NCBI RefSeq assembly: GCF_003319115.1
Contig: NZ_QOHF01000009.1
Span: forward strand, 100,676 to 164,675
Length of the DNA: 64,000 nucleotides
Origin: Geodermatophilus sp. TF02-6
GTDB lineage: Bacteria > Actinomycetota > Actinomycetes > Mycobacteriales > Geodermatophilaceae
Direction: 5' to 3'
Part shown: in pieces, positions 1-64,000 of the stretch
Layout of the letters: each line of letters starts with the position of its first letter
Numbering within the stretch: the stretch's first letter is position 1
Program-made: the position numbers and the translations under genes
The notes under the pieces: model-generated
What the model saw: only the letters and a program-made list of their open reading frames with translations
Database searches by the model: none
Told to the model about the DNA's origin: nothing

Positions 1-942
1 TGGTCGACGTCCTCGTCGCGACCGATCACCCGACCCCGCCCCGGCCACGCCGGCTCTCCGACCGGCGTCGCTGCCGGCTGCGCGGTGACCGCATCTGCTC
101 CCGCGTCCGAGGGGAGGGCACCAGGCACGCAGATCACCCCCCTTCGCTCTGCGCCGTCTCGCCCAGCTGGCTGACCCGATGATCGTGGAAGTCCGGCGAA
201 GTGGAGGCCATGAGTAATTCTGCTCATCGTGGCCGGGTCGAGCCCGGCGTTAGCGTGCCGCCGCCCGACCGAGGAAGCGATGGGGTCAGCCGAGGCGCCG
301 CAACCAGACCTCGGAGCTCCGCAGACGCGGGCACACGCCTCGACAAAGGGGGTGAACGCCGTGGAAACAGACCAGGCGGTCGGACGCGCACTCGGAACAC
401 GGCTCCTGCTCCCGGCGGTCTCGGGCTGTTCGCCGCCAGCGCCTCACCGTCACCGAACGACGGCGAGTGCGTCAACGAGAGGGTTGTCGACCCTTCTACG
501 GGCACGTTCGAGCCCTTCGCCTCTCAGTCGTTCGTGTCCGGTGAGCGAGCACCGGAGCACACAACGGGAATCAGCAGAGCGACGGCAACAGCCGCCTCGT
601 GACCGGCGTCAACTGTCTGCGGTTCTGAACCCGGACTCGCCTCCTCGAACGGGGCAATGGCGTCCCAGCGAAGAGTTCACCGGCGGTCGTCCCGGCAGAA
701 GGGATCTGGGTCTGTTGCGGGAACAGGACCTGGGTCCATTGGTCCCAGCCGTCGCGAGCGCGACCCTCGATGCGTCATTCCGATCCGGGCCGGTAGCGGC
801 TGCTGAACAGTCGGATCGGCCGGGCAGACAGCCCGCTGGCGGCTGGGGCTGGGCACGGTCCCGGCTGCGGTCGCCGACGTGCTGCTCCATCAGGTCCGTC
901 TCGGACCGGCGCCATCCAGACCGTCACGTCGGAGGGACGACC
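1..942. other. Stretch without a supported gene
   Basis: No convincing gene is seen in this stretch. Open frames run through it on both strands, but their products are arginine-, proline- and serine-rich with no domain, no good ribosome site and no conserved motif. This is what random open frames look like in very GC-rich DNA. The last 90 bases (851–942) resemble a second region at 1936–2028 and probably carry the promoter of the small gene at 943. A truncated older gene entering from the left edge cannot be excluded. Confidence 0.5.
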
Positions 943-946
943 ATGA
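851..946 (+). repeat. Upstream region, copy A of a duplicated leader
   Basis: This stretch aligns along about 100 bases with 1936–2034. Shared blocks include GGGCACGGTCCCGGC, CGGTCGCCGACGTG, GGACCGGCGCC and a terminal GGAGGG followed by CATGAC. Both copies end at the ribosome site and start codon of an open frame (943 here, 2029 there). The similarity covers the promoter and leader but not the downstream proteins, so it looks like a duplicated control region. Whether the two are co-regulated is inference. Confidence 0.6.
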
Positions 947-1140
947 CCGCCACCACACCCGTCACCACGCCCGTCAACGCTCCGGCGACCACCGGCGGCC
1001 GCATCCTCGCCTGGTTCCGGGTCAGCACCACACGCAACCGTGCCCGGCGCGTGGCCCCGGTCGCCGCACCGACGGCGATGCCGACCCGGTTCGGCGACAG
1101 CTACCTCTGGCCTGACGGCAGTTGGACGCACTCCAGCTGA
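943..1140 (+). CDS. Small hypothetical protein (65 aa)
   Basis: I do not recognise this small protein. The start is chosen because GGAGGG lies at 930–935, seven bases before an ATG. The product begins with a Thr/Pro/Val-rich stretch, continues with a basic segment around residues 25–40 (FRVSTTRNRARR) and ends in an aromatic tail (WPDGSWTHSS). It has no signal peptide and no clear membrane span. The next gene, a secreted CAP protein, begins 86 bases later on the same strand, so the two could share a transcript. Its upstream region is duplicated before the gene pair at 2029/2121. Confidence 0.5.
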   Translation: MTATTPVTTPVNAPATTGGRILAWFRVSTTRNRARRVAPVAAPTAMPTRFGDSYLWPDGSWTHSS

Positions 1141-1226
1141 ACCCGACAGCGCCAGCCGCCCCACCGCATCAACGTGCCCGCGATGGCCCAGGACCTGAAC
1201 CAGGTTCGAACACAGGAGGGATGACG

Positions 1227-1778
1227 ATGAACAGAATCGCCAAGACCATGGGGGCAGCCGGTGTCAGCGCGGCCGTCCTGATCGGTCTCCCGGGTACGGC
1301 CTCGGCCGCGTTGGACAACAGCCAGAAGGACCGGATCGTGGCCCAGCACAACCTGTACCGCGACGAGGTCGGCACCCCGCCATTGGCATGGGACGACACG
1401 CTCGCGGCGGCGGCGCAGGCCTACGCCGACAAGCTGCTGCCCACCGCGCAGGCCGACGGACCCCTGCTCCACGACCCCAACAGGGGCGAGGTCGGTGAGA
1501 ACCTCTACAACGCCTGGAGCTCAGGATTCGGCGCGACGGCTCCTGATCCCCTCGACGCCTTGGCTTGGTGGTACTCGGAGAAGGCCATGTACGACGCCAA
1601 TCCTCAACCGGTGGGCAACTCCATCCAATCGTGGGGCCACTACTCGCAGATGGTGTGGAAGGACACCCAGCGGGTCGGCTGCGGTGCTGCCAGTGGGTCC
1701 CGAAACGGTCGCTTCGACACCGTGGTGGTGTGCCGCTATGACCCGCCGGGCAACATGATCGGCGAGATGCCGTACTGA
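1227..1778 (+). CDS. Secreted CAP-domain (SCP/PR-1-like) protein
   Basis: This is a 183-residue exported protein of the CAP superfamily. Residues 1–27 form a signal peptide with a basic start, a hydrophobic core and a TASA-A cleavage site. The mature part carries CAP hallmarks: IVAQHNLYRDEVG near its start, PLAWDDTLAAAAQAYAD, GENLY, and the signature HYSQMVWKDTQRVGCG followed by VVVCRYDPPGN. The ATG at 1227 is preferred over 1221 because AGGAGG at 1214–1219 leaves seven bases of spacing. Bacterial CAP proteins are extracellular and their biochemical roles are mostly unknown. The gene ends in a short tandem repeat that duplicates its own last four codons. Confidence 0.88.
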   Translation: MNRIAKTMGAAGVSAAVLIGLPGTASAALDNSQKDRIVAQHNLYRDEVGTPPLAWDDTLAAAAQAYADKLLPTAQADGPLLHDPNRGEVGENLYNAWSSGFGATAPDPLDALAWWYSEKAMYDANPQPVGNSIQSWGHYSQMVWKDTQRVGCGAASGSRNGRFDTVVVCRYDPPGNMIGEMPY

Positions 1779-1810
1779 ATGCCGTACTGAGTCGTGCGAC
1801 ATGCCGTACT
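1767..1810 (+). repeat. 12-bp tandem repeat at the CAP gene stop
   Basis: The unit ATGCCGTACTGA occurs at 1767–1778, where it encodes the last residues and stop of the CAP protein. It recurs directly at 1779–1790, and ten of its bases recur at 1801–1810. Each full copy brings its own in-frame stop, so the duplication leaves the protein unchanged. It looks like replication slippage. Confidence 0.85.
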
Positions 1811-1935
1811 CGGTGGTGCTGCGTCGGGCGCCGGAATGCAGAGCACTCGGTGCCCGGCCCAGCACGCCCGGGTGGCATCACCGGATGAGCGCTGCGGCCC
1901 GTCGGGCCGGCAGCGGGCTCGCTGACCACCCGGTT

Positions 1936-2034
1936 GGGCACGGTCCCGGCCCCGGTCGCCGACGTGTTGCATCGCCGGAGCCGTCCTGGACCGGCGCCGT
2001 TCTGATCGTCTGGGTGGAGGGGATGGTCATGACA
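1936..2034 (+). repeat. Upstream region, copy B of a duplicated leader
   Basis: This is the second copy of the control region also seen at 851–946. It lies between the CAP gene and the serine hydrolase gene and ends at the GGAGGGG ribosome site at 2016–2022. The copies differ by scattered substitutions and small gaps, so the duplication is not recent. Confidence 0.6.
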
Positions 2035-2121
2035 CCGCACGCCGCCGTGGTCCTGCGCTCGTGGTTCCTCGGCCGGTCGCCACGGGGCTCGGCCTCGCCG
2101 TGGCACGTGGCCAGGCGGTGA
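2029..2121 (+). CDS. Possible 30-aa leader peptide coupled to the serine hydrolase
   Basis: A GGAGG at 2016–2020 precedes ATG codons at 2023 and 2029. The frame runs 30 residues from 2029 and stops at TGA 2119–2121, which overlaps the ATG of the hydrolase at 2121 (TGATG). The arrangement suggests translational coupling. Alternatively, this is the original 5' end of the hydrolase, displaced by a frameshift. The peptide (MTPHAAVVLRSWFLG and so on) resembles nothing I know, and the case rests only on the ribosome site and the overlap. Confidence 0.3.
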   Translation: MTPHAAVVLRSWFLGRSPRGSASPWHVARR

Positions 2122-3368
2122 TGGGCGCCGTGGCGGCTGTACCGGCTCGAGCCGGACGGCGGTTCGCGTGGCGGCGTGCTGCGCTGACCGTCGTGGCGGT
2201 CGCTGTCGGGATGAGCGTGCTGACCTGCGCCAGCAGCGACGTGGCCAGCGCGTCGGGCGTGTCGGCGTCGACGAGGGACGCCACCGAGTTGGGCGCCAGG
2301 CTGCGCCCGATCATCACCGGAGCGCTGCACGAGCTGGACGTCCCGGGAGCAGTCGTCCTGGTCCGCACACCGGCCGGACAGTACGAGGAGGCGTTCGGCA
2401 CCCGCCAGCTGGGCAGCAACGACCCGGTCGGGATCGATGACCACTTCCGGGTCGGATCGATCACCAAGACGATGACCGGCACCGTCGTGCTGCAACTGGT
2501 GCAGGAGCGCAGGATCGCGCTGAGCGACCCGGTCTCGAAGTACCGCCCCGATGTCCCCAACGGCGACCACATCACCATCGCGCAGCTGCTGGACATGCGC
2601 AGCGGCCTGCACAGCTACACCGAGCTCGAGTCGTTCAACCGCATCCTCGACCAGGACCCCACCAGGGTGTGGCATCCCGAGGAGCTGCTCGCGCTCGGCC
2701 TGGCCCAGCCCCCCTACTTCCCGCCCGGCGAGGGGTACCACTACTCGAACACGAACACCGTCCTACTGGGCCTGATCATCGACCAGCTCACCGGTCGCCA
2801 GCTCGCCGACGTCTTCCGCGAACGGATCTTCCAACCGCTCGGTCTGCGCCAGACGCTGCTGCCGCCGATCGAGGACAACGCCATCCCGGCTCCCCACCCA
2901 CACGGCTACCTCTTCGGCACCAACCTCTCCACCCTGACCGACCCGGCGCTCCCACCCGACCAGCAGGCCGCCGTCCGCGACGGCACACTGCTGCCCAACG
3001 ACGTCACCGCTCTGAACCCGTCGTGGGGCTGGGCGGCCGGAGCCGTGATCTCCACCGCCGCCGACCTGGCCGTCTACGTCAGAGCACTGGTCACCGGCGG
3101 CCTGCTCGACCGCGCCTTGCAGCAGCAGCGGCTAGACAGCCTCACCCCGGTCGATCCCGCCGATCCGGACAGCGCCTCCTACGGCCTGGCGTTGGCCCGG
3201 TTCGGGCCGATGATCGGCCACGACGGTTCGTTGCCCGGATACCAGTCGTTCATGGGCCATGACCCGGTTCGCGGGAACACCCTCATCGTCTTGACCAACC
3301 TGCAGACCGCCCCCGACGGCACCCAGCCGGCCAACGAGATCGCCAGGCGCATCCTCGCCCGGCTCTGA
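2121..3368 (+). CDS. Secreted serine hydrolase, beta-lactamase / D-Ala-D-Ala carboxypeptidase fold
   Basis: This 415-residue protein belongs to the class C beta-lactamase-like serine hydrolases. All three active-site elements are visible: SITK with Ser113 and Lys116, a YSN motif with Tyr208, and HDG with His367 in place of KTG. The N-terminus (RRFAWRRAALTVVAVAVGMSVLTC) is a signal sequence, perhaps twin-arginine-like, so the enzyme acts outside the membrane. Family members include D-alanyl carboxypeptidases, esterases and D-amino-acid peptidases; the substrate cannot be read from sequence. The ATG at 2121 overlaps the stop of a short upstream frame. An in-frame GTG at 2061 is the alternative start. 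Confidence 0.85.
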   Translation: MGAVAAVPARAGRRFAWRRAALTVVAVAVGMSVLTCASSDVASASGVSASTRDATELGARLRPIITGALHELDVPGAVVLVRTPAGQYEEAFGTRQLGSNDPVGIDDHFRVGSITKTMTGTVVLQLVQERRIALSDPVSKYRPDVPNGDHITIAQLLDMRSGLHSYTELESFNRILDQDPTRVWHPEELLALGLAQPPYFPPGEGYHYSNTNTVLLGLIIDQLTGRQLADVFRERIFQPLGLRQTLLPPIEDNAIPAPHPHGYLFGTNLSTLTDPALPPDQQAAVRDGTLLPNDVTALNPSWGWAAGAVISTAADLAVYVRALVTGGLLDRALQQQRLDSLTPVDPADPDSASYGLALARFGPMIGHDGSLPGYQSFMGHDPVRGNTLIVLTNLQTAPDGTQPANEIARRILARL

Positions 3369-3540
3369 TCCGCACAGATCCGCAACCGCCCCACCGGAGC
3401 ACCCCGGCCACCACCACCAGGGGCGAGGACTCCGACGCCCGCCGGTCGATCACGGCCGTCAGCGGTCCGAAGCTGGCAGCGCAGGCAGCCCGAGCGGGCA
3501 CGGCGTCACGGCTGGCAACACCCCCGACCGAGGAGCAGAC

Positions 3541-4347
3541 GTGCACGCCTCCCTGATCATCGTCATCCTGGTGCTGCCCCTCCTCGTCGGTCTGTGGGTA
3601 CAGCACCGCCTGATCCAGCGGTCCCCGGACAGCGGGATGGGTGGGCTGTCGGTCAGCGACCTGATCGAGCCCGTCCGCACACTGGCGGTGCTGCTCCTCG
3701 CATTCGTGCTGGTCTCGGCCTACAGCTCGTACGACACCGCCAGCCAGCAAGCGGCGGCCGAAGCCGGCGCGGTCCAGGCGATGGCGGAGAGTGCGGCACT
3801 GCTGACCCCGGAGTCGCGCCGCGATGTGCTGGGCCCGTTGCAGTGCTACGCCCGAGCGGTCGCCGGGCCGGACTGGCGCGCGCAGGCTGAGGGCAGCGCG
3901 TTGTCCCCGATCGCCGATGCGGCATCCCACGGCATCGATGCAGCGCTCGCACGAGCGCGCAGCGACGAGCGCAACGTCGCCGTGGTCGAGCCGATCACGT
4001 TGGAGAACAACCGCCGCATCGAGGCGCGCATCCTGCGGGCCGAGGAGGGCCAACCCGCCGTCCCCGGTCAGGCGTGGACGCTGATGCTGGTCACGGTGGC
4101 CATCACGGTGGGCGTTGCGGCGCTGCTGGGCCATCCGCCGGTACACCGGCGTCTGCAGCTGGCCGTGCTCGTCGGGACAGTGGTCGTGTACGGCCTCTCC
4201 CTGCTCATCATCCAAGACCTCGACACTCCCTTCACCGGCCCGGCGAAGATCGAGCCCACCGCGATGCTCGACGTCGAACAGCGGATCGCCGCTCTGCCCG
4301 ATGGCACCGCAGTCCTCCCCTGCGACGGGCAAGGCCGCCTCCTCTGA
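3541..4347 (+). CDS. DUF4239-like membrane protein
   Basis: This 268-residue integral membrane protein has a predicted span at residues 3–20, a second around 45–62 and a pair near 180–225. The segment after span two (YSSYDTASQQAAAEAGAVQAMAESAALL), followed by a conserved soluble region, resembles the bestrophin-like DUF4239 family, in which a helix rich in Ala and Glu follows the second span. The start is a GTG at 3541 behind GAGGAG. Function is unknown; an anion channel role has been suggested for related folds. It stands alone between the hydrolase and an integrase remnant. Confidence 0.6.
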   Translation: MHASLIIVILVLPLLVGLWVQHRLIQRSPDSGMGGLSVSDLIEPVRTLAVLLLAFVLVSAYSSYDTASQQAAAEAGAVQAMAESAALLTPESRRDVLGPLQCYARAVAGPDWRAQAEGSALSPIADAASHGIDAALARARSDERNVAVVEPITLENNRRIEARILRAEEGQPAVPGQAWTLMLVTVAITVGVAALLGHPPVHRRLQLAVLVGTVVVYGLSLLIIQDLDTPFTGPAKIEPTAMLDVEQRIAALPDGTAVLPCDGQGRLL

Positions 4348-4398
4348 AGATCATCAAGGGGAGCAACACCTGCAGCTCATCGAGCTGGGCGGCGCTGA

Positions 4399-5146
4399 GC
4401 CGGCTTCGACCGCAAGGTCGACACCCAGCGCTGGCTCGACGAGGTCGCCGCTGCCGTGGTCACCGGCTCCTACGTCGACCCGGGTGCGGGCCGGCAGACC
4501 TTCGCCCAGTACTACGCCGAGTGGTCGGCCCGCCAGGTGTGGGCGCCCGGCACCGAAACGGCGATGAGCCTGGCCGCTCGCACGTCGAGCACCGGGTCGA
4601 GAGCGTGGTCAACCGCGGCCTGGCGCCGGGCACGTGCACACCCGGATCAACGACGTCCGCGCTGTCCTGCGCGGCGCCGTCGCCGACCGGGTGATCCCGC
4701 GCGACCCGAGCGAGGGCATCGCCCTCCCCTGCCGCCGCACGGCCGCCACCATGACGCTGCGGCAGGTGTGCCTCGCGCCGTCACTGGTCGACCTGCTGGC
4801 CGAGCACGTCGCCGCCCACTGCCCGGAGGGCACCTGGCTCTTCACCGGAGAAGCGGGACAATCCCCGCACCAGAACACCGTCGGCTACCGCTGGCGCACC
4901 ACCATCCGGGCCGCCGACCTCACGGGCGTGAAGCTGCACGACCTCCGGCACTCCTAGGCCTCCGGGCTCATCGCCTCCGGCTGCGACGTCGTCACCGTCC
5001 AGCGGGCCCTCGGGCACGCCAGCGCCACCACGACGCTGAACACCCACAGCCACCTCCGGCCTCCCGCGGAGGACCGCACGAGGCGGGCCGTCGATGAGGC
5101 GTGGAGTGCCATCACCGTGCCATCGGAGCGGTCAGCGACTCGCTGA
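4399..5146 (+). pseudogene. Degraded tyrosine recombinase (phage-type integrase)
   Basis: Remains of an actinophage-type integrase are spread over three frames. From 4405 one frame reads FDRKVDTQRWLDEV and TFAQYYAEWSARQVW. Near 4570 it shifts to a frame reading SHVEHRVESVVNRGLAPGT. Near 4630 it shifts again to HTRINDVRAVLRGAVADRV. The catalytic box LHDLRHS is followed by a TAG at 4955–4957 where a Tyr codon is normally found, then ASGLIASGCDVVTVQRALGH continues. The nucleophile region reads NTHSHL instead of the usual NTYSHL, so the catalytic tyrosine is also lost. The N-terminal domain is missing because a stop lies at 4396. No other phage gene and no tRNA attachment site is seen nearby. Confidence 0.85.
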
Positions 5147-5166
5147 CCTGCATAAATGTCACTGGC

Positions 5167-6240
<1,074 letters not shown>

Positions 6241-6330
6241 GGAGGTCCAGCCTACGTGGGCCCGCCCGCCGCGCCCGCCCGCCGTCCGGCGCCCGGCCGG
6301 CCCCCAGGAAGACGAGGCATACTGCGGCGG
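6241..6330. promoter_or_regulatory. Divergent promoter region, ychF / penicillin-binding protein
   Basis: Ninety bases separate the divergent starts. On the minus strand TAGGCT (6254–6249) lies eight bases before the ychF GTG. On the plus strand CATACT (6319–6324) lies six bases before the ATG at 6331. Both look like -10 boxes so close to the start that transcripts would be leaderless. No -35 consensus is obvious. Confidence 0.5.
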
Positions 6331-8394
6331 ATGCACGTGCGCGTGCTCCTGCGCCCCGCCCTCGCCGTCCTGCTCGTCGGCAGCCTGATGGGCGTCCTCG
6401 CCGTCCCGCTGTTGCTGGCCCCCGGGATCACCCTGGGCCGGCTCGTGGACCGCGCCAACGCCCAGCCGACCACGCCGGTCGACCGGCCGCTGACCGGCAA
6501 CACCCGCGTGCTCGCCGCCGACGGCTCGCTGATCGCCCAGTTCTACGAGCACGACCGGACGCTGGTCACCAGCGTCCAGATCGCCCCGGTGGTGAAGCAG
6601 GCGCTGATCGACATCGAGGACTCCCGCTTCTACCAGCACGGAGCGCTCGACCCCAAGGGCATCGCGCGGGCGGTGGTCACCGACCTGCGCTCCGGCGGCA
6701 ATGCGCAGGGCGGCTCCACGCTCACCCAGCAGCTGGTCAAGCAGACCCTGGTGCAGAACGCGACGACGCCGGAGCAGCAGCAGGCGGCGGTCGCCGACAG
6801 CCTGGCCCGCAAGCTCGTCGAGGCCCGCTACGCCACCGAGCTGCAGGGTGAGTTCACCAAGGACGAGATCCTCACCCGCTACCTGAACACGGTGTACTTC
6901 GGCGCCGGCGCCTACGGGCTCGAGTCCGCGGCGCAGACCTACTTCTCCACCGACGCCGCGCACCTGACCCTCGCCCAGGCGGCGACGCTGGCCGGGCTCG
7001 TGCAGAACCCCAGCGCCCTGAACCCGATCGACCACCCGCAGGCCGCCCAGGAACGGCGCGACCAGGTCCTCACCCGCATGCACGACCTGGGCCACATCAG
7101 CGCGCAGGACCTCGTCGCCACCACGGCGCAGCCGGTCACCGTCCGGCCGGGCGGGACGGCCAACGGCTGCGCCGGCGCCGCGCTCGGCGGGTTCTTCTGC
7201 GACTACCTGCAGGACCACCTCACCGGCACCCTCGGGCTCACCCCGGACCAGCTGAGGAACGGCGGGCTGACCATCCGGACGACGCTGCGGCCGGACCTGC
7301 AGCGCGCCGGCGACCAGGCGGTCGTCGCGACGCTGCCGATGGACAGCAGCCTGGCCGCCATCTACACCGTCGTCGAACCGGGCACCGGAGCGGTGTTGGC
7401 CATGAGCGACAACCGCAGGTTCGGCTGCACGGGCACGGGCTGCACGTCGGTGGACCTCAACGTCGCCGCGGCCGCGGGGGCCGGATCGACCTACAAGCTG
7501 TTCACGGCGGCGTCGGCCATGGAGCAGGGCTACACCATGGACTTCACCCAGACGACGTCCAACCCCTACTACTCCCGGGTCTTCGAGCAGAACGGCGGCC
7601 GCGTCGGCGCCCCCTACAGCGTCGAGAACGCGACCGACCACTACCCGGCCACGCTGGACATGGCCGAGGCGTTGGTGCGCTCCTCCAACACCTACTTCGT
7701 CGCCCTCGAGGACTCACTCGGCAGCGTGGCCGGACCGGTGCGCACCGCGCAGCAGCTGGGGCTGTCCTCGCTGACCGACGACCTCGCGCACCAGTTCACC
7801 TCCGCGGAGCTGGGCTCGTTCACCCTCGGCCCGATCGCCACCAGCCCGCTCGCGCTCGCCACCGCCTACGCGACCGTCTTCTCCGGCGGCACGCGCTGCG
7901 ACCCGACCCCGGTCATCGCGATCCTCACCCCCGACGGCACGCCGCTGACCGGCCCCGACGGCACGCCGGTCGACACCGGCACGCACTGCACCCCCGGCGT
8001 GCTCCCCGCCGGCATCGCCGACACCCTCACCCAGGTGCTGCGCGGCGACGTCGAGAGCTCCATCGGGACCGCGACCCGCGCGGCCGTCCCCGGCCACCAG
8101 ATCGCCGGCAAGACCGGCACCACCCAGGACCACCACTCGGTCGCCTTCGTCGGGTCCACGCCGCAGTACACCGCCAGCGTCATGGTCGAGAACCCCGACA
8201 CCGCCCAGGACGTCGGCGGGTACGGCGGCGACAAGGGCGCGCAGATCTGGCACGACGCGATGCAGCCGATCCTCACCGACGAGCCGGTCAGGGCCTTCCC
8301 GCCGGCCGACCCCGCCCACCTCGGCCGGCTCGCCGACCGGAGCGGGGGCACCTGCACCGCGCAGGTGGGCGACCTGCAGATCCCCTGCAGCTGA
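6331..8394 (+). CDS. Class A penicillin-binding protein (transglycosylase–transpeptidase)
   Basis: This 687-residue bifunctional peptidoglycan synthase has one N-terminal membrane anchor (residues about 5–30). The GT51 domain shows EDSRFYQHGALD with catalytic Glu96, then GGSTLTQQLVKQ and RKLVEARYATELQ. The transpeptidase domain has Ser386 and Lys389 in STYK, an SSN motif (SSNTYF) and KTGT at Lys594. It polymerises lipid II and cross-links stem peptides on the outer face of the membrane. The C-terminus lacks PASTA repeats. The start is fixed by the -10-like CATACT just upstream. The next gene, an LCP protein, converges on it with a seven-base gap. Confidence 0.93.
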   Translation: MHVRVLLRPALAVLLVGSLMGVLAVPLLLAPGITLGRLVDRANAQPTTPVDRPLTGNTRVLAADGSLIAQFYEHDRTLVTSVQIAPVVKQALIDIEDSRFYQHGALDPKGIARAVVTDLRSGGNAQGGSTLTQQLVKQTLVQNATTPEQQQAAVADSLARKLVEARYATELQGEFTKDEILTRYLNTVYFGAGAYGLESAAQTYFSTDAAHLTLAQAATLAGLVQNPSALNPIDHPQAAQERRDQVLTRMHDLGHISAQDLVATTAQPVTVRPGGTANGCAGAALGGFFCDYLQDHLTGTLGLTPDQLRNGGLTIRTTLRPDLQRAGDQAVVATLPMDSSLAAIYTVVEPGTGAVLAMSDNRRFGCTGTGCTSVDLNVAAAAGAGSTYKLFTAASAMEQGYTMDFTQTTSNPYYSRVFEQNGGRVGAPYSVENATDHYPATLDMAEALVRSSNTYFVALEDSLGSVAGPVRTAQQLGLSSLTDDLAHQFTSAELGSFTLGPIATSPLALATAYATVFSGGTRCDPTPVIAILTPDGTPLTGPDGTPVDTGTHCTPGVLPAGIADTLTQVLRGDVESSIGTATRAAVPGHQIAGKTGTTQDHHSVAFVGSTPQYTASVMVENPDTAQDVGGYGGDKGAQIWHDAMQPILTDEPVRAFPPADPAHLGRLADRSGGTCTAQVGDLQIPCS

Positions 8395-8401
8395 CCGGCG
8401 G

Positions 8402-9823
8402 TCAGTTCACGCAGGAGGAGGCGGAGAAGGTCGACGTCAGGCCGTCCGACCCGACCGGGGACGGCGACGACGACGCGGCCGGTGAGGGTGCGGACGGCGA
8501 CAGCGAGGCCGCCGGGGCCGTGGACCCGGCCGACCCGGCGGGCGCCACCGTGCGGCCGTCGGTGCCCAGGGTGAGCGTCACCCGGTCCACGTCGGAGGAG
8601 GCGCCCACGGCGACGCCCGGGACCGCCTCGGCCACCGCCTTGGCCTGCGCCTCCGTCCCCGGCGGGTAGGTCACCGTGGTCAGGCTGCTCGTCGTGCCCG
8701 TGTCGGCGACGGAGGCCGGAAAGCCGAGGCCCCGCAGCGCGTCGGCCTGCTGGGTGGCCAGCCCGGCGGTGTCGGTGCCGTTGACCACCTGCACGTCCAC
8801 CGCCGCCGGCGCGGCCGCGGGAGCGTCGACGTAGGCCGCGGGCTCGCCGACGACCTCGGCGACGAACGCCGGCAGCGCGGCCCGGTCGACGGCCACGACG
8901 GACACGGCGTTGCCGCTGTCGTCGCGGATGGTCGGCGTCCCGAGGGTGGGGATCGTGGTGAAGGCGACGTCGCCGGAGGCGATCGCGGCGAACTGCTCGG
9001 CGAACTGCAACAGGTCCAGGCCGGGGTCGGTCTGCACCGCCGAGCCCACCGCCTGCAGCAGGCGGCGCAGCTTGGCCGGGTCGAGCAGCACCCCGCTCGA
9101 GGTGGCCTTGCGCAGCTCGGTGGAGAGGAAGTACTGCTGGCGGACCACCCGGTCCAGGTCGCCCCGCGGCAGCCCGTGCCGCTGGCGGACGAACGACAGC
9201 GCCTGCTTGGCGTCCAGGGTGGAGACCCCGGCCGGCAGGTCGGTGCCGGAGTACGGGTCGCTGGCCGGCTGGTTCAGGCACACCTGGACCGGGCCGAGCA
9301 CCTGCGCCACCTGGTAGAAGCCGAGCAGCGACACCCGCACGAAGTGGTCGACGTGCAGCCCGGTCAGGTCCTGGACGGTCCGGATCAGCAGGGCCATGCC
9401 CCCGGCGTCCCCACCGCCGTTCGCGGCGCCGGCGGCGAACGCCGAGTTCAGCTTGCCCTTGCCGACGCCGGGGATGTCGACCCAGGAGTCGCGCGGCAGC
9501 GAGATCACCGTCGCCCGGCCCCCGCCGGCCGGGACGTGCAGCAGCATCATCGTGTCGGTGTTGACCGCCCCGTCGACCTCTCCCGTGCTCAGCTCGGCCA
9601 GCACCTCCGGGCTGGCGCCCTCGGGGCGGTGGTCGTCGCCGACCAGCAGCACGTTCTGCTCCGCGGACGCGCCGGAGGAGCCGGGCCCGGCGATCTGGGT
9701 GACGCTGGAGCCCAGGGTCCGGTAGGCGTACCAGCCGTAGCCGCTGCCGGCGAGCACCAGCAGCGACAGCACCGCCGCCAGGGCGCGCGCCAGCCGGACC
9801 GGGAGGCTCGCGCGCGGCTGCAC
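8402..9823 (-). CDS. LCP family (LytR-CpsA-Psr) protein with LytR_C domain
   Basis: This 473-residue protein has an N-terminal membrane anchor (residues 10–28) and an extracytoplasmic LCP domain: VNTDTMMLLHV, TVISLPRDSWVDIPG, LNSAFA, then LDAKQALSFVRQRHGLPRGDLDRVVRQQYF. A LytR_C domain (about residues 315–410) and a Ser/Ala/Pro-rich tail ending in Cys follow. LCP enzymes transfer lipid-linked glycopolymers such as arabinogalactan or teichoic acids to peptidoglycan. The GTG start at 9823 lies seven bases after TACCGT on the same strand, consistent with a leaderless transcript. It converges with the penicillin-binding protein gene. Confidence 0.9.
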   Translation of the reverse strand: MQPRASLPVRLARALAAVLSLLVLAGSGYGWYAYRTLGSSVTQIAGPGSSGASAEQNVLLVGDDHRPEGASPEVLAELSTGEVDGAVNTDTMMLLHVPAGGGRATVISLPRDSWVDIPGVGKGKLNSAFAAGAANGGGDAGGMALLIRTVQDLTGLHVDHFVRVSLLGFYQVAQVLGPVQVCLNQPASDPYSGTDLPAGVSTLDAKQALSFVRQRHGLPRGDLDRVVRQQYFLSTELRKATSSGVLLDPAKLRRLLQAVGSAVQTDPGLDLLQFAEQFAAIASGDVAFTTIPTLGTPTIRDDSGNAVSVVAVDRAALPAFVAEVVGEPAAYVDAPAAAPAAVDVQVVNGTDTAGLATQQADALRGLGFPASVADTGTTSSLTTVTYPPGTEAQAKAVAEAVPGVAVGASSDVDRVTLTLGTDGRTVAPAGSAGSTAPAASLSPSAPSPAASSSPSPVGSDGLTSTFSASSCVN

Positions 9824-10057
9824 CTGCTCGACGGTAGGCCCGGCTCCTGGGCGTCACCTGGGCGGCGGCGTGGAGAACAAATTCCCGGTGCCGGGCGGGA
9901 CCGCGTCCCGTGGCGGCCACGACCCTGCGTGTGCCAGCCTCGGCTCCGCCGAGGTCGTCGTCCGGAGCCGGGCAGCAGGCCGCGTCCCCCGGCAGACCCC
10001 AGCGCGCAGGGCACCGTCCCGAGTTGCGCTGGACCCACTCCAGGACTGGACTGACTC

Positions 10058-10081
10058 CACGTCACCCGGCAGGGTGACGTG
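10058..10081. promoter_or_regulatory. Perfect 10-bp inverted repeat before the inositol-phosphate synthase operon
   Basis: CACGTCACCC (10058–10067) is followed by GGCA and then GGGTGACGTG (10072–10081), an exact inverted repeat ending 51 bases before the first gene of the nine-gene operon. Its size and place fit a repressor or activator operator, or a hairpin in the mRNA leader. The rest of 9824–10132 shows no gene. No T-run follows, so a simple terminator for the left-hand region is unlikely, and the left-hand gene reads away in any case. Confidence 0.55.
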
Positions 10082-10132
10082 ACGTGCGTCGCCCCCGGTC
10101 GCGCACGACCCAGTCGAGTACAGGAGGACGCC

Positions 10133-11356
10133 TTGTCCGGTGAACCACGACGGGTGGGGATGGCCGTGGTCGGCCTCGGAGGAGCGGTCGCCACGACCGC
10201 CGTCGCGGGCCTGGAGCTGCTGCGCTCCGGTTCGAGCGACACCTCGGGGCTGCCCCTCGCAGGAGTGGAGGTGGACGGCGTCCCCGTCGAGGAAGCGACC
10301 GGGCTGGTGCCCTACACCGACCTCGTCGTCGGCGGCTGGGACCTCGACGGCTCCGACCTGCGCAAGGCCGCCGAGCAGCACGGCGTCCTGGACTCCGCCC
10401 AGCTGGAGCGGGCCGCGGCCCACCTCTCCTCGGTGACGCCCTGGGCGGCGGCCGGGGACGCCGACTTCTGCCGCAACGTGACCGGCGGCAACGTGGTGCT
10501 GGCCGAGACCCGCCGGGCCCAGGTCGACGCCGTCCGGGCCGACCTGGCCCGCTTCCGCGAGGAGCAGCGGCTCGACGGGCTGGTCCTGGTCAACCTGGCC
10601 TCGACCGAGCGCTGGCCCGACCCGTCGGCGCCCGCCCTGCAGTCGGCCGAGGCGTTCGAGGCCGGCCTGGACGCCGACGACCGCTCGATCACCCCGGCGA
10701 TGGTCTACGCCTACGCCGCGATCGCCGAGGGCGTCGGCTACGTCAACTTCACCCCCTCGCTGGCCGCCGACGTCCCGGCCCTGGTGGAGCTGGCCGAGCA
10801 GCGCGGGGTGCCCGTCACCGGCAAGGACGGCAAGACCGGGCAGACCATGATCAAGACGGTGCTGGCGCCGGCCTTCCGCAGCCGGGCGCTGACCGTCGAG
10901 GGCTGGTACTCGACCAACATCCTGGGCAACCGCGACGGCCTGGCCCTCGAGGACCCGGACTCGCTGTCGAGCAAGCTGCAGACCAAGGGCAACGTGCTCG
11001 ACTCGATCCTCGGCTACCCGGTCGAGGACCACCTGGTGCGCATCGACTACTACCGGCCGCGCGGCGACGCGAAGGAGGCCTGGGACGCGATCGACCTGGT
11101 CGGCTTCCTCGGCCGGCGCATGCAGGTCAAGATCGACTTCCAGTGCCGCGACTCGATCCTGGCCGCGCCGCTGGCCATCGAACTGGCCCGCCTCACCGAC
11201 CTGGCCCAGCAGCGCGGCGAGCGCGGCGTGCAGACCCAGTTCGGCTGGTTCTTCAAGGCGCCGATGACCCCCGACGGCAACACGCCCGAGCACGCCCTGC
11301 ACCGGCAGGAGCGCGTGCTGCTCGACTGGCTGGCCGCGGGCCCGGCCGACCGGTGA
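10133..11356 (+). CDS. myo-Inositol-1-phosphate synthase family protein
   Basis: This 407-residue protein is a NAD-dependent inositol-3-phosphate synthase, converting glucose 6-phosphate to inositol phosphate. A Rossmann-type start (AVVGLGGAVATTAVAGLELL) is followed by GLVPYTDLVVGGWDL, the catalytic segment KDGKTGQTMIKTVLAPAF, then WYSTNILGNRDGLAL and DHLVRIDYYRPRGDAKEAWD. The start is a TTG at 10133 because AGGAGG lies at 10122–10127 with five bases of spacing and the Rossmann fold begins ten residues in. It opens the nine-gene operon and overlaps the next gene by GTGA. The presence of a synthase in a biosynthetic operon suggests dedicated inositol-phosphate supply rather than general metabolism. 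Confidence 0.88.
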   Translation: MSGEPRRVGMAVVGLGGAVATTAVAGLELLRSGSSDTSGLPLAGVEVDGVPVEEATGLVPYTDLVVGGWDLDGSDLRKAAEQHGVLDSAQLERAAAHLSSVTPWAAAGDADFCRNVTGGNVVLAETRRAQVDAVRADLARFREEQRLDGLVLVNLASTERWPDPSAPALQSAEAFEAGLDADDRSITPAMVYAYAAIAEGVGYVNFTPSLAADVPALVELAEQRGVPVTGKDGKTGQTMIKTVLAPAFRSRALTVEGWYSTNILGNRDGLALEDPDSLSSKLQTKGNVLDSILGYPVEDHLVRIDYYRPRGDAKEAWDAIDLVGFLGRRMQVKIDFQCRDSILAAPLAIELARLTDLAQQRGERGVQTQFGWFFKAPMTPDGNTPEHALHRQERVLLDWLAAGPADR

Positions 11357-12252
11357 CGGGCGGGCCCCCCGCCCTCGCGCGGCTGCGGCCCCTGCTGGCC
11401 GAGATCGGCGACGCCAAGCGGGTCCGCGTCGCCGACGCCCCCGGGTCGCTGGCGGAGCAGGCCTTCGCCCGCGCCTGGGGGCGGCTGGTCGCCGGCGAGG
11501 ACGCGGCCGCGGTCGCGCTGTCGGAGGCGGCGGCAGCGGTGGCCCGGGCCCGGCTGGCCGGCATCGACGGCGCGGTGCTGCGGACGGCCGGCCTGTCCGA
11601 CGGCGAGGCGCGTGAGGTGTTGCGCCGCGGGTTCGACGAGGTCGCCGGGCCGGTCGACCCCGCGCTGCGGGACACGCTGCGGGAGGCCCTGCCCCTCGTC
11701 GTCCCGGCGCCGGAGCCGCCCGCGCTCGCCGGGCGGCTCAACCGCCAGCCGCGCGCCGGGGCCACGGCCCCGGGCCGGGCGCGGGTGATCGTCGAGCCCC
11801 CGGAGAGCCACGGCGACCACTGCCTGACCGTGGCGGTCTACGGGGTGCTCGTCGCGCCGGTGTTCGGCGCCGACCCGGTGCCGCCGTTCCTCGTCGGGCT
11901 GGCCCACCACCTGCACAACGGAGCGCTGCCCGACGCCGGGTTCGCCGGCGAGGTGCTGCTCGGGTCCGCGCTGCCGCGGGTGATGGCCACGCTGGAGGAG
12001 CGCGAGCTGGCGGCCCTGCCCGCGCCGCTGGCCCGGCGGCTGCGCGCGGTGCTCGGGCTGCGCGCGGACGCCGGGGCTCGTGAGTCGCAGGCCTTCCACG
12101 CCGCCGACGTCCTGGACCGGGTGCTGCAGGTGCACCACCACGCGCGCGCCGCGGGGTTCACCGCCGACCAGGCGCTCGACGACCTCGAGCTCGTGCACGC
12201 CGGGCCGGTGCAGGCCTTCCACCTCGACGTGCTGGCGGCGGCAGGCCTGTGA
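11353..12252 (+). CDS. HD-domain-like protein, function unknown
   Basis: This 299-residue soluble protein is rich in Ala and Leu. Histidine clusters resemble a divergent HD phosphohydrolase core: HGDHCLTVAVYGVLV near residue 155, GLAHHLHNGALPDAGFAGE near 180 and FHAADVLDRVLQVHHHARAAGF near 250. If so it would bind one or two metal ions and might remove a phosphate from the pathway intermediate; both points are inference. The GTG start overlaps the stop of the inositol-phosphate synthase (GTGA), and its own end overlaps the methyltransferase. I do not recognise a named family. Confidence 0.6.
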   Translation: MTGGPPALARLRPLLAEIGDAKRVRVADAPGSLAEQAFARAWGRLVAGEDAAAVALSEAAAAVARARLAGIDGAVLRTAGLSDGEAREVLRRGFDEVAGPVDPALRDTLREALPLVVPAPEPPALAGRLNRQPRAGATAPGRARVIVEPPESHGDHCLTVAVYGVLVAPVFGADPVPPFLVGLAHHLHNGALPDAGFAGEVLLGSALPRVMATLEERELAALPAPLARRLRAVLGLRADAGARESQAFHAADVLDRVLQVHHHARAAGFTADQALDDLELVHAGPVQAFHLDVLAAAGL

Positions 12253-13340
12253 GCGGCTCTGTCGACCTGCGGCTGCGCCGTGCGGGAGCGGACGGCGACG
12301 CCGCGACCGCTGCCGCACCCGACGTCCCGGTGGTCGACGGCATCCCGTTCGCCCGCGCGGGGCGCGACGAGCTGCGCGCGCAGGTGGCCGGCCTGCTCGC
12401 CCGCGGCGAGGTCGACCGGGCCCGGGTGGCGCTGCTCGCCGACGCCGACGACTGGTGGACCGAGCCGGCCCCGCCCCCCGAGCAGCTGGCCCGCGTACCG
12501 GCCGCGACCACGCTGCGGGAGGCGATGGGGCTGCTCGGCATGGGCCGGGTGGGCGACTACTTCGCCCACCGCTGGTCCGACCCGACCCACCTGGCCGGGC
12601 TGGCGCTGCTGCAGCAGCACTGGCCGGGGAGGAGGCCGGTGGTGGACGTCGCCTGTGGCACCGGCACGCACCTGCGCGAGCTGGCCCGCCGCGGCTGCAC
12701 CGACCTCACGGGCGTCGACGTCGTGTGGGCCAAGCTGTGGCTGGCGCGGCGGTTCGTCTGCGCAGGAGCGCGCTACGTCTGCGCCGACGTCACCGCCGCG
12801 CCCGACCTGGCCGCCGCCCACGGCGTCCGGGCCCCGGCCTACGTGCTCTGCCACGACGCCTTCTACTTCCTGCGGGACAAGCCGGCCGCGGCGGCGGCGA
12901 TGCGCGCGCTGGCCGGGGACGGCGGCACCGTCGTCGTCGGGCACGCGCACGTCGCCGACCCGCACGGCGAGCCGCTGACGCCGGAGGGCTACGCCGCGGT
13001 GCTCGGCACCGACCTGCTCTACGACGACGCGGAGCTCACCGCCGCGCTGCTCGCCGGCCGCCCGCCGCGGCCGGCCGCAGCGACGGACCTGCACGAGAGC
13101 GAGGCGGTCGCCCTGGTCGCCGGCGACCCGCGCTCCCCCGCCCCGGTCGACCTCGGCGAACCGCTCGGGCCGCTGCGCCGCAACCCGCTCTACGTCGACG
13201 GCGTGCTGCGTTGGCCCAGCGAGCGCTACGCGGCCGAGTACGGCCCCCGGTCGGGGTACCTGCCGGCCCGCTGGCCCGACCCGCTGCCCGCCGACGCCGC
13301 CCGCCGCCGCCTGCTGGTCGACCTGCCGGAGGCGTGGTGA
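12249..13340 (+). CDS. SAM-dependent class I methyltransferase
   Basis: This 363-residue protein has a canonical SAM-binding motif I, VVDVACGTGTHLRELARRG (about residues 134–152), followed by LTGVDVVWAKLWLARRF and a motif region YVCADVTAAPDL. The first 100 residues form a separate N-terminal region (WTEPAPPPEQLARVPAATTLREAMG) and the last 100 carry conserved-looking Tyr/Trp/Arg patches (NPLYVDGVLRWPSERYAAEYGPRSGYL). The substrate is unknown; methylation of the inositol glycoside or its precursor is inferred from the operon. Both ends overlap neighbours by four bases. Confidence 0.82.
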   Translation: MSGSVDLRLRRAGADGDAATAAAPDVPVVDGIPFARAGRDELRAQVAGLLARGEVDRARVALLADADDWWTEPAPPPEQLARVPAATTLREAMGLLGMGRVGDYFAHRWSDPTHLAGLALLQQHWPGRRPVVDVACGTGTHLRELARRGCTDLTGVDVVWAKLWLARRFVCAGARYVCADVTAAPDLAAAHGVRAPAYVLCHDAFYFLRDKPAAAAAMRALAGDGGTVVVGHAHVADPHGEPLTPEGYAAVLGTDLLYDDAELTAALLAGRPPRPAAATDLHESEAVALVAGDPRSPAPVDLGEPLGPLRRNPLYVDGVLRWPSERYAAEYGPRSGYLPARWPDPLPADAARRRLLVDLPEAW

Positions 13341-14428
13341 CCCCCATCCCCGTCCAGCGCGACCGCCGCTCCGGCACGACCACGTGGCCGGAGCGGTACG
13401 AGTTCGTCGACTGCTCCGTGGAGAGGAGACCGGTGCGCACCGTCGGCTGGGGCATCGCCGGCTGCGGCTGGGTGGCCCGCGACCACGCGCTGCCCGCGCT
13501 GCGGGGGACGTGGGGCGCGCGGGTCGTCGCGCTGCACGACCGCGACCCGGCGGCCATGGCCCGCATGGACGTCGAGGCGCCGCGGTGCGCCGACCTCGAG
13601 GCCTTCCTCAGCACGCCGGGGCTGGACGCGGTCTACGTCGCCGTCCCCAACTCCGCGCACCGCGCGGTGGTCGAGGCGGCGGTCGCGGCCGGCAAGGCGG
13701 TGCTCTGCGAGAAGCCCCTGGCCGCCGACGTCGCCGACGCCGAGGCGATGGTCGCCGCTGCCGAGGAGGCCGGCGTGCTCCTGGGGACGGCGTACGACCA
13801 GCGCTGGCACCCCGCGCACGTGCGGCTGCGCGAGCTGGTCCCCGAGCTGGGCACGGTCACCGCCGTCCGGATCGTCTACTGCTGCTGGCTGCCGGCCGAG
13901 TGGACCCCCGACGGCCGGCCGCACGACAACTGGCGGGTCGACCGCACCCGGGCCGGCGGCGGCGCGGCGATCGACCTGGCTCCGCACGGCCTGGACCTGG
14001 CCGGCGTCCTGCTCGGGGAGGACGCCGTCGAGCTGCGGGCGCTGCTGCAGCGGCGGGTGCACGACTACCCCGTCGACGACGGCGCGCTGCTGTCCGGGCG
14101 CACCGCCGGCGGCGTGCTGGTCGACCTGCACGTCGCGTTCAACACACCCGACGCGCTGCCCCGCCGCCGCCTGGAGGTCGTCGGCACCCGCGGGTCGGCG
14201 GTCGCCGTCGACACGATGGGGCAGAGCGCGGGGGGCTCGCTGACGCTGTACCGACCCGAGCCGGTGGCGGTCCCCTTCGCCGCCGGCACCACGCCCTTCG
14301 CCGCGCAGTTCGCCGCCTTCACCGCCGCGGTCGCCGGAATCGCGCCCTGGCCGTACGACGCCGCCCGCGACCTGGCCCTGCACCGGCTGCTGCTCACCGC
14401 CCTCGCCGAGCCCGGAGGCCCGCCGTGA
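13337..14428 (+). CDS. Gfo/Idh/MocA family oxidoreductase
   Basis: This NAD(P)-dependent sugar or inositol dehydrogenase has a Rossmann start (GWGIAGCGWVARDHALPAL), the family segment VYVAVPNSAHRAVVEAAVAAGKAVLCEKPLA split over residues about 95–125 with the EKP lysine, and DLAPHGLDLAGVLLG with the usual late Asp/His pair. The family includes inositol 2-dehydrogenases, which fits an operon starting with inositol-phosphate synthase. The GTG at 13337 overlaps the methyltransferase stop, and third-base GC stays near total up to 13433, so the longer 363-residue form is preferred. A GTG at 13433 behind GAGAGGAG gives a 331-residue alternative. Confidence 0.85.
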   Translation: MTPIPVQRDRRSGTTTWPERYEFVDCSVERRPVRTVGWGIAGCGWVARDHALPALRGTWGARVVALHDRDPAAMARMDVEAPRCADLEAFLSTPGLDAVYVAVPNSAHRAVVEAAVAAGKAVLCEKPLAADVADAEAMVAAAEEAGVLLGTAYDQRWHPAHVRLRELVPELGTVTAVRIVYCCWLPAEWTPDGRPHDNWRVDRTRAGGGAAIDLAPHGLDLAGVLLGEDAVELRALLQRRVHDYPVDDGALLSGRTAGGVLVDLHVAFNTPDALPRRRLEVVGTRGSAVAVDTMGQSAGGSLTLYRPEPVAVPFAAGTTPFAAQFAAFTAAVAGIAPWPYDAARDLALHRLLLTALAEPGGPP

Positions 14429-15339
14429 CCCCGCCACCCGCGACCCCGCCACCCGCGACCACCCCCGCCACCAACCCCTACCGCGGCCTGCTGCCCGACC
14501 TGCCCGCCTGGGCCTGCACCAACTGCGGGCACTGGCAGCGCTGGCCGGCCCCCGGGCCGCTGGTCTGCCCGGTGTGCGCCGACGTCCGCAACGCGCTGCC
14601 GGAGAACGGCTTCGAGTTCGTCACGCCGGAGCAGGCCGACGCGCTGGTCACCGGCTTCTGCCGGCCCACCGCGGTCGAGGGGGTCACCGAGTTCGGCACC
14701 GAGCCCCGCTTCGGCCTGGACAGCCGCGGGTGGGTGGTCGAGACCGACGCCGGGCTGGTCGGCTTCGAGTGCGCCCCCTGGTACACCGCCGACATGCTCG
14801 CCCGGCTGCGGGAGATGGCGGCCGCCGAGGGCGGCTTCGACGTCCTGGCCTCCAGCCACGTGCACGGCTACGGCGCGCTGTGGCAGCTGCAGGCCGAGCT
14901 CGAACCCCGGGTGGTCTGCGTCGGCGTCCGGGACCTGGAGTGGACCAAGGCCTTCCGGGTCACCTGGCCGGCCGACGACGTGCTCGAGCTCGCCCCCGGC
15001 CTCACCCTGCACCGCACCGGCGGGCACTTCCCCGGGCACTCGGTGCTGCACGACCGCCGCCGCGGGGTGCTCTTCTGCGGCGACTCGCTCAAGGTCGACC
15101 TCGACGAGGCCGGCGACCCGGTCGGCCTGTCGGCGCACAAGGCGTTCCACGCCCAGATCCCGCTGTCCCACGGCGAGCTGCGCGAGTACCTGACGGTGGT
15201 CGGAGCGCTGGAGTTCGACACGGTGGCCACCCCGTTCGAGCTGGTCCGCGGGGTCACCACCGACCACGTCGTCCACCTGGTGCAGCGGCTGCTGTCCGGG
15301 CCGCCGGACGCCGCCCCCGTCGCGCTGGACGAGCTGTGA
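14425..15339 (+). CDS. Metallo-beta-lactamase-fold protein with N-terminal zinc ribbon
   Basis: This 304-residue protein has a Pro/Thr-rich start and then a four-cysteine zinc-ribbon or rubredoxin-like knuckle (CTNCGHW … CPVCADVRN, residues about 31–55). An MBL-fold domain follows: SSHVHGYGAL replaces the usual HxHxDH, with GGHFPGHSVLH and LFCGDSLKVD as later metal-ligand regions. The motif lacks the standard Asp of HxHxDH, so the metal site may hold one ion or be altered. MBL-fold enzymes hydrolyse esters, lactones, thioesters or phosphodiesters; the ribbon could add redox or protein contacts. Both ends overlap neighbours. Confidence 0.78.
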   Translation: MTPPPATPPPATTPATNPYRGLLPDLPAWACTNCGHWQRWPAPGPLVCPVCADVRNALPENGFEFVTPEQADALVTGFCRPTAVEGVTEFGTEPRFGLDSRGWVVETDAGLVGFECAPWYTADMLARLREMAAAEGGFDVLASSHVHGYGALWQLQAELEPRVVCVGVRDLEWTKAFRVTWPADDVLELAPGLTLHRTGGHFPGHSVLHDRRRGVLFCGDSLKVDLDEAGDPVGLSAHKAFHAQIPLSHGELREYLTVVGALEFDTVATPFELVRGVTTDHVVHLVQRLLSGPPDAAPVALDEL

Positions 15340-16826
15340 CCGCCACCGCGACCACGGCGCCGCAGCGCTACCTGGACTCGTTCCCCAGCCCCGTCCAGGA
15401 GTTCGCCGTCGAGGGCATCGACGTCCTCGATGTGCCGCTGCACAGCGCGGTGCTGCCGCCCTCGCCCGCGCACCCGGGCGGCAGCGGCCTCGGCTACGGC
15501 GCCACCCGCGAGGAGGCGCGCACCGGAGCGCTGGGCGAGATGGCCGAGATGGCCCTGTCGGTGCGCGCGCACCAGGGCGTGCGGCGCGAACAGGGCTCGT
15601 ACGCGCAGATGGCCCGCCGGCACGGCGGCGACCGGGTGGCCGACCCGCGCACCCTGTGCCTGGAGGCCGGCAGCCCCTACGACGACGACCGGCCGCTGCA
15701 GTGGCTGCCCATGACCCGGCTCCGGGACGGCGAGCGCGTGCTGGTCCCCGCCGAGCTGGTCGCCTCCGCCCCGCAGGACCTGCCCGGCGACCCGCCGCCC
15801 GACGGCTGGCTGACCACGGTCATCACCAACGGGCAGGGCGCGGGCTTCGACGCCGGGCGCGCCGTGGCGCACGCCCTGCTGGAGGTCCTGCAGCGCGACG
15901 GCAACGCCACGACGTTCCGCGCCATGGACGCCGGTGTCGTCGTCGACCTCGCCGGCCTGCGCGACCCCGACGCGCTGGCGCTGCTCGACCGGATCGACGC
16001 CGCCGGCATCGACGTCGTGGTCAAGCTGGCCAGCACCGACCTCGGCGTCGTCGACGTCTACGCGGTCGGCTGCTCCCGCGACGGGTCGGAGCCGGTGCCG
16101 GTGATGGCGACCGCGTGCGGCGAGGCGGCGCACCCCGACCGGGACACCGCCGTCCGCAAGGCGCTGCACGAGTTCGCCTCGGCGCGCAGCCGCAAGGCCT
16201 TCATGCACGGCCCGTTCGACGTCGTGCTGCCCGCGACGCCCGCGGGCTACCTGGAGTCCTGGCGCGGCGGGCACCCCCCCGAGCGGCTGGTCGAGGAGGA
16301 CCGCGCGCTGGAGGCGATGCTCGCCTGGACCCGGATGGGCACCGACGCCCTGGTCGGCCTGCTGCAGGACACCGTGCTGTCCCGGCGCTCGACGGTGCGC
16401 CTGGCCGACCTGCCGACCTGGTCCGGCTCCTCGGACGGGGCGGACCTGCACGCGACGGTGACCGGCGCGGTGCAGGCAGCCGGGTTCGACGTGCTGGTCG
16501 AGCTGCAGCCCTCGATCGGCGAGGCGGTGGCGGCCAAGGTGCTCGTCCCCGGGCTGGAGGTGGAGACGATGTCCTACGGGCGGATCGGTGAGCGCGGGGT
16601 GCGCCGGCTGGCGGAGCGCGGCGACCCGCTGGTCGCCGTGGGCAGGCACCCCGGCGGCGAGGACCCCGGCGGCTGGGCGCGGGTGCACCTGACCGCCGAC
16701 GCGCAAGCGCGCCTGGGCGGGCCGGCCTGGTTCGACCGCGCCGGCGCCGACCGGCGGGTGGGCGCGCTCTACGCCCTCTACCGCGAGCCCGGCCGGCACG
16801 TGGTCGCGGAGGCGCTGGCCCGATGA
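15336..16826 (+). CDS. YcaO-domain protein (stand-alone)
   Basis: This 496-residue protein has the YcaO ATP-binding signature in two parts: GYGATREEARTGALGEMAEM (about residues 53–72) and GQGAGFDAGRAVAHALLEVL followed by QRDG (about 167–190), where most homologues have ERD. YcaO enzymes activate an amide oxygen by phosphorylation so that a nucleophile can replace it, giving azolines, thioamides or amidines. No E1-like ocin-ThiF partner, TfuA or precursor peptide is visible here, so the substrate is probably a small molecule; this is inference. The extra C-terminal 130 residues after ATPAGYLESW are unassigned. Overlaps flank both ends. Confidence 0.85.
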   Translation: MTATATTAPQRYLDSFPSPVQEFAVEGIDVLDVPLHSAVLPPSPAHPGGSGLGYGATREEARTGALGEMAEMALSVRAHQGVRREQGSYAQMARRHGGDRVADPRTLCLEAGSPYDDDRPLQWLPMTRLRDGERVLVPAELVASAPQDLPGDPPPDGWLTTVITNGQGAGFDAGRAVAHALLEVLQRDGNATTFRAMDAGVVVDLAGLRDPDALALLDRIDAAGIDVVVKLASTDLGVVDVYAVGCSRDGSEPVPVMATACGEAAHPDRDTAVRKALHEFASARSRKAFMHGPFDVVLPATPAGYLESWRGGHPPERLVEEDRALEAMLAWTRMGTDALVGLLQDTVLSRRSTVRLADLPTWSGSSDGADLHATVTGAVQAAGFDVLVELQPSIGEAVAAKVLVPGLEVETMSYGRIGERGVRRLAERGDPLVAVGRHPGGEDPGGWARVHLTADAQARLGGPAWFDRAGADRRVGALYALYREPGRHVVAEALAR

Positions 16827-17659
16827 CCCACCTGCGCTACGCCTACAACACCAACGGGCTGACCTCCCACCGGCTCGACGACGCGCTGTCCCTGCTCGCC
16901 GACACCGGCTACGCGGGCGTGGCGCTCACCCTCGACGTGGTCCACCTCGACCCGTTCGCGCCCGACGCGTTCGCGCAGGCGGAGAAGGTCCGGGCGCGCT
17001 GCGACGAGCTGGGCCTGGGCGTCGTCGTCGAGACCGGCGCCCGGTTCCTGCTCGACCCGCGGGCCAAGCACGAGCCGACCCTGGTCACCGCCGACCCCGA
17101 CGGCCGGGCGCGGCGGCTGGCCTACCTGCGGCTGGCCTGCGAGCTGGCCGGGGTCCTCGACGCCGAGGCGGTGAGCTTCTGGGCCGGCGTCCCCCGGCCG
17201 GGGGTGGACCGCGACCGGGCCTGGGGCTGGCTGACCGACGGCGTCCGCGCGCTGGTCGACAGCCACGGCGACCGCTCGTACGCCCTCGCCGTCGAGCCCG
17301 AGCCGGGGATGCTGGTCGAGGACTGCGCCGGGTGGGCCCGGCTGGCCACGGAGGTCCCGGGCCTGACCCTGGCGCTGGACACCGGGCACTGCGTCGTCGC
17401 CGGCGAGCACGCCCCCGAGGAGGCGGTCGCGGCGTTCGCCCCGCACCTGGGCACGGTCGCCGTCGAGGGCATGCGCCGGGGCGTGCACGACCACCTGCCC
17501 CTCGACGAGGGGGACGTCGACCTGCCCGCGGTGCTCCGGGCGCTGCGGACGACGGGCTTCGAGCGGCTGGTCACCCTCGAGCTCTCCCGCGACGGGCACC
17601 GGGCGCACGAGATGGTGCCGCGCTCGATCGCGACCCTGAGGGAGGCCGAGGGAGCGTGA
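16823..17659 (+). CDS. TIM-barrel sugar/inositol isomerase-epimerase-like protein
   Basis: This 278-residue protein fits the xylose-isomerase-like TIM-barrel superfamily. It starts YAYNTNGLTSHRLDDALSLL, continues VVVETGARFLLDPRAKHEPT, has YALAVEPEPGMLVEDCAGW with a metal-type Glu, then LTLALDTGHC with Asp/His and VAVEGMRRGVHDHLPLDEGD, and ends LVTLELSRDG. Relatives include IolE/IolI-type inosose enzymes, which again points at an inositol or inosose substrate. The ATG overlaps the YcaO stop (ATGA) and the last codons overlap the glycosyltransferase start. Confidence 0.8.
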   Translation: MTHLRYAYNTNGLTSHRLDDALSLLADTGYAGVALTLDVVHLDPFAPDAFAQAEKVRARCDELGLGVVVETGARFLLDPRAKHEPTLVTADPDGRARRLAYLRLACELAGVLDAEAVSFWAGVPRPGVDRDRAWGWLTDGVRALVDSHGDRSYALAVEPEPGMLVEDCAGWARLATEVPGLTLALDTGHCVVAGEHAPEEAVAAFAPHLGTVAVEGMRRGVHDHLPLDEGDVDLPAVLRALRTTGFERLVTLELSRDGHRAHEMVPRSIATLREAEGA

Positions 17660-18864
17660 GGATCTGCTTTGTCAGCCGGCGGTACTGGCCGGCGGTCAGC
17701 GGCATGAGCGTGTACGCGGAGAACCTGCTGCGCGAGCTGGTCGCCCTCGGCTGCGACGTGACGCTGGTCAGCCAGTACCGCGACGACGAGGCCGGCACGC
17801 GGGTGTACGGCGGCGGCCCGCCCCCGCCGTCCCGCGTGCCCGCCGGTGTGGAGGTGCACGCGCTGCCCAGCCGCGGCGAGACCGTCGTCCCCGCCGACTG
17901 GGAGGGCGACATCGCCGAGATCGTGCGCACCGTCGTCGACCTGCACGCCCAGCGGCCCTTCGACGTCCTGCACGCCCAGTACGGCTACCCGCCGGGCCTG
18001 GCCGTGCTGGCCGCCGCGCGGGAGACCGGGCTGCCGACCGTGGTGAGCATCCAGGGCGGCGACGGGCACTGGGTGGGCACCTGCTGCACCACCCACGCGT
18101 CGGCGATGCGCACGGTGGTGGCCGCCTCGAGCGCGGTGCTCATCGGCAGCGCCAGCTTCCGCGACGAGGTGGTGGGCAACCTGCACTGCGACCCGGCCCG
18201 CTTCACGATCGTCCCCGGCGCCACCGACACCCGGCGGTTCACCCCCGCCGAGCGGCCGCTGGGCGCGCTGCGCGAGCCCCCGGTCCTGCTGTTCCACGGC
18301 CGGGTCGACCGGCGCAAGGGCGTGCTCGACCTGCTCGAGGCGCTGCCCGACGGCGTCCGCCTGGTCGTCTCCGGCATCGGCCCGGACCTGGACGAGGCGA
18401 AGGCCCGCGCCGACGAGCGGACGACGTTCCTCGGCTACGTCCCGCCCGACGAGGCGCCTGCGGTGTACCGCTCGGCCGACGTGTTCGTCAGCCCGACCTA
18501 CAGCGAGGGGTTCAGCAACACCCTGCTCGAGGCGATGGCCAGCGGGCTGCCGACGGTGAGCACCGACAGCGTCGGCGTCGTCGACTGCCTGCGGCACGAG
18601 GAGAACGGGCTGCTGCACGCCCCCGGCGACGTCGCGGGGCTGCGTGCCGCGCTCGAGCGGCTGCTCGCCGACGCCGACCTGCGGGCCCGGCTGGCGACGA
18701 CGGCGCTCGAGGATGTGCGCCGGCTGTACTCCTGGCCGGTGCTGGCCCGCTCGATCGACGCGGTGTACCGGCAGGTCGCGGGCACCGCGCCGGACCTGGA
18801 CTGGGCGATGCCGGCCGAGGTCGACCTCTCCTGCCGGTTCCGCTCGGCCGCGCACCTGCTGTAG
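17656..18864 (+). CDS. GT4-family glycosyltransferase
   Basis: This 402-residue GT-B enzyme has an N-terminal acceptor domain (MRICFVSRRYWPAVSGMSVYAENLL) and a donor domain with HGRVDRRKGVLDLLEAL and the nucleotide-sugar motif SEGFSNTLLEAMASGLP (two glutamates seven residues apart), then STDSVGVVDCL. GT4 includes MshA, which joins N-acetylglucosamine to inositol phosphate in mycothiol synthesis. With an inositol-phosphate synthase at the operon head and a PIG-L deacetylase next door, an MshA-like reaction is the natural guess. Donor and acceptor cannot be read directly. The GTG start overlaps the upstream stop. Confidence 0.87.
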   Translation: MRICFVSRRYWPAVSGMSVYAENLLRELVALGCDVTLVSQYRDDEAGTRVYGGGPPPPSRVPAGVEVHALPSRGETVVPADWEGDIAEIVRTVVDLHAQRPFDVLHAQYGYPPGLAVLAAARETGLPTVVSIQGGDGHWVGTCCTTHASAMRTVVAASSAVLIGSASFRDEVVGNLHCDPARFTIVPGATDTRRFTPAERPLGALREPPVLLFHGRVDRRKGVLDLLEALPDGVRLVVSGIGPDLDEAKARADERTTFLGYVPPDEAPAVYRSADVFVSPTYSEGFSNTLLEAMASGLPTVSTDSVGVVDCLRHEENGLLHAPGDVAGLRAALERLLADADLRARLATTALEDVRRLYSWPVLARSIDAVYRQVAGTAPDLDWAMPAEVDLSCRFRSAAHLL

Positions 18865-18875
18865 AGGGTGTCCCG

Positions 18876-19619
18876 ATGCGTGTCATCGCGGTCAGCCCGC
18901 ACCTCGACGACGCCGCGTTCTCCGCCGGCGGCACCCTGGCGGCGCTGGCCGCGGCCGGCCACGAGGTCAGCGTGCTCACCTGCTTCACCGCGAGCGTGCC
19001 CGACCCGTCCGGCTTCGCGCTGGCCTGCCAGCTGGACAAGGGGCTGCCCGCCGACGTCGACTACCTGGCCCTGCGCCGCGCCGAGGACGCCGCGGCGATG
19101 GCCGTGCTCGGCGCGACGCCGGTGCACCTGGGCCTGCCCGAGGCGCCGCACCGCGGCTACACCAGCGCCGCCGACCTGTTCGCCGGCGTCCACCCGGGCG
19201 ACGACGTGTGGCGGGTGCTGGCCGGGCGGCTGGCCGGCGAGGACGCCGACCTGTGGCTGGCGCCGCAGGCGCTCGGCGGTCACGTCGACCACCTGCAGGT
19301 GCTGCGGGCGGTCGCCGTGCTCGACCGGCCGGTGCTGTGGTGGCGCGACAGCCCCTACGTGCTGCGCGACCCGGCCGCGCTGCCCGGCCCCGACCTGCCC
19401 GGCGGGCTGGGTGAAGTGCGGCTGCCGCAGGACCTCGACCGGCGCGCGGAGGCCTGCGCCTGCTACGCCACGCAGCTCGGCTTCCAGTTCGGCGGGGTCG
19501 CGGCCATGCGCACGGTGCTGGCCGGCCTGCCCGAGGTGCTGCTGGGCGGGAACCGGGTGCGCGCCGTCCTCGACCGGACCACGGCCGCAGGGGGTGCCGC
19601 GGCGCCGGCGTCGTCCTAG
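18876..19619 (+). CDS. PIG-L family deacetylase
   Basis: This 247-residue zinc-dependent N-deacetylase has the family motif SPHLDDAAFSAGG (residues 7–19, with the His-Asp-Asp metal and base residues) and HVDHLQV (near residue 133) for the third ligand. PIG-L enzymes remove acetyl from N-acetylglucosamine attached to inositol; MshB of mycothiol synthesis is the actinobacterial example. It closes the operon 11 bases after the glycosyltransferase, with AGAGGGTG as ribosome site. Its TAG stop forms part of a -10-like TAGCCT for the next gene. Confidence 0.88.
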   Translation: MRVIAVSPHLDDAAFSAGGTLAALAAAGHEVSVLTCFTASVPDPSGFALACQLDKGLPADVDYLALRRAEDAAAMAVLGATPVHLGLPEAPHRGYTSAADLFAGVHPGDDVWRVLAGRLAGEDADLWLAPQALGGHVDHLQVLRAVAVLDRPVLWWRDSPYVLRDPAALPGPDLPGGLGEVRLPQDLDRRAEACACYATQLGFQFGGVAAMRTVLAGLPEVLLGGNRVRAVLDRTTAAGGAAAPASS

Positions 19620-19628
19620 CCTCTCGGG

Positions 19629-19931
19629 GTGGCCGACGAGGACCTGCAGCGGCTGGTGCAGCGGCGTCTGCTGGAACTCGGCGTGAGCGCCGAGCAGGCG
19701 TCGCGCCGGGCGTCCTGGGCGGTCGCGCCGGAGACGATCGCCCGCATCGCGCACGGCCGGCACCCCCGGCTGGTCAGCGAGCGGCTGGCCCAGGCCCTCG
19801 CCCGGGCCCTCGACGTGCCGGAGAACCGGGTGCGCCGGGCGGTCGGGCTGCCGCTGGTCGCGGACGACCGCGCCGACGTCCACACCCGCCCGCACCTGCG
19901 CATCGTCCGCGACGACGGCCGGCCCGCCTGA
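19629..19931 (+). CDS. Small helix-turn-helix protein
   Basis: This 100-residue protein has an XRE-like helix-turn-helix: LQRLVQRRLLELGVSAEQAS, then ETIARIAHGRHPRLVSERLA and ALDVPENRVRRAVGL. The charged tail (DDRADVHTRPHLRIVRDDG) is unassigned. The GTG at 19629 has no ribosome site but lies six bases after TAGCCT (19617–19622), a leaderless arrangement; the -10 overlaps the PIG-L stop. It is a candidate regulator of the upstream operon by position only. Confidence 0.68.
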   Translation: MADEDLQRLVQRRLLELGVSAEQASRRASWAVAPETIARIAHGRHPRLVSERLAQALARALDVPENRVRRAVGLPLVADDRADVHTRPHLRIVRDDGRPA

Positions 19932-19992
19932 TCGCGACGGCCGCGTCCGAAAACCGCCGGTCCCCACCCGCCGCGGCTGTCATGCTCGCTGC

Positions 19993-21504
19993 ATGGACCG
20001 GCTGCTGGAGCCCGAGCGCTGCTACCGCGCGGTCGCCAGCCGCGACGCCCGCTTCGACGGCTGGTTCGTCACCGCCGTGGCCACGACCGGCATCTACTGC
20101 CGCCCCTCCTGCCCGGCCCGCACGCCCCTGGCCCGCAACGTCACCTTCTTCTCCACCGCGGCCGCCGCGCAGGGCGCCGGGTATCGCGCCTGCCGCCGCT
20201 GCCGGCCCGACGCCGTCCCCGGCTCGCCCGAGTGGGACGTCCGCGCCGACGTCGTCGCCCGCGCCATGCGGCTCATCGCCGACGGCGAGGTGGAGCGCTC
20301 CGGCGTCCCCGGGCTGGCCGCCCGGCTCGGCTACTCCGAACGCCAGCTGCACCGGCTGCTGACCGCCGAGCTCGGCGTCGGCCCGCTGGCCCTGGCCCGC
20401 GCCCAGCGCGCCGAGACCGCGCGGCTGCTGATCGAGACCACCGACCTGTCGATGACCGACATCGCCTTCGCCGCCGGGTTCGCCAGCATCCGGCAGTTCA
20501 ACGACACCGTGCGCGAGGTCTTCGCCCTCACCCCCACCGAGCTGCGCCGCCTGGTGCACGGCCTGCACGCAGGCGGCGTCCCGGGCTGGCTGACCCTGCG
20601 GCTGGCCGTCCGCGCTCCCTTCGCGGCGGACGAGGTGCTGCTCTTCCTCGGCGCGCACGCCGTCCCCGGCCTGGAGGAGTGGGACGGGACGACGTTCTCC
20701 CGCGTCCTCGACCTGCCGCACGGGCCCGGCGTCGTCCGGCTCTCCCCCGCTGCGGACGGCGGCGCCGCGGTCATCGCCCGGCTCAAGCTGACGGCGCTGC
20801 GCGACCTCGGCGTGGCGGTGGCCCGCTGCCGTCGGCTGCTCGACCTCGACGCCGACCCGGTCGCGGTCGACGACGTCCTCGGCGCCGACCCGGCGCTGGC
20901 CGGGCTGGTGGCCGGCGCGCCCGGCCGGCGGGTGCCCGCCTCCCCCGACGCCGACGAGCTCGCCGTCCGCGCCGTCATCGGCCAGCAGGTCTCCCTCGCC
21001 GGGGCCCGGACGCTCACCGCCCGCCTGGTGCGCGCCGCGGGCACGCCGCTGCCCGAGCCGGTCGGCACGCTGACCTGCGTCTTCCCGCGGCCGGCCGCCC
21101 TCGCCGAGGCCGACCTCACCGCCGTCGGGCTCACCGGCACCCGCCGGCGCACGGTGCACGCGCTCGCCGCCGCGCTCGCAGACGGCTCGGTGTCGCTCGA
21201 CCCCGGCGCCGACCGCGAGGAGGCCGGCCGGGCGCTGCTCGCCGTCCCCGGGATCGGCCCGTGGACCGCCGCCCTCGTCGCGCTGCGCGGGCTGGCCGAC
21301 CCCGACGTGTGGCTGCCCGGCGACCTCGCGCTGCGCCGGGCACTGGCCGCCCTGGGCAGCTCCGACGCCGACGCCGCCACCCGCTGGCGGCCCTGGCGGT
21401 CCTACGCCGTCCTGCACCTGTGGGCGCTGGCCGCGCCTCGTCTGTTCACCCGCCCACCCACCGCAACCACCTGCCGTCCCCCCTCTGACAGGAGCGCCTC
21501 ATGA
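19993..21504 (+). CDS. Ada–AlkA fusion: methylphosphotriester sensor and 3-methyladenine glycosylase
   Basis: This 503-residue protein joins three parts. The Ada zinc domain (about 1–80) carries YCRPSCPARTP and CRRCRPD, four Cys of which the first is the methyl acceptor in Ada. An AraC-type helix-turn-helix (about 85–180) reads GVPGLAARLGYSERQLHRLL and MTDIAFAAGFASIRQFNDTVRE. The AlkA domain (about 190–490) has the N-terminal AlkA fold, AVIGQQVSLAGARTL and the HhH-GPD core VPGIGPWTAALVAL with WLPGDLALRRAL containing the catalytic Asp. It repairs alkylated bases and activates the response. The start follows CATGCT by six bases (leaderless). The end overlaps the MGMT start by ATGA. Confidence 0.93.
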   Translation: MDRLLEPERCYRAVASRDARFDGWFVTAVATTGIYCRPSCPARTPLARNVTFFSTAAAAQGAGYRACRRCRPDAVPGSPEWDVRADVVARAMRLIADGEVERSGVPGLAARLGYSERQLHRLLTAELGVGPLALARAQRAETARLLIETTDLSMTDIAFAAGFASIRQFNDTVREVFALTPTELRRLVHGLHAGGVPGWLTLRLAVRAPFAADEVLLFLGAHAVPGLEEWDGTTFSRVLDLPHGPGVVRLSPAADGGAAVIARLKLTALRDLGVAVARCRRLLDLDADPVAVDDVLGADPALAGLVAGAPGRRVPASPDADELAVRAVIGQQVSLAGARTLTARLVRAAGTPLPEPVGTLTCVFPRPAALAEADLTAVGLTGTRRRTVHALAAALADGSVSLDPGADREEAGRALLAVPGIGPWTAALVALRGLADPDVWLPGDLALRRALAALGSSDADAATRWRPWRSYAVLHLWALAAPRLFTRPPTATTCRPPSDRSAS

Positions 21505-22022
21505 CCCCGCCGCCCGCCCGCTCCGCCACCGTCGCCACCCCGCCCGGGCCGTTCACCGTGGTCACCGGCCCGGACGACGTCGTCCTCGCCAGCGGCTGGA
21601 CCGCCGACGTCGCCGAGCTGGTGCCCGTCGTCCACCGGTCGCTTCGGCCCACCCGGGTGGAGCAGGTCGATCGCCTGCCCGTCCTCGACGCTGTCGAGGC
21701 CTTCCTCAGCGGTGACGTCGCGGCCGTCGACCGCGTGGCGGTGCGGCAGCGGTCCGGCCCGTTCCTCGAGGAGGCCTGGGAGGTGCTGCGCACCGTGCCG
21801 GCCGGCGCGCCGGACACCTACGCCGCCTTCGCGGCGCGCTGCGGCCGCCCGGCGGCGGTGCGGGCGGCGGCCAACGCCTGCGCGCGCAACGCCGCGGCGC
21901 TGTTCGTCCCCTGCCACCGGGTGCTCGGCTCCGACGGCGGCCTGGGCGGGTTCCGCTGGGGGACGCCGGTCAAGCGCTGGCTGCTCGACCACGAGGCGGC
22001 GCACGCGGCGGTCCCCGTCTGA
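21501..22022 (+). CDS. ogt: Methylated-DNA–protein-cysteine methyltransferase
   Basis: This 173-residue O6-alkylguanine-DNA alkyltransferase has the active site PCHRVLGSDGGLGGFRWG near residue 137, with the acceptor Cys in PCHRV, and the helix-turn-helix before it ([20 protein letters not shown]). It moves the methyl group from O6-methylguanine to its own cysteine in a suicide reaction. The ATG overlaps the Ada–AlkA stop, and AGGAG at 21490–21494 inside that gene is the ribosome site, so both alkylation-repair genes are co-translated. The first 60 residues are a variable N-terminal domain. Confidence 0.93.
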   Translation: MTPPPARSATVATPPGPFTVVTGPDDVVLASGWTADVAELVPVVHRSLRPTRVEQVDRLPVLDAVEAFLSGDVAAVDRVAVRQRSGPFLEEAWEVLRTVPAGAPDTYAAFAARCGRPAAVRAAANACARNAAALFVPCHRVLGSDGGLGGFRWGTPVKRWLLDHEAAHAAVPV

Positions 22023-22030
22023 CCCGCCCA

Positions 22031-22091
22031 GGGCATGGGAAGCGATACGTGCGTCTTGCGGCCCTGAACGCAGGTATCGCTTCCCATGCCC
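22031..22091. terminator. Long hairpin after the MGMT gene
   Basis: GGGCATGGGAAGCGATAC (22031–22048) is matched exactly by its reverse complement at 22074–22091. Inside, TGCGT (22050–22054) pairs with ACGCA (22068–22072) across one G/G mismatch, giving 23 pairs over 24 positions. It starts nine bases after the MGMT stop and has no T-run. It probably ends or protects the transcript. The arm is unusually long and AT-richer than its surroundings. Confidence 0.65.
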
Positions 22092-22163
22092 CCGCGTCCG
22101 ACACCGCGACCGCCCGCCCCGCCTCCGCCGAACTGTCGGGACCGTGCGGCAGGCTCGCCGGTC

Positions 22164-23252
22164 GTGGACGCCGCTTCGCTGCTCACCGGTCTGGCCGTCG
22201 GCGCGCTGCTGGCCACCGCGGTCACCCTCGGCGTCGTCGCGCTGGTCTCCCGGCGCCGGCCGGCCGCCGACGCCCTGGAGCCGGTGCACGAGTCACTCGA
22301 CCACCTGCACCGCCTGCTGGCCGGCATGGAGCGGGACCGGGCCACCGCGCACGGCGAGCTGCGCGAGCAGATGGGCACCGTGGGCCAGGCGTCGTCCCTG
22401 CTCCGCCGGGAGACAGCCGCGCTGGTGACCGCGCTGCGGACCCCGCACGTGCGGGGCCGCTGGGGCGAGGTGCAGCTGCGCCGGGTGGTCGAGGTGGCCG
22501 GACTGCTCGAGCACTGCGACTTCGTCGAGCAGCCCAGCGCCACCAACGACGTCGGCGCCGGCGTCCGCCCCGACCTGGTGGTCACCCTCGCCGACGGCCG
22601 CCAGGTCGTCGTGGACGCGAAGGTGCCCTTCACCGGCTACATCGAGGCGGTGCAGGCCGAGGACGCCGCGGTGCGCACCGAGCGGGTCGCCGCGCACGCC
22701 CGGCAGCTGCGCACCCACGTCGACGCCCTCGCCGTGCGCCGCTACCCCACGGCGTTCCGCCCCGCGGCGCCGTTCACCGTGCTGTTCGTCCCCTCCGACG
22801 GGTTCCTCACCACGGCGCTGGAGGCCGAGCCGGGCCTGCTGGAGTACGGCTTCGCGCGCGACGTCGTGCTGGCCACGCCCAGCACGCTGCTGGCCCTGCT
22901 GCGCACCGTGGCCTACTCCTGGCGGCAGGAGCGGCTGGCCCGCGACGCCGACCAGGTGCTCGAGGCCGGCCGCCGGCTGCACGCCCGGCTGACCACGCTG
23001 TCCGGCCACCTCACCCGGCTGGGCTCGGCGCTGGCCTCGACGCTGACCCGCTACAACGAGACCGTCGGCTCCTACGAGGGCTCGGTGCTCGTCGCCGCCC
23101 GCCGCTTCGACGACCTCGGCGTGGCCGAGTCGCCGGTGCCGGCCCCACCGCCGGTGGAGGCCACCGTGCGCACCCTGCGCCCGGCCGAGCTCCCGGCGCT
23201 CGGCGACCAGCCGCCGGCCGCCGCCGAGGACCGCGACGGCACCACCGGTTGA
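22164..23252 (+). CDS. rmuC: DNA recombination protein RmuC homologue
   Basis: This RmuC-family protein (362 residues from GTG 22164) starts with a membrane anchor (LLTGLAVGALLATAVTLGVVALV), has a coiled-coil-like segment and then the conserved nuclease-like core: RGRWGEVQLRRVVEVAGLLEH, CDFVEQ, RPDLVVTLADGRQVVVDAKVPF with PD-(D/E)XK-like residues, and FRPAAPFTVLFVPSDGFL. RmuC limits inversions at short inverted repeats. An ATG at 22086 lies inside the hairpin at 22031–22091 and gives a Pro-rich start, so the later GTG is preferred. The tail (about residues 310–362) is low complexity. Confidence 0.88.
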   Translation: MDAASLLTGLAVGALLATAVTLGVVALVSRRRPAADALEPVHESLDHLHRLLAGMERDRATAHGELREQMGTVGQASSLLRRETAALVTALRTPHVRGRWGEVQLRRVVEVAGLLEHCDFVEQPSATNDVGAGVRPDLVVTLADGRQVVVDAKVPFTGYIEAVQAEDAAVRTERVAAHARQLRTHVDALAVRRYPTAFRPAAPFTVLFVPSDGFLTTALEAEPGLLEYGFARDVVLATPSTLLALLRTVAYSWRQERLARDADQVLEAGRRLHARLTTLSGHLTRLGSALASTLTRYNETVGSYEGSVLVAARRFDDLGVAESPVPAPPPVEATVRTLRPAELPALGDQPPAAAEDRDGTTG

Positions 23253-23470
23253 CCGCCGGCGGTCGGCGCACCCCCGACGTCGCGTCCGCACCGCTGCGTC
23301 CCAGGGGCCTCGGCTCCCCCGCAGGGTGTGCGCACGACGTGCTCGTTTTGGCAGTTCTGCACAGCACGCGTCGGTGGCGTCCTCCCCCGCGGGCACAGGG
23401 TCCGTCGCTACCGTTGCCGTCGACAGGGGCCTCCCCGTGCGGCCCACGACGCGAGGACGGGAGGTGCGCC

Positions 23471-24292
23471 ATGGCCTCGGCGAGCACGGCCGACACCTGG
23501 CGGGGGTCCCCAGCACGCGCGCAGCGGCACCCCGGGTCGTGGGCTCCCCGTCCCGGTGCGGCCGACCCGGTTGCCCGCATCGGCCGGCCGCCGGTGCCGC
23601 CTCCGGCCGGGCGGCGGGCCTCCGACCTGCCGCCGTTCCCCGAACAGCTGGCCCGCGCCGGCCGCGGTCCGGACGACGACCGCCGCGGTGCCGCGCAACC
23701 GCGCCCCGCGGCCGCCGGCCCCTCCCGGCCGGTCGAGCCCGGCCGCCCCCTCCAGCACAGCCGCCCGGTGGAGCCCGGCCGTCCGATCCGCAGCGGTCGC
23801 CGGGCCGACCGTGCCCACCCGGCCGACCGCGACCGACCGGAGCGCCCGCGGGAGCGCACCGACCTCGACGGACGCGGCCGCGGCCCCCGTCCGCCCGTGC
23901 GCCGGGGCGCCACCCGGGTCACCTCGGCGCCGGAGCGCGGCAGCCGGCTGCGCGGCGCGGTCGCCGTCCTCGGGATCTTCCTGCTGACCCTGGCCGGTGC
24001 GGCGCTCGACTCCTGGCTCGGGATCGGCCTCGGGCTGTTCACGCTGGTCACGCTGACCGGGGCCACCGCCGCGGGCACGCTGCTGGTCCGCCGCCGCGAC
24101 CTGCTCACGCCCGTCGTCGCCCCGCCCCTGGTCTTCGTCGCGGTCGCCGTGCTCAACTCGGCGCTGGCGCCGTCGGCCTCCCTCAACGTGGCGACGATCG
24201 CCACCCTGCTCATCCGCGGCTTCCCGACGATGGCGATCGCCACCGGCGTCGGCGTCGTGGTCGCGCTGGTCCGCTGGGCCGCCCGCCGCTGA
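23471..24292 (+). CDS. DUF6542-like membrane protein
   Basis: This 273-residue protein has a disordered N-terminal half rich in Arg, Pro and Gly (residues 1–155) and a membrane C-terminal half with four spans: AVAVLGIFLLTLAGAALDSW, GIGLGLFTLVTLTGATAAGT, VVAPPLVFVAVAVLNSAL and a last span before WAARR. The four-span module with LLVRRRDLLTPVVAPPLV resembles DUF6542, found next to ispH in actinobacteria (Rv1111c position). GGGAGGT at 23458–23464 precedes the ATG. Function unknown. The 218 bases upstream hold no gene that I can see. Confidence 0.65.
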   Translation: MASASTADTWRGSPARAQRHPGSWAPRPGAADPVARIGRPPVPPPAGRRASDLPPFPEQLARAGRGPDDDRRGAAQPRPAAAGPSRPVEPGRPLQHSRPVEPGRPIRSGRRADRAHPADRDRPERPRERTDLDGRGRGPRPPVRRGATRVTSAPERGSRLRGAVAVLGIFLLTLAGAALDSWLGIGLGLFTLVTLTGATAAGTLLVRRRDLLTPVVAPPLVFVAVAVLNSALAPSASLNVATIATLLIRGFPTMAIATGVGVVVALVRWAARR

Positions 24293-24350
24293 CCTGCCCT
24301 CTCCTCGGCGCGGCGCCGGGGACCCAGCGCCCAGCACCCAGCACCCAGCA

Positions 24351-24424
24351 CGACGATCATGGAGTTGCGGTGGCGACACGCTGGGGGGAGGCGGCGTGTC
24401 GCTCCCCGGACTCCATGATCGTCG
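24351..24424. terminator. Nested hairpin between convergent genes
   Basis: CGACGATCATGGAGT (24351–24365) pairs exactly with ACTCCATGATCGTCG (24410–24424). Inside it GCGACACGC (24373–24381) pairs exactly with GCGTGTCGC (24394–24402). The structure sits between the DUF6542-like gene (plus) and ispH (minus), the place of a bidirectional terminator. Just before it, 24324–24350 contains several direct CCCAGCA-type repeats. Confidence 0.65.
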
Positions 24425-24441
24425 GAGGGGGCGACGGCGGA

Positions 24442-25413
24442 TCAGGTCGGGCCGGTCGCGGGCTCGGTGCGGCGGGTGCGCAGCTCGTGCGGCAGCGCGA
24501 AGACCAACTTCTCCTCGGCGGCCTTGACCGTCTCGACGTCGCGGTAGCCGCGCTCGGCCAGCCAGTCGAGCACCTCACCGACCAGCACCTCGGGCACCGA
24601 GGCCCCGCTGGTGACCCCGACGGTGCCCACCCCGTCGAGCCAGGCCGGGTCGATCTCGAAGGCGTTGTCGACCAGGTGCGCGGCCCGGGCGCCGGCCTCC
24701 AGCGCCACCTCGACCAGCCGCACCGAGTTCGACGAGTTGGTCGAGCCGACGACGACCACCAGGTCGCACTCGCCGGCCATCTGCTTCACGGCCTGCTGCC
24801 GGTTCTGCGTGGCGTAGCAGATGTCGTCGCTGGGCGGGGACTGCAGCCCGGGGAACCGCGTCTTCAGCCGCTCGACGGTCGCCAGCGTCTCGTCGACCGA
24901 CAGCGTGGTCTGCGACAGCCACACGACCTTCTCCGGGTCGCGCACCTGCACCCGCTCGACGTCCTCGGCGCCGTCGACCAGCTGGATGCGCTCCGGAGCC
25001 TCGCCGGAGGTGCCCTCGACCTCCTCGTGGCCGCGGTGGCCGATGAGGAGGATGTCGTAGTCGTCCTTGGCGAACCGCTTGGCCTCGGAGTGCACCTTGC
25101 TCACCAGCGGGCAGGTGGCGTCGATGGTCCGGAGCTGTCGGGCCGCGGCCTCGGCGTGCACCGTCGGGGAGACGCCGTGGGCGCTGAAGACGACGACCGA
25201 GCCCTCGGGCACCTCGTCGGTCTCGTCGACGAAGACCGCGCCGCGCCGCTCGAGGGTGACCACCACGTGCTTGTTGTGGACGATCTGCTTGCGGACGTAC
25301 ACCGGTGCCCCGTGGACCTCCAGCGCCCGCTCGACCGCGACCACCGCTCGGTCCACGCCGGCGCAGTAGCCTCGGGGATCGGCCAGCAGGACGCGCCCGC
25401 GCTGATCAGCCAT
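24442..25413 (-). CDS. ispH: 4-Hydroxy-3-methylbut-2-enyl diphosphate reductase
   Basis: This 323-residue [4Fe-4S] enzyme makes the last step of the MEP isoprenoid pathway, giving isopentenyl and dimethylallyl diphosphate. The cluster cysteines are in [23 protein letters not shown] and [16 protein letters not shown]. Other conserved parts are [42 protein letters not shown] and [13 protein letters not shown]. The ATG at 25413 lies six bases after TACCAT on the same strand, so the mRNA is probably leaderless. The neighbour order (DUF6542 protein, ispH, lipid-droplet-type protein, xseA) is conserved in actinobacteria. Confidence 0.96.
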
Positions 25414-25429
25414 GCCCCCATGGTAGAGA

Positions 25430-25487
25430 AAGGACCTCCCCGCCCCCCGCCACCCGCAAGCTCGCAGCGGGCCCCTGCGGGGAGGCC
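25430..25487. repeat. Dispersed GC-rich palindromic repeat, copy 1
   Basis: This is a short copy of an intergenic repeat. It opens AAGGACCTCCCC, contains AGCTCGCAGCGGGCCCCTG and closes GGGGAGGCC, so its ends can pair. The core word CTCGCAGGCTCGCGGCGGG with flanking GGACCCCGTCC-type arms recurs in copies at 27.0, 29.2, 41.7, 53.4, 58.0 and 62.2 kb. Confidence 0.6.
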
Positions 25488-25534
25488 GTCCGCGACGGGG
25501 TGTCGGAGGCGGCGTTCTGGGGCAGGGTGGGCGC

Positions 25535-26995
25535 ATGTCGCGTGAGATCCCTCAGGCCGTCCGCGCCCTCGCCGGCCTGGCCGCCACCTTCCTCGACGAG
25601 GCCCGCCGGCTGCCGAGCCTGCCGGTGCGCGTCGTCGGCTTGGCCATGCAGGCCACCATGAGGCTGCAGCAGCACTATGCCGGGCTGGTCGCCCGCGGGG
25701 ACGAGCTGTTCACCGGCCTGCGCGGTGAGGACGAGCCCGGCCTGGCCACCTTCGACGAGGAGCTCCCGGCCGCCGCGCCGGCCGACGCGGCGCGCACCTC
25801 GGCCTTCGACCGCGCGACCGAGGCGGTGCCGGACGAGGAGATCGTCGAGGAGGAGATCGCCGAGGAGCTCGCCGAGGAGCTGATCGCCGAGGAGGTCGCG
25901 CTGCTCATCGACGACGAGGTCTCCGGCCTGCCGCAGGACCCGGCGCCGGAGGAGGTCGTCGAAGCGCTGCAGGACATCACCGACGAGGTGGTGGCCGCCG
26001 AGCTCGCCCTCGCCGAGCCCGGCCTGACCACCGAGGACGCGCTGGAGACCGCCCTGCTGGAGGCCGACGGCGCACCCGACACCGCGCTGGTGGACGGGGG
26101 CACGGCCGACACCGACACCGTCGACACCGACCTGATCGCTGAGAGCCCGACCCTGCCGCCGGCCCCGATCACCGAGGACGACGTGGCGGCGGCGCCGGCT
26201 CCCAGCGACCCGGGCGGCTCGCCGGTCGGCGAGGCGGCGGGGGCGCCCGACGTCGGCACCGATGTCGACGTCCTCACCCCTGACGGCGAGGTCGCGACCG
26301 TCGAGGCCACGGTGACCGACGAGGGGATCGCCGCCCCCGAGGCCGCGGTCGAGCCCACCGCCGACGACGCGGTCGCCGGCGCCCCGGCCCAGGCCGAGCG
26401 GCAGGACACCGGGGTCGACGAGGCGATCGGCAGCGGGATCAGCGATGCAGAGGTCCGCCCCTCCGCCGACGTGTCGGCGGCCGACGCCGCGCCGGTCACC
26501 GACGACCGCGACGCCACCGGCCGGGGCGACGAGGTCGTCACCGCCGCCGGCGCGCAGGTGGACGACGCGCTGGGTGCGGGGGAGGACACGGCCCCCGACG
26601 AGGACACGGCCCCGAACGAGGACACGGCCCCGGCCGACACGACCCCGGGCCCGGACGCCGTGGCCATCGACGAGGGCGGCACCGCGGTCGCCGCCGTGAC
26701 CGCCGAGGACACCGGCGAGCAGGACACCGGCGAGCAGGACACCGGCGAGCAGACCGCGGAGACCACCGGGGCCGAGGCCGCCGGCGCCGCCCCGGTCGCC
26801 GGGTACGACTCCTTCACCATCGCCCAGCTGCGCGGCCGGCTGCGCGGGTACCAGCTCTCGACCGTGCAGGACCTCCTCGCCTACGAGGAGGCCACCCGGG
26901 CCCGCGAGCCGTACCTGCGCATGCTGCGCAACCGGCTGGAGAAGCTGGAGCGGCAGGCGGTGGAGGCCAGCCCGCTGGCCCCGCGCGGCCTCTGA
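25535..26995 (+). CDS. Lipid-droplet-associated-type protein with long acidic linker
   Basis: This 486-residue protein has three parts. Residues 1–60 form an amphipathic region ([28 protein letters not shown]) like the mycobacterial lipid-droplet-associated protein at the Rv1109c position. Residues 70–420 are a highly acidic, Ala/Glu/Asp/Thr-rich linker, including [17 protein letters not shown] and three DTGEQ units. The last 60 residues form a helical domain ([20 protein letters not shown] … [20 protein letters not shown]) shared by the actinobacterial family. The ATG at 25535 stands between ispH and xseA, as in mycobacteria. The linker is far longer than in mycobacterial relatives. Its role is not firmly known; binding to lipid surfaces is inferred. 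Confidence 0.7.
26708..26752 (+). repeat. In-gene 15-bp tandem repeat (DTGEQ x3)
   Basis: GACACCGGCGAGCAG occurs three times without interruption inside the acidic linker of the lipid-droplet-type protein. The exact copies suggest recent slippage. The number of units may vary between strains without breaking the frame. Confidence 0.85.
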
Positions 26996-26997
26996 AC

Positions 26998-27125
26998 GAG
27001 GATCCCCCTGCCCCACGGCCCCGTCCCGAGGCTCCGGCCCCGTGCAGGCAGAAGGACCCCGTCCTCCCCACCCCGCGCAGGCTCGGGGCGGGACCCGGTA
27101 TGGGGCCGGGGGGTAGGGGGCCGGG
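26998..27125. repeat. Dispersed GC-rich palindromic repeat, copy 2
   Basis: A long copy fills most of the gap between the lipid-droplet-type gene and xseA. It has GGCCCCGTCCCGAGG, then AGAAGGACCCCGTCCTCCCC and CGCGCAGGCTCGGGGCGGG, and ends in a G-rich arm. It begins just after the upstream stop codon, the usual place of a transcription end. Confidence 0.7.
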
Positions 27126-27193
27126 CACGGTCGGACCCGCGACACCACCCGACCTACGGCAGTGCGTCGGTCCTGTTTGGCACGCTCGGGGGC

Positions 27194-28414
27194 ATGACCG
27201 CCCCTTCCACTCCGGAAGCCCCCTGGCCGGTCCGCACGGTGGCCCGCAAGGTCGCCGAGTGGATCGGCCGGCTGGGCGAGGTGTGGGTGGAGGGGCAGGT
27301 CGCCCAGATCTCCCGGCGGGGGACGGCGACGGTCTTCCTCACCCTGCGCGACCCGGCCGCCGACCTGTCGGTCCCGGTCACCTGCGCCCGCGACGTCGCC
27401 GCCCGCCCGGGCCTGGAGCTCGCCGAGGGCGCTCGCGTGGTCGTGCGGGCGCGGCCGGACTACTACGTCGCCCGCGGCTCCTTCTCGCTGCGGGCCACCG
27501 AGATCCGCGCCGTCGGGATCGGTGAGCTCCTGGCGCGGATCGAGCGGATCCGTCGGCTGCTGGCCGCCGAGGGGTTGTTCGACGCCGCCCGCAAGAGGCC
27601 GCTGCCGTTCGCCCCGGCCGTGGTCGGGGTGGTCACCGGCCGGGACAGCGCCGCCGAGCGCGACGTCCTGGTCACCGCCCGCCGCCGGTGGCCCGCCGTG
27701 CGGTTCGCCGTCCACCACAGCCTCGTGCAGGGGTCCAGCGCCGCCGCATCGGTGATCGACGGGCTGCACCGGCTGGACGCCGACCCGACAGTCGAGGTCA
27801 TCGTCGTCGCCCGCGGTGGCGGGTCGGTGGAGGACCTGCTGCCCTTCTCCGACGAGGGCCTGGTGCGGGCCGTCGCCGCCTGCCGCACCCCGGTGGTCAC
27901 CGCCGTCGGCCACGAGACCGACACCACGCTGGTCGACCACGCCGCCGACGTCCGGGCCGCCACGCCGACCGACGCCGCGCACCGGGTGGTCCCCGAGATC
28001 GGCGAGCAGCGGCGGCTGGTCGACGGGCTGCGCGCCCGCGCCGGGCACGTGCTGGCCTCCCGCATCGAGCAGCAGGAGCGCTGGCTGGAGAGCCTGCGCA
28101 GCCGGCCGGTGCTGGCCTCGCCCCAGCGGCTGCTGGAGGGCCGGTCGGACGACGTGCAGCAGCTGCGCCAGCGCGCCCGGCGCAGCCTCACCCACCGGGT
28201 GGAGAGCGCCGAGCGCGACCTCGAGCACGCCCGGGCGCGGGTGGCCGCCCTCTCCCCCGCGGCGACGCTGCAGCGCGGCTACGCCGTCGTCCAGCGGGCC
28301 GACGGCGCCCTCGTCCGTGACCCGGGCGCGGTGGCCGACGGCGAGCGGCTGTCGGTGCGGGTCGTGGGTGGCCGGCTACCGGTGCGCGTCGACAGGGAGG
28401 ATGTCCAGCCATGA
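27194..28414 (+). CDS. xseA: Exodeoxyribonuclease VII large subunit
   Basis: This 406-residue subunit of exonuclease VII degrades single-stranded DNA to oligonucleotides. The N-terminal OB domain reads [20 protein letters not shown] and [19 protein letters not shown]. The catalytic domain has [38 protein letters not shown] and [20 protein letters not shown], followed by TPTDAA and a long coiled-coil region (residues about 270–370). The gene overlaps xseB by ATGA, so the two subunits are made together. The protein is somewhat shorter than typical enterobacterial XseA. Confidence 0.95.
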
Positions 28415-28623
28415 GCGAGCCGACCGAGCCGGCGACCACCTTCGAGCAGGCCCGCGAGGAGCTCGCCGACGTCGTCCGTCGACTGGAGGCCGGCGGGCTG
28501 ACCCTGGAGGAGTCCCTCGCCCTCTGGGAGCGCGGGGAGCAGCTGGCCGAGCTGTGCCGGCACTGGCTGGACCGGGCCCGCGAGCGGCTCGCCGCGGCCA
28601 CCCCGGGCGATCAGCCCGAGTAG
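28411..28623 (+). CDS. xseB: Exodeoxyribonuclease VII small subunit
   Basis: This 70-residue small subunit has the usual helical hairpin: [40 protein letters not shown] and a charged tail. It assembles on the coiled coil of XseA. The ATG overlaps the xseA stop. Its last 13 bases overlap the end of the convergent DUF4245 gene, so the two stop codons lie inside each other's reading frame. Confidence 0.95.
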
Positions 28624-29222
28624 GGCCGCACCGCCGCCGCCACGGTCTCCAGCTCGCCCTCGCCGGCCGAGCCGGTCACCAGCACGGTGACCCCGGCGTC
28701 CTCCCGCCACAGCACGGTCTCACCGCGCCCGGTGGTCGAGCGGGTCCAGGTCTGCCCGCCGAGGTCGACGGTGCCCTGCTGCCGGGCGTCGTCGAGGACG
28801 GCGGTGACCGCGGGAGCCCGGGCGTCGTCGCTGACCGCGAAGCCGGCGAACTCCTCCGACGGGGTCAGGTAGCCGATCTCCAGGGTGACCGGGTCACCGG
28901 CCCCGGCGGTGCCCGCGTCGGTGCGGGCGCTGGTCGGCCGGTACCCCTCCGGCAGGCCGGCCGGGACGACCACGGGGTACCCGGCGCGGGCGGCGGCCAG
29001 CTGCACGGTGCTGGCGGGGTCGACCTCGCGGACCGGGTCCACGCCGGAGTTCTTGGCCGCCATCCAGCCGACCAGCCCCAGGCAGATGAGCACCAGCGGG
29101 GCCAGCGACCGGATCATGTTGGTCGCGCTCATCCGGTGGGCACGCACGACCGCGGGTGAGGGCCCTGCGGCCGGGGGCACCGTGTCCTGGGGAGGCTGAC
29201 TCGCGGGGCCGGCTCCGGTCAC
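28611..29222 (-). CDS. DUF4245 family membrane-anchored protein
   Basis: This 203-residue protein has a short cytoplasmic start, one membrane span (MIRSLAPLVLICLGLVGWMAA) and an outer domain with YPVVVPAGLPEGYRPTSART, TLEIGYLTPSEEFAGFAVS, WTRSTTGRGETVLWRE and VLVTGSAGEGELETVAAAV. This matches DUF4245, which lies beside glpX in actinobacteria (Rv1100 position). The GTG at 29222 is chosen because CATCCT lies six bases before it, giving a leaderless start; ATG 29132 is a shorter alternative. Function unknown. Confidence 0.8.
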   Translation of the reverse strand: MTGAGPASQPPQDTVPPAAGPSPAVVRAHRMSATNMIRSLAPLVLICLGLVGWMAAKNSGVDPVREVDPASTVQLAAARAGYPVVVPAGLPEGYRPTSARTDAGTAGAGDPVTLEIGYLTPSEEFAGFAVSDDARAPAVTAVLDDARQQGTVDLGGQTWTRSTTGRGETVLWREDAGVTVLVTGSAGEGELETVAAAVRPYSG

Positions 29223-29236
29223 CCCTCTAGGATGGC

Positions 29237-29380
29237 AGGACCGTCCCCCCACCCCGCCGCCCACGGCCCCGTCCCGGACCCCGCCCTGAGCTCGCGAAGG
29301 GTGGGGTGAGGACCCCCTTGCCCCGCCGCTCGCACGCTCGCGGCGGGACCCTGCACGGGGGCCGGGGTCCTTGCACCAGG
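29237..29380. repeat. Dispersed GC-rich palindromic repeat, copy 3
   Basis: Two repeat units fill the divergent gap between the DUF4245 gene and glpX. Recognisable words are GGCCCCGTCCCGGACC, AGCTCGCGAAGGGTGGGGTG, CGCTCGCACGCTCGCGGCGGG and CCGGGGTCCTT. The element ends next to the glpX ribosome site AGGAGG, so a hairpin formed by it would lie in the glpX leader. Confidence 0.65.
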
Positions 29381-29388
29381 AGGTCCGC

Positions 29389-30447
29389 GTGTCCCTGCCC
29401 CTCCCCGACGGCCCCGCGACCCGAGGCCGGAGCAGCTTCCGTTCCGACCGCCCCGCGCCCGACCGCAACCTGGCCCTGGAGCTGGTGCGGGTCACCGAGG
29501 CGGCGGCGATGGCCGCCGGTCGCTGGGTGGGTCGCGGGGACAAGAACGGCGGTGACGGCGCCGCGGTCGACGCGATGCGGGCGCTCATCGGCACGGTGAG
29601 CATGAAGGGCGTCGTCGTCATCGGCGAGGGCGAGAAGGACGAGGCGCCCATGCTCTACAACGGCGAGCAGGTGGGCGACGGCCAGGGCCCGGAGTGCGAC
29701 GTCGCGGTCGACCCGATCGACGGCACCACCCTCATGGCCAAGGGCATGCCCAACGCCATCGCCGTCATGGCGGTCGCCGACCGCGGCGCGATGTACGACC
29801 CGTCGGCGGTCTTCTACATGGAGAAGCTGGCCACCGGCCCGGCCGCGGCCGACGTCGTCGACATCACCGCCCCGGTCGCCGAGAACGTCCGCCGGGTCGC
29901 CCGGGCCAAGCAGAGCTCGGCCGAGGACGTCACCGTCTGCATCCTCGACCGCCCCCGGCACGAGCAGCTGGTGCAGGAGGTCCGCGAGGCGGGCGCCCGG
30001 ATCAAGTTCATCACCGACGGCGACGTCGCCGGCGCGATCGCCGCCGCGCGCGAGGGCACCGGCGTCGACCTGCTGCTGGGCATCGGCGGCACCCCGGAGG
30101 GCATCATCGCCGCCTGCGCTCTCAAGTGCATGGGCGGTGCGCTGCAGGGCCGGCTGTGGCCCAAGGACGACGACGAGCGGCAGAAGGCCGTCGACGCCGG
30201 CCACGACCTCGACCGGGTGCTGCACATCGACGACCTCGTCCGCGGCGACGTCTTCTTCGTCGCCACCGGCATCACCGACGGCGAGCTGCTGCGCGGCGTG
30301 CAGTACCGCGCCGGCGGGTGCACCACCCAGTCGCTGGTCATGCGCTCGCGCTCGGGGACGATCCGCTCGATCGAGAGCCTGCACTCGCTGCAGAAGCTGC
30401 GCGCCTACTCGGCCGTCGCGTTCGACCGCTCCGACGCCGACGGCTGA
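29389..30447 (+). CDS. glpX: Class II fructose-1,6-bisphosphatase
   Basis: This 352-residue GlpX-type enzyme of gluconeogenesis hydrolyses fructose 1,6-bisphosphate. Motifs are [54 protein letters not shown] with the metal-binding DPIDGTT, and [19 protein letters not shown]. The GTG at 29389 follows AGGAGG (29378–29383) by five bases. In mycobacteria glpX is the only fructose bisphosphatase of this type and sits beside fum, as here after a four-gene insertion. Confidence 0.95.
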
Positions 30448-30557
30448 CCTCGTCCGCGGACGGCCACGGAACTCACAGCTGGACCACAGGTGGGTGGTCC
30501 ACCCTGGGCTGCGACGCCCGGCACCGGCCGGCGCGAGGACGGCTAGGGAGAGACACC

Positions 30558-31151
30558 ATGCGGAAGAGGACACTCGTCGCGGCCGTGGGTGCCGCGGGCG
30601 CGCTGACGCTCACCGGCGTCGGCGTGGCGCTCGCCGACCCATCGCCGTCGGCGACCCCCACGACGAGCTCGGGCAGTGAGAGCTCGGACAGCAGCGACGC
30701 CAGCAGCCGGCACGACGCCATCGTCGAGGCGCTCGGCGGCCTGGTCGACGACGGGACGCTCACCCAGGAGCAGGCCGACAAGGTCGCCAGCACGCTCGAC
30801 GACTCCGACGCCCTCGGCCACGGCGGGTGGCGCGGCGGCGGGGACGGCGGCCCCTGGCGGTTCGGGTTGGACACGGCCGCCGACGCTCTCGGCATGACGA
30901 GCGACCAGCTGGCCGATGCCCTCTCCAAGGACGGCACCAGCCTCGCCGACGTCGCCGCGCAGCAGGGCGTGCCCACGCAGACCCTCGTCGACGCCCTGAC
31001 CAACGCGGCGCGGGACAAGATCAACCAGGCGGTCGCCGACGGCGACCTGTCGCAGTCGCGTGCCGACGACATCCTCGCCGACCTCCCCGGCCGGATCTCG
31101 GACGCCGTGCAGAACGGCTCCGGCTGGGGCTGGTGGCGCCACTCCGACTGA
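30558..31151 (+). CDS. Secreted protein of unknown function with helical repeats
   Basis: This 197-residue protein has a signal peptide at residues 1–26 (KRTLVAAVGAAGALTLTG … ALA-D), then a Ser/Thr-rich linker and helical segments. The segment RHDAIVEALGGLVDDGTLTQ and EQADKVASTL resembles DKINQAVADGDLSQSRADDI further on, an internal repeat around an LTQEQAD/LSQSRAD turn. Between them lies TAADALGMTSDQLADALSKD. Such proteins are common and unnamed in actinobacteria. GGGAGA precedes the ATG. It separates glpX from fumC together with the next three genes. Confidence 0.75.
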   Translation: MRKRTLVAAVGAAGALTLTGVGVALADPSPSATPTTSSGSESSDSSDASSRHDAIVEALGGLVDDGTLTQEQADKVASTLDDSDALGHGGWRGGGDGGPWRFGLDTAADALGMTSDQLADALSKDGTSLADVAAQQGVPTQTLVDALTNAARDKINQAVADGDLSQSRADDILADLPGRISDAVQNGSGWGWWRHSD

Positions 31152-31190
31152 CCGCCTGACCGACCCCCTGACCGTCGTCCCGCCCTCTGG

Positions 31191-31847
31191 TCAACCGCCC
31201 GGGCGAGGCGGCAGGGGTGGTGGCGGCAGGTGCCGCTGCGCGAGACGGTCCATGATCGCCCGCCACCGGCTCGGCGACTCACCGGGGGCCAGGCTGCGCA
31301 GCTTGAGGTCGCCGAAGACCGTCCGTGCGCGGACGACGACCCGCGGGGTCCCCGCCAGCCGCGGCACGGGGGCGAGCTCCGTCCTGCGGTCGCCGAACAC
31401 CGTCCAGCCGTGCAGCTCGGCGTGCACCCCCTCGGCGACGATCACGTCGACGTCGCCGAAGACGGTGCCCAGCACCAGGTCGACCCGGTCGGCGTCGGTG
31501 CGCAGGCCGCGCAGGTCCAGCCGCACGTCGCCGAAGACGGTGGAGGCGTTGCGGGGCACGTCCGCCGTGCCCTCCAGCTTGACGTCGCCGAAGACGGACG
31601 TGACGGTCTCCGGCGTCCGCGTGCCGACGATCTCCACCGGGGGCGGAGCGTCGGGGGGCAGGTCGGCCACGAGCGCGTCGAGGTCGGTGAGGGTGACGGC
31701 GGCGTAGGCGGCCTCCACCCGCTCCCCGAGCTCGTGCAGGTCGATCCGGCCCTCGGCGACGGCCTTCTGCAGCCGGGTGACGACGGCCTCGCGGTCGGCG
31801 TCCGAGGCGCGGACGGCCGGCGGGGGTTCGGGAGCGTCGGGGTCCAC
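31191..31847 (-). CDS. DUF1707 protein with LiaF-like C-terminal repeats
   Basis: This 218-residue protein has a DUF1707 (SHOCT-like) N-terminal domain (VRASDADREAVVTRLQKAVA … GRIDLHELGERVEAAYAAVT). A C-terminal domain follows with five short beta repeats, each containing a VFGD turn: SVFGDVKLEG, STVFGDVRLDL, GTVFGDVDVIV, WTVFGDRRTEL and RTVFGDLKLRSL. This is the pattern of LiaF-like cell-wall-stress response domains. The GTG at 31847 lies six bases after TACGGT (leaderless). Role in envelope stress is inferred from the family. Confidence 0.85.
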   Translation of the reverse strand: MDPDAPEPPPAVRASDADREAVVTRLQKAVAEGRIDLHELGERVEAAYAAVTLTDLDALVADLPPDAPPPVEIVGTRTPETVTSVFGDVKLEGTADVPRNASTVFGDVRLDLRGLRTDADRVDLVLGTVFGDVDVIVAEGVHAELHGWTVFGDRRTELAPVPRLAGTPRVVVRARTVFGDLKLRSLAPGESPSRWRAIMDRLAQRHLPPPPLPPRPGG

Positions 31848-31906
31848 CGCCCGACCGTAGCCGCGGGAGCGGCCGCGGCGGACGACGCGAGGCCCCGGCC
31901 GGGCGG

Positions 31907-32941
31907 TCAGCCGCCGTAGCGCGAGGCGCAGGAGCCGACCGGCTCGTTGCGCCCGCCGCAGGTCTGCCCGTACCGGCCGTACTCCTGCAGCGACGCATCG
32001 TCGCGCACGGTCACCGTCAGCAGGTCGCACAGCGCCACGACGCCCCGCTGGCAGCCGTCGGCCAGGGCCTGCACGTCCGGGGCGCCGCCGGTCGGTGCCG
32101 GGCTGCCCGGGGGCAGCCCGGCCGGGACGCCGCCGTCGCCGGGGGACGAGGACGACGGGGACGGCGAGGTCGACGACGAGGTGGGTGCCGAGGTGGGTGC
32201 CGAGGTGGGTGCCGAGGTGGATGGGGAGGTCGACGGGGACGGTGAGGCCGAGGCCGACGTCCGGGCGGTGGAGGTCGCACCGGCCCCGGCACCCGGCCCC
32301 GGCTCACGGCCGGCGCGGACCAGGAGGAACAGGCCGGCGCCGGCCGCGGCGAGCAGGAGCAGTCCGACGACGGCGACCGCGACCACGGTGGCGCGCCGAC
32401 GCCTGCCCGCGGTACCGGGCGGGCCGTACGGCGGCGGCCCGTACGGCGGTGCTCCGTACTGCGGCTGACCCCACGGCGGTGGCGCCGAGTACGGCTGCCC
32501 GTACGGCGGCGGCTGGCCGGTGCCCGGGAGCCCGTACGGGGACGAGGCGTACGGCGGCTGCCCGTACGGGGACGGGTGGTACGGGGCCTGGCCGTACGGG
32601 GCCGGCTGGCCCGGGCCCGGTGCTCCGTACGGCGGCTGACCGTACGGCGGCGGCCCGTACGGCGGCGGCTGCCCGTATCCGGGCTGCCCGGCGAACGGCG
32701 ACTCGCCGAACTGGCGGGTCTCCTGGCGGTCGCCACCGGTCGGCGGCGGGAGAGGTTGGCGGGGGTGGACCACCTGCGTCGTCCCCTCGTCCGGCCCGCC
32801 CGTCTGCCCGGGGGTGGACGGACCGACCGGCTGCGTCTCGTCGTCCCGCCCGCCGGGCCGCGCCCGATCCCCCGTCCGGTGTCCGGACCGCCGGCCCGCG
32901 GGGTCCTCGCCGCCCTGCGGCCGGTACGGGGGCTGGGACAT
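31907..32941 (-). CDS. Pro/Tyr/Gly-rich membrane protein with C-terminal Cys module
   Basis: This 344-residue protein has a disordered N-terminus dominated by PYG/PPYGQPP repeats (residues about 85–175), a basic stop (GRRRRA) and one membrane span ([24 protein letters not shown]). A Ser/Thr/Pro linker with three APTS units and a short C-terminal module follow ([12 protein letters not shown] … [24 protein letters not shown]). The same module ends the neighbouring gene product at 33068. The cytoplasmic PYG-rich region and outer Cys module suggest a structural or envelope role; I know no name for it. Confidence 0.72.
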
Positions 32942-33067
32942 CGGGGCTCCTCGAAGGCCGGGTGCCTGCGCCCGGATGCTAGAGGCGCCCCGCGGCCGCG
33001 ACCAGGCACACCGGCCCGGTCGCCGGAGCAGGCCGGCCGGGCCGCGGCGCGGTCACTCCAGCCGCGG

Positions 33068-33658
33068 TCACTCCAGCTCGGTGCACAGGGCCACGGCGTA
33101 CGGCTTGACGCGGCCACCGCAGGTGCTGCCGTAACGCTCGTACTCGGAGAACGGTGCCGACTCGAGGTACAGCCGGTCGCAGGCGTCGAGGTCGCCGGCG
33201 AAGCAGTCCCGGGCGTAGCCGTCGAGGGCGGGGTCGGTGCCCAGGGTGCCCGGCGGGACGGGCTCGGACTGCTCGGCCGGCCCGGGCGGGTCGGCCGACC
33301 AGCCCTCGGGGCCGAGGAGCCCACCCACCTGCTCGTCCACGGCCTGCCCCAGCTCGGCGCCGAGCCCGCTGCCGATCCCACGGCCGAGGTCCTCGGCCCG
33401 ACCGGCCAGGACGAGGGCGGCGACGAGGGCGGACACCAGGACCCCGGCGGCGAGCACCGCCGCGGCGACCAGCGCCGCCACCACCCGGCTCTCGCCGCGC
33501 CCGCCGGCCGGCTGCGGCGCGGGAGCCGCGGCGGGCTGCGCCCACGCGGTGGCCGGCGTCCAGGTCGGGACCTCGGCCACCCACTCGGTGGCGGGCGGCG
33601 CCCAGCCGGGCGCGACGGGGGGTGGTGCTGCGGCGCCGGACGGCTGCGGCTCGGACAC
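33068..33658 (-). CDS. Membrane protein with C-terminal Cys module, paralogue of the next-door gene
   Basis: This 196-residue protein has a Pro/Ala-rich cytoplasmic start, one span (VVAALVAAAVLAAGVLVSAL) and an outer part ending CFAGDLDACDRLYLES … YERYGSTCGGRVKPYAVALC. The last 50 residues align with the end of the 31907–32941 product, keeping four cysteines, YGxTCGGR and the acidic residue before the second Cys, while the N-terminal parts differ. AGGAGG precedes the GTG at 33658. The tandem pair arose by duplication of the outer module or by domain shuffling. Confidence 0.72.
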   Translation of the reverse strand: MSEPQPSGAAAPPPVAPGWAPPATEWVAEVPTWTPATAWAQPAAAPAPQPAGGRGESRVVAALVAAAVLAAGVLVSALVAALVLAGRAEDLGRGIGSGLGAELGQAVDEQVGGLLGPEGWSADPPGPAEQSEPVPPGTLGTDPALDGYARDCFAGDLDACDRLYLESAPFSEYERYGSTCGGRVKPYAVALCTELE

Positions 33659-33758
33659 GCGTCCTCCTCGGTTCGGTGGTCGCCGCACGCTAGGGCCGCC
33701 GCCGCGGCCCGGGCCGTTCCCACGACGGAGCGGTCCGGGCCGGGACCTCCCCGGCATC

Positions 33759-33764
33759 TAGGGT
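33759..33764 (+). promoter_or_regulatory. Putative -10 box for fumC
   Basis: TAGGGT lies 45 bases before the fumC start. Unlike most promoters in this window it leaves room for a leader of about 40 bases, and that leader contains a GGGAG ribosome site. Confidence 0.4.
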
Positions 33765-33809
33765 CGCTGTCGGAGCACTGTCACCACACACCACACCGGG
33801 AGCTGCAGC

Positions 33810-35234
<1,425 letters not shown>

Positions 35235-35324
35235 CCCTCGGCGGGGTGGGCCGGCCCGCGGATCCACCCCGCCGGAGCGGCGTGGCTCCTCCTACCCCCG
35301 GTAGCCGCGTAGCGTCCACAGCTG

Positions 35325-36641
<1,317 letters not shown>

Positions 36642-36756
36642 GCGAGGACCTCCTCCGCCGAGGTCCCGTCGTCCGCCCCGGACGAGGGGACCTCGGCGTC
36701 TCTCGGCACCATGGTCGCCGCCGGACCGATCCGCAGCCGCACCGTCAGGGAGCCCC

Positions 36757-37017
36757 ATGGCCGAGTCCTCCGCCGGGGACGACCTGGTCCTGCCGCCCGT
36801 GCCGCTGGCCACGGGCGACGTGGTCCGCGTCGAGGGCACCGGACGCCGGGTCGCCCGCGTCGAGCTCGTCGTCGCCACCGAGGACGGCGCAGAGCTGCGC
36901 ATCCCGCTCGAGCACCACCACGGCGGCTGGTGGCCACCGGCCGAGCGCACCCCGCCTGCGGACGATCCGTCCGCCGATCGGGTGTCACCTGCCGATCACC
37001 CCCACCCGGAAGGGTGA
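36757..37017 (+). CDS. Small hypothetical protein (86 aa)
   Basis: This short protein starts with an OB- or SH3-like beta segment (LATGDVVRVEGTGRRVARVE, then LVVATEDGAELRIPLEHHHG) and ends in a disordered Pro/Asp/His tail. AGGGAG precedes the ATG. It lies alone between gltA and the peptidase gene. No family is recognised. Confidence 0.5.
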   Translation: MAESSAGDDLVLPPVPLATGDVVRVEGTGRRVARVELVVATEDGAELRIPLEHHHGGWWPPAERTPPADDPSADRVSPADHPHPEG

Positions 37018-37132
37018 CGCCGTCCCCGGGCTCACTCCGGGGACTCCCCCACCCCGTCGATACGACGGCTGAGCGCTCCGCCGCACCACCCGGAGCCGGC
37101 CACGGACGACGAGACCACCCGGGGGACCCACG

Positions 37133-39160
37133 GTGCCAGCACCCCGCACGACGGCTCCCTCCGGCGGCGTCCCGCGACAGTCAGCCACCCGTCCGGCCGC
37201 CCGGCCGCCGGCCGCTCGCCGGACCGCCCCCCGGCAGGCCACCCCCCGGCAGGCCGCCCGCCCGGCCGGCACCCCCGCCCGGAGCACCGCCCCGCGGCCC
37301 CCGCTCACCCCTGCGCAGGCGCAGGCGCTGCGCGCCCTGCTGGAGGCCCGGGCCGCCGCGACCCCCCGTGCCCCCGGTCGCCGACCCGCACCGGGTCGCC
37401 GTCCGGCGAGCGCCCGGCGGCCGACCCGGACACGCCGGCGCCCACCGGTCCGCAGGCGGCAGAGCCGGCTGCGGCTGCCCGCCGCGGACGGCCGGCGCTG
37501 GCGGCTGCGGCTGTCCCTGGCCGCGGTCGGTCTCGTGCTGCCGGTGGTGGCCGGGCTGCTGGCCCCCGGCACGCAGGCGCCCGGGACCACCGCCGAGCCC
37601 TCCGACGTGACCGGCCTGGCCCTGGCCGCGCGCAGCACCCTGGTCGACGGGGCGGCCCGGCACCGTCGGCTGCAGCAGGACCTCGCCGCGCGGCGGGCCG
37701 AGCTGCAGACCGCGCGGGAGGCCGAGCAGGCCGCGCAGGAGCGGGTCCGGGCCGAACGGGCGACGGTGGGCGCACGCGCCGGGGCGCTGTACCGGACGTC
37801 CGCCGAGGAGCGCGCCCCCCTGCTCGGGCTGAGCGTGCAGGACCCGTCGTCCACCGCCGACGTCCTCCACCGGGCAGCGCTGGCCGACCGGGCCGACGGC
37901 GAGCTGGAGACCAGCGTCGCCCGCGCCGACCGCGCCGTCGCCGACCTGACGCTGGCCACCCGGCGCGTGGCGGTCGCCGAGGCCGCCGTCGCCGCCGTGG
38001 AGCAGCAGGCCGCCGACGTCCTCGAGGGGATGCGGACCGAGGTCGACGGGCTGCGCACGGACGTCGCCGCCCAGCTGGCCGCCCTGGGCACCGGCTCGGC
38101 CGCCGCCGGGCAGCAGGAGAGCAACCAGCAGGCGCTGCGGCGCTGGCAGGAGTTCCTCGGGGTCCTCGCCGCCGCGGGCATCGAGTCGCCGCCCGCGGCC
38201 GCGCTGGCCGACCCCGCGCACCTCCCGGCGGGCCTGTCGCCCGCGCTGGACGGCGCCGGCCAGCCGATCCCGGGCGTCGCGTGGGCCGTCGCCGGGAACC
38301 GGCCGGTGACGGTGCTGCCGGCCGAGACCGTCGCCGCGGTCAGCTCCGCCCTCGCCCAGCTCGGTCTGCCGTACGTGCCCGGCGGGGTCGGTCCCGACGC
38401 CTACGACTGCGGCGGCCTGACGGCCACGTCGTGGTTGCTGGCGGGCTACGCGCTGCCGGCCGCGTCCGGCGACCAGTGGGCCGGCGGCGCCGCCGTCCCG
38501 CTGTCCCAGCTGCAGATCGGTGACCTGGTCTTCGCCGACGGCGGCGCCGACGTGGGCATCTACCTCGGAGAGGGACAGGTGGTCGCGGCGTCGGCGGCCG
38601 GCTACCAGGTCGGCGTCCGACCGATGGCGGACGTCGTCGGCGCGGTGCGGGTCACCCTGCCCGCCCCGGCGCAGCCCAACGCCGCGCTGCCGGCCGGGAC
38701 CGCCGGGCGGGGTGCCTGCGGGGCACCGCCGCCACCGGTGGGCCCGGTGAGCCCGGCCTGGGGCGGCTGGGCCAACGGCACGATCCCGTCGACGGCGCTG
38801 TGCCCCATCGCCCGTGGCCACGCGCTGCGCTGCGACGCCGCAGCCGGGTACACCGCGCTGGCCGACGCCTTCGAGGCCGCCTTCGACACGCCCCTGTGCA
38901 TCACCGACTCCTACCGCTCCCTCGACGCGCAGGTGACCGCCGCCAGGACCAAGCCCGCCCTCGCCGCGGTCCCGGGGACGTCGAACCACGGCTGGGCGCT
39001 GGCGGTCGACCTGTGCGGCGGGGTCAACGTGGCCGGCACCCCGCAGTCGGCCTGGATGGCGGCCAACGCCGGGCGGTTCGGCTTCGTCCAGCCGGACTGG
39101 GCCCGCCCCGGCGGCGAGAAGCCCGAACCGTGGCACTGGGAGTTCGGCCGGCTCGCGTGA
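37133..39160 (+). CDS. D-Ala-D-Ala carboxypeptidase (VanY/M15) fused to a coiled coil and a degenerate NlpC/P60 domain
   Basis: This 675-residue protein has a very basic Pro/Arg-rich cytoplasmic tail (1–120), a membrane span (about 125–147), a coiled coil (about 155–310) and two enzyme domains. The NlpC/P60 domain keeps its Cys (DCGGL, Cys426), but the catalytic His is replaced: the strand reads ADVGIYLGEG with Asp473 where HVGIYLG is usual. The C-terminal M15 domain is complete, with SNHGWALAVDL (His619, Asp626) and EPWHWEF (His668). It should trim peptidoglycan stem peptides outside the membrane through the M15 domain. The P60 domain may only bind. The GTG follows GGGGGA. Confidence 0.85.
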   Translation: MPAPRTTAPSGGVPRQSATRPAARPPAARRTAPRQATPRQAARPAGTPARSTAPRPPLTPAQAQALRALLEARAAATPRAPGRRPAPGRRPASARRPTRTRRRPPVRRRQSRLRLPAADGRRWRLRLSLAAVGLVLPVVAGLLAPGTQAPGTTAEPSDVTGLALAARSTLVDGAARHRRLQQDLAARRAELQTAREAEQAAQERVRAERATVGARAGALYRTSAEERAPLLGLSVQDPSSTADVLHRAALADRADGELETSVARADRAVADLTLATRRVAVAEAAVAAVEQQAADVLEGMRTEVDGLRTDVAAQLAALGTGSAAAGQQESNQQALRRWQEFLGVLAAAGIESPPAAALADPAHLPAGLSPALDGAGQPIPGVAWAVAGNRPVTVLPAETVAAVSSALAQLGLPYVPGGVGPDAYDCGGLTATSWLLAGYALPAASGDQWAGGAAVPLSQLQIGDLVFADGGADVGIYLGEGQVVAASAAGYQVGVRPMADVVGAVRVTLPAPAQPNAALPAGTAGRGACGAPPPPVGPVSPAWGGWANGTIPSTALCPIARGHALRCDAAAGYTALADAFEAAFDTPLCITDSYRSLDAQVTAARTKPALAAVPGTSNHGWALAVDLCGGVNVAGTPQSAWMAANAGRFGFVQPDWARPGGEKPEPWHWEFGRLA

Positions 39161-39190
39161 GGTGGATCGTGTCCGCGCTGCCGGCCGTGA

Positions 39191-39261
39191 TCAGCTCACC
39201 TGGTCGTCGAGCCTCCTGGCTCACGGTCGACGGTGAGCCAGGACGCTCGAGGGTGAGCTGA
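39191..39261. terminator. Long two-tier hairpin between convergent genes
   Basis: Outer arms TCAGCTCACC (39191–39200) and GGTGAGCTGA (39252–39261) pair exactly. Inner arms at 39207–39224 and 39233–39250 (TCGAGCCTCCTGGCTCAC and its partner) pair at 17 of 18 positions around an eight-base loop. It lies between the M15 peptidase gene and the convergent unit starting its end at 39283, so a bidirectional terminator is likely. Confidence 0.65.
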
Positions 39262-39282
39262 CCTGATCATCGGTGCGGCGGG

Positions 39283-40041
39283 TCAGATCCAGGGCAGACG
39301 CGGGAACCGTCCCCACGGCAGCCGCTGGCACGCCTCGCCGGACTCCCCCGCCAGGCGGACGGCGACGCCGGCGTCGGCGCAGGCCAACGGCGAGTGCGGG
39401 GTGACGACGACGTGCAGGTCGCTCACCTCGAGACCGGCCGCGGCGATGCGGTCGAGCAGCCTCCGCGGGGCCACCAGCACCGCGGAGGCGAGCAGCGGCA
39501 CCTCGGGGTGCGACCACAGCGCCACCGGGCCCTCCACCCGCAGGTTCCCGTCGAGCGCCGCGGCCCGCCCGGCGGCGGCCGTCCGGATCCGCTCCGCGGC
39601 GCGACGGTCGACGGCAGGGGACGGCGTCCACGGCAGCGCCCGGCCGCCCCTGCGGACGACGACCCGCCAGCCGACGGCGGTCTGCGTCCGGTCGGTCCAG
39701 TCCAGGACGGCGATGCCGGCGTCCTCGGCATCGGCGTCGCACACCGGGCGATCCGCCACCCAGGCCGTCAGCGCAACGGCGACCTGCCCTGGGGTGGCGC
39801 CCACGCGGGCGTCGGTCATGTCCTCGGCCAGCTCGCGCAGCGGTACCCGCAGACGGCGCTCCGCCTCCTCGGCGACGAGGACCGGACCGTCGGCCCGGTC
39901 CTCGACCACGGCCAGCCGCAGCCGGTCGGTGGCCAGCGCGGGCAGCACCTCCTCCGCGGCCCGCCGCAGGTCGGCCACGGTGACCGGCCGCGGCCGCAGC
40001 CGCTGGAGCAGACCGAGCCCCGCGAGTCCGGGCGAGCTCAC
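39283..40041 (-). CDS. Hypothetical protein, end of the sigma-like gene cluster
   Basis: I do not recognise this 252-residue soluble protein. It has alternating hydrophobic beta strands (RLRLAVVEDRADGPVLVAEEA, GWRVVVRRGGRALPW, LEVSDLHVVVTPHSP) and no membrane span or signal. The N-terminal part (TVADLRRAAEEVLPALATDR) looks helical. The GTG at 40041 overlaps the upstream stop by GTGA, so it is translated with the 115-residue protein before it. It is the last gene of a minus-strand set at the left edge of the flagellar region, which suggests but does not prove a motility link. Confidence 0.65.
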   Translation of the reverse strand: MSSPGLAGLGLLQRLRPRPVTVADLRRAAEEVLPALATDRLRLAVVEDRADGPVLVAEEAERRLRVPLRELAEDMTDARVGATPGQVAVALTAWVADRPVCDADAEDAGIAVLDWTDRTQTAVGWRVVVRRGGRALPWTPSPAVDRRAAERIRTAAAGRAAALDGNLRVEGPVALWSHPEVPLLASAVLVAPRRLLDRIAAAGLEVSDLHVVVTPHSPLACADAGVAVRLAGESGEACQRLPWGRFPRLPWI

Positions 40042-40385
40042 CGCAGCCCCCTGTCGAGCGCGGTGCGCAGCCCCGGCGGCAGCGCCGGCAGGGTGAGCAC
40101 GCTGGCCAGCTCGCGGGCCGACAGCCGCACCGGCAGCACGTCGGCGCCCCAGCCGGTCACCCGGCGCACCCGCGCGGCCGCCCGGGGCCAGACGGCGTCG
40201 CGGGCCGCGGCCACGGACAGCTCGGTGAGCACGTCGGAGAGGTGCACCGCGGTGACCGGGTGCACGACGGTGGTGTCCGCGAGCGCGTCCCGGACGACGG
40301 CGGCCAGCTGCTCGCGGTCGTCGGCGGTCAGCCAGCGCGGCACCAGGACGTCGGGGACGGAACCGCCCGCGGCCAGCGCGCTCAC
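40038..40385 (-). CDS. Hypothetical protein (115 aa)
   Basis: This small protein has helical segments (TADDREQLAAVVRDALADTT, VHLSDVLTELSVAAARDAVW) and a C-terminal segment with LSARELASVLTLPALPPGLR. The GTG at 40385 is chosen because the sequence before it loses protein-like character; the start is uncertain. It overlaps the following gene by GTGA. No family is recognised. Confidence 0.55.
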   Translation of the reverse strand: MSALAAGGSVPDVLVPRWLTADDREQLAAVVRDALADTTVVHPVTAVHLSDVLTELSVAAARDAVWPRAAARVRRVTGWGADVLPVRLSARELASVLTLPALPPGLRTALDRGLR

Positions 40386-40453
40386 CGGGCGATCCCCGCC
40401 GGCACGGTCCCGCGGGTCGAGCGCGGCCCCGTGCTGTCCTTCACCACGCTTGA

Positions 40454-40462
40454 GGTATCGGC
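40454..40462 (-). promoter_or_regulatory. GCCGATACC, possible flagellar/WhiG-type -10 box
   Basis: On the minus strand GCCGATACC lies about 70 bases before the 115-residue protein start, in a 217-base gap. It matches seven of eight positions of the FliA/WhiG -10 consensus GCCGATAA, but no TAAA-like -35 sits at the expected distance. Confidence 0.3.
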
Positions 40463-40602
40463 AGGTCCGCACCGCGATCGACCCGTCCCGTCCGCCTTTC
40501 CACCGGTGGACCGCCGCGGTCCGGCGGCCGGGTCCGCGCCGTCTCCCCGTCGAACGCCGTGCGGGGTGCCGAGCCACGTGCAGAGAGTCAGCGTGCAGAG
40601 AA

Positions 40603-41694
40603 TCAGTCGGCCAGCTCGGTCAGCCGCTGCCGCAGCGCTGTCTCCACCCGGTCGGCGTGCACGTTCATGTTGCGCACCGACGTGCCCAGATCGGCCGACA
40701 GCTGCGTCTTCGTCCGCCCACCCCACGTGGTGAGGTACCAGGTCGCCCAGCCGAGGACGTTGGGCTGGCCGGCCCGCTGGTCGCGCCGCGCATCCGGGTC
40801 CGGCGCGCAGGCGGCGGTCAGCGCGTGCGACAGCAGCGTCTGCTCCGCCTCGCCCATGATCTCGTCCGGCGCCTCGGCGGCGTCCGGGAGCATGATCTCG
40901 GTGGCGTCCGGCCCGCCGTCCAGGGACTGCAGGTTGCGCAGCCCGTTGAGCGTGGCCACCGTCTGCGAGTTGCGGCGCAGCGTCGCCACGCTCTGCCCCA
41001 TGTAGGCGGCCAGCTCCTTCTCGCTCGGCTTGCGCTGGTGCTCGGCGAGGAAGGCCGCGATCGCCTTCTGCTGCTTGTTCTCCGTGTCCGCGGCGGTGCG
41101 ACCGTGCGCGCTGCGGCCCAGGTCGTGCACCCACTTGGACAGCTGGGTGGCGAGGAAGGCCCCGAAGGGCACCCCCTTGGTCTCGTCGTACTGCCCGACC
41201 GCCTTGAGGATCCACTCGCTGACCTGCTGGGTGAGGTCGTCGGGGTCGGGCACGTGCAGCCGCAGCGTGCTCGCGTTGCGCTGCAGCCGCTTGAGGCTGA
41301 CCGGCAGGTAGTGCCGGCACAGCGCGTCGAGGTAGGCCGGCGGCAGGTCGCGCGGCGCCCGGCGGCGGACGTCGGTCTCGGCCCGCAGGCCGACGGTCGC
41401 GGTGCTCCGGCCGGCGCACCAGGCCCGCACCCAGTCGGCCAGCACCTGGGCGGTCCCACAGGCGCCGTCCACCCGGTAGAGGCCCTCACCCTGGTCGTAG
41501 CTGACCGCGACGCCGTCGGGCAGGTCGCGGTGGAACTCGTCGAGCGGCAGCTCCCGGTCGACGCGGAAGTGCACCCGGTCGCGGGGGGTGATCGGCGCGA
41601 GGGCGAAGCCCTCGGCCTCGGGGATGCCGCCGAACACCAGCGGAGCGCGGCCGCGGCCGGCGGCGGGATCGGCGGAGGGAGCAGGACGGGACAC
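40603..41694 (-). CDS. Sigma-70-like regulatory protein in the flagellar region
   Basis: This 363-residue protein has a 130-residue N-terminal domain of unknown role, then a sigma-like core. The region 2-type segment reads DPDDLTQQVSEWILKAVGQY, DETKGVPFGAFLATQLSKWV and HDLGRSAHGRTA. A region 3-type segment reads RKPSEKELAAYMGQSVATLR. The region 4-type end reads TKTQLSADLGTSVRNMNVHA followed by DRVETALRQRL. It differs from the FliA protein at 46238. It could be an additional sigma factor or a sigma-related regulator of motility or another process. AGGAG precedes the GTG at 41694. I do not know a named family. Confidence 0.65.
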   Translation of the reverse strand: MSRPAPSADPAAGRGRAPLVFGGIPEAEGFALAPITPRDRVHFRVDRELPLDEFHRDLPDGVAVSYDQGEGLYRVDGACGTAQVLADWVRAWCAGRSTATVGLRAETDVRRRAPRDLPPAYLDALCRHYLPVSLKRLQRNASTLRLHVPDPDDLTQQVSEWILKAVGQYDETKGVPFGAFLATQLSKWVHDLGRSAHGRTAADTENKQQKAIAAFLAEHQRKPSEKELAAYMGQSVATLRRNSQTVATLNGLRNLQSLDGGPDATEIMLPDAAEAPDEIMGEAEQTLLSHALTAACAPDPDARRDQRAGQPNVLGWATWYLTTWGGRTKTQLSADLGTSVRNMNVHADRVETALRQRLTELAD

Positions 41695-41713
41695 CGGGAC
41701 TCCTGGACGACGG

Positions 41714-41791
41714 TGGGGGCAGGGAGGACGGCGGCCCCCCTGCAGGGTCCCGCCGCGAGCCTGCGAGGGGCGGGGGGCAGGGGGGTCCTTT
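41714..41791. repeat. Dispersed GC-rich palindromic repeat, copy 4
   Basis: This copy lies in the gap between two minus-strand genes. Read on the plus strand it has GGGGGCAGGGAGGACGG, then CTGCAGGGTCCCGCCGCGAG, CCTGCGAGGGGCGGGG and GGGGGGTCCTTTA. The C-rich and G-rich halves can pair. It ends at the stop codon of the 156-residue protein. Confidence 0.7.
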
Positions 41792-41792
41792 A

Positions 41793-42263
41793 TCAGGCCG
41801 GGATCTGCTCGACCGGCGAGGACGGGCGCGGCGCCGGCACGACGGTGGGCGTCGCTGCCCCCTGCTCCAGCCGGGCGACCAGGTCGGCGGCGGCGGCGCG
41901 CTCGGCGCTGCCCGGCTCGGTCGTGTAGACGGGCAGGTGGTCGTAGAGCGTCGTGAAGAGCGCGCTGACGAAGGAGTACGCGGCCTGGGCCTGCGGCGAG
42001 AAGCGGGCCACGGCGGCCCGCGGACCGAGCTCGACGCCGACGGTCACGCGCACGACCCGGTCGTCCTTGGCCAGCCCGGTGAGGGCGAACGCCACCGCGG
42101 GGTGCAGACCGGCCAGCTCGGCGAGGGCCGCCAGGCACCGCCGCGTCGACCCGCGGCGGGGCCGCAGCTGGACGTGGACGACGACGGTGTCGGACTCCGC
42201 GGCCGGGCCGCTGTCCGTCGCGGTCTCCTCGTCGGACCAAGTGACTGTGCTCTGTCGCATCAT
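41793..42263 (-). CDS. Hypothetical protein (156 aa) before the sigma-like gene
   Basis: I do not recognise this protein. It has a polar start (TVTWSDEETATDSGPAAESD), a beta-rich core (DTVVVHVQLRPRRGST, VVRVTVGVELGPRAAVARF) and a Pro/Ala-rich tail. The ATG at 42263 has a G-rich ribosome site that is itself in the stem of a perfect hairpin. It lies between csrA and the sigma-like gene on the same strand. Confidence 0.6.
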   Translation of the reverse strand: MMRQSTVTWSDEETATDSGPAAESDTVVVHVQLRPRRGSTRRCLAALAELAGLHPAVAFALTGLAKDDRVVRVTVGVELGPRAAVARFSPQAQAAYSFVSALFTTLYDHLPVYTTEPGSAERAAAADLVARLEQGAATPTVVPAPRPSSPVEQIPA

Positions 42264-42266
42264 GAT

Positions 42267-42294
42267 TGCCCCCTGTGACGTGCGTGGGGGCAAC
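42267..42294 (-). promoter_or_regulatory. Hairpin that hides the ribosome site
   Basis: On the minus strand TTGCCCCC (42294–42287), a 12-base loop and GGGGGCAA (42274–42267) form a perfect eight-pair stem. The right arm is the ribosome site, four bases before ATG 42263. Translation should be low unless the stem opens, so temperature, a ligand or a protein could act on it. The rest of 42295–42461 shows nothing else clear. Confidence 0.5.
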
Positions 42295-42461
42295 TCTCGC
42301 GTACGCCGGTCGCGCCGGCGGCACAAGACTCGCTGTGTCTGCGCAGTTGTCCGGGGCTCTCTTCGGCAGGTGTTGCCCGTATCGGATCGGACGCCGGACG
42401 AGGCCCGGTGAGGATCGGCGACTTCCGACGAGGAACCCCGGGTGCGACCCGGCTGGTCCGG

Positions 42462-42746
42462 TCAGCCGGCGGAGCCCTCCGGGACCTGCTCCGCCGGCCG
42501 CGGCTGCGGGGTGGGGGGCGCCCCGGGGGCGAAGGCGGCCAGCGCGCCCAGGGTGTCGGCGGTGACCTGGGCCGCCAGGAGGTTGGCCTCGGCGATCTGC
42601 CGGTAGACCTCCTCGCGGTGGATGGTCACCTCCCGCGGGGCCGTGAAGCCCAGGCGCACGGTGCCGCCGCGGACCTCGACGACGTGGACCTCGATGTCGT
42701 CGCCGATGCGGATCGTCTCGCCGACGCTGCGGGTGAGTGTGAGCAC
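42462..42746 (-). CDS. csrA: Carbon storage regulator CsrA
   Basis: This 94-residue protein is CsrA, an RNA-binding repressor of translation: LTLTRSVGETIRIGDDIEVH, VVEVRGGTVRLGFTAPREVT, IHREEVYRQI. The key Arg-rich C-terminal surface (APREVTIHREEV) is intact. The C-terminus is about 20–30 residues longer than common CsrA and is Pro/Ala-rich. A strong GGAGGGG precedes the GTG. Next to fliW it forms the known switch in which free FliW binds CsrA and frees flagellin mRNA. Confidence 0.95.
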   Translation of the reverse strand: MLTLTRSVGETIRIGDDIEVHVVEVRGGTVRLGFTAPREVTIHREEVYRQIAEANLLAAQVTADTLGALAAFAPGAPPTPQPRPAEQVPEGSAG

Positions 42747-42844
42747 GAGAACCCCTCCGTGGGTGTGGGTCGGCCGTCCGTGGCGGGTGGGTGGGAGACG
42801 GCCGGAACGGGCCGTGGCGGACGGCGCGGAGCCGCCCTGGTGAG

Positions 42845-43249
42845 CTATCGGCGCAGGGGACGCCGGATGGGATGGGCGGCGTCGGCGAGCACGACCTGGG
42901 CGGCCCGCCAGGTGGCCGGGTCGACCACCAGCGGCGCGCGCAGGTTCGCCGTCGCCGCCGCCGGCCCCTCCGGCGGCACGGTGACCAGGCAGTACAGGCG
43001 CGCCTGCGCGGGGTCGGCGAGCTCCAGGTCGGCGCAGACGGCGCGGGGCAGCGCCGGCGCGTAGTCCGGGAAGTACACGCCGGGGTCGACGGCCAGGAAC
43101 CGGGGGCCGTCGGGGGACATCGACTGCAGCCAGAACAGCCGGCCGTCGCCGTCCGCGGTGACCAGCACGTAGTCCCGGTGACCGGGGAACCCCGGCAGCG
43201 CCTCGGTGAGCGACAGCAGGGGCAGCGTCGGAACGAGCGAGAGGGTCAC
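42845..43249 (-). CDS. fliW: Flagellar assembly factor FliW
   Basis: This 134-residue protein fits FliW: an LPGFPGHRDYVLVTADGDGR segment, LFWLQSMSPDGPRFLAVDPG, and a C-terminal VTVPPEGPAAATANLRAPLV with the conserved ANLRAPLV. FliW binds flagellin and CsrA and couples filament assembly to flagellin translation. Its GTG overlaps the flgL stop (GTGA). The gap to csrA is 98 bases. Confidence 0.93.
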   Translation of the reverse strand: MTLSLVPTLPLLSLTEALPGFPGHRDYVLVTADGDGRLFWLQSMSPDGPRFLAVDPGVYFPDYAPALPRAVCADLELADPAQARLYCLVTVPPEGPAAATANLRAPLVVDPATWRAAQVVLADAAHPIRRPLRR

Positions 43250-44148
43250 CGCAGGAAGTCCACGAGCGTCGGCTGGATCACGTTGGCGGTGGCCTGCAGC
43301 GCCGCCTGGTAGCCGACCTGCTGCTGGCTGAGCTCCATGATGGTCTTGGCCAGGTCGACGTCCTCGACGCCGGCCAGCTGCGTCTTGAGGGTGAGCTGCA
43401 GGTCGGTGTTCACCTGGGCGGCCGCCTCCATCCGGGCCGAGCGCGCGCCGATGGCGGAGGCCGCGTCGAGCAGCCGGGCGAGCGCGACGTCGAGCGCCGC
43501 CAGGTCGGACGACAGCGCGTCGGGATCGGTGACGACGTGGTCGGCGATGTCGGACACGACGGTGAACAGGTCGCTGCCCGGGGGGCCGAAGGCCTCGGGG
43601 CCGGTGACGTCGACGCGGATCTGCTCGGAGTCCGACACGCGCCGGAGGATCGGCACGACCGGGGTGCCGCCGGCCCCGCCGACGCCGACGTAGCCGCCGG
43701 TGGCCGGATCGTAGGCGGTGCCCTCGGTCGTGGGGCCGCCGAAGAGGGGGCGGCCGTCGATCGTCGAGTTCGCCAGGCCGAGCAGGCTCTCGCGCAGCTC
43801 CCCCACCTCGACGCCGATCGCCTGGCGCGAGGTGGCCGACATGCTGCCGGTGTTCAGACCCTGCACGGTCTTCGCCCGCACCTGCTGGACCTGTCCGACG
43901 ATCGCGCTCAGGGCGCTGTCGGTCGCGTCGAGCCGGCTCTGCCCGTCGGAGATGTTGCGGGCGTGCTGCAGCGCCGCGCTCTGGTCCCGGCGGGCCCGCA
44001 TGGCCGTGTTGGTCCCGGTCGGCGAGTCCGACGGTGCGCTGATCACCTTGCCGGAGGTGAGCTGCTGCTGCAGCCTGCCGACGGCGGCGAGGTTGCCGTT
44101 CAGGCCCAGCAGGGCGGTATGGGTGACGGCGCGGTGGGTGATCCGCAT
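43246..44148 (-). CDS. flgL: Flagellar hook-filament junction protein FlgL (HAP3)
   Basis: This 300-residue protein has flagellin-like ends. The N-terminus MRITHRAVTHTALLGLNGNL with LQQQLTSGKVISAPSDSPTG, and the C-terminus LAKTIMELSQQQVGYQAALQ with VIQPTLVDFL, form the coiled-coil D0/D1. The middle (GLANSTIDGRPLFGGPTTEG) is typical of FlgL. It joins the hook to the filament. The order flgN–flgK–flgL–fliW–csrA on one strand is that of many Gram-positive flagellar operons. Four bases separate it from flgK. Confidence 0.94.
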   Translation of the reverse strand: MRITHRAVTHTALLGLNGNLAAVGRLQQQLTSGKVISAPSDSPTGTNTAMRARRDQSAALQHARNISDGQSRLDATDSALSAIVGQVQQVRAKTVQGLNTGSMSATSRQAIGVEVGELRESLLGLANSTIDGRPLFGGPTTEGTAYDPATGGYVGVGGAGGTPVVPILRRVSDSEQIRVDVTGPEAFGPPGSDLFTVVSDIADHVVTDPDALSSDLAALDVALARLLDAASAIGARSARMEAAAQVNTDLQLTLKTQLAGVEDVDLAKTIMELSQQQVGYQAALQATANVIQPTLVDFLR

Positions 44149-44152
44149 CAGG

Positions 44153-45577
44153 TCACCGCCCCACGAGGCCGGTGCGGCTGATCAGGGTGTCCAGCGCCTC
44201 GTCGATCGCCGTCACCATGCGGGCGGCGGCGCTGTAGGCGTGCTGGAAGGAGAGCATGCTGGTCATCTCCTCGTCGAGGTTGACGCCGGACACCGACTCG
44301 CGGGCGGCGTCCACCTGCGTGGAGATCACCGTCTGCACCTGCAGGTCGCGGGCGGCGACGGAGGACTCCACCCCCAGCGCGACGACCATCGCCCGGTAGG
44401 TGGCGTCCACCCCGTCGCTGGCGAGACCGAGCCGGGAGAACGCGTCGGCGTTGCGCCCGTCGGCGGAGACCGCGCCACCCGCGCCGGCCGGCGCGTTGGC
44501 GTCCGCCGCCAGCTGCGCGGGGTCGGTGGCGCGCAGGGTGATGGTGGCCGCGGTGACCAGGGCGGGGTTGCCGGTGCCGTCGTCCATCAGGACGCCGCCC
44601 GGCGCTCCGGTGGCGTCGAAGCCCGCGGCCTGCACGGCGTTGAGGTCCTGCACCAGGTCGCGGGCCAGCTGGTCGAGCTTCCCGCGGTAGGTCGGCAGGA
44701 TCGTGGTCAGCACGCCCAGCTGACCCCCGGCGCTGCCGCCGACGGCGAGCGCCGTCCCCCCGGGCGCGGTGACGACCCGCGGGAGGTCGCCCGCCGCGAC
44801 GGCGTCGGGGTCGGCTCCTCCGGCCAGCTCCAGCCGCAGCGTGTCCCCGCCGGAGACGAGGGCGCTGCCGCCGACGACGACGTCGACCATGCCGTCGGCC
44901 GCGGACACCGCGGTGCCGCCCACCTGCCCGGCCAGTCTCACGACCAGGGCATCGCGGCGGTCGGAGAGCTCGTTGGTCGACAGGCCGGCCCGGGTGGCGG
45001 TCCGGATCGCCGCGTTGAGCTCGGCGACCGACGACGCGGTCGCGTTGACCTCGGCCACGAGCGCCTGCAGGTCGTCGTGGGTCTGCGTCCACTGCTCGTC
45101 GAGGGTCGCCCGGGTGGTGCGCATCCCGGCGGCCAGCGTGTCGAGGCGCTCGAGCACCTGGCGGCGCGCCCCCGTCTCGGTCGAGTCGTTGGACAGCGCG
45201 CTGAAGCCGTTCCACACCTCGGCGAGCACGGCCTGCAGGCCGCTCTCCCCGGGCTCGCGCAGCGCCGTCTCCACCTGGCCGAGCACGTCGCTGGCGACGG
45301 TGAGCGCAGCGGTCCGCGCCGTCTCGGTCTGCGCGCGCCTCTCGAGGAACACGTCGCGGATGCGGGTGACCCGGTCGGCGTCGACCCCCGAGCCGACGGC
45401 GCTGCTCACCGAGTGGATCGCGGGGACGGCGGTACCGCCCGTGGCCCGCAGCTCGACCCGCTGGCGCGAGTAGCCCTCGGTGTTGACGTTGGCGACGTTC
45501 TGCCCGGTGACGTCCAGGCCGCGCTGCGCCGCCCACAGCGCGGTGGAGGCGGTGTTGAGCGCGGAGAACGTGCTCAC
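44153..45577 (-). CDS. flgK: Flagellar hook-associated protein FlgK (HAP1)
   Basis: This 474-residue protein starts STFSALNTASTALWAAQRGL and QNVANVNTEGYSRQRVEL, the rod/hook family signature. It ends with VSGVNLDEEMTSMLSFQHAY and SAAARMVTAIDEALDTLISR, the FlgK C-terminal D0. The middle holds the outer domains. It forms the first junction ring. The GTG at 45577 overlaps the flgN stop (GTGA), so FlgN chaperone and FlgK are co-translated. Confidence 0.95.
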   Translation of the reverse strand: MSTFSALNTASTALWAAQRGLDVTGQNVANVNTEGYSRQRVELRATGGTAVPAIHSVSSAVGSGVDADRVTRIRDVFLERRAQTETARTAALTVASDVLGQVETALREPGESGLQAVLAEVWNGFSALSNDSTETGARRQVLERLDTLAAGMRTTRATLDEQWTQTHDDLQALVAEVNATASSVAELNAAIRTATRAGLSTNELSDRRDALVVRLAGQVGGTAVSAADGMVDVVVGGSALVSGGDTLRLELAGGADPDAVAAGDLPRVVTAPGGTALAVGGSAGGQLGVLTTILPTYRGKLDQLARDLVQDLNAVQAAGFDATGAPGGVLMDDGTGNPALVTAATITLRATDPAQLAADANAPAGAGGAVSADGRNADAFSRLGLASDGVDATYRAMVVALGVESSVAARDLQVQTVISTQVDAARESVSGVNLDEEMTSMLSFQHAYSAAARMVTAIDEALDTLISRTGLVGR

Positions 45578-46059
45578 AGTGCGCCGTCCAGGGTGACGGC
45601 GCGGTGGGACCGCTCGTCGCTGCGGCCGCTGGCCCCGTAGGTGCCGGCCGACGGCGACCGGACCGACACCAGCGCGTCGCCGATGGCCGACAGGCCGCGC
45701 TCGATCAGCTCGCGGTTGGAGTCGGACAGGCCGCGCAGCTCGGTCACCAGGACCAGCAGCGCCTCGTGGTGCTTGGCGTACAGGTCGTCCCACGGCGCCG
45801 GCGCGGCCTCGGCCAGCCTGCGCAGCGACGGGTCGTCACCCAGGCCCAGCCGGACGGCGAGCGCCTCGGTGACCGCGGCCCGCTCCACCTCGAGGGTGCG
45901 CAGCTGGTCGAGGACCACCTCGATCTCGTGCGCGATCCGCGCCAGCCAGCGGGTCTTGCCCGTGACGATCAGGTACTGCTTCTCCTCCGCCTTGAACAGC
46001 AGCAGGTCCAGCAGCTCCTGCTCGCGCCACAGCAGCGTCGACAGGTGCTGGAAGTCCAC
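45574..46059 (-). CDS. flgN: Flagellar export chaperone FlgN
   Basis: This 161-residue helical protein has the FlgN pattern: LSTLLWREQELLDLLLFKAE, EKQYLIVTGKTRWLARIAHE, then a long helix with LRTLEVERAAVTEALA and a final helix LRGLSDSNRELIERGLSAIG. It is the export chaperone for FlgK and FlgL, encoded just downstream. The GTG at 46059 heads the minus-strand flagellar operon running to csrA or beyond. Confidence 0.9.
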   Translation of the reverse strand: MDFQHLSTLLWREQELLDLLLFKAEEKQYLIVTGKTRWLARIAHEIEVVLDQLRTLEVERAAVTEALAVRLGLGDDPSLRRLAEAAPAPWDDLYAKHHEALLVLVTELRGLSDSNRELIERGLSAIGDALVSVRSPSAGTYGASGRSDERSHRAVTLDGAL

Positions 46060-46131
46060 GCCCTCACCGCCTCCCCGTCCCGTCCCCTCCCGCGGCGGCC
46101 ACCGGTGCCGCCCGCGGGTCCTGCGCTCCAG

Positions 46132-46161
46132 CCATCGGCACCCGCGCGGAGGTCCTCAAGC
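46132..46161 (-). promoter_or_regulatory. Possible FliA-type promoter of the flgN operon
   Basis: On the minus strand TTGAGG (46161–46156), a 16-base spacer and GCCGATGG (46139–46132) precede flgN by about 75 bases. The -10 matches six of eight positions of GCCGATAA, and the spacing suits FliA/WhiG sigma factors. The -35 match is weak. Confidence 0.4.
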
Positions 46162-46237
46162 CGAGGCGCCTCCGAGCGGGCCGGGATGCGCCGATCGGGT
46201 GGTCCCGTCCGGGCCCGGCCCTGCCGAGAGAGGGGAC

Positions 46238-47239
46238 GTGAGACCATCGCGTGCCCCGGCGATCGAGCGGACCCCTGCCCCGCGGCCTCCCGCCGCCGCA
46301 CCCGGCACCCCTGCCCGGGACGTCCCTGCCCGCGACGTCCCTGCCCGCGACGTGGACGCGCTGGTGACCCAGCACCTGCCGCTCGCCGCCTTCGCCGTCA
46401 ACGCGGTGGCCTCGCGCATCTCGCTGCCCGCGCACGTCAGCCGGGAGGACCTGCTGTCCTGCGCCCGGGTCGCGCTGGTCGAGGTGGCCCGCCGGTTCGA
46501 CCCGTCGGCGGGGGCCTCGTTCGCGACCTACGCCCTGGCGCGGCTGCAGGGCGCCGTCCTCGACGAGCTGCGCTCCGGCGACTGGGCCAGCCGGTCGGTG
46601 CGGGCCGCCGCCCGCCGCACCGACGCCGCGGCCGACGCCCTGGCGGTGCAGCTGGGCCGGCCGCCGACGCGCGAGGAGCTCGCGGCGAGCCTCGGCATGG
46701 CGCGCAGCGAGCTCGACTCGCTGCAGGTCGACGTCCACCGCGCGGTCATGGTCAGCATCGACGCCGAGACCGGCCCGGACGGCAGCACCCTGGACCTGCC
46801 CGACACCGGCGAGTCGCCGGAGCGGGCCGTGCTGCACCGGGAGCGCACCCGCTACCTGCACGAGGCCGTCCGGCAGCTGCCCGACCGGCTCGACGAGGTC
46901 GTGGAACGCAACTTCTTCGGCGGGGAGTCGCTCACCGACATCGCCGCCGACCTCGGCGTCACCCTCTCCCGCGTCTCGCAGATGCGCTCCCGCGCGCTGA
47001 CCCTGCTGCACGCGGCGATGAGCGAGGTGTGGGAGGGCAGGGCGGTACCGGCGGACGGCGGCGTGCGGGCGCGCAACCAGCAGCGCTCCTACGTCGACCG
47101 GGTGGCCGGCCGCAACGCCCCACCACCGGCCGCTCCGCAGCGCACCGCTGCGCCGCTCCCCCACCCGCGTCCCGCGGCGGTCCCGCCGCACCGCAACCCG
47201 TGGGTGACGGCGAGCCGGGCCGCCGCCCGTCCGGCCTGA
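46238..47239 (+). CDS. fliA: FliA/WhiG-type RNA polymerase sigma factor
   Basis: This 333-residue sigma-28 family factor has a disordered N-terminus with three PARDV units. Region 2 reads LVTQHLPLAAFAVNAVASRI, SREDLLSCARVALVEVARRF and DPSAGASFATYALARLQGAV. Region 3 (LGRPPTREELAASLGMARSE) and region 4 (LDEVVERNFFGGESLTDIAA with DLGVTLSRVSQMRSRAL) follow. A Pro/Arg-rich tail of about 65 residues is extra. It should direct late flagellar promoters with a GCCGATAA-type -10. GAGAGGGG precedes the GTG. A GCCGATCG motif lies at 46192–46199 upstream. Confidence 0.9.
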   Translation: MRPSRAPAIERTPAPRPPAAAPGTPARDVPARDVPARDVDALVTQHLPLAAFAVNAVASRISLPAHVSREDLLSCARVALVEVARRFDPSAGASFATYALARLQGAVLDELRSGDWASRSVRAAARRTDAAADALAVQLGRPPTREELAASLGMARSELDSLQVDVHRAVMVSIDAETGPDGSTLDLPDTGESPERAVLHRERTRYLHEAVRQLPDRLDEVVERNFFGGESLTDIAADLGVTLSRVSQMRSRALTLLHAAMSEVWEGRAVPADGGVRARNQQRSYVDRVAGRNAPPPAAPQRTAAPLPHPRPAAVPPHRNPWVTASRAAARPA

Positions 47240-47266
47240 CCGCGGTCCTCTCGTCGGCTGCCCCCC

Positions 47267-47310
47267 TTGCCGGCTCTTCTCGCGCTCTGCGGGTGCGATC
47301 GAGCCGGCAA
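47267..47310. terminator. Hairpin between convergent fliA and glycosyltransferase genes
   Basis: TTGCCGGCTC (47267–47276) pairs exactly with GAGCCGGCAA (47301–47310), and a third half-copy CCGGCAA follows at 47324–47330. The position between convergent genes fits a bidirectional terminator. The rest of 47240–47406 shows no gene. Confidence 0.6.
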
Positions 47311-47406
47311 AGCACGCAAACGACCGGCAAGACGCTGTGAGCTGGGCGGGCGCTCAGTCGTGCGGTGACGGGGACCTCGCCCGGTGCGGCCGGGGAGGGC
47401 CGGACG

Positions 47407-48723
47407 TCAGCGCGGTGCGCGCGGGAGGGTCCACACCGCCGCGGCCCGCCCCTGGTGCCAGGCGCGGCCCGGGGGGGCCACGGCCAGCCACGGTGCGGGC
47501 AGCAACCCGCCGGGGTCGTCGGTCGGGACGAGCTCGACGTCGACGTCCTCGCCCCGCGCCAGCGCGGCCTCCGCCAGCGGGACGAGCCGGTCCAGGTGGC
47601 GCTGCTCGGTCGCGATGAGCAGCCGGTCGGCGGCGCCCGCGGCACGGACCTGCCGGAGGGCCTCCACGGTCGCGTCCACCTCCGCCGCGTCCGGAGCCGG
47701 CACGGCCAGCGCGAACGGGTGCGGCTGCGCCCAGACGTCCAGCTCCTGGGTGAACCGGTCGAGGACGGCGGGACCGTGGACCCGGTCGGCCAGAGGCCGG
47801 TCGTCGTCCACCGGGACCCGGGAGCCCAGCTCCACCAGGCGGGCCGTGGACAGGAACACCGCCTCCAGGGCGGGGCCGGCCTCCGCGGCCGAGGGCATCC
47901 GGGCCGAGACCGCCGCCGCCGTCCGCAGCGCCTCCGCGTGCGCCCGGCGCTCCTGCTCCGGGTCGCCCAGGAAGCCGTGCCGGCGACCCCAGTCGATGAG
48001 CAGGGGCCAGTCGCGCGCGCCCCTCGCCAGGAGCCGGGGGTCCCGGGAGCGCTGGGTGGGGTGCAGCCGGAAGGAGCTGAGGGTGTCCGCGCTGTAGAAG
48101 GCCCTGCCCCGTGACAGCAGGTCCAGCCAGAGGCCCACGTCACCGTTGGCCGCCAGCTGCCGCCCGTCGACCTGCCACAGCCGCAAGGGGTCGACGTCCG
48201 AGCGCCGGAACAGGCACGTGGTCAGCTCGCCGACGACGTTCCGGCAGAACTCCAGCACGGCGTTGCCCAGCAGCGTCCCGTCGAGCACCCCCGTCCGCTC
48301 CAGCAGGGGGGCGCCGAGCGGGCTGCCGACCGGTTCGCCGTCCGCACCGATCGTCGAGCGGTGGGAGAAGGCCAACGACACCGAGTCCGAGGACCGCATG
48401 CCGGCCAGCAGCGTCGCGACGCACCCCGGGGCGAGCACGTCGTCGTGCAGGAGGAACTTCACGTACTCGCCCCGCGCCTCCTCCAGCAGGCGCACCGGGT
48501 TGGCGAAGGCACCGACGTTGGTCTCGTGGCGCAGCACGCGGACCCGGGGGTCGGCCGCCCGGAAGGTCTCCAGCAGCGCCGGCGTGCCGTCGGTGGAGGC
48601 GTCGTCGCCGACGAGGACCTCGAGGTGGGTGTGGGTCTGGGCGAGCGCCGAGCGCAGGGCCTCCCCCAGGAACCGCTCCCCGTCGTGGGTCGGGACGAGG
48701 ACGCTGACCAGCGGCCCGCTCAC
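47407..48723 (-). CDS. GT2-family glycosyltransferase, probable flagellin glycan gene
   Basis: This 438-residue protein has a GT-A domain at the N-terminus: VSVLVPTHDGERFLGEALRS, VLVGDDASTDGTPALLETFR, and YVKFLLHDDVLAPGCVATLL with the DD metal/donor motif. The segment ANGDVGLWLDLLSRGRAFYS closes the catalytic domain. The last 150 residues are unassigned. It lies last in a three-gene unit with overlapping starts after the ketoisomerase and aminotransferase. The setting between fliA and flagellin points to glycan attachment on flagellin. Confidence 0.85.
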   Translation of the reverse strand: MSGPLVSVLVPTHDGERFLGEALRSALAQTHTHLEVLVGDDASTDGTPALLETFRAADPRVRVLRHETNVGAFANPVRLLEEARGEYVKFLLHDDVLAPGCVATLLAGMRSSDSVSLAFSHRSTIGADGEPVGSPLGAPLLERTGVLDGTLLGNAVLEFCRNVVGELTTCLFRRSDVDPLRLWQVDGRQLAANGDVGLWLDLLSRGRAFYSADTLSSFRLHPTQRSRDPRLLARGARDWPLLIDWGRRHGFLGDPEQERRAHAEALRTAAAVSARMPSAAEAGPALEAVFLSTARLVELGSRVPVDDDRPLADRVHGPAVLDRFTQELDVWAQPHPFALAVPAPDAAEVDATVEALRQVRAAGAADRLLIATEQRHLDRLVPLAEAALARGEDVDVELVPTDDPGGLLPAPWLAVAPPGRAWHQGRAAAVWTLPRAPR

Positions 48724-49835
48724 GGCCGGAACGACCACACGGCGTCGAGGACGTGCTCCTGCGCCGCCTCGTCCAGGTGCGGGCCCATCGGCAGGCTGAG
48801 CACCTCCCGCGCGAGCCGGTCGGCGACCGGCAGGTCCGCGGCGGCCGCCGGAGTGCCGGCGAAGGCCGCCTGGCGGTGCGGCGGGACGGGGTAGTGGACG
48901 CCCGTCTCGACCCCGAGGGACGCCAGGTGCGCCCGCAGCGCGTCGCGGTGCGGCGTCCGGACCACGTAGAGGTGCCAGGCCGGCGCGGCCCAGGCCGCGG
49001 TCACGGGCAGGACGAGCCCCGACCCGGCCAGCCCCTCGTCGTAGCGGCGGGCGACCTCGGCCCGGCGGGCGGTGAACCCGGCGAGCCGGCGCAGCTTCAC
49101 CGACAGCAGGGCGGCCTGCAGCTCGTCGAGCCGGCTGTTCCAGCCGACCTCGTCGTGCACGTACTTCTCGGTGGAGCCGTAGTTGCGCAGCGACCTGAGG
49201 CGGCGCGCGACCTCGGGATCCGACGTGGTGACCGCGCCGCCGTCCCCGACCGCGCCGAGGTTCTTCCCCGGGTAGAAGCTCCAGGCCGTGGCCGAGGCCA
49301 GCCCGCCGACGGGACGGCCGCGGTACCGGGCGCCGTGCGCCTGCGCGGCGTCGTCGAGCACGGCCAGGCCGCGACGGGCGGCCAGGTCCAGGACCGGGTC
49401 GAGGTCCACGGGGTGCCCGTAGAGGTGCACCGGCACGACGGCCCGCGTCCGGCTGGTGACCGCGGCGTCGAGCGCACCGGCGTCCCACAGACCGGTGGAC
49501 GGCGAGACGTCCACCGGGACCGGTACCGCGCCGACGTGGACGACGGCCAACCAGGTGGCGACGAAGGTGTGCGACGGCACCAGGACCTCGTCGCCGGGGC
49601 CGACGCCCAGCGCCCGCAGGCCGAGGGACAGCGCGTCGAGGCCGCTGCCGACGCCCACGGCGAACCGGGCGCCGACGGCCTCCGCCCAGGCCTGCTCGAA
49701 GGCGGCCAGCTCCGGACCCAGGAGGACCCGTTCGCTGCGCAGCACGCGCAGCGCCGCCTCGGCGAGCTCGCCGTGCAGCTCCTCGTGCAGGGCGACGAGG
49801 TCCAGGAAGGGGACGCGCTGCGCGGTGCGGGTCAC
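48720..49835 (-). CDS. DegT/DnrJ/EryC1-type sugar aminotransferase
   Basis: This 371-residue PLP enzyme has VPFLDLVALHEELHGELAEA, RFAVGVGSGLDALSLGLRAL, DEVLVPSHTFVATWLAVVHV, VVPVHLYGHPVDLDPVLDLA and SFYPGKNLGAVGDGGAVTTS, whose Lys forms the internal aldimine. WNSRLDELQAALLSVKL and GVHYPVPPH are further family marks. With the FdtA-like ketoisomerase encoded just upstream, it should aminate a 3-keto-6-deoxyhexose on a dTDP carrier (FdtB-like). Overlaps of four bases join it to both neighbours. Confidence 0.92.
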   Translation of the reverse strand: MTRTAQRVPFLDLVALHEELHGELAEAALRVLRSERVLLGPELAAFEQAWAEAVGARFAVGVGSGLDALSLGLRALGVGPGDEVLVPSHTFVATWLAVVHVGAVPVPVDVSPSTGLWDAGALDAAVTSRTRAVVPVHLYGHPVDLDPVLDLAARRGLAVLDDAAQAHGARYRGRPVGGLASATAWSFYPGKNLGAVGDGGAVTTSDPEVARRLRSLRNYGSTEKYVHDEVGWNSRLDELQAALLSVKLRRLAGFTARRAEVARRYDEGLAGSGLVLPVTAAWAAPAWHLYVVRTPHRDALRAHLASLGVETGVHYPVPPHRQAAFAGTPAAAADLPVADRLAREVLSLPMGPHLDEAAQEHVLDAVWSFRP

Positions 49836-50344
49836 GGGGTGCCCTCGCCGGCGCGGGCGGCGACGAACTGGTCGTAGTCGCGGTAGTAGTCGCCCTCGTC
49901 GTACCTGCGGGAGGCGAGCACCAGGCAGACGCTGCCGCTGGAGAAGTCGTCCAGCTCCCGCCACGTCATCGGCGGCACGTAGAGCCCGAAGTACGACCGG
50001 TTGAGGAAGAAGCGTTCCCGCCTGGTCCCGTCGTCGACGACCACGTCGAAGCTGCCGGCGGCGGCGATGATCAGCTGTTCCAGCTCCCGGTGCGCGTGCC
50101 CACCCCTCGACTCGCCCCCGGGGACGTCGTACAGGTAGTAGACGCGCTCGATGTCGAACGGGACGTGCTCGCTACCTTCGATGAAGGTGAGGTTGCCCCG
50201 GCAGTCGGCCACCCGGGGGAGGTCGACGATCCGGCACCCGAGCGCGGCGCGTCCCGGGGGCCAGCTCCGGTCGCCGGCCCGGCGCCCCAGGGGACGCACC
50301 CGGCGCTCGACGCGGACGTCCGGTGGCAGCTCTCCGACGGTCAT
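49832..50344 (-). CDS. FdtA/QdtA-like sugar 3,4-ketoisomerase (cupin)
   Basis: This 170-residue cupin has the FdtA pattern: LPRVADCRGNLTFIEGSEHV, FDIERVYYLYDVPGGESRGG, HAHRELEQLIIAAAGSFDVV with the cupin histidines, FFLNRSYFGLYVPPMTWREL and VLASRRYDEGDYYRDYDQF. It isomerises dTDP-4-keto-6-deoxyglucose to the 3-keto sugar, ahead of the aminotransferase. About 35 residues before VDLPRVADC are extra and Arg-rich, so the ATG at 50344 may be slightly too far upstream. No dTDP-glucose synthase or dehydratase is encoded here; these must be elsewhere. Confidence 0.88.
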   Translation of the reverse strand: MTVGELPPDVRVERRVRPLGRRAGDRSWPPGRAALGCRIVDLPRVADCRGNLTFIEGSEHVPFDIERVYYLYDVPGGESRGGHAHRELEQLIIAAAGSFDVVVDDGTRRERFFLNRSYFGLYVPPMTWRELDDFSSGSVCLVLASRRYDEGDYYRDYDQFVAARAGEGTP

Positions 50345-50366
50345 GCACCGAGCGAACAGGATGCGC

Positions 50367-50380
50367 GGACCCGTGGGTCC
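50367..50380. promoter_or_regulatory. 14-bp perfect palindrome between divergent glycan units
   Basis: GGACCCGTGGGTCC is a perfect palindrome centred in the 60-base gap between the divergent ketoisomerase and acetyltransferase genes. It is placed to control both directions. It may instead be a chance GC-rich palindrome. Confidence 0.4.
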
Positions 50381-50404
50381 CAAGCGCGGGGGTGGGACTT
50401 GACG

Positions 50405-51331
50405 ATGCTGGACACGCTCGTTGGTGGAGGCTTGCTGTTCTGCTCCTCCCGCTTCCACGACCTCAACGCGGTGGCCGGGGCGCGGCGCTGGCGGTACGAG
50501 CACCGGCGCGACGGGCGGCTCGTGGGCGTCCTGGACGGGGTCGTCTCCGACGGCGTCCTCCTGTCCGGGCACAGCGCGCCCTTCGGCGGCCCGGACCTGG
50601 TCCGGTCCGACCCTCCCGTCGAGGACGTCGTCGGCCTGGTCGAGGGCGCCCTGGCGGCCGCCCGGGCGGCCGGTGTCGGGACCGTCCGCATCCGCTGCCG
50701 GCCGAGCGAGTACTCGGCCGCGGAACCGCTGGTCGAGTACGCCCTGCTGCACCTGGGCGCCACCGTGGAGCACTGCGACCTCAACCAGTACGTCGACCTG
50801 CGCCGCATCCCGGCGGACGGCGACGCGCTGGCCCTGCTGGGCAGGAAGCGCGCCCGCGACGTCCGCGCCGACCTGCGCCTGCCGTACCAGCTCACCGACG
50901 TCGACGACGGCGAGAACCTCACCGTCCTGCACGGCATCCTGGCCGCCAACCGGGCGGCGCACGGCCGGCCCCCCGGGCTGTCCCGCGACTACCTCGGAGA
51001 GGTCCGGCGGGCGTTCCCCGACCGCGTACGGCTGTCGCTGCTGCGGCACGCGGGCCGTCCGGTGGCGTCGGCGGTGGTGTACCGGGTGCTGCGCGACGTC
51101 GACCTGCTGGTCGCCTGGGGCGACGCGGTCGACCACGGGCTGCAGCGCTCCCCCATGAACCTGCTGGCCCACCACCTGGTCACCCGCTCGGCGCGCACCG
51201 GGGCGCGCCTGCTCGACCTCGGCCCGTCGAGCGAGAAGGACGGGACGCCGAACCTCGGGCTGGCCCACTTCAAGCGCAGCGTCGGCGCGTCGACCGGTAC
51301 GCGGAAGGTCCTCGTGGTGACACTCGGTTGA
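50405..51331 (+). CDS. GNAT/FemAB-like N-acetyltransferase
   Basis: This 308-residue protein resembles the FemAB-like GNAT group. Its N-terminal half has FCSSRFHDLNAVAGARRWRY and SGHSAPFGGPDLVRSDPPVE. The C-terminal half has the acyl-CoA site region LTVLHGILAANRAAHGRPPG, VRLSLLRHAGRPVASAVVYR, DLLVAWGDAVDHGLQRSPMN and LLDLGPSSEKDGTPNLGLAH. It may acylate the amino sugar made by the divergent unit; this is inferred. No strong ribosome site is seen before the ATG. Confidence 0.75.
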   Translation: MLDTLVGGGLLFCSSRFHDLNAVAGARRWRYEHRRDGRLVGVLDGVVSDGVLLSGHSAPFGGPDLVRSDPPVEDVVGLVEGALAAARAAGVGTVRIRCRPSEYSAAEPLVEYALLHLGATVEHCDLNQYVDLRRIPADGDALALLGRKRARDVRADLRLPYQLTDVDDGENLTVLHGILAANRAAHGRPPGLSRDYLGEVRRAFPDRVRLSLLRHAGRPVASAVVYRVLRDVDLLVAWGDAVDHGLQRSPMNLLAHHLVTRSARTGARLLDLGPSSEKDGTPNLGLAHFKRSVGASTGTRKVLVVTLG

Positions 51332-52032
51332 TGGCGCACGACTACTCGAGCCGCTACGACCCGGACACGGACTTCGACCGGCACTACACCGTGGCCACCG
51401 GCACGCGCATCCGCCGGTGGTTCCGCCCCGGGGACGGCGTCCTCGAGCTGGGCTGCGCGACCGGGCTCATGACGTCCCTGTTCGCGGAGCGGGACGTCAC
51501 CGTCGACGCCGTCGAGCGGACCCCGTCCTACCACCGGGCGGCGGTGGCCCGCGCGCTGCCGCGGGCCACGTTCCACCTGACCGACATCGACGACTTCCCC
51601 GGCACGCGGCGCTACGAGCACGTGGTCGCCGCCCACCTGCTCAACGAGCTCGCCGATCCGCTGCGCCTGCTGCGCCGGATCCACGACGACCTGCTCGCAC
51701 CCGGCGGGCTGGTGCACGTCTCGCTGACCAACCCCTACTCCCTGCACCGGCTGATCGCGGTGGAGATGGGCATCCTCGACGGCCCGGCCGCGCTGAGCGA
51801 CCGCGGCCGCGCGCTGGCCACGGTGGAGATCTTCGACGCCGACCGCCTGGAGGCGCTGGCCCGGCAGGCGGGGCTGGTGTGCGTCCACCGGGAGCCGGTG
51901 CTGCTCAAGCCGTTCACCAACGCCCAGCTGGCCGAGCTGCCCGACGGCGTCGTCGCCGGCCTGGACCGGGTGGCGCGGCGGTTCCCCGAGCACGGCGCCC
52001 TCAACTACGCCGTCTTCGTCGCCGATGAGTGA
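51331..52032 (+). CDS. SAM-dependent methyltransferase in the glycan island
   Basis: This 233-residue class I methyltransferase has motif I VLELGCATGLMTSLFAERDV, VDAVERTPSYHRAAVARALP, and motif II-like YEHVVAAHLLNELADPLRLL with LLAPGGLVHVSLTNPYSLHR. It is a member of the methyltransferase group often found with sugar genes. The ATG overlaps the acetyltransferase stop (TGATG), and its end overlaps the next gene. Sugar or flagellin methylation is inferred. Confidence 0.83.
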   Translation: MAHDYSSRYDPDTDFDRHYTVATGTRIRRWFRPGDGVLELGCATGLMTSLFAERDVTVDAVERTPSYHRAAVARALPRATFHLTDIDDFPGTRRYEHVVAAHLLNELADPLRLLRRIHDDLLAPGGLVHVSLTNPYSLHRLIAVEMGILDGPAALSDRGRALATVEIFDADRLEALARQAGLVCVHREPVLLKPFTNAQLAELPDGVVAGLDRVARRFPEHGALNYAVFVADE

Positions 52033-53407
52033 GCCGCAGGTCGTCGTCGGCGGCACCGTGGCCGCGCTCACCGCCGCCGACGCGCTCGCCGACCGCGGCC
52101 GACCGACCCGGCTGTTCCTCCCCCGCCGGGGCGTCGGCGGGGGTTTCGTGCCGCTCGTGCGCGACGGCCGCACCCTCGAGCGGGGCATGCGGGTGCTGGA
52201 GCTGCACTACGAGGGCACGGGGACGCCGCCTCCCCTGGCGCGCTACCGGCCCGACGAGGAGGGGCACCGGCCCTTCGTCGCCCTGGTCGACGCGTGGGTC
52301 CGCGAGCTGGTCGGCGACGACGCCGTCGTCCCCGTCGCCGCGCCGGCGTCCTTCCTCGGCGGCCGCCTGGGCCCGGAGGTGCTGCTGAGCTCGGACCTGT
52401 CCCGGGCCGCCGAGCTCGTCCCCGCCGACGTCGCCGGCCGGATCGCGGCCGAGGCCGCGCAGGCCGCGGCCGCCTCCGGCGACGCGGGCCTGCTGGCGCC
52501 CGACCGGCGCCCCCGGCTGTGGGAGACGACGTTCGACGACGTCTCCGCGCAGCAGCACGGGCTCACCTTCCACGACGTCCTCCTCGCCCCCTTCGTCGCG
52601 AAGGTCCGCCCGGCCGGGGGCAGCGACGTGCTCGCCGCGCTCCGCCGCAAGCTGTGGGTGCCGCTGTTCTGGCCGCGGACGGTCGCCGAGGCGTTCGGCG
52701 GAGCGCCGGTCGGCTTCGTGCCACAGCGCCCGCTGACCGTGGTGCGGCCCGGTGGCACGGGACCGGTGGTGCGGGCCCTGCTCGACCGGCTGCGGGCCCG
52801 CGGCGTCGAGGTCGTCGCCTACGACCGGCTGGCCGGGGTCGCCGCGGACGGGCGGCGGGTGCGCATCGAGTTCTCCGACGGCCGGGTGGAGACCGCCACC
52901 CGCCCGGTGCTCGGCGTCCCGGCCGGTGAGCTCTTCGCCGCGGCGGGCACCTCCTTCGCGCCGGCCAAGGTGGGCTCGGTCCTCGCCTGGGTCGGGGTGC
53001 GGGAGGCCGACCTGCGCGCGCTGCCCGGCTTCGTCGACGTGCTGGACGCCGACGTGGCGGCCTACCGGGTCACGCCCGGTGCACCGTACGGCGCCGGCTG
53101 CCGCGTGGTGTGCGTCGAGCTCGCCCACGACGTCCCGCAGGAGGCGGCGGCCCGCACCGCCCACGGCGTCCTGCAGCGGGTGGGGCTGCTGCGCGCCGGC
53201 GCCGCCGCCGACGACCTCGGCGTCTTCGCCGGGCCGACCTTCACCGACCCGACCGCGGACAACCTGCGGCTGCACGCCGCAGCCCTGGACCGGTGGCGAG
53301 ACCTGGCGGTGCCCGCCACCGTCGTCGGCGGCGCGCAGGCGCCGTTCGCCGACTCCTTCAACGAGCAGGTGCTGCAGGGGCTGCAGGCCGCCGCGTCCAC
53401 GGCCTGA
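52025..53407 (+). CDS. FAD/NAD-dependent oxidoreductase-like protein (amine-oxidase/PPOX type)
   Basis: This 460-residue protein opens with a weak dinucleotide-binding fold (VVVGGTVAALTAADALADRG, lacking the usual GxGxxG), then [20 protein letters not shown]. Later parts (PLTVVRPGGTGPVVRALLDR, GVEVVAYDRLAGVAADGRRV and a final GGAQAPFADSFNEQVLQGLQ) have the layout of the protoporphyrinogen-oxidase/UDP-galactopyranose-mutase-like group. The loss of glycines makes FAD binding uncertain. It ends the plus-strand glycan unit, overlapping the methyltransferase by eight bases. Confidence 0.65.
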   Translation: MSEPQVVVGGTVAALTAADALADRGRPTRLFLPRRGVGGGFVPLVRDGRTLERGMRVLELHYEGTGTPPPLARYRPDEEGHRPFVALVDAWVRELVGDDAVVPVAAPASFLGGRLGPEVLLSSDLSRAAELVPADVAGRIAAEAAQAAAASGDAGLLAPDRRPRLWETTFDDVSAQQHGLTFHDVLLAPFVAKVRPAGGSDVLAALRRKLWVPLFWPRTVAEAFGGAPVGFVPQRPLTVVRPGGTGPVVRALLDRLRARGVEVVAYDRLAGVAADGRRVRIEFSDGRVETATRPVLGVPAGELFAAAGTSFAPAKVGSVLAWVGVREADLRALPGFVDVLDADVAAYRVTPGAPYGAGCRVVCVELAHDVPQEAAARTAHGVLQRVGLLRAGAAADDLGVFAGPTFTDPTADNLRLHAAALDRWRDLAVPATVVGGAQAPFADSFNEQVLQGLQAAASTA

Positions 53408-53420
53408 CCCGCCGCCCCGG

Positions 53421-53535
53421 CCCCCCTGCAGGTGGAAGGACCCCCTCCTCCCCACCCCTCGCTCCGCTCGGGGCGGTGCCCGGGAGGGGGCCTGGCGCGA
53501 GCTCACGAGGGGTGGGGGGCAGGGGGGTCCTCCCC
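53421..53535. repeat. Dispersed GC-rich palindromic repeat, copy 5
   Basis: This is the clearest copy. GAAGGACCCCCTCCTCCCC and ACCCCTCG on the left mirror CGAGGGGTGGGGGGCAGG and GGGGGGTCCT on the right, so the whole element folds into one long hairpin. It fills the gap between the convergent oxidoreductase and glycosyltransferase genes. Confidence 0.75.
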
Positions 53536-54609
53536 TCAGGCGCCGAGCCGCACCGCGCGGGAGCGGTTCTCCCGCGCCTGCCGCCAGGCCGACGCCCACA
53601 GGTCGGCGGTGTGCTCGGTGAGGTGCCCGGCCAGGACCCGCTCCCGGCCGCGGACGGCCGCCTGCCGCCGGGCGTCGGGGTCCTCGACGGCCCGGGTGAT
53701 CCCGGTGGCCCAGTCCCGCGGCCGCTTGGCGCGCAGCCCCAGCCCCAGCCGCTCGTACTCGGCGCTGGGTGACCGGACGGCGTAGACCCCGCGCGCGGCG
53801 TACTCCATGACCTTCAGCCAGCTCTTGCCGGTGTTGAACCGGTCGATGCGCAGCGGGGCGACGCCGATCTCGAAGCGCTCGCCCATGGCCGCCAGATAGC
53901 CGTCGACGTCCTGGACGAACGGGATGTGCTCGGGCTCGTCGGTCAGGCGCAGCAGCTGCCGGGCGTCGTCGGCCTGGCCCAGGACGGCGAACCGGCTGCG
54001 CCCGCGGGTGCGGTCGAGGGCCTGCTGCAGGCCGGACTCCATCTCCTGCAGGTCGTAGGGGTGGGTCGCGGCCGAGCCGGTCCAGCCGATGGTGACCACC
54101 TCGGGGGCGCGCTCGTAGGCCGGCGGGAGCGCCATGATCCGGCGCGGGATCGCGTTGGGGACCACCGCGCCGCGGCCGTGCGGGGCGTACTCCGCGAGCA
54201 GGGCCGGCGTGGACACCGTGACGAAGTCGGCCTCGCGGGCGCACTGCCGCGCCAGGTCGGCCGCGCCGCCGCGCACCAGCGCCCGGTGCCCCCGGTGGCC
54301 GAACGGGACGGCCGAGAGCAGGTCGTCCATCTCGACGACCACCGCGACGCCCTGGGCCTGCAGCACCCGCAGGCACTCGAGCATCCCCTGGGTCTTCGGC
54401 AGCTGGAGGACGACGACGTCGGCACCCTCGGCGTCGACGGCGCCGACCGAGGTCTGGGCCTGGCCGGGTCGCTGCACCATCGTCGTCCGCAGGCCGCGCC
54501 GGACCTCGACCTCGACCCCCAGCCCGGCCTCCTCGACCGCCCGCGCCGGTTCGGCCGTGCGGTAGTAGAGCGAGCCGCGGAACAGCGACGTGCTGAGCAG
54601 GACCTTCAT
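53536..54609 (-). CDS. GT-B glycosyltransferase next to flagellin
   Basis: This 357-residue protein has the GT-B two-domain layout. The N-terminus reads MKVLLSTSLFRGSLYYRTAE and VVVLQLPKTQGMLECLRVLQ, with VVVEMDDLLSAVPFGHRGHR. The donor domain has VVTIGWTGSAATHPYDLQEM, EIGVAPLRIDRFNTGKSWLK and VMEYAARGVYAVRSPSAEYE, a Lys/Glu pattern as in related O-glycosyltransferases. It lies 393 bases from the divergent flagellin gene. Glycosylation of flagellin is inferred. Confidence 0.82.
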   Translation of the reverse strand: MKVLLSTSLFRGSLYYRTAEPARAVEEAGLGVEVEVRRGLRTTMVQRPGQAQTSVGAVDAEGADVVVLQLPKTQGMLECLRVLQAQGVAVVVEMDDLLSAVPFGHRGHRALVRGGAADLARQCAREADFVTVSTPALLAEYAPHGRGAVVPNAIPRRIMALPPAYERAPEVVTIGWTGSAATHPYDLQEMESGLQQALDRTRGRSRFAVLGQADDARQLLRLTDEPEHIPFVQDVDGYLAAMGERFEIGVAPLRIDRFNTGKSWLKVMEYAARGVYAVRSPSAEYERLGLGLRAKRPRDWATGITRAVEDPDARRQAAVRGRERVLAGHLTEHTADLWASAWRQARENRSRAVRLGA

Positions 54610-54907
54610 GGTCGGGTGACGTCCTCACTGCGCTCGGACCGGCGAGCGCGGTCGCACCGCCCGGCAGCGCGGAGCGCCCGGGGACCGGGCGGGCTGCGGG
54701 CGGCGGGTCGCCGGGCGCAGGCGTCGGTGCGCCGCGCCCGCTGTACCCGCCACCCTCGCACCGGGCCCCTGTGCCCCTTCTCGGACACGCTGGCCGCCGA
54801 CGCCGTCGCCCGGGGGCAGCGACCCACGCGCCGCAGCAGCCCCACCCGTCCCGCCGTCGGCCGACCCGCCCGGGTGAGACGCCGCGGAAAAAAGCCCCGG
54901 GTTCGGG

Positions 54908-54935
54908 TCAAGGACCGCCCCGCAGCGGCCGTTAC
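54908..54935 (+). promoter_or_regulatory. FliA/WhiG-type promoter of flagellin
   Basis: TCAA (54908–54911), 16 bases and GCCGTTAC (54928–54935) match the TAAA–N15/16–GCCGATAA pattern of FliA/WhiG sigma factors in three of four and six of eight positions. Transcription would start near 54941, giving a leader of about 60 bases. Confidence 0.55.
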
Positions 54936-54955
54936 CCCAGGTGTCACGCCCGCCA

Positions 54956-54997
54956 GCACGGATGCCAGCGGGACCAGAGGACCCCGGCCAAGGAGGA
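54956..54997 (+). promoter_or_regulatory. Possible CsrA sites in the flagellin leader
   Basis: GCACGGATGC (54956–54965) can fold as a three-pair stem with GGA in the loop, close to the CsrA consensus (ACARGGAUGU). A second pair of GGAs lies in the ribosome site AAGGAGGA (54990–54997), about 33 bases on. Two sites, one over the ribosome site, is the arrangement by which CsrA blocks hag translation in Bacillus. Confidence 0.4.
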
Positions 54998-55002
54998 ACC
55001 CC

Positions 55003-55788
55003 ATGGGTCTGAGCGTCAACACCAACATCGCGGCGTTCAACGCCTACCGCAACCTGTCGGTCACCGACACGCAGATGGGCAAGTCCCTGGAGAAGCTCTC
55101 CTCGGGCTACCGGATCAACCGCGCCGCCGACGACGCGGCCGGCCTGGCCATCTCCGAGGGGCTGCGTTCGCAGATCGGCGGGCTCAAGGTCGCCGTCCGC
55201 AACGCGCAGGACGGCATCTCCGTCGTCCAGACGGCCGAAGGTGCGCTGACCGAGGTCAGCTCGATGCTGCAGCGGATGAACGACCTGGCCGTGCAGTACA
55301 ACAACGGCACGCAGAGCGACGACTCGAAGTCCGCGATCTCCCAGGAGTTCGAGGCCCTCAAGACCGAGATCGGCCGCATCCAGGACAACACCAAGTTCAA
55401 CGGGGTGGCTCTGTTCAACGGCGCCTCGGGCACCACCTTCCAGGTCGGCTACGCCAGCGGTGACACGATCTCGGTCGACCTGAGCGCCAGCACCGACGTC
55501 AGCAGCCTCTCGGCCAGCGGCGGGAGCGACGCCGTCCAGGCCGTCATCACGACGGTCTCGGGCTACCGGGCCGACCTGGGTGCGCTGCAGAACCGCTTCG
55601 AGCACACGATCAACAACCTGAACACGTCGGTCGAGAACCTGTCGGCCGCCGAGTCCCGCATCCGGGACACCGACATGGCGCAGGAGATGACCAACTTCTC
55701 CCGGACCCAGATCCTCAGCCAGGCCGGCACGGCCATGCTGGCGCAGGCCAACCAGGCCTCGCAGGGCATCCTGCAGCTGCTGCGCTGA
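55003..55788 (+). CDS. fliC: Flagellin
   Basis: This 261-residue filament protein has the conserved D0/D1 ends: VNTNIAAFNAYRNLSVTDTQ, LSSGYRINRAADDAAGLAIS and VRNAQDGISVVQTAEGALTE at the start, and LQNRFEHTINNLNTSVENLS, ESRIRDTDMAQEMTNFSRTQ, LAQANQASQGILQLLR at the end. The middle is only about 60 residues, Ser/Thr-rich (VDLSASTDVSSLSASGGSDA), so no D2/D3 domain; those Ser/Thr are candidates for O-glycans. AAGGAGGA precedes the ATG. It is followed by a strong terminator hairpin. Confidence 0.97.
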   Translation: MGLSVNTNIAAFNAYRNLSVTDTQMGKSLEKLSSGYRINRAADDAAGLAISEGLRSQIGGLKVAVRNAQDGISVVQTAEGALTEVSSMLQRMNDLAVQYNNGTQSDDSKSAISQEFEALKTEIGRIQDNTKFNGVALFNGASGTTFQVGYASGDTISVDLSASTDVSSLSASGGSDAVQAVITTVSGYRADLGALQNRFEHTINNLNTSVENLSAAESRIRDTDMAQEMTNFSRTQILSQAGTAMLAQANQASQGILQLLR

Positions 55789-55820
55789 CCCACCCGCAGC
55801 AGCTGAGCACCACCCGGTGA

Positions 55821-55847
55821 GGGGGGTGGCCCCGGGCCACCCCCCTT
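55821..55847 (+). terminator. Terminator after flagellin
   Basis: GGGGGGTGG (55821–55829) pairs exactly with CCACCCCCC (55837–55845), with CCC/GGG also able to pair inside. It lies 33 bases after the flagellin stop and 45 bases before fliD, with only two T after it. Ending most transcripts here would leave flagellin in excess of FliD. Confidence 0.65.
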
Positions 55848-55889
55848 CCCGGCGCTCGCCCCACCACCGCCGACGTCGGAGGCACCGTC

Positions 55890-57212
55890 GTGACAAGCGT
55901 CAGCACCGGCCTGATCTCGGGCCTGGACACCGCCTCCCTGATCGACCAGCTCATCGCGGTCGAGCGCAACCCCCAGACGCTCCTCAAGAACAAGCTCACC
56001 GAGGCCAAGGCCGACGCCGCCGCCTACCGCGCCGTCAACACCAAGTTCGACGCGCTGCGCTCCGCCGCCGAGGCGCTGACGAAGGCCCCCACCTGGGGCG
56101 CGGCCAAGGCCACCAGCAGCTCCGCGTCGGTGGTGGCCACCGCCGCGACCGGGGCCACCACCGGCTCCCTGACCTTCACGGTGGACAGCCTCGCCGCCCG
56201 GCACACCGTGGTCGGACGCGCCTCGTGGACCGCGCCGACCGCCGACCTGACGCTCACCATCACCGACGGCGACGGCGACCGGACGCCGGTGGACGTCACC
56301 ATCGGCGCCGGCGCGTCCCTCGCCGACGCGGTGAAGGCCATCAACGCCGCCGACGCCGGGGTCACCGCCACCATGGTGGGCAGCGCCGACGGGTACCGGC
56401 TGCAGCTGACCGCGACGACCCCCGGGACCGACGGCGTCTTCACCGTGTCCGACGGGACCGGGTTCGCCGTCCTCAGCCAGGGCACCGACGCGAAGCTGAC
56501 CGTCGGCTCCGGCGACTACACCTTCTCGGCCACCTCGACCACCAACACCTTCAGCGGGCTCGTGCCCGGGGTCACGCTGACCGTCACCGCGGCGTCCGAG
56601 GAGCCGGTGACGGTGGACGTCGCCAGCGACCCGGAGGCGATCACCACCGCGGTGCAGAAGCTGGTCACCGCCGCCAACGACGCGCTCTCCAGCATCAGGA
56701 CGCAGACCGGCACGGCCACCGGCAGCACCGCGGCCCTCAAGGGCGACAGCACCCTGCGGGGGCTGGCCAACGAGGTGCTGCGAGCCGTCGCGGACGCCAT
56801 CGGCGACGAGGACTCGGCTGCCCAGGTCGGCATCCAGCTGGACCGCTACGGCAGCGTCGTCTTCGACGCGACGGCCTTCACCGAGGCCCTCACGGCCGAC
56901 CCGACGCTGGCCCGGCGGCTGGTCGACGGCACCGGCACCGGCACGAGCGCGGTCCCCGGCGTCGCCCGGCGGCTGCTGGCCGTGGCCGAGGAGGCCAGCA
57001 GGTCCACCACGGGCGTCCTGGTCCTCAAGGCCGCGAGCGAGGACGAGCAGGCGTCGGACCTGCAGCTGCGGATCGAGGACTGGGACCGGCGGCTCGAGCT
57101 GCGCAGGACCACGCTCACCGCGCAGTTCACCGCCATGGAGACCGCCCTGAGCTCGTTGCAGAACCAGTCGTCCTGGCTGGCCTCGCAACTGAAGTCGCTG
57201 CCGTCGTCCTGA
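55890..57212 (+). CDS. fliD: Flagellar filament cap protein FliD (HAP2)
   Basis: This 440-residue protein has FliD_N (VSTGLISGLDTASLIDQLIA, VERNPQTLLKNKLTEAKADA), beta-rich middle domains with Thr/Val repeats (LTFTVDSLAARHTVVGRASW) and FliD_C (TAVQKLVTAANDALSSIRTQ … LQLRIEDWDRRLELRRTTLT with AQFTAMETALSSLQNQSSWL). It caps the growing filament and folds flagellin. The GTG at 55890 follows GGAGG. It is followed by fliS as in most flagellar loci. Confidence 0.95.
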   Translation: MTSVSTGLISGLDTASLIDQLIAVERNPQTLLKNKLTEAKADAAAYRAVNTKFDALRSAAEALTKAPTWGAAKATSSSASVVATAATGATTGSLTFTVDSLAARHTVVGRASWTAPTADLTLTITDGDGDRTPVDVTIGAGASLADAVKAINAADAGVTATMVGSADGYRLQLTATTPGTDGVFTVSDGTGFAVLSQGTDAKLTVGSGDYTFSATSTTNTFSGLVPGVTLTVTAASEEPVTVDVASDPEAITTAVQKLVTAANDALSSIRTQTGTATGSTAALKGDSTLRGLANEVLRAVADAIGDEDSAAQVGIQLDRYGSVVFDATAFTEALTADPTLARRLVDGTGTGTSAVPGVARRLLAVAEEASRSTTGVLVLKAASEDEQASDLQLRIEDWDRRLELRRTTLTAQFTAMETALSSLQNQSSWLASQLKSLPSS

Positions 57213-57251
57213 CCCGACCCCACGCCCCTCCCCCGAACCAGGAGTCCACCG

Positions 57252-57638
57252 ATGAGTGCCGCCGCCCTGCGCGCCCGCTACCTGGGCGACTCGGTCGCCA
57301 CCGCCTCGCCGCAGCAGCTGCTCGTCATGCTCTACGACCGGCTCGCGCTCGACCTGGAGCGGGCGCAGGCGGCCCTCGCCGAGGGCGACCGCACGGCCGC
57401 CGGCGAGGAGTTGCAGCACGCCCAGGACATCGTCTTCGAGCTGCGCAGCAGCCTGCAGGTCGACGCCTGGGAGGGCGGCCCGCGCCTGGCCTCCCTGTAC
57501 TCGTGGCTGATCGGCGAGCTGGTGCAGGCCAACGTCAGGGGCGACCGCAACCGGGTCGCCTCCTGCCGGCAGGTCGTCGAGCCGCTCCGGGACGCGTGGC
57601 GGCAGGCGGCCGCCTCGCTCGCCGCGCCGTCCACGTGA
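57252..57638 (+). CDS. fliS: Flagellar export chaperone FliS
   Basis: This 128-residue helical chaperone binds the flagellin C-terminus. Family marks are ALRARYLGDSVATASPQQLL, VMLYDRLALDLERAQAALAE and a final YSWLIGELVQANVRGDRNRV. AGGAG precedes the ATG. The next gene overlaps by GTGA. Confidence 0.94.
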   Translation: MSAAALRARYLGDSVATASPQQLLVMLYDRLALDLERAQAALAEGDRTAAGEELQHAQDIVFELRSSLQVDAWEGGPRLASLYSWLIGELVQANVRGDRNRVASCRQVVEPLRDAWRQAAASLAAPST

Positions 57639-57991
57639 CCCCACCCCGCCCGACCGGCGCCCCCGGCGGCGAGGCGTCCCGCGACTGGGCGACGGTCCTC
57701 GACACGCTGGAGGGCGAGGTCGTCGCCGCCGAGTCGCTGCTGGCGACCGACCGGGACGAGGAGATCGCCACCTGGGGCCGGCGCGCGCAGGACTGGGTGC
57801 CGCCCACCGCGCTGGGCCCCGTCCCCGAGGACCTGCGCGAGCGCGCCGCCCGGCTGCTGCAGCACCAGCTGGCCGTGGCCGAGGAGCTCGTCGAGCGGAT
57901 CGTCGCGTCCCGGCGGCAGCGCGACGTCGCCGCGCGGATGTCCCACGGCCCGTCCCGCCCGGTCGCCTCGTTCATCGACCGAGCCCTGTAG
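57635..57991 (+). CDS. Small helical protein after fliS (FliT-like position)
   Basis: This 118-residue protein is mostly helical (WATVLDTLEGEVVAAESLLA, EDLRERAARLLQHQLAVAEE, LVERIVASRRQRDVAARM). Position and size match FliT, the FliD chaperone, but sequence similarity to FliT is not clear to me. The start overlaps fliS (GTGA), so the two are made together. Confidence 0.65.
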   Translation: MTPPRPTGAPGGEASRDWATVLDTLEGEVVAAESLLATDRDEEIATWGRRAQDWVPPTALGPVPEDLRERAARLLQHQLAVAEELVERIVASRRQRDVAARMSHGPSRPVASFIDRAL

Positions 57992-58000
57992 TCCCCCAAC

Positions 58001-58078
58001 CCCATCCAGGGCACCGCCGCTGGCCCCGTCCCGAGGCCCACCCCGAGCATGCGAGGGGTGAGGAGGACGGGGTCCTTC
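58001..58078. repeat. Dispersed GC-rich palindromic repeat, copy 6
   Basis: After the fliS unit this copy reads GGCCCCGTCCCGAGGCCCAC, CCCGAGCATGCGAGGGGTG and AGGAGGACGGGGTCCTTCA. The left half is like copy 2 and the right half like copies 4 and 5. It is followed directly by another hairpin. Confidence 0.65.
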
Positions 58079-58081
58079 AGC

Positions 58082-58117
58082 CGAGACCCCCGTGGCCCTG
58101 CGGCCGCGGGGGTCTCG
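58082..58117 (+). terminator. Terminator-type hairpin after the fliD–fliS unit
   Basis: CGAGACCCCCG (58082–58092) pairs exactly with CGGGGGTCTCG (58107–58117) around a 14-base loop. With the repeat just before it, it separates the filament genes from the basal-body operon. The remaining bases to flgB (58118–58386) show no gene, only GCCGATCG at 58348–58355 as a possible -10. Confidence 0.6.
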
Positions 58118-58386
58118 CGCATCCGGCTCCGGCCCCCGGCGGGCACCCCGGGCGCCGGCTGCACCACCCCCGGCAGTCACACGGGAACCGTCCACCCCAC
58201 CCGGCGACTGCGGCCACTCCCGTGGCCGGCACCGGTTCAGGCGCGGGGCGCGGGGTGCCGATGAGACGGGAGCACGGACAGCACAGCCCTTCGCCACGGA
58301 TCGGCGGCCCTCACTCGCTCGCGAGTGTCCCCTTCGCGCACCCGGAGGCCGATCGTGTCCTGCTGCCCTGCCCGCGGAACCGCCCG

Positions 58387-58734
58387 GTGATCGGCGACGT
58401 CACCTCGACGGCCCTGCACGCCGCCCTCACCGGGCTCGCCCAGCGCCAGCGGGTCACCGCCGACAACATCGCCAACCTGCAGACGCCGGGCTTCCTCGCC
58501 GGCCGCGTCGACTTCGAGTCCGGCCTGCGCAGCGCCCTGTCCAGCGGCCGGACGCCGACCGGCTCCGCCGGCACCGTCGCCCGCTCCCTGGAGCCGACCC
58601 GCACCGACGGCAACAACGTCAACCTCGACGCCGAGACCGTGATCGCCACCGAGACCGGCCTGCGCTACCAGCTGGCCCTGAACGCGCTCGACGGCAAGTA
58701 CAGCGTCCTGCGCACCGCCCTGCGGACGGCCTGA
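58387..58734 (+). CDS. flgB: Flagellar basal-body rod protein FlgB
   Basis: This 115-residue rod protein has the family signature QRQRVTADNIANLQTPGFLA near its start and ends ALNALDGKYSVLRTALRT, the FlgB C-terminus. The GTG at 58387 is chosen because it gives the usual FlgB length; the frame is open further upstream but reads as low-complexity. It opens the operon flgB–flgC–fliE–fliF–fliG–fliH–fliI. Confidence 0.9.
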   Translation: MIGDVTSTALHAALTGLAQRQRVTADNIANLQTPGFLAGRVDFESGLRSALSSGRTPTGSAGTVARSLEPTRTDGNNVNLDAETVIATETGLRYQLALNALDGKYSVLRTALRTA

Positions 58735-58814
58735 CCCATGAGCGAGCGTGCGGGCGAACCGATGAGCACAGCCGTCTCGCGGATGCGATCGACGAGGACC
58801 AGCGAGGAGATGGC

Positions 58815-59219
58815 ATGAGCGTCTTCGACACCCTCGGCATCTCCGGCTCCGGGCTGCTCGTCCACCGCAAGTGGCTGGACGCCGTCTCGGACAACATCGC
58901 CAACGTCAACACCGTCACCTCGACCGACGAGGACGCGTTCCGGGAGCGGCTGGTCGTCGCCCAGGCCGTCGACTACGGGTCCGGCGAGGGCGGCGTGCGC
59001 GTGGCCCGGGCCGAGTTCGGCAGCGCCGAAGGCCGGCGGGTGTACGAGCCCGACCACCCGCTGGCCGACGCCGACGGCTACGTCGAGTACCCCGACATCG
59101 ACCTCGGCGACCAGATGACGCAGCTGCTCATGGCGCAGCGCGGCTACCAGGCGAACCTGGCCGTCGTCGAACGCGCCACCAGCGCCTACCAGGCCGCCCT
59201 GCAGCTCGGGAAGGGCTGA
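58815..59219 (+). CDS. flgC: Flagellar basal-body rod protein FlgC
   Basis: This 134-residue rod protein has [60 protein letters not shown] and [20 protein letters not shown], all FlgC marks. GAGGAGA lies five bases before the ATG. Eighty bases separate it from flgB. Confidence 0.95.
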
Positions 59220-59221
59220 CC

Positions 59222-59548
59222 ATGACCTCCGCCATCGGCGGCATCTCGTTCCCCGTCGTCCCGACCCCGGGTGTGGCCGCGACGACCGGCACCGAGGCCG
59301 TCACCGGCACGCGGGCGGCGGCCTCCGACGGCGGGTTCGCCGCGGTCCTGGCCGCGTCGCTCGACCAGCTGCAGGCGACGCAGTCGGCGTCCGACTCGCT
59401 GGCCACCCAGGCCGCCACCGGCGAGCTGCGCGACGTGCACGACTACACGATCGCCGCGAACGAGGCCGAGCTCGCCACCGAGACGGTCGTGACCCTCAAG
59501 AACAAGGCCGTCGAGGCCTTCACCGAGATCATGAGGATGCCGGTCTGA
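59222..59548 (+). CDS. fliE: Flagellar hook-basal body protein FliE
   Basis: This 108-residue protein joins the MS ring to the rod. The conserved C-terminal part is present: [40 protein letters not shown]. The N-terminus is variable. It begins two bases after flgC, and its stop overlaps the fliF ATG (TGATG). Confidence 0.93.
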
Positions 59549-61137
59549 TGCCTGCCGCCCTCGCCGGGCCGCTGGGGCGCCTGCGCTCCGCGCTGTCCAC
59601 GATCAGCCTCGGCCAGAAGGTCGTCATCGGCCTGCTGGTCGTCGGGCTGCTCCTCGGCGGGTTCTTCTTCTACCGGTGGATCACCGCCCCCACCTACGCC
59701 CCGCTGTTCTCCAACCTGGCCGCGTCCGACGCCTCGGCGATCGTCGACGAGCTCAACGCCGCAGGCGTGGCCTACCAGCTGGCCGACGGCGGCGCGACGA
59801 TCATGGTCCCCAACGACCAGGTGTACGACCTGCGGCTGTCGATGAGCGGCAAGGGCCTGCCCGCCGGCTCCGACACCGGGTACGCGCTGCTCGACGAGCA
59901 GGGCATCACCACCAGCGAGTTCCAGCAGCAGGTGTCCTACCAGCGGGCCCTCGAGGGCGAGCTGGCCACGACCCTGGAGGCGCTCGACGGCGTCCGGTCG
60001 GCGGTGGTGCACGTGGCCCTGCCCGAGGACGAGGTCTTCGCCACCGACCAGGAGCAGGCCACCGCCTCGGTGCTGCTGGACCTGGCCCCGGGCACGGAGC
60101 TCTCCGGCGAGCAGGTGCAGGCGGTCACCAACCTGGTGTCCTCCAGCATCCAGGACATGGACCCCGACCAGGTCACCGTCGCCGACTCCGCCGGCGCGGT
60201 GCTCTCCGCCCCCGGCCAGGGCGTGACCGCCGCGGCCGGTGACGCCCGCTCGCAGCTGGAGCAGGAGTACGAGTCCCGGCTGGCGGCCAACGCGCAGGCG
60301 GTGCTCGACCCGATCCTCGGTCCCGGCGGCGCCCGCGTGTCGGTGCGCGCCGACCTGGACCTCTCCCAGCGCAGCACCACCTCGGAGACGCACACCTACG
60401 AGCAGGGCACCCCGCCCATCTCGGAGCAGACGACCACCGAGCAGTACCGCGGCACCGGGGCCGCGGTCGGCGGCGTCCTGGGCCCGGAGAACCAGACCGG
60501 CACCACCGGCGGCAACGGGGACTCCACGTACAGCAAGGAGTCGACGACGGCCAACAACGCCGTCGGTACGGTCACGCAGAAGGTCGAGGACGCCCCCGGC
60601 ACCATCAAGCGGCTGACCGTCTCGGTGGTCATGGACCAGCAGGTCGCCGGCAACCTCAACCAGGCCCAGATCGAGCAGCTGGTCGGCAACGCCGTCGGCC
60701 TCGACGCGGCGCGCGGCGACGACATCACCGTCGCCGCGATGGCCTTCGACACGAGCGCCGCCGACCAGGCGGCCGCCGAGCTGGAGACCGCGCAGGAGGC
60801 CGAGCGGCAGGCCCAGCTGTGGTCGATGGTCAAGACCGGCGGCATCGCCCTCGGCATCGCCCTGCTCGTGCTCGTGGTCTGGCTGCGCTCGCGCCGCAGG
60901 CAGGAGGTCGAGGAGGACTACGAGCCGCTGGAGCTCACCGACGACGTGATGGCCGAGCTCGACCGGATCCGCATCGAGAGCACGCGGGAGGCCCCGGTGG
61001 ACGACGCCGCGGCCGAGCTGGAGGCCGCCGAGCGCCAGCGGGTGCGGGGGGAGATCGCCGCGATGGTCAGCGAGAAGCCCGACGAGGTCGCGGCCATGCT
61101 GCGCGGCTGGCTGAGCGAGAGCGGGCCGAGGCCGTGA
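59548..61137 (+). CDS. fliF: Flagellar MS-ring protein FliF
   Basis: This 529-residue protein has two spans (VVIGLLVVGLLLGGFFFYRW near residues 30–50 and GGIALGIALLVLVVWLRSRR near 430–450) around the periplasm-facing YscJ-like ring domains: YAPLFSNLAASDASAIVDEL, DQVYDLRLSMSGKGLPAGSD, ITTSEFQQQVSYQRALEGEL and ARVSVRADLDLSQRSTTSET. The C-terminal cytoplasmic tail (about 70 residues) binds FliG. Confidence 0.96.
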   Translation: MPAALAGPLGRLRSALSTISLGQKVVIGLLVVGLLLGGFFFYRWITAPTYAPLFSNLAASDASAIVDELNAAGVAYQLADGGATIMVPNDQVYDLRLSMSGKGLPAGSDTGYALLDEQGITTSEFQQQVSYQRALEGELATTLEALDGVRSAVVHVALPEDEVFATDQEQATASVLLDLAPGTELSGEQVQAVTNLVSSSIQDMDPDQVTVADSAGAVLSAPGQGVTAAAGDARSQLEQEYESRLAANAQAVLDPILGPGGARVSVRADLDLSQRSTTSETHTYEQGTPPISEQTTTEQYRGTGAAVGGVLGPENQTGTTGGNGDSTYSKESTTANNAVGTVTQKVEDAPGTIKRLTVSVVMDQQVAGNLNQAQIEQLVGNAVGLDAARGDDITVAAMAFDTSAADQAAAELETAQEAERQAQLWSMVKTGGIALGIALLVLVVWLRSRRRQEVEEDYEPLELTDDVMAELDRIRIESTREAPVDDAAAELEAAERQRVRGEIAAMVSEKPDEVAAMLRGWLSESGPRP

Positions 61138-62219
61138 CGCTCGCCAGCATCGAGCAGATGGTCGGCACGGCGCCGGCCGCCGCGCAGACCGCCGTCCTCC
61201 CCGCCGTGCGGCAGCGCCCGGAGCTGCCGGGCATCCGCAAGGCCGCGGTGTTCATCGCCCAGCTGTCCAAGGAGGAGGCCGGCGCGCTGCTGGCCAAGAT
61301 GCGCCCACGCGAGGTCGAACAGGTGACCCGCGAGCTGATGAAGCTCGGCACGGTGGGGGCCGAGGACGTCGACGGCGTCCTCCAGGAGTTCCACCACCTG
61401 ATGACCGCGCAGCGGTTCGTCGGCCGCGGCGGCGTGGAGTTCGCCCGCGAGATCCTCGCCGCGGGGCTGGGCGAGGACAAGGCCGACGGCATCCTGTCCC
61501 GGCTCAACGTCGTCTACACCGAGGTGCCGTTCGCCTCGCTGCGCAACGCCGACGTCCGCCAGCTGGTGACCTTCTTGAAGGACGAGCACCCGCAGGTCAT
61601 CGCCCTGGTGCTGGCCCACCTGACCGCCGCGCAGTCGGCCGAGGTGCTCTCCGGGTTCGCCCCCGAGCAGCAGGCCGCGGTCGCCCACCGGATCGCCACC
61701 ATGGACCGCACCTCCCCGGAGATGGTCCGGCTGGTCGAGGAGGAGCTCGGCCGCCGCATGGGGTCGCTGCTGGCCCACCAGGACATGAGCACCGTCGGCG
61801 GCGTCGAGACCCTCGTGGAGATCATCAACCGCTCGCCGCGGCCCACCGAGCGGTCGATCCTCGAGTGGCTGGACAGCACCGACCCGGAGCTGGCCGAGCA
61901 GGTCCGCGCCCAGATGTTCGTCTTCGAGGACATCGTCACCATCGACGACCGCTCGCTGCAGCTGGTGCTGCGGGAGGTGGACGCGAGCGACCTGGCCACC
62001 GCGCTCAAGGGGGTGCGCCCCGACGTCCGCGACAAGGTGGTCCGCAACCTCTCCGAGCGCGCCGCGGAGAACCTCGCCGAGGAGATCGAGCTGCTCGGCC
62101 CGGTCCGCACCCGGACCGTCGAGGAGGCCCAGGCCAAGGTCGTCGGCGTCATCCGCACCCTCGAGGAGCAGGGCGTGCTGACCATCAGCCGGGGAGGCGA
62201 GGATGACTTCGTCTCCTGA
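61134..62219 (+). CDS. fliG: Flagellar motor switch protein FliG
   Basis: This 361-residue rotor protein has GIRKAAVFIAQLSKEEAGAL, MRPREVEQVTRELMKLGTVG, LVTFLKDEHPQVIALVLAHL, MSTVGGVETLVEIINRSPRP with the EHPQ and middle-domain motifs, and the torque helix DDRSLQLVLREVDASDLATA LKG with charged residues that face the stator. The GTG start overlaps the fliF stop. Confidence 0.96.
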   Translation: MTLASIEQMVGTAPAAAQTAVLPAVRQRPELPGIRKAAVFIAQLSKEEAGALLAKMRPREVEQVTRELMKLGTVGAEDVDGVLQEFHHLMTAQRFVGRGGVEFAREILAAGLGEDKADGILSRLNVVYTEVPFASLRNADVRQLVTFLKDEHPQVIALVLAHLTAAQSAEVLSGFAPEQQAAVAHRIATMDRTSPEMVRLVEEELGRRMGSLLAHQDMSTVGGVETLVEIINRSPRPTERSILEWLDSTDPELAEQVRAQMFVFEDIVTIDDRSLQLVLREVDASDLATALKGVRPDVRDKVVRNLSERAAENLAEEIELLGPVRTRTVEEAQAKVVGVIRTLEEQGVLTISRGGEDDFVS

Positions 62220-63087
62220 AGGACCCCCCGAAGGACCCCTCGAAGGACCCCGTCCTCCCCACCGCTCGCAGGCTCGCGGCGGTGTCCTGGACGGGGCCAT
62301 CAACCGCTCGCAGGCTCGGGGCGGGACCCTGGACGGGGCCGCTCACCGGATGACGGGACGAGAGTCCGCGCTGCTGCGCGGCGGGGTCGCCGCGCAGGCC
62401 GCCCCGGCCGCCCCGTACACGCGGGCGGTCCCCGTGCCGCCGGTCGGCGAGCGGCGGACGACGGTCCGCCGGGCGGCCGACGTGCCGGTGCCGGGCGGCC
62501 GGACGTCGTTGCGGCTCGGCGACGTCTACGCCGAGGAGCTGGCGCGGCTGCGCGAGCACGCCCGCAGCGAGGGCTACGCCGCCGGGCACGCCGAGGGCAG
62601 CCGCGCCGCCGAGGCGGTCGTCGTCGAGGCCGAGCGGGCCGCCGAGGCGCGCCTGGCCGAGGTGCAGGCCCGCTGGGAGCGGCGGCTGGTCTCGGCCACC
62701 GCGGCCCTGGGCGCGGCGGTGACCCAGCTGGAGGCGGCCGCGCTCCCGGTCGCCGAGGACGTCCGCGACTCGGTCGTCTCGATCGTGCTCACCCTGGTCG
62801 AAGACCTGCTCTGCCGCGAGCTGGCCCTCGCCGAGGACCCGGTCATGGACGCCGTCCGCCGCGCGCTGACCCTGTGCCCGGCCGACGCGCCCACCGTCGT
62901 CCGGCTGCACCCCGACGACCTCGCCGAGATCCCCGCCGAGGCGCTGGCCGGGCTGCCCGACACGGTGCGGGTGGTCGGCGACCGCTGCGTCGAGCGGGCC
63001 GGCGCCGTCGCCGAGACCGGTCCCACGCGGGTCGACGCGCAGCTCGGCGCCGCGCTCCAGCGGGTCCGCGCGGTGCTGGCGCCATGA
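62203..63087 (+). CDS. fliH: Flagellar assembly protein FliH with repeat-derived N-terminal tail
   Basis: This FliH-type stator regulator of the FliI ATPase has a central helix (RLREHARSEGYAAGHAEGSR, then AAEAVVVEAERAAEARLAEV) and a C-terminal domain (DSVVSIVLTLVEDLLCRELA, TVVRLHPDDLAEIPAEALAG). GGGGAGG in the fliG end gives a good site for the ATG at 62203, making 294 residues. Residues 5–49 (EGPPEGPLEGP and two RSQARGG units) are encoded by a dispersed intergenic repeat. A later ATG at 62350 gives a 245-residue form without the tail but has no clear ribosome site. Confidence 0.85.
   Translation: MTSSPEGPPEGPLEGPRPPHRSQARGGVLDGAINRSQARGGTLDGAAHRMTGRESALLRGGVAAQAAPAAPYTRAVPVPPVGERRTTVRRAADVPVPGGRTSLRLGDVYAEELARLREHARSEGYAAGHAEGSRAAEAVVVEAERAAEARLAEVQARWERRLVSATAALGAAVTQLEAAALPVAEDVRDSVVSIVLTLVEDLLCRELALAEDPVMDAVRRALTLCPADAPTVVRLHPDDLAEIPAEALAGLPDTVRVVGDRCVERAGAVAETGPTRVDAQLGAALQRVRAVLAP
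62217..62340. repeat. Dispersed GC-rich palindromic repeat, copy 7, inside the fliH frame
   Basis: The element has GAAGGACCCC-type units, CCGTCCTCCCC, then two copies of CCGCTCGCAGGCTCG-GGCGG (62262–62282 and 62304–62324), each followed by CTGGACGGGGCC. It begins at the fliG stop, the same relation to a stop codon as other copies. Here it is translated as part of fliH. Confidence 0.8.
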
Positions 63088-63110
63088 CCCGGGAGCTGGC
63101 GCCATGACCC
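63076..63110 (+). repeat. 20-bp tandem duplication at the fliH–fliI junction
   Basis: CTGGCGCCATGACCC occurs at 63076–63090 and again at 63096–63110. The first ATG (63084) overlaps the fliH stop but reads only seven residues before TGA at 63105–63107. The second ATG (63104) starts fliI and overlaps that TGA. The duplication therefore turned a direct fliH–fliI overlap into one with a seven-codon mini-frame between them. Confidence 0.8.
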
Positions 63111-64000
63111 TGGGGCTGCTCGACCGCGCCCGCGCCGCGGCCCGCCCGGAGCTCACCGGGTCGGTCGTCGGCGCCATGGGGCTGACCCTCGCGGTGGAGG
63201 GCGTCGTCGCCGCCGTCGGCGACCTGGTCGAGGTCGACCCGGGCCCGCGCGGGCTGCTCGCCGAGGTGGTCGCGGTCTCCCGCGACCGGCTCACCTGCAT
63301 GCCGCTGGGCGAGCTGTCCGGCGTGCACGCCGGGGCGCGGGTGCGCGCCACCGGCATGCCGCTGCAGGTGCCGGTCGGCGAGGCGCTGCTCGGCCGGGTG
63401 CTCGACGGGCTGGGCCGGCCGGTGGACGGCGGTCCGCCGCTGGACCCGTCCCTGGAGTGCGTCGACCTGGTCAGCGAGACCCCGCACGCGCTGTCGCGCA
63501 CCCGCGTGCAGGAGCCGCTGACCTCCGGCGTCCGGGTGCTGGACACGATGGTGCCCCTCGGCAAGGGGCAGCGGCTGGGCATCTTCGCCGGCTCCGGCGT
63601 GGGCAAGTCGACCCTGCTGGCCCAGATCACCCGCGGCACCGACGCCGACGTCCGGGTCATCGGGCTGATCGGCGAGCGTGGCCGCGAGGTCCGGGAGTTC
63701 CTCGAGGAGAACCTCGGGCCTGCGGGGATGGCGCGCACCGTCGTCGTCGTCGCCACCTCCGACGAGCCGCCGCTGGTGCGCCTGAAGGCCGCGTTCGTCG
63801 CCACCCGCATCGCCGAGGGCTTCCGCGACCAGGGCCGCGACGTACTGCTGATGATGGACTCGATCACCCGGACGGCGATGGCCCAGCGCGAGGTGGGCCT
63901 GTCGGCCGGCGAGCCGCCGGCCACCCGCGGCTACCCACCGAGCGTCTTCGCGATGCTGCCCCGGCTGCTGGAGAAGGCCGGCACCGCCGCGGTCGGCTCG
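63104..64000 (+). CDS. fliI: Flagellar type III export ATPase FliI (3' end outside the window)
   Basis: The first 299 residues of FliI are present and the frame is open at the window edge. The N-terminal beta domain has VVAAVGDLVEVDPGPRGLLA. The catalytic core has the P-loop GSGVGKST at residues 163–170, VRVIGLIGERGREVREFLEE, TVVVVATSDEPPLVRLKAAF, DVLLMMDSITRTAMAQREVG with the Walker B Asp, and GEPPATRGYPPSVFAMLPRL. It energises export of flagellar proteins with FliH as regulator. Confidence 0.95.
   Translation, partial: MTLGLLDRARAAARPELTGSVVGAMGLTLAVEGVVAAVGDLVEVDPGPRGLLAEVVAVSRDRLTCMPLGELSGVHAGARVRATGMPLQVPVGEALLGRVLDGLGRPVDGGPPLDPSLECVDLVSETPHALSRTRVQEPLTSGVRVLDTMVPLGKGQRLGIFAGSGVGKSTLLAQITRGTDADVRVIGLIGERGREVREFLEENLGPAGMARTVVVVATSDEPPLVRLKAAFVATRIAEGFRDQGRDVLLMMDSITRTAMAQREVGLSAGEPPATRGYPPSVFAMLPRLLEKAGTAAVGS

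What the first reader, a model, noticed from the sequence alone, without database searches (positions are those of the whole stretch)
10058..19619. Nine-gene operon that may make an undescribed inositol glycoside with YcaO chemistry
Seen: nine genes on one strand, with seven consecutive 4-base ATGA/GTGA overlaps and a last gap of 11 bases, encoding inositol-phosphate synthase, HD-like protein, methyltransferase, Gfo/Idh/MocA dehydrogenase, zinc-ribbon MBL-fold protein, YcaO, TIM-barrel isomerase, GT4 transferase and PIG-L deacetylase. Known: in mycothiol synthesis Ino1, MshA (GT4) and MshB (PIG-L) make glucosaminyl-inositol; Gfo/Idh and TIM-barrel proteins act on inositol and inosose; YcaO activates amide bonds. 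Inference: the product is a modified (pseudo)disaccharide built on inositol, with an oxidised or isomerised ring, a methyl group and an amide-derived thioamide, amidine or ring. I know of no described pathway with this set.
Basis: partly seen in the sequence, partly recalled or inferred. Interest (0 to 1): 0.9.

Follow-up and report, generated by a model that had tools for sequence, protein, structure and literature searches.

The report
Cross-phylum YcaO cyclitol-sugar operon
Nine tightly packed genes, kept in the same order in three bacterial phyla and in altered form in three more, are predicted to make an undescribed small molecule joining an inositol-like ring to an aminosugar, with a YcaO enzyme that likely works on that molecule and not on a peptide.

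Summary
In detail: nine genes (10133-19619), seven consecutive 4-base overlaps, last gap 11 bases. It is not the mycothiol pathway: the genome has its own mycothiol INO1 and MshC elsewhere, and g1, g8, g9 score far below the INO1, MshA, MshB cut-offs. A peptide (RiPP) system is unlikely: no partner protein among the nine, and YcaOs of the same tree sit beside sugar ABC importers. Of 80 relatives kept from named genomes, 34 carry all nine genes in order, in Actinomycetota, Pseudomonadota and Myxococcota; reduced versions occur in Chloroflexota, Armatimonadota and Bacteroidota. g2 is in 108 of 111 Methylobacterium genomes. New link: the Ino1 + TIM-barrel pair also occurs in actinobacterial ebo clusters, in place of the cyclase EboD, and in one Armatimonadota MAG an EboD-type cyclase replaces Ino1 with no g7 found. 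The most likely product is an oxidised cyclitol joined to an aminosugar, with YcaO activating a carbonyl. Product, order of steps and function are inferred; a UV-screening role is an untested lead.

The parts
10133..11356 (+). g1: inositol-3-phosphate synthase family (Ino1), 407 aa, TTG start behind AGGAGG
   Evidence: PF07994 214 bits, PF01658 115 bits; best solved relative 7nwr inositol-3-phosphate synthase, 290 bits; mycothiol INO1 model only 41 of 638 bits
11353..12252 (+). g2: HD-domain-like protein, 299 aa, possible phosphohydrolase
   Evidence: No Pfam hit; profile of 16 sequences matches 2cqz E 1.8e-4 and 1xx7 E 0.0066; invariant H153, H156, H185, H186, D252
12249..13340 (+). g3: SAM methyltransferase, 363 aa; optional part of the cluster
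   Evidence: Methyltransf_25 34 bits; missing in L071, L082-L085, L088, L096 and Hymenobacter L140
13337..14428 (+). g4: Gfo/Idh/MocA oxidoreductase, 363 aa
   Evidence: PF01408 90 bits; invariant CEKP (C124-P127) and D213/H217; best solved relative 1,5-anhydro-D-fructose reductase 2glx
14425..15339 (+). g5: zinc ribbon plus metallo-beta-lactamase-fold protein, 304 aa
   Evidence: PF00753 28.8 bits; invariant C31, C34, C48, C51 and H145, H147, H201, D220; the usual DH pair of the HxHxDH motif (recalled) is not there
15336..16826 (+). g6: YcaO, 496 aa, the only YcaO found in the genome
   Evidence: PF02624 189 bits; one match in the genome; E183, R187-D188 and E279 align with MJ1094; C-terminal PxPxP in 0 of 28 sequences
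16823..17659 (+). g7: xylose-isomerase-like TIM barrel, 278 aa
   Evidence: PF01261 110 bits; invariant E158, D186, H189, H222, E253, shared with two ebo-cluster TIM barrels
17656..18864 (+). g8: family 4 glycosyltransferase, 402 aa
   Evidence: PF13692 112 bits, PF00534 108 bits; MshA 68 of 462.5 bits, BshA 72 of 273.7 bits
18876..19619 (+). g9: PIG-L family N-deacetylase, 247 aa
   Evidence: PF02585 52.6 bits; invariant SPHLDD and H136, D138, H139; MshB 18.2 of 224.35 bits
19629..19931 (+). g10: small HTH protein 9 bases downstream, possible regulator; not at this place in the relatives
   Evidence: PF01381 23.6 bits; roughly 1 kb from g9, or not found, in other Geodermatophilaceae loci

Best explanation
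This is a tightly packed nine-gene cluster, likely one operon and conserved in gene order across phyla, that is predicted to build a small glycosylated cyclitol, and its YcaO would likely activate a carbonyl of that small molecule and not of a peptide. Shown: gene content, overlaps, synteny, distribution, separate mycothiol genes, and conserved family motifs in g4, g7 and g9. Inferred: g1 makes an inositol phosphate; g2 removes a phosphate, here or later; g4 oxidises a ring hydroxyl to a ketone; g7 isomerises or dehydrates the keto-cyclitol; g3 adds a methyl group where present; g8 attaches an N-acetylhexosamine-type sugar and g9 removes its N-acyl group to free an amine; g6 spends ATP to phosphorylate a carbonyl oxygen (amide or vinylogous acid) that an amine then displaces. 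The cyclitol-making front end (g1 + g7) would be a cassette equivalent to EboD, used also by the ebo pathway.
For: All nine in order in 34 of 80 loci of named genomes, in three phyla; YcaO in 21 of 26 genomes of the genus. In 27 loci, 156 of the 176 junctions with a gap or overlap under 200 bases have a gap under 20 bases (overlaps included), 82 are exact 4-base overlaps, with starts set by script; distances of the genes correlate, r 0.47-0.89, without a control for species descent. Separate mycothiol INO1 (686 bits) and MshC (635 bits) in the same genome. EboD-type cyclase in the operon in place of Ino1 in Armatimonadota L096, no g7 found in that genome, its own AroB elsewhere. g7-like TIM barrels lie about 1 kb from ebo-type Ino1 in all 15 plasmid records listed, of 34 found; the ebo genes were looked at in one of these, L168. 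YcaOs beside carbohydrate ABC importers at four places of the YcaO tree.
Against: No metabolite, no enzyme assay. The Armatimonadota operon keeps g2 and g4 although sugar phosphate cyclases release phosphate and leave a ketone (recalled), so simple roles for g2 and g4 on inositol alone are doubtful. No g7 was found in Kineococcus G688, and all 14 Methylobacterium loci kept lack g5 at the locus. The EboD exchange in this operon is one case, from a MAG that may be incomplete; looking for a second case at L065 found none. The YcaO reaction is taken from the chemistry of distant YcaOs.
Confidence: 0.6

Rival explanations
1. The product is an inositol-derived UV screen that works like a mycosporine: inosose (g4) is dehydrated to a reductone or enolone (g7), O-methylated (g3), and YcaO makes the enaminone or imine with an amine, the job ATP-grasp enzymes do in mycosporines (recalled).
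For: EboD lies near EEVS and DDGS (passages of PMC5133447), and an EboD-type cyclase replaces Ino1 where no g7 is found. Many hosts come from leaves, air, rock, crust or lichen (record titles; otherwise recalled). Spore photoproduct lyase family proteins in 12 of 12 YcaO-bearing genomes tested, against 3 of 14 unmatched controls, 1 over cut-off; such genes lie beside the cluster or its YcaO in Actinomycetospora, Microvirga and Roseomonas and within 3 kb in Rubrobacter marinus. A review mentions UVA-absorbing compounds in Methylobacterium (passage), and g2 is in 108 of 111 genomes of that genus.
Against: g3 and g7 are each missing in some clusters; no spectrum; the lyase controls are not matched for phylum, and two of the 12 genomes (Microvirga) lack g2; hosts also include soil and marine bacteria (Corallococcus, Micromonospora, Rubrobacter marinus; recalled). 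The Methylobacterium genomics paper PMC8561711 shows no mention of YcaO or inositol.
Confidence: 0.25
2. YcaO makes a thioamide, thiazoline, oxazoline or cyclic amidine from the N-acyl group of the aminosugar, giving a glycosidase inhibitor or antibiotic of the trehazolin or allosamidin type (recalled).
For: Known YcaO chemistry on amides (recalled); a deacetylase goes with YcaO in both contexts: PIG-L (g9) in the cluster, NodB-like at five of seven importer-type loci.
Against: No sulfur donor, TfuA or E1-like partner among the nine; no PxPxP end (0 of 28); near-universal presence in Methylobacterium is unusual for an antibiotic; no exporter was shared across phyla in the flanks compared, although Methylobacterium L106 has an HlyD/MFS pair about 1.4 kb upstream.
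Confidence: 0.2
3. YcaO is a plain sugar or cyclitol kinase or ATP-dependent hydrolase used in both making and using the compound.
For: Importer-linked YcaOs stand where a sugar kinase would stand, and the seven such genomes tested lack g2.
Against: Known YcaOs release ADP and phosphate from an activated amide (recalled); no kinase activity of this kind is known to me.
Confidence: 0.15
4. A RiPP pathway with an unlinked precursor peptide.
For: YcaO family; SagD model 87 bits. A distant precursor was not searched for.
Against: No E1-like or TfuA protein among the nine and no room for a gene between them; sugar enzymes throughout; sugar importers beside sister YcaOs.
Confidence: 0.03
5. A mycothiol or other low-molecular-weight thiol variant.
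For: Ino1, GT4, PIG-L trio.
Against: Own mycothiol genes present; no cysteine ligase among the nine; equivalog cut-offs missed; present in Methylobacterium G423 and Corallococcus G424, where no mycothiol-type INO1 over cut-off was found.
Confidence: 0.05

Closest known systems
ebo cluster (eboA-F; PMC5133447 and PMC6282210, passages read)
   Same: Shares the cyclitol-forming front end: Ino1 + g7-like TIM barrel in the actinobacterial ebo clusters seen (L159, L160, L168), or EboD-type cyclase; the authors of PMC5133447 propose a cyclitol-derived product
   Different: No EboA, TatD, UbiA, EboE or pyrophosphatase here; glycosyltransferase, PIG-L, Gfo/Idh, MBL and YcaO instead
Mycothiol biosynthesis (INO1, MshA, MshB, MshC, MshD; recalled)
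   Same: Inositol synthase, GT4 and PIG-L deacetylase in one pathway
   Different: Different subfamilies, no cysteine ligase or acetyltransferase, adds HD, MT, Gfo/Idh, MBL, YcaO, TIM barrel; INO1 and MshC present elsewhere in the genome
Mycosporine-like amino acid biosynthesis (DDGS, O-MT, ATP-grasp; recalled)
   Same: Possible logic: cyclase, methyltransferase, ATP-dependent carbonyl activation
   Different: Ino1 instead of DDGS, YcaO instead of ATP-grasp, sugar enzymes added; not shown to make a UV absorber
YcaO enzymes of RiPPs and MJ1094 (McrA thioamidation)
   Same: YcaO family and ATP-site residues
   Different: No peptide substrate or partner protein seen; carbohydrate genes around it
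Inositol-derived aminocyclitol antibiotics (recalled: spectinomycin, streptomycin, hygromycin A)
   Same: Dedicated inositol synthase and inositol oxidation
   Different: No aminotransferase in the operon; YcaO and PIG-L present

Membership tests
Mycothiol pathway | g1 is the mycothiol INO1 (TIGR03450, 638 bits) | tested here: not met
   41.2 bits; true INO1 at G000:C47, 686.5 bits
Mycothiol pathway | GT4 is MshA (TIGR03449, 462.5 bits) | tested here: not met
   68.1 bits
Mycothiol pathway | PIG-L is MshB (TIGR03445, 224.35 bits) | tested here: not met
   18.2 bits
Bacillithiol pathway | BshA (TIGR03999, 273.7 bits) and BshB1 (TIGR04001, 182.5 bits) | tested here: not met
   72.4 and 18.2 bits
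RiPP / TOMM YcaO | SagD-type cyclodehydratase score (219.25 bits) and partner gene alongside | tested here: not met
   87.4 bits; no partner among the nine genes; PxPxP 0 of 28
RiPP / TOMM YcaO | precursor peptide | not tested
   No room inside the operon; small open frames elsewhere were not screened
YcaO superfamily | PF02624 over cut-off, ATP-site residues | tested here: met
   188.7 of 25.7 bits; motif residues conserved against MJ1094
ebo cluster | EboA, TatD, UbiA, EboE, pyrophosphatase genes | tested here: not met
   None among the nine by Pfam; EboE, UbiA and TatD queries matched only ebo-type loci of those held then
Inositol-3-phosphate synthase superfamily | PF07994 and PF01658 over cut-off | tested here: met
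   214.1 and 115.1 bits; 7nwr 290 bits
Mycosporine-like amino acid pathway | DDGS plus ATP-grasp ligase | tested here: not met
   No such Pfam hits among the nine; a DHQ-synthase-family cyclase only in L096
Mycosporine-like amino acid pathway | UV-absorbing cyclohexenone or imine product | not testable with these tools
   Needs chemistry
Inosose dehydratase IolE (for g7) | TIGR04379 over 290 bits | tested here: not met
   No hit for the window protein; Methylobacterium relative 27.4 bits

The most novel reading that the evidence does not exclude
A new class of bacterial UV-A sunscreen: an inositol-derived enolone condensed with an aminosugar by a YcaO, the first YcaO to build a chromophore on a free small molecule, spread through sun-exposed bacteria, almost universal in leaf-dwelling Methylobacterium, and scavenged by neighbours through a sugar importer with its own YcaO.
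Probability: 0.2. Interest if true: 0.93.

Novelty: new variant of a known kind. Interest (0 to 1): 0.72.

Why it matters
It puts a YcaO, known almost only from peptide chemistry (recalled), in a sugar and cyclitol pathway, and gives a concrete gene set in a genus that is easy to grow and mutate (Methylobacterium). It also suggests that Ino1 plus a TIM barrel and the unassigned cyclase EboD do interchangeable work, which would help to solve the ebo pathway that is involved in scytonemin export (abstract of PMC6282210).

Tried and rejected
Mycothiol, bacillithiol and ebo membership were tested and rejected; RiPP membership failed two of three tests and the third, a distant precursor, was not run. 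g2 as a simple inositol-phosphate phosphatase was weakened by its retention beside an EboD-type cyclase. A virus link: 11 stretches matched a pattern in viral contigs, none encodes a relative. The YcaOs beside ABC genes were first read as a separate family; the tree (midpoint root, for drawing only) places them at four spots among nine-gene YcaOs, three of them in starred groups, the Nocardioides one in an open fork. Aureimonas L113 was first counted with them, but its permease matches are weak and about 6 kb away; its cluster L162 lacks YcaO, so L113 may supply it. L065 (Goekera) lacks g1 at the locus; an EboD exchange there was looked for and not found. In the distance correlation two odd rows were dropped (g4 of L036, g9 of L077) and rows with an internal stop were skipped without a tally. 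In one search junctions wider than 200 bases were left out. In the gene count, hits under 60 bits or on the other strand were not counted. Of the nine genomes of the Rubrobacter family with the YcaO, six show cluster neighbours and three only the YcaO with a NodB-like gene. Five haloarchaeal plasmid records have an Ino1 of the ebo-type search without a g7 match. Literature: the listings of searches showed no description of this gene set; several lists were capped (one search lists 12 of 959). The library lacks most subscription journals and all preprints. Only passages were read of PMC12573535, PMC8561711, PMC8776678, PMC5133447 and PMC6282210; Yoshida 2017 was seen only as a citation.
Full report
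Observation. The window (75% GC, a Geodermatophilus-type genome of 4.7 Mb) holds nine genes on the + strand from 10133 to 19619 with seven consecutive 4-base overlaps and an 11-base last gap. The first gene most likely starts at TTG 10133 behind AGGAGG. One YcaO was found in the genome.

Not mycothiol. The same genome carries a mycothiol INO1 over its cut-off (686.5 bits, C47) and MshC (635 bits, C2). g1, g8 and g9 score 41, 68 and 18 bits against INO1, MshA and MshB models with cut-offs of 638, 462.5 and 224. g1 is closest among solved structures to an inositol-3-phosphate synthase, 7nwr (290 bits).

Conservation. 21 of 26 genomes of the genus have the YcaO; of 396 genomes drawn from the phylum, 10 do: the window's own and nine of one family, that of Rubrobacter, of which six show cluster neighbours. 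A scan of named genomes found 203 relatives and kept the best 80. Of these 80, 34 carry all nine genes in the window's order, 57 carry at least seven, 56 of those in order. Complete sets occur in Geodermatophilaceae, Micromonospora and Rubrobacter (Actinomycetota), Skermanella, Aerophototrophica, Pararoseomonas and Acetobacteraceae (Pseudomonadota) and Corallococcus terminator (Myxococcota). Reduced or rearranged sets occur in Chloroflexota (L071), Armatimonadota (L096; 1 of 251 genomes of that phylum has g2) and on a Hymenobacter plasmid (L140, Bacteroidota). In the genus of Methylobacterium sp. BTF04, 108 of 111 genomes have g2; all 14 Methylobacterium loci among the 80 lack g5 at the locus. 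Clusters stand on plasmid-collection records of Roseomonas, Hymenobacter and M. aquaticum; YcaO and g7 also match a Methylobacterium bullatum record. In 27 loci, 156 of the 176 junctions under 200 bases have gaps under 20 bases or overlap, and 82 are exact 4-base overlaps; distances between genes correlate with r from 0.47 (g2-g7) to 0.89 (g3-g4), without a control for species descent.

Conserved residues. g4 keeps the EKP lysine and the D213/H217 pair; g7 keeps E158, D186, H189, H222 and E253; g9 keeps PHLDD and HxDH; g5 has two invariant CxxC and keeps H145, H147, H201 and D220 but lacks the second-metal pair. Assigning these residues to catalysis rests on recalled knowledge of the families.

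The cyclitol cassette. In L096 the first gene is not Ino1 but a DHQ-synthase-family sugar phosphate cyclase overlapping g2 by 4 bases, matching PRK06203 at 549 bits, cut-off 333. Relatives at about 50% identity stand in ebo operons beside EboE, UbiA and TatD genes in Deinococcus L166 and Ketogulonicigenium L167. The genome, a MAG, has a separate AroB-like gene and no g7 at E 1e-40. Conversely, ebo clusters of Micromonospora (L159), Nocardioides (L160) and Streptomyces (L168) have an Ino1 (38% identical to g1 in L159 and L160) and a TIM barrel (45-49% identical to g7 there); no EboD match was found in L159 or L160, and none is annotated in L168. In the plasmid collection 33 records have a g7-like protein: four are nine-gene hosts, and the other 29 have the same genus counts as the bacterial records found with the ebo-type Ino1; all 15 Ino1 records listed, of 34, have g7 about 1 kb away. 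The five haloarchaeal Ino1 records have no g7 match. Of the 17 EboD-type plasmid records, 16 belong to genera without a g7 match in that collection. So, on these records, g7 goes with Ino1 and not with EboD. The passages of PMC5133447 that I read place EboD near EEVS and DDGS and propose a cyclitol-derived product, and a search of its main text for inositol found none.

YcaO outside the cluster. Relatives in Microvirga (L104), Nocardioides (L068, L080), Antarcticirhabdus (L108), a Chloroflexota MAG (L086) and a Rubrobacter-family genome (L039) stand beside genes of carbohydrate ABC importers; in Microvirga L105 only the NodB-like gene was checked. The NodB-like deacetylase is present at five of these seven loci. 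They branch at four places among nine-gene YcaOs, three of them in starred groups. None of the seven genomes has g2, so they seem to lack the pathway; they may import its product or an intermediate (inferred). In Aureimonas the cluster lacks YcaO and the gene stands elsewhere (L113, L162). In Actinomycetospora succinea the cluster is split in two about 20 kb apart.

Mechanism. Likely order (inferred): inositol phosphate, phosphate removal, oxidation to an inosose, isomerisation or dehydration, optional methylation, attachment of an N-acetylaminosugar, N-deacetylation, ATP-dependent activation of a carbonyl by YcaO with capture by an amine. Against a simple version: L096 keeps g2 and g4 beside an EboD-type cyclase; no g7 was found in Kineococcus (its g1 lies beyond the contig end held).

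UV lead. Many carriers are bacteria of lit surfaces (recalled habitats and record titles), but not all: Corallococcus, Micromonospora and Rubrobacter marinus are soil or marine (recalled). All 12 YcaO-bearing genomes tested have a spore photoproduct lyase family protein, against 3 of 14 control genomes, 1 over cut-off; the controls are not matched. Such genes lie beside the cluster or YcaO in Actinomycetospora L161, Microvirga L104 and L105 and Roseomonas plasmid L141, within 3 kb in Rubrobacter marinus L077 and about 8 kb away in Aureimonas L113. A review says Methylobacterium contains UVA-absorbing compounds (passage of PMC12573535). This is a lead, not evidence of function.

Verdict. A real, widespread biosynthetic operon, undescribed as far as the searches reach; cyclitol core well supported, glycoside part reasonable, YcaO step and biological role open.

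Noticed in passing
L159, L160, L168:6992-14167: Actinobacterial ebo clusters have an Ino1 and a g7-like TIM barrel instead of EboD.
   Followed up: yes
L104:8675-9784, L141:15753-17874, L077:962-2077, L161 about 3925-5022: Spore photoproduct lyase family radical SAM proteins, two subtypes by score, lie beside or near the cluster or its YcaO in several lineages.
   Followed up: partly
L068, L080, L104, L105, L039: YcaO with a NodB-like deacetylase, beside a carbohydrate ABC importer where checked, in genomes without g2.
   Followed up: partly
window 19993-22022: Ada-AlkA fusion and O6-methylguanine DNA methyltransferase genes downstream of the operon (alkylation repair).
   Followed up: no
L141:14203-15765, L120:15997-17535: A glucan glucosyltransferase MdoH gene overlaps g9 on the Roseomonas plasmid and follows further on in Pararoseomonas; MdoG stands near the cluster in Skermanella L069.
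   Followed up: no
L106:1020-4039: HlyD and MFS genes, a possible exporter pair, about 1.4 kb upstream of g1 in Methylobacterium.
   Followed up: no
L079:5193-8196, L096:6504-11470: Two YcaO genes in one cluster in Corallococcus terminator and in the Armatimonadota bacterium; reduced clusters in L087 and L100.
   Followed up: partly
L140:10072-11120: On the Hymenobacter plasmid g4 is annotated as two genes, and the g8 match is also in two pieces with no gene listed there.
   Followed up: no
window 48720-49964: DegT/DnrJ/EryC1 aminotransferase among flagellar genes, perhaps for flagellin sugar; not linked to the operon.
   Followed up: no
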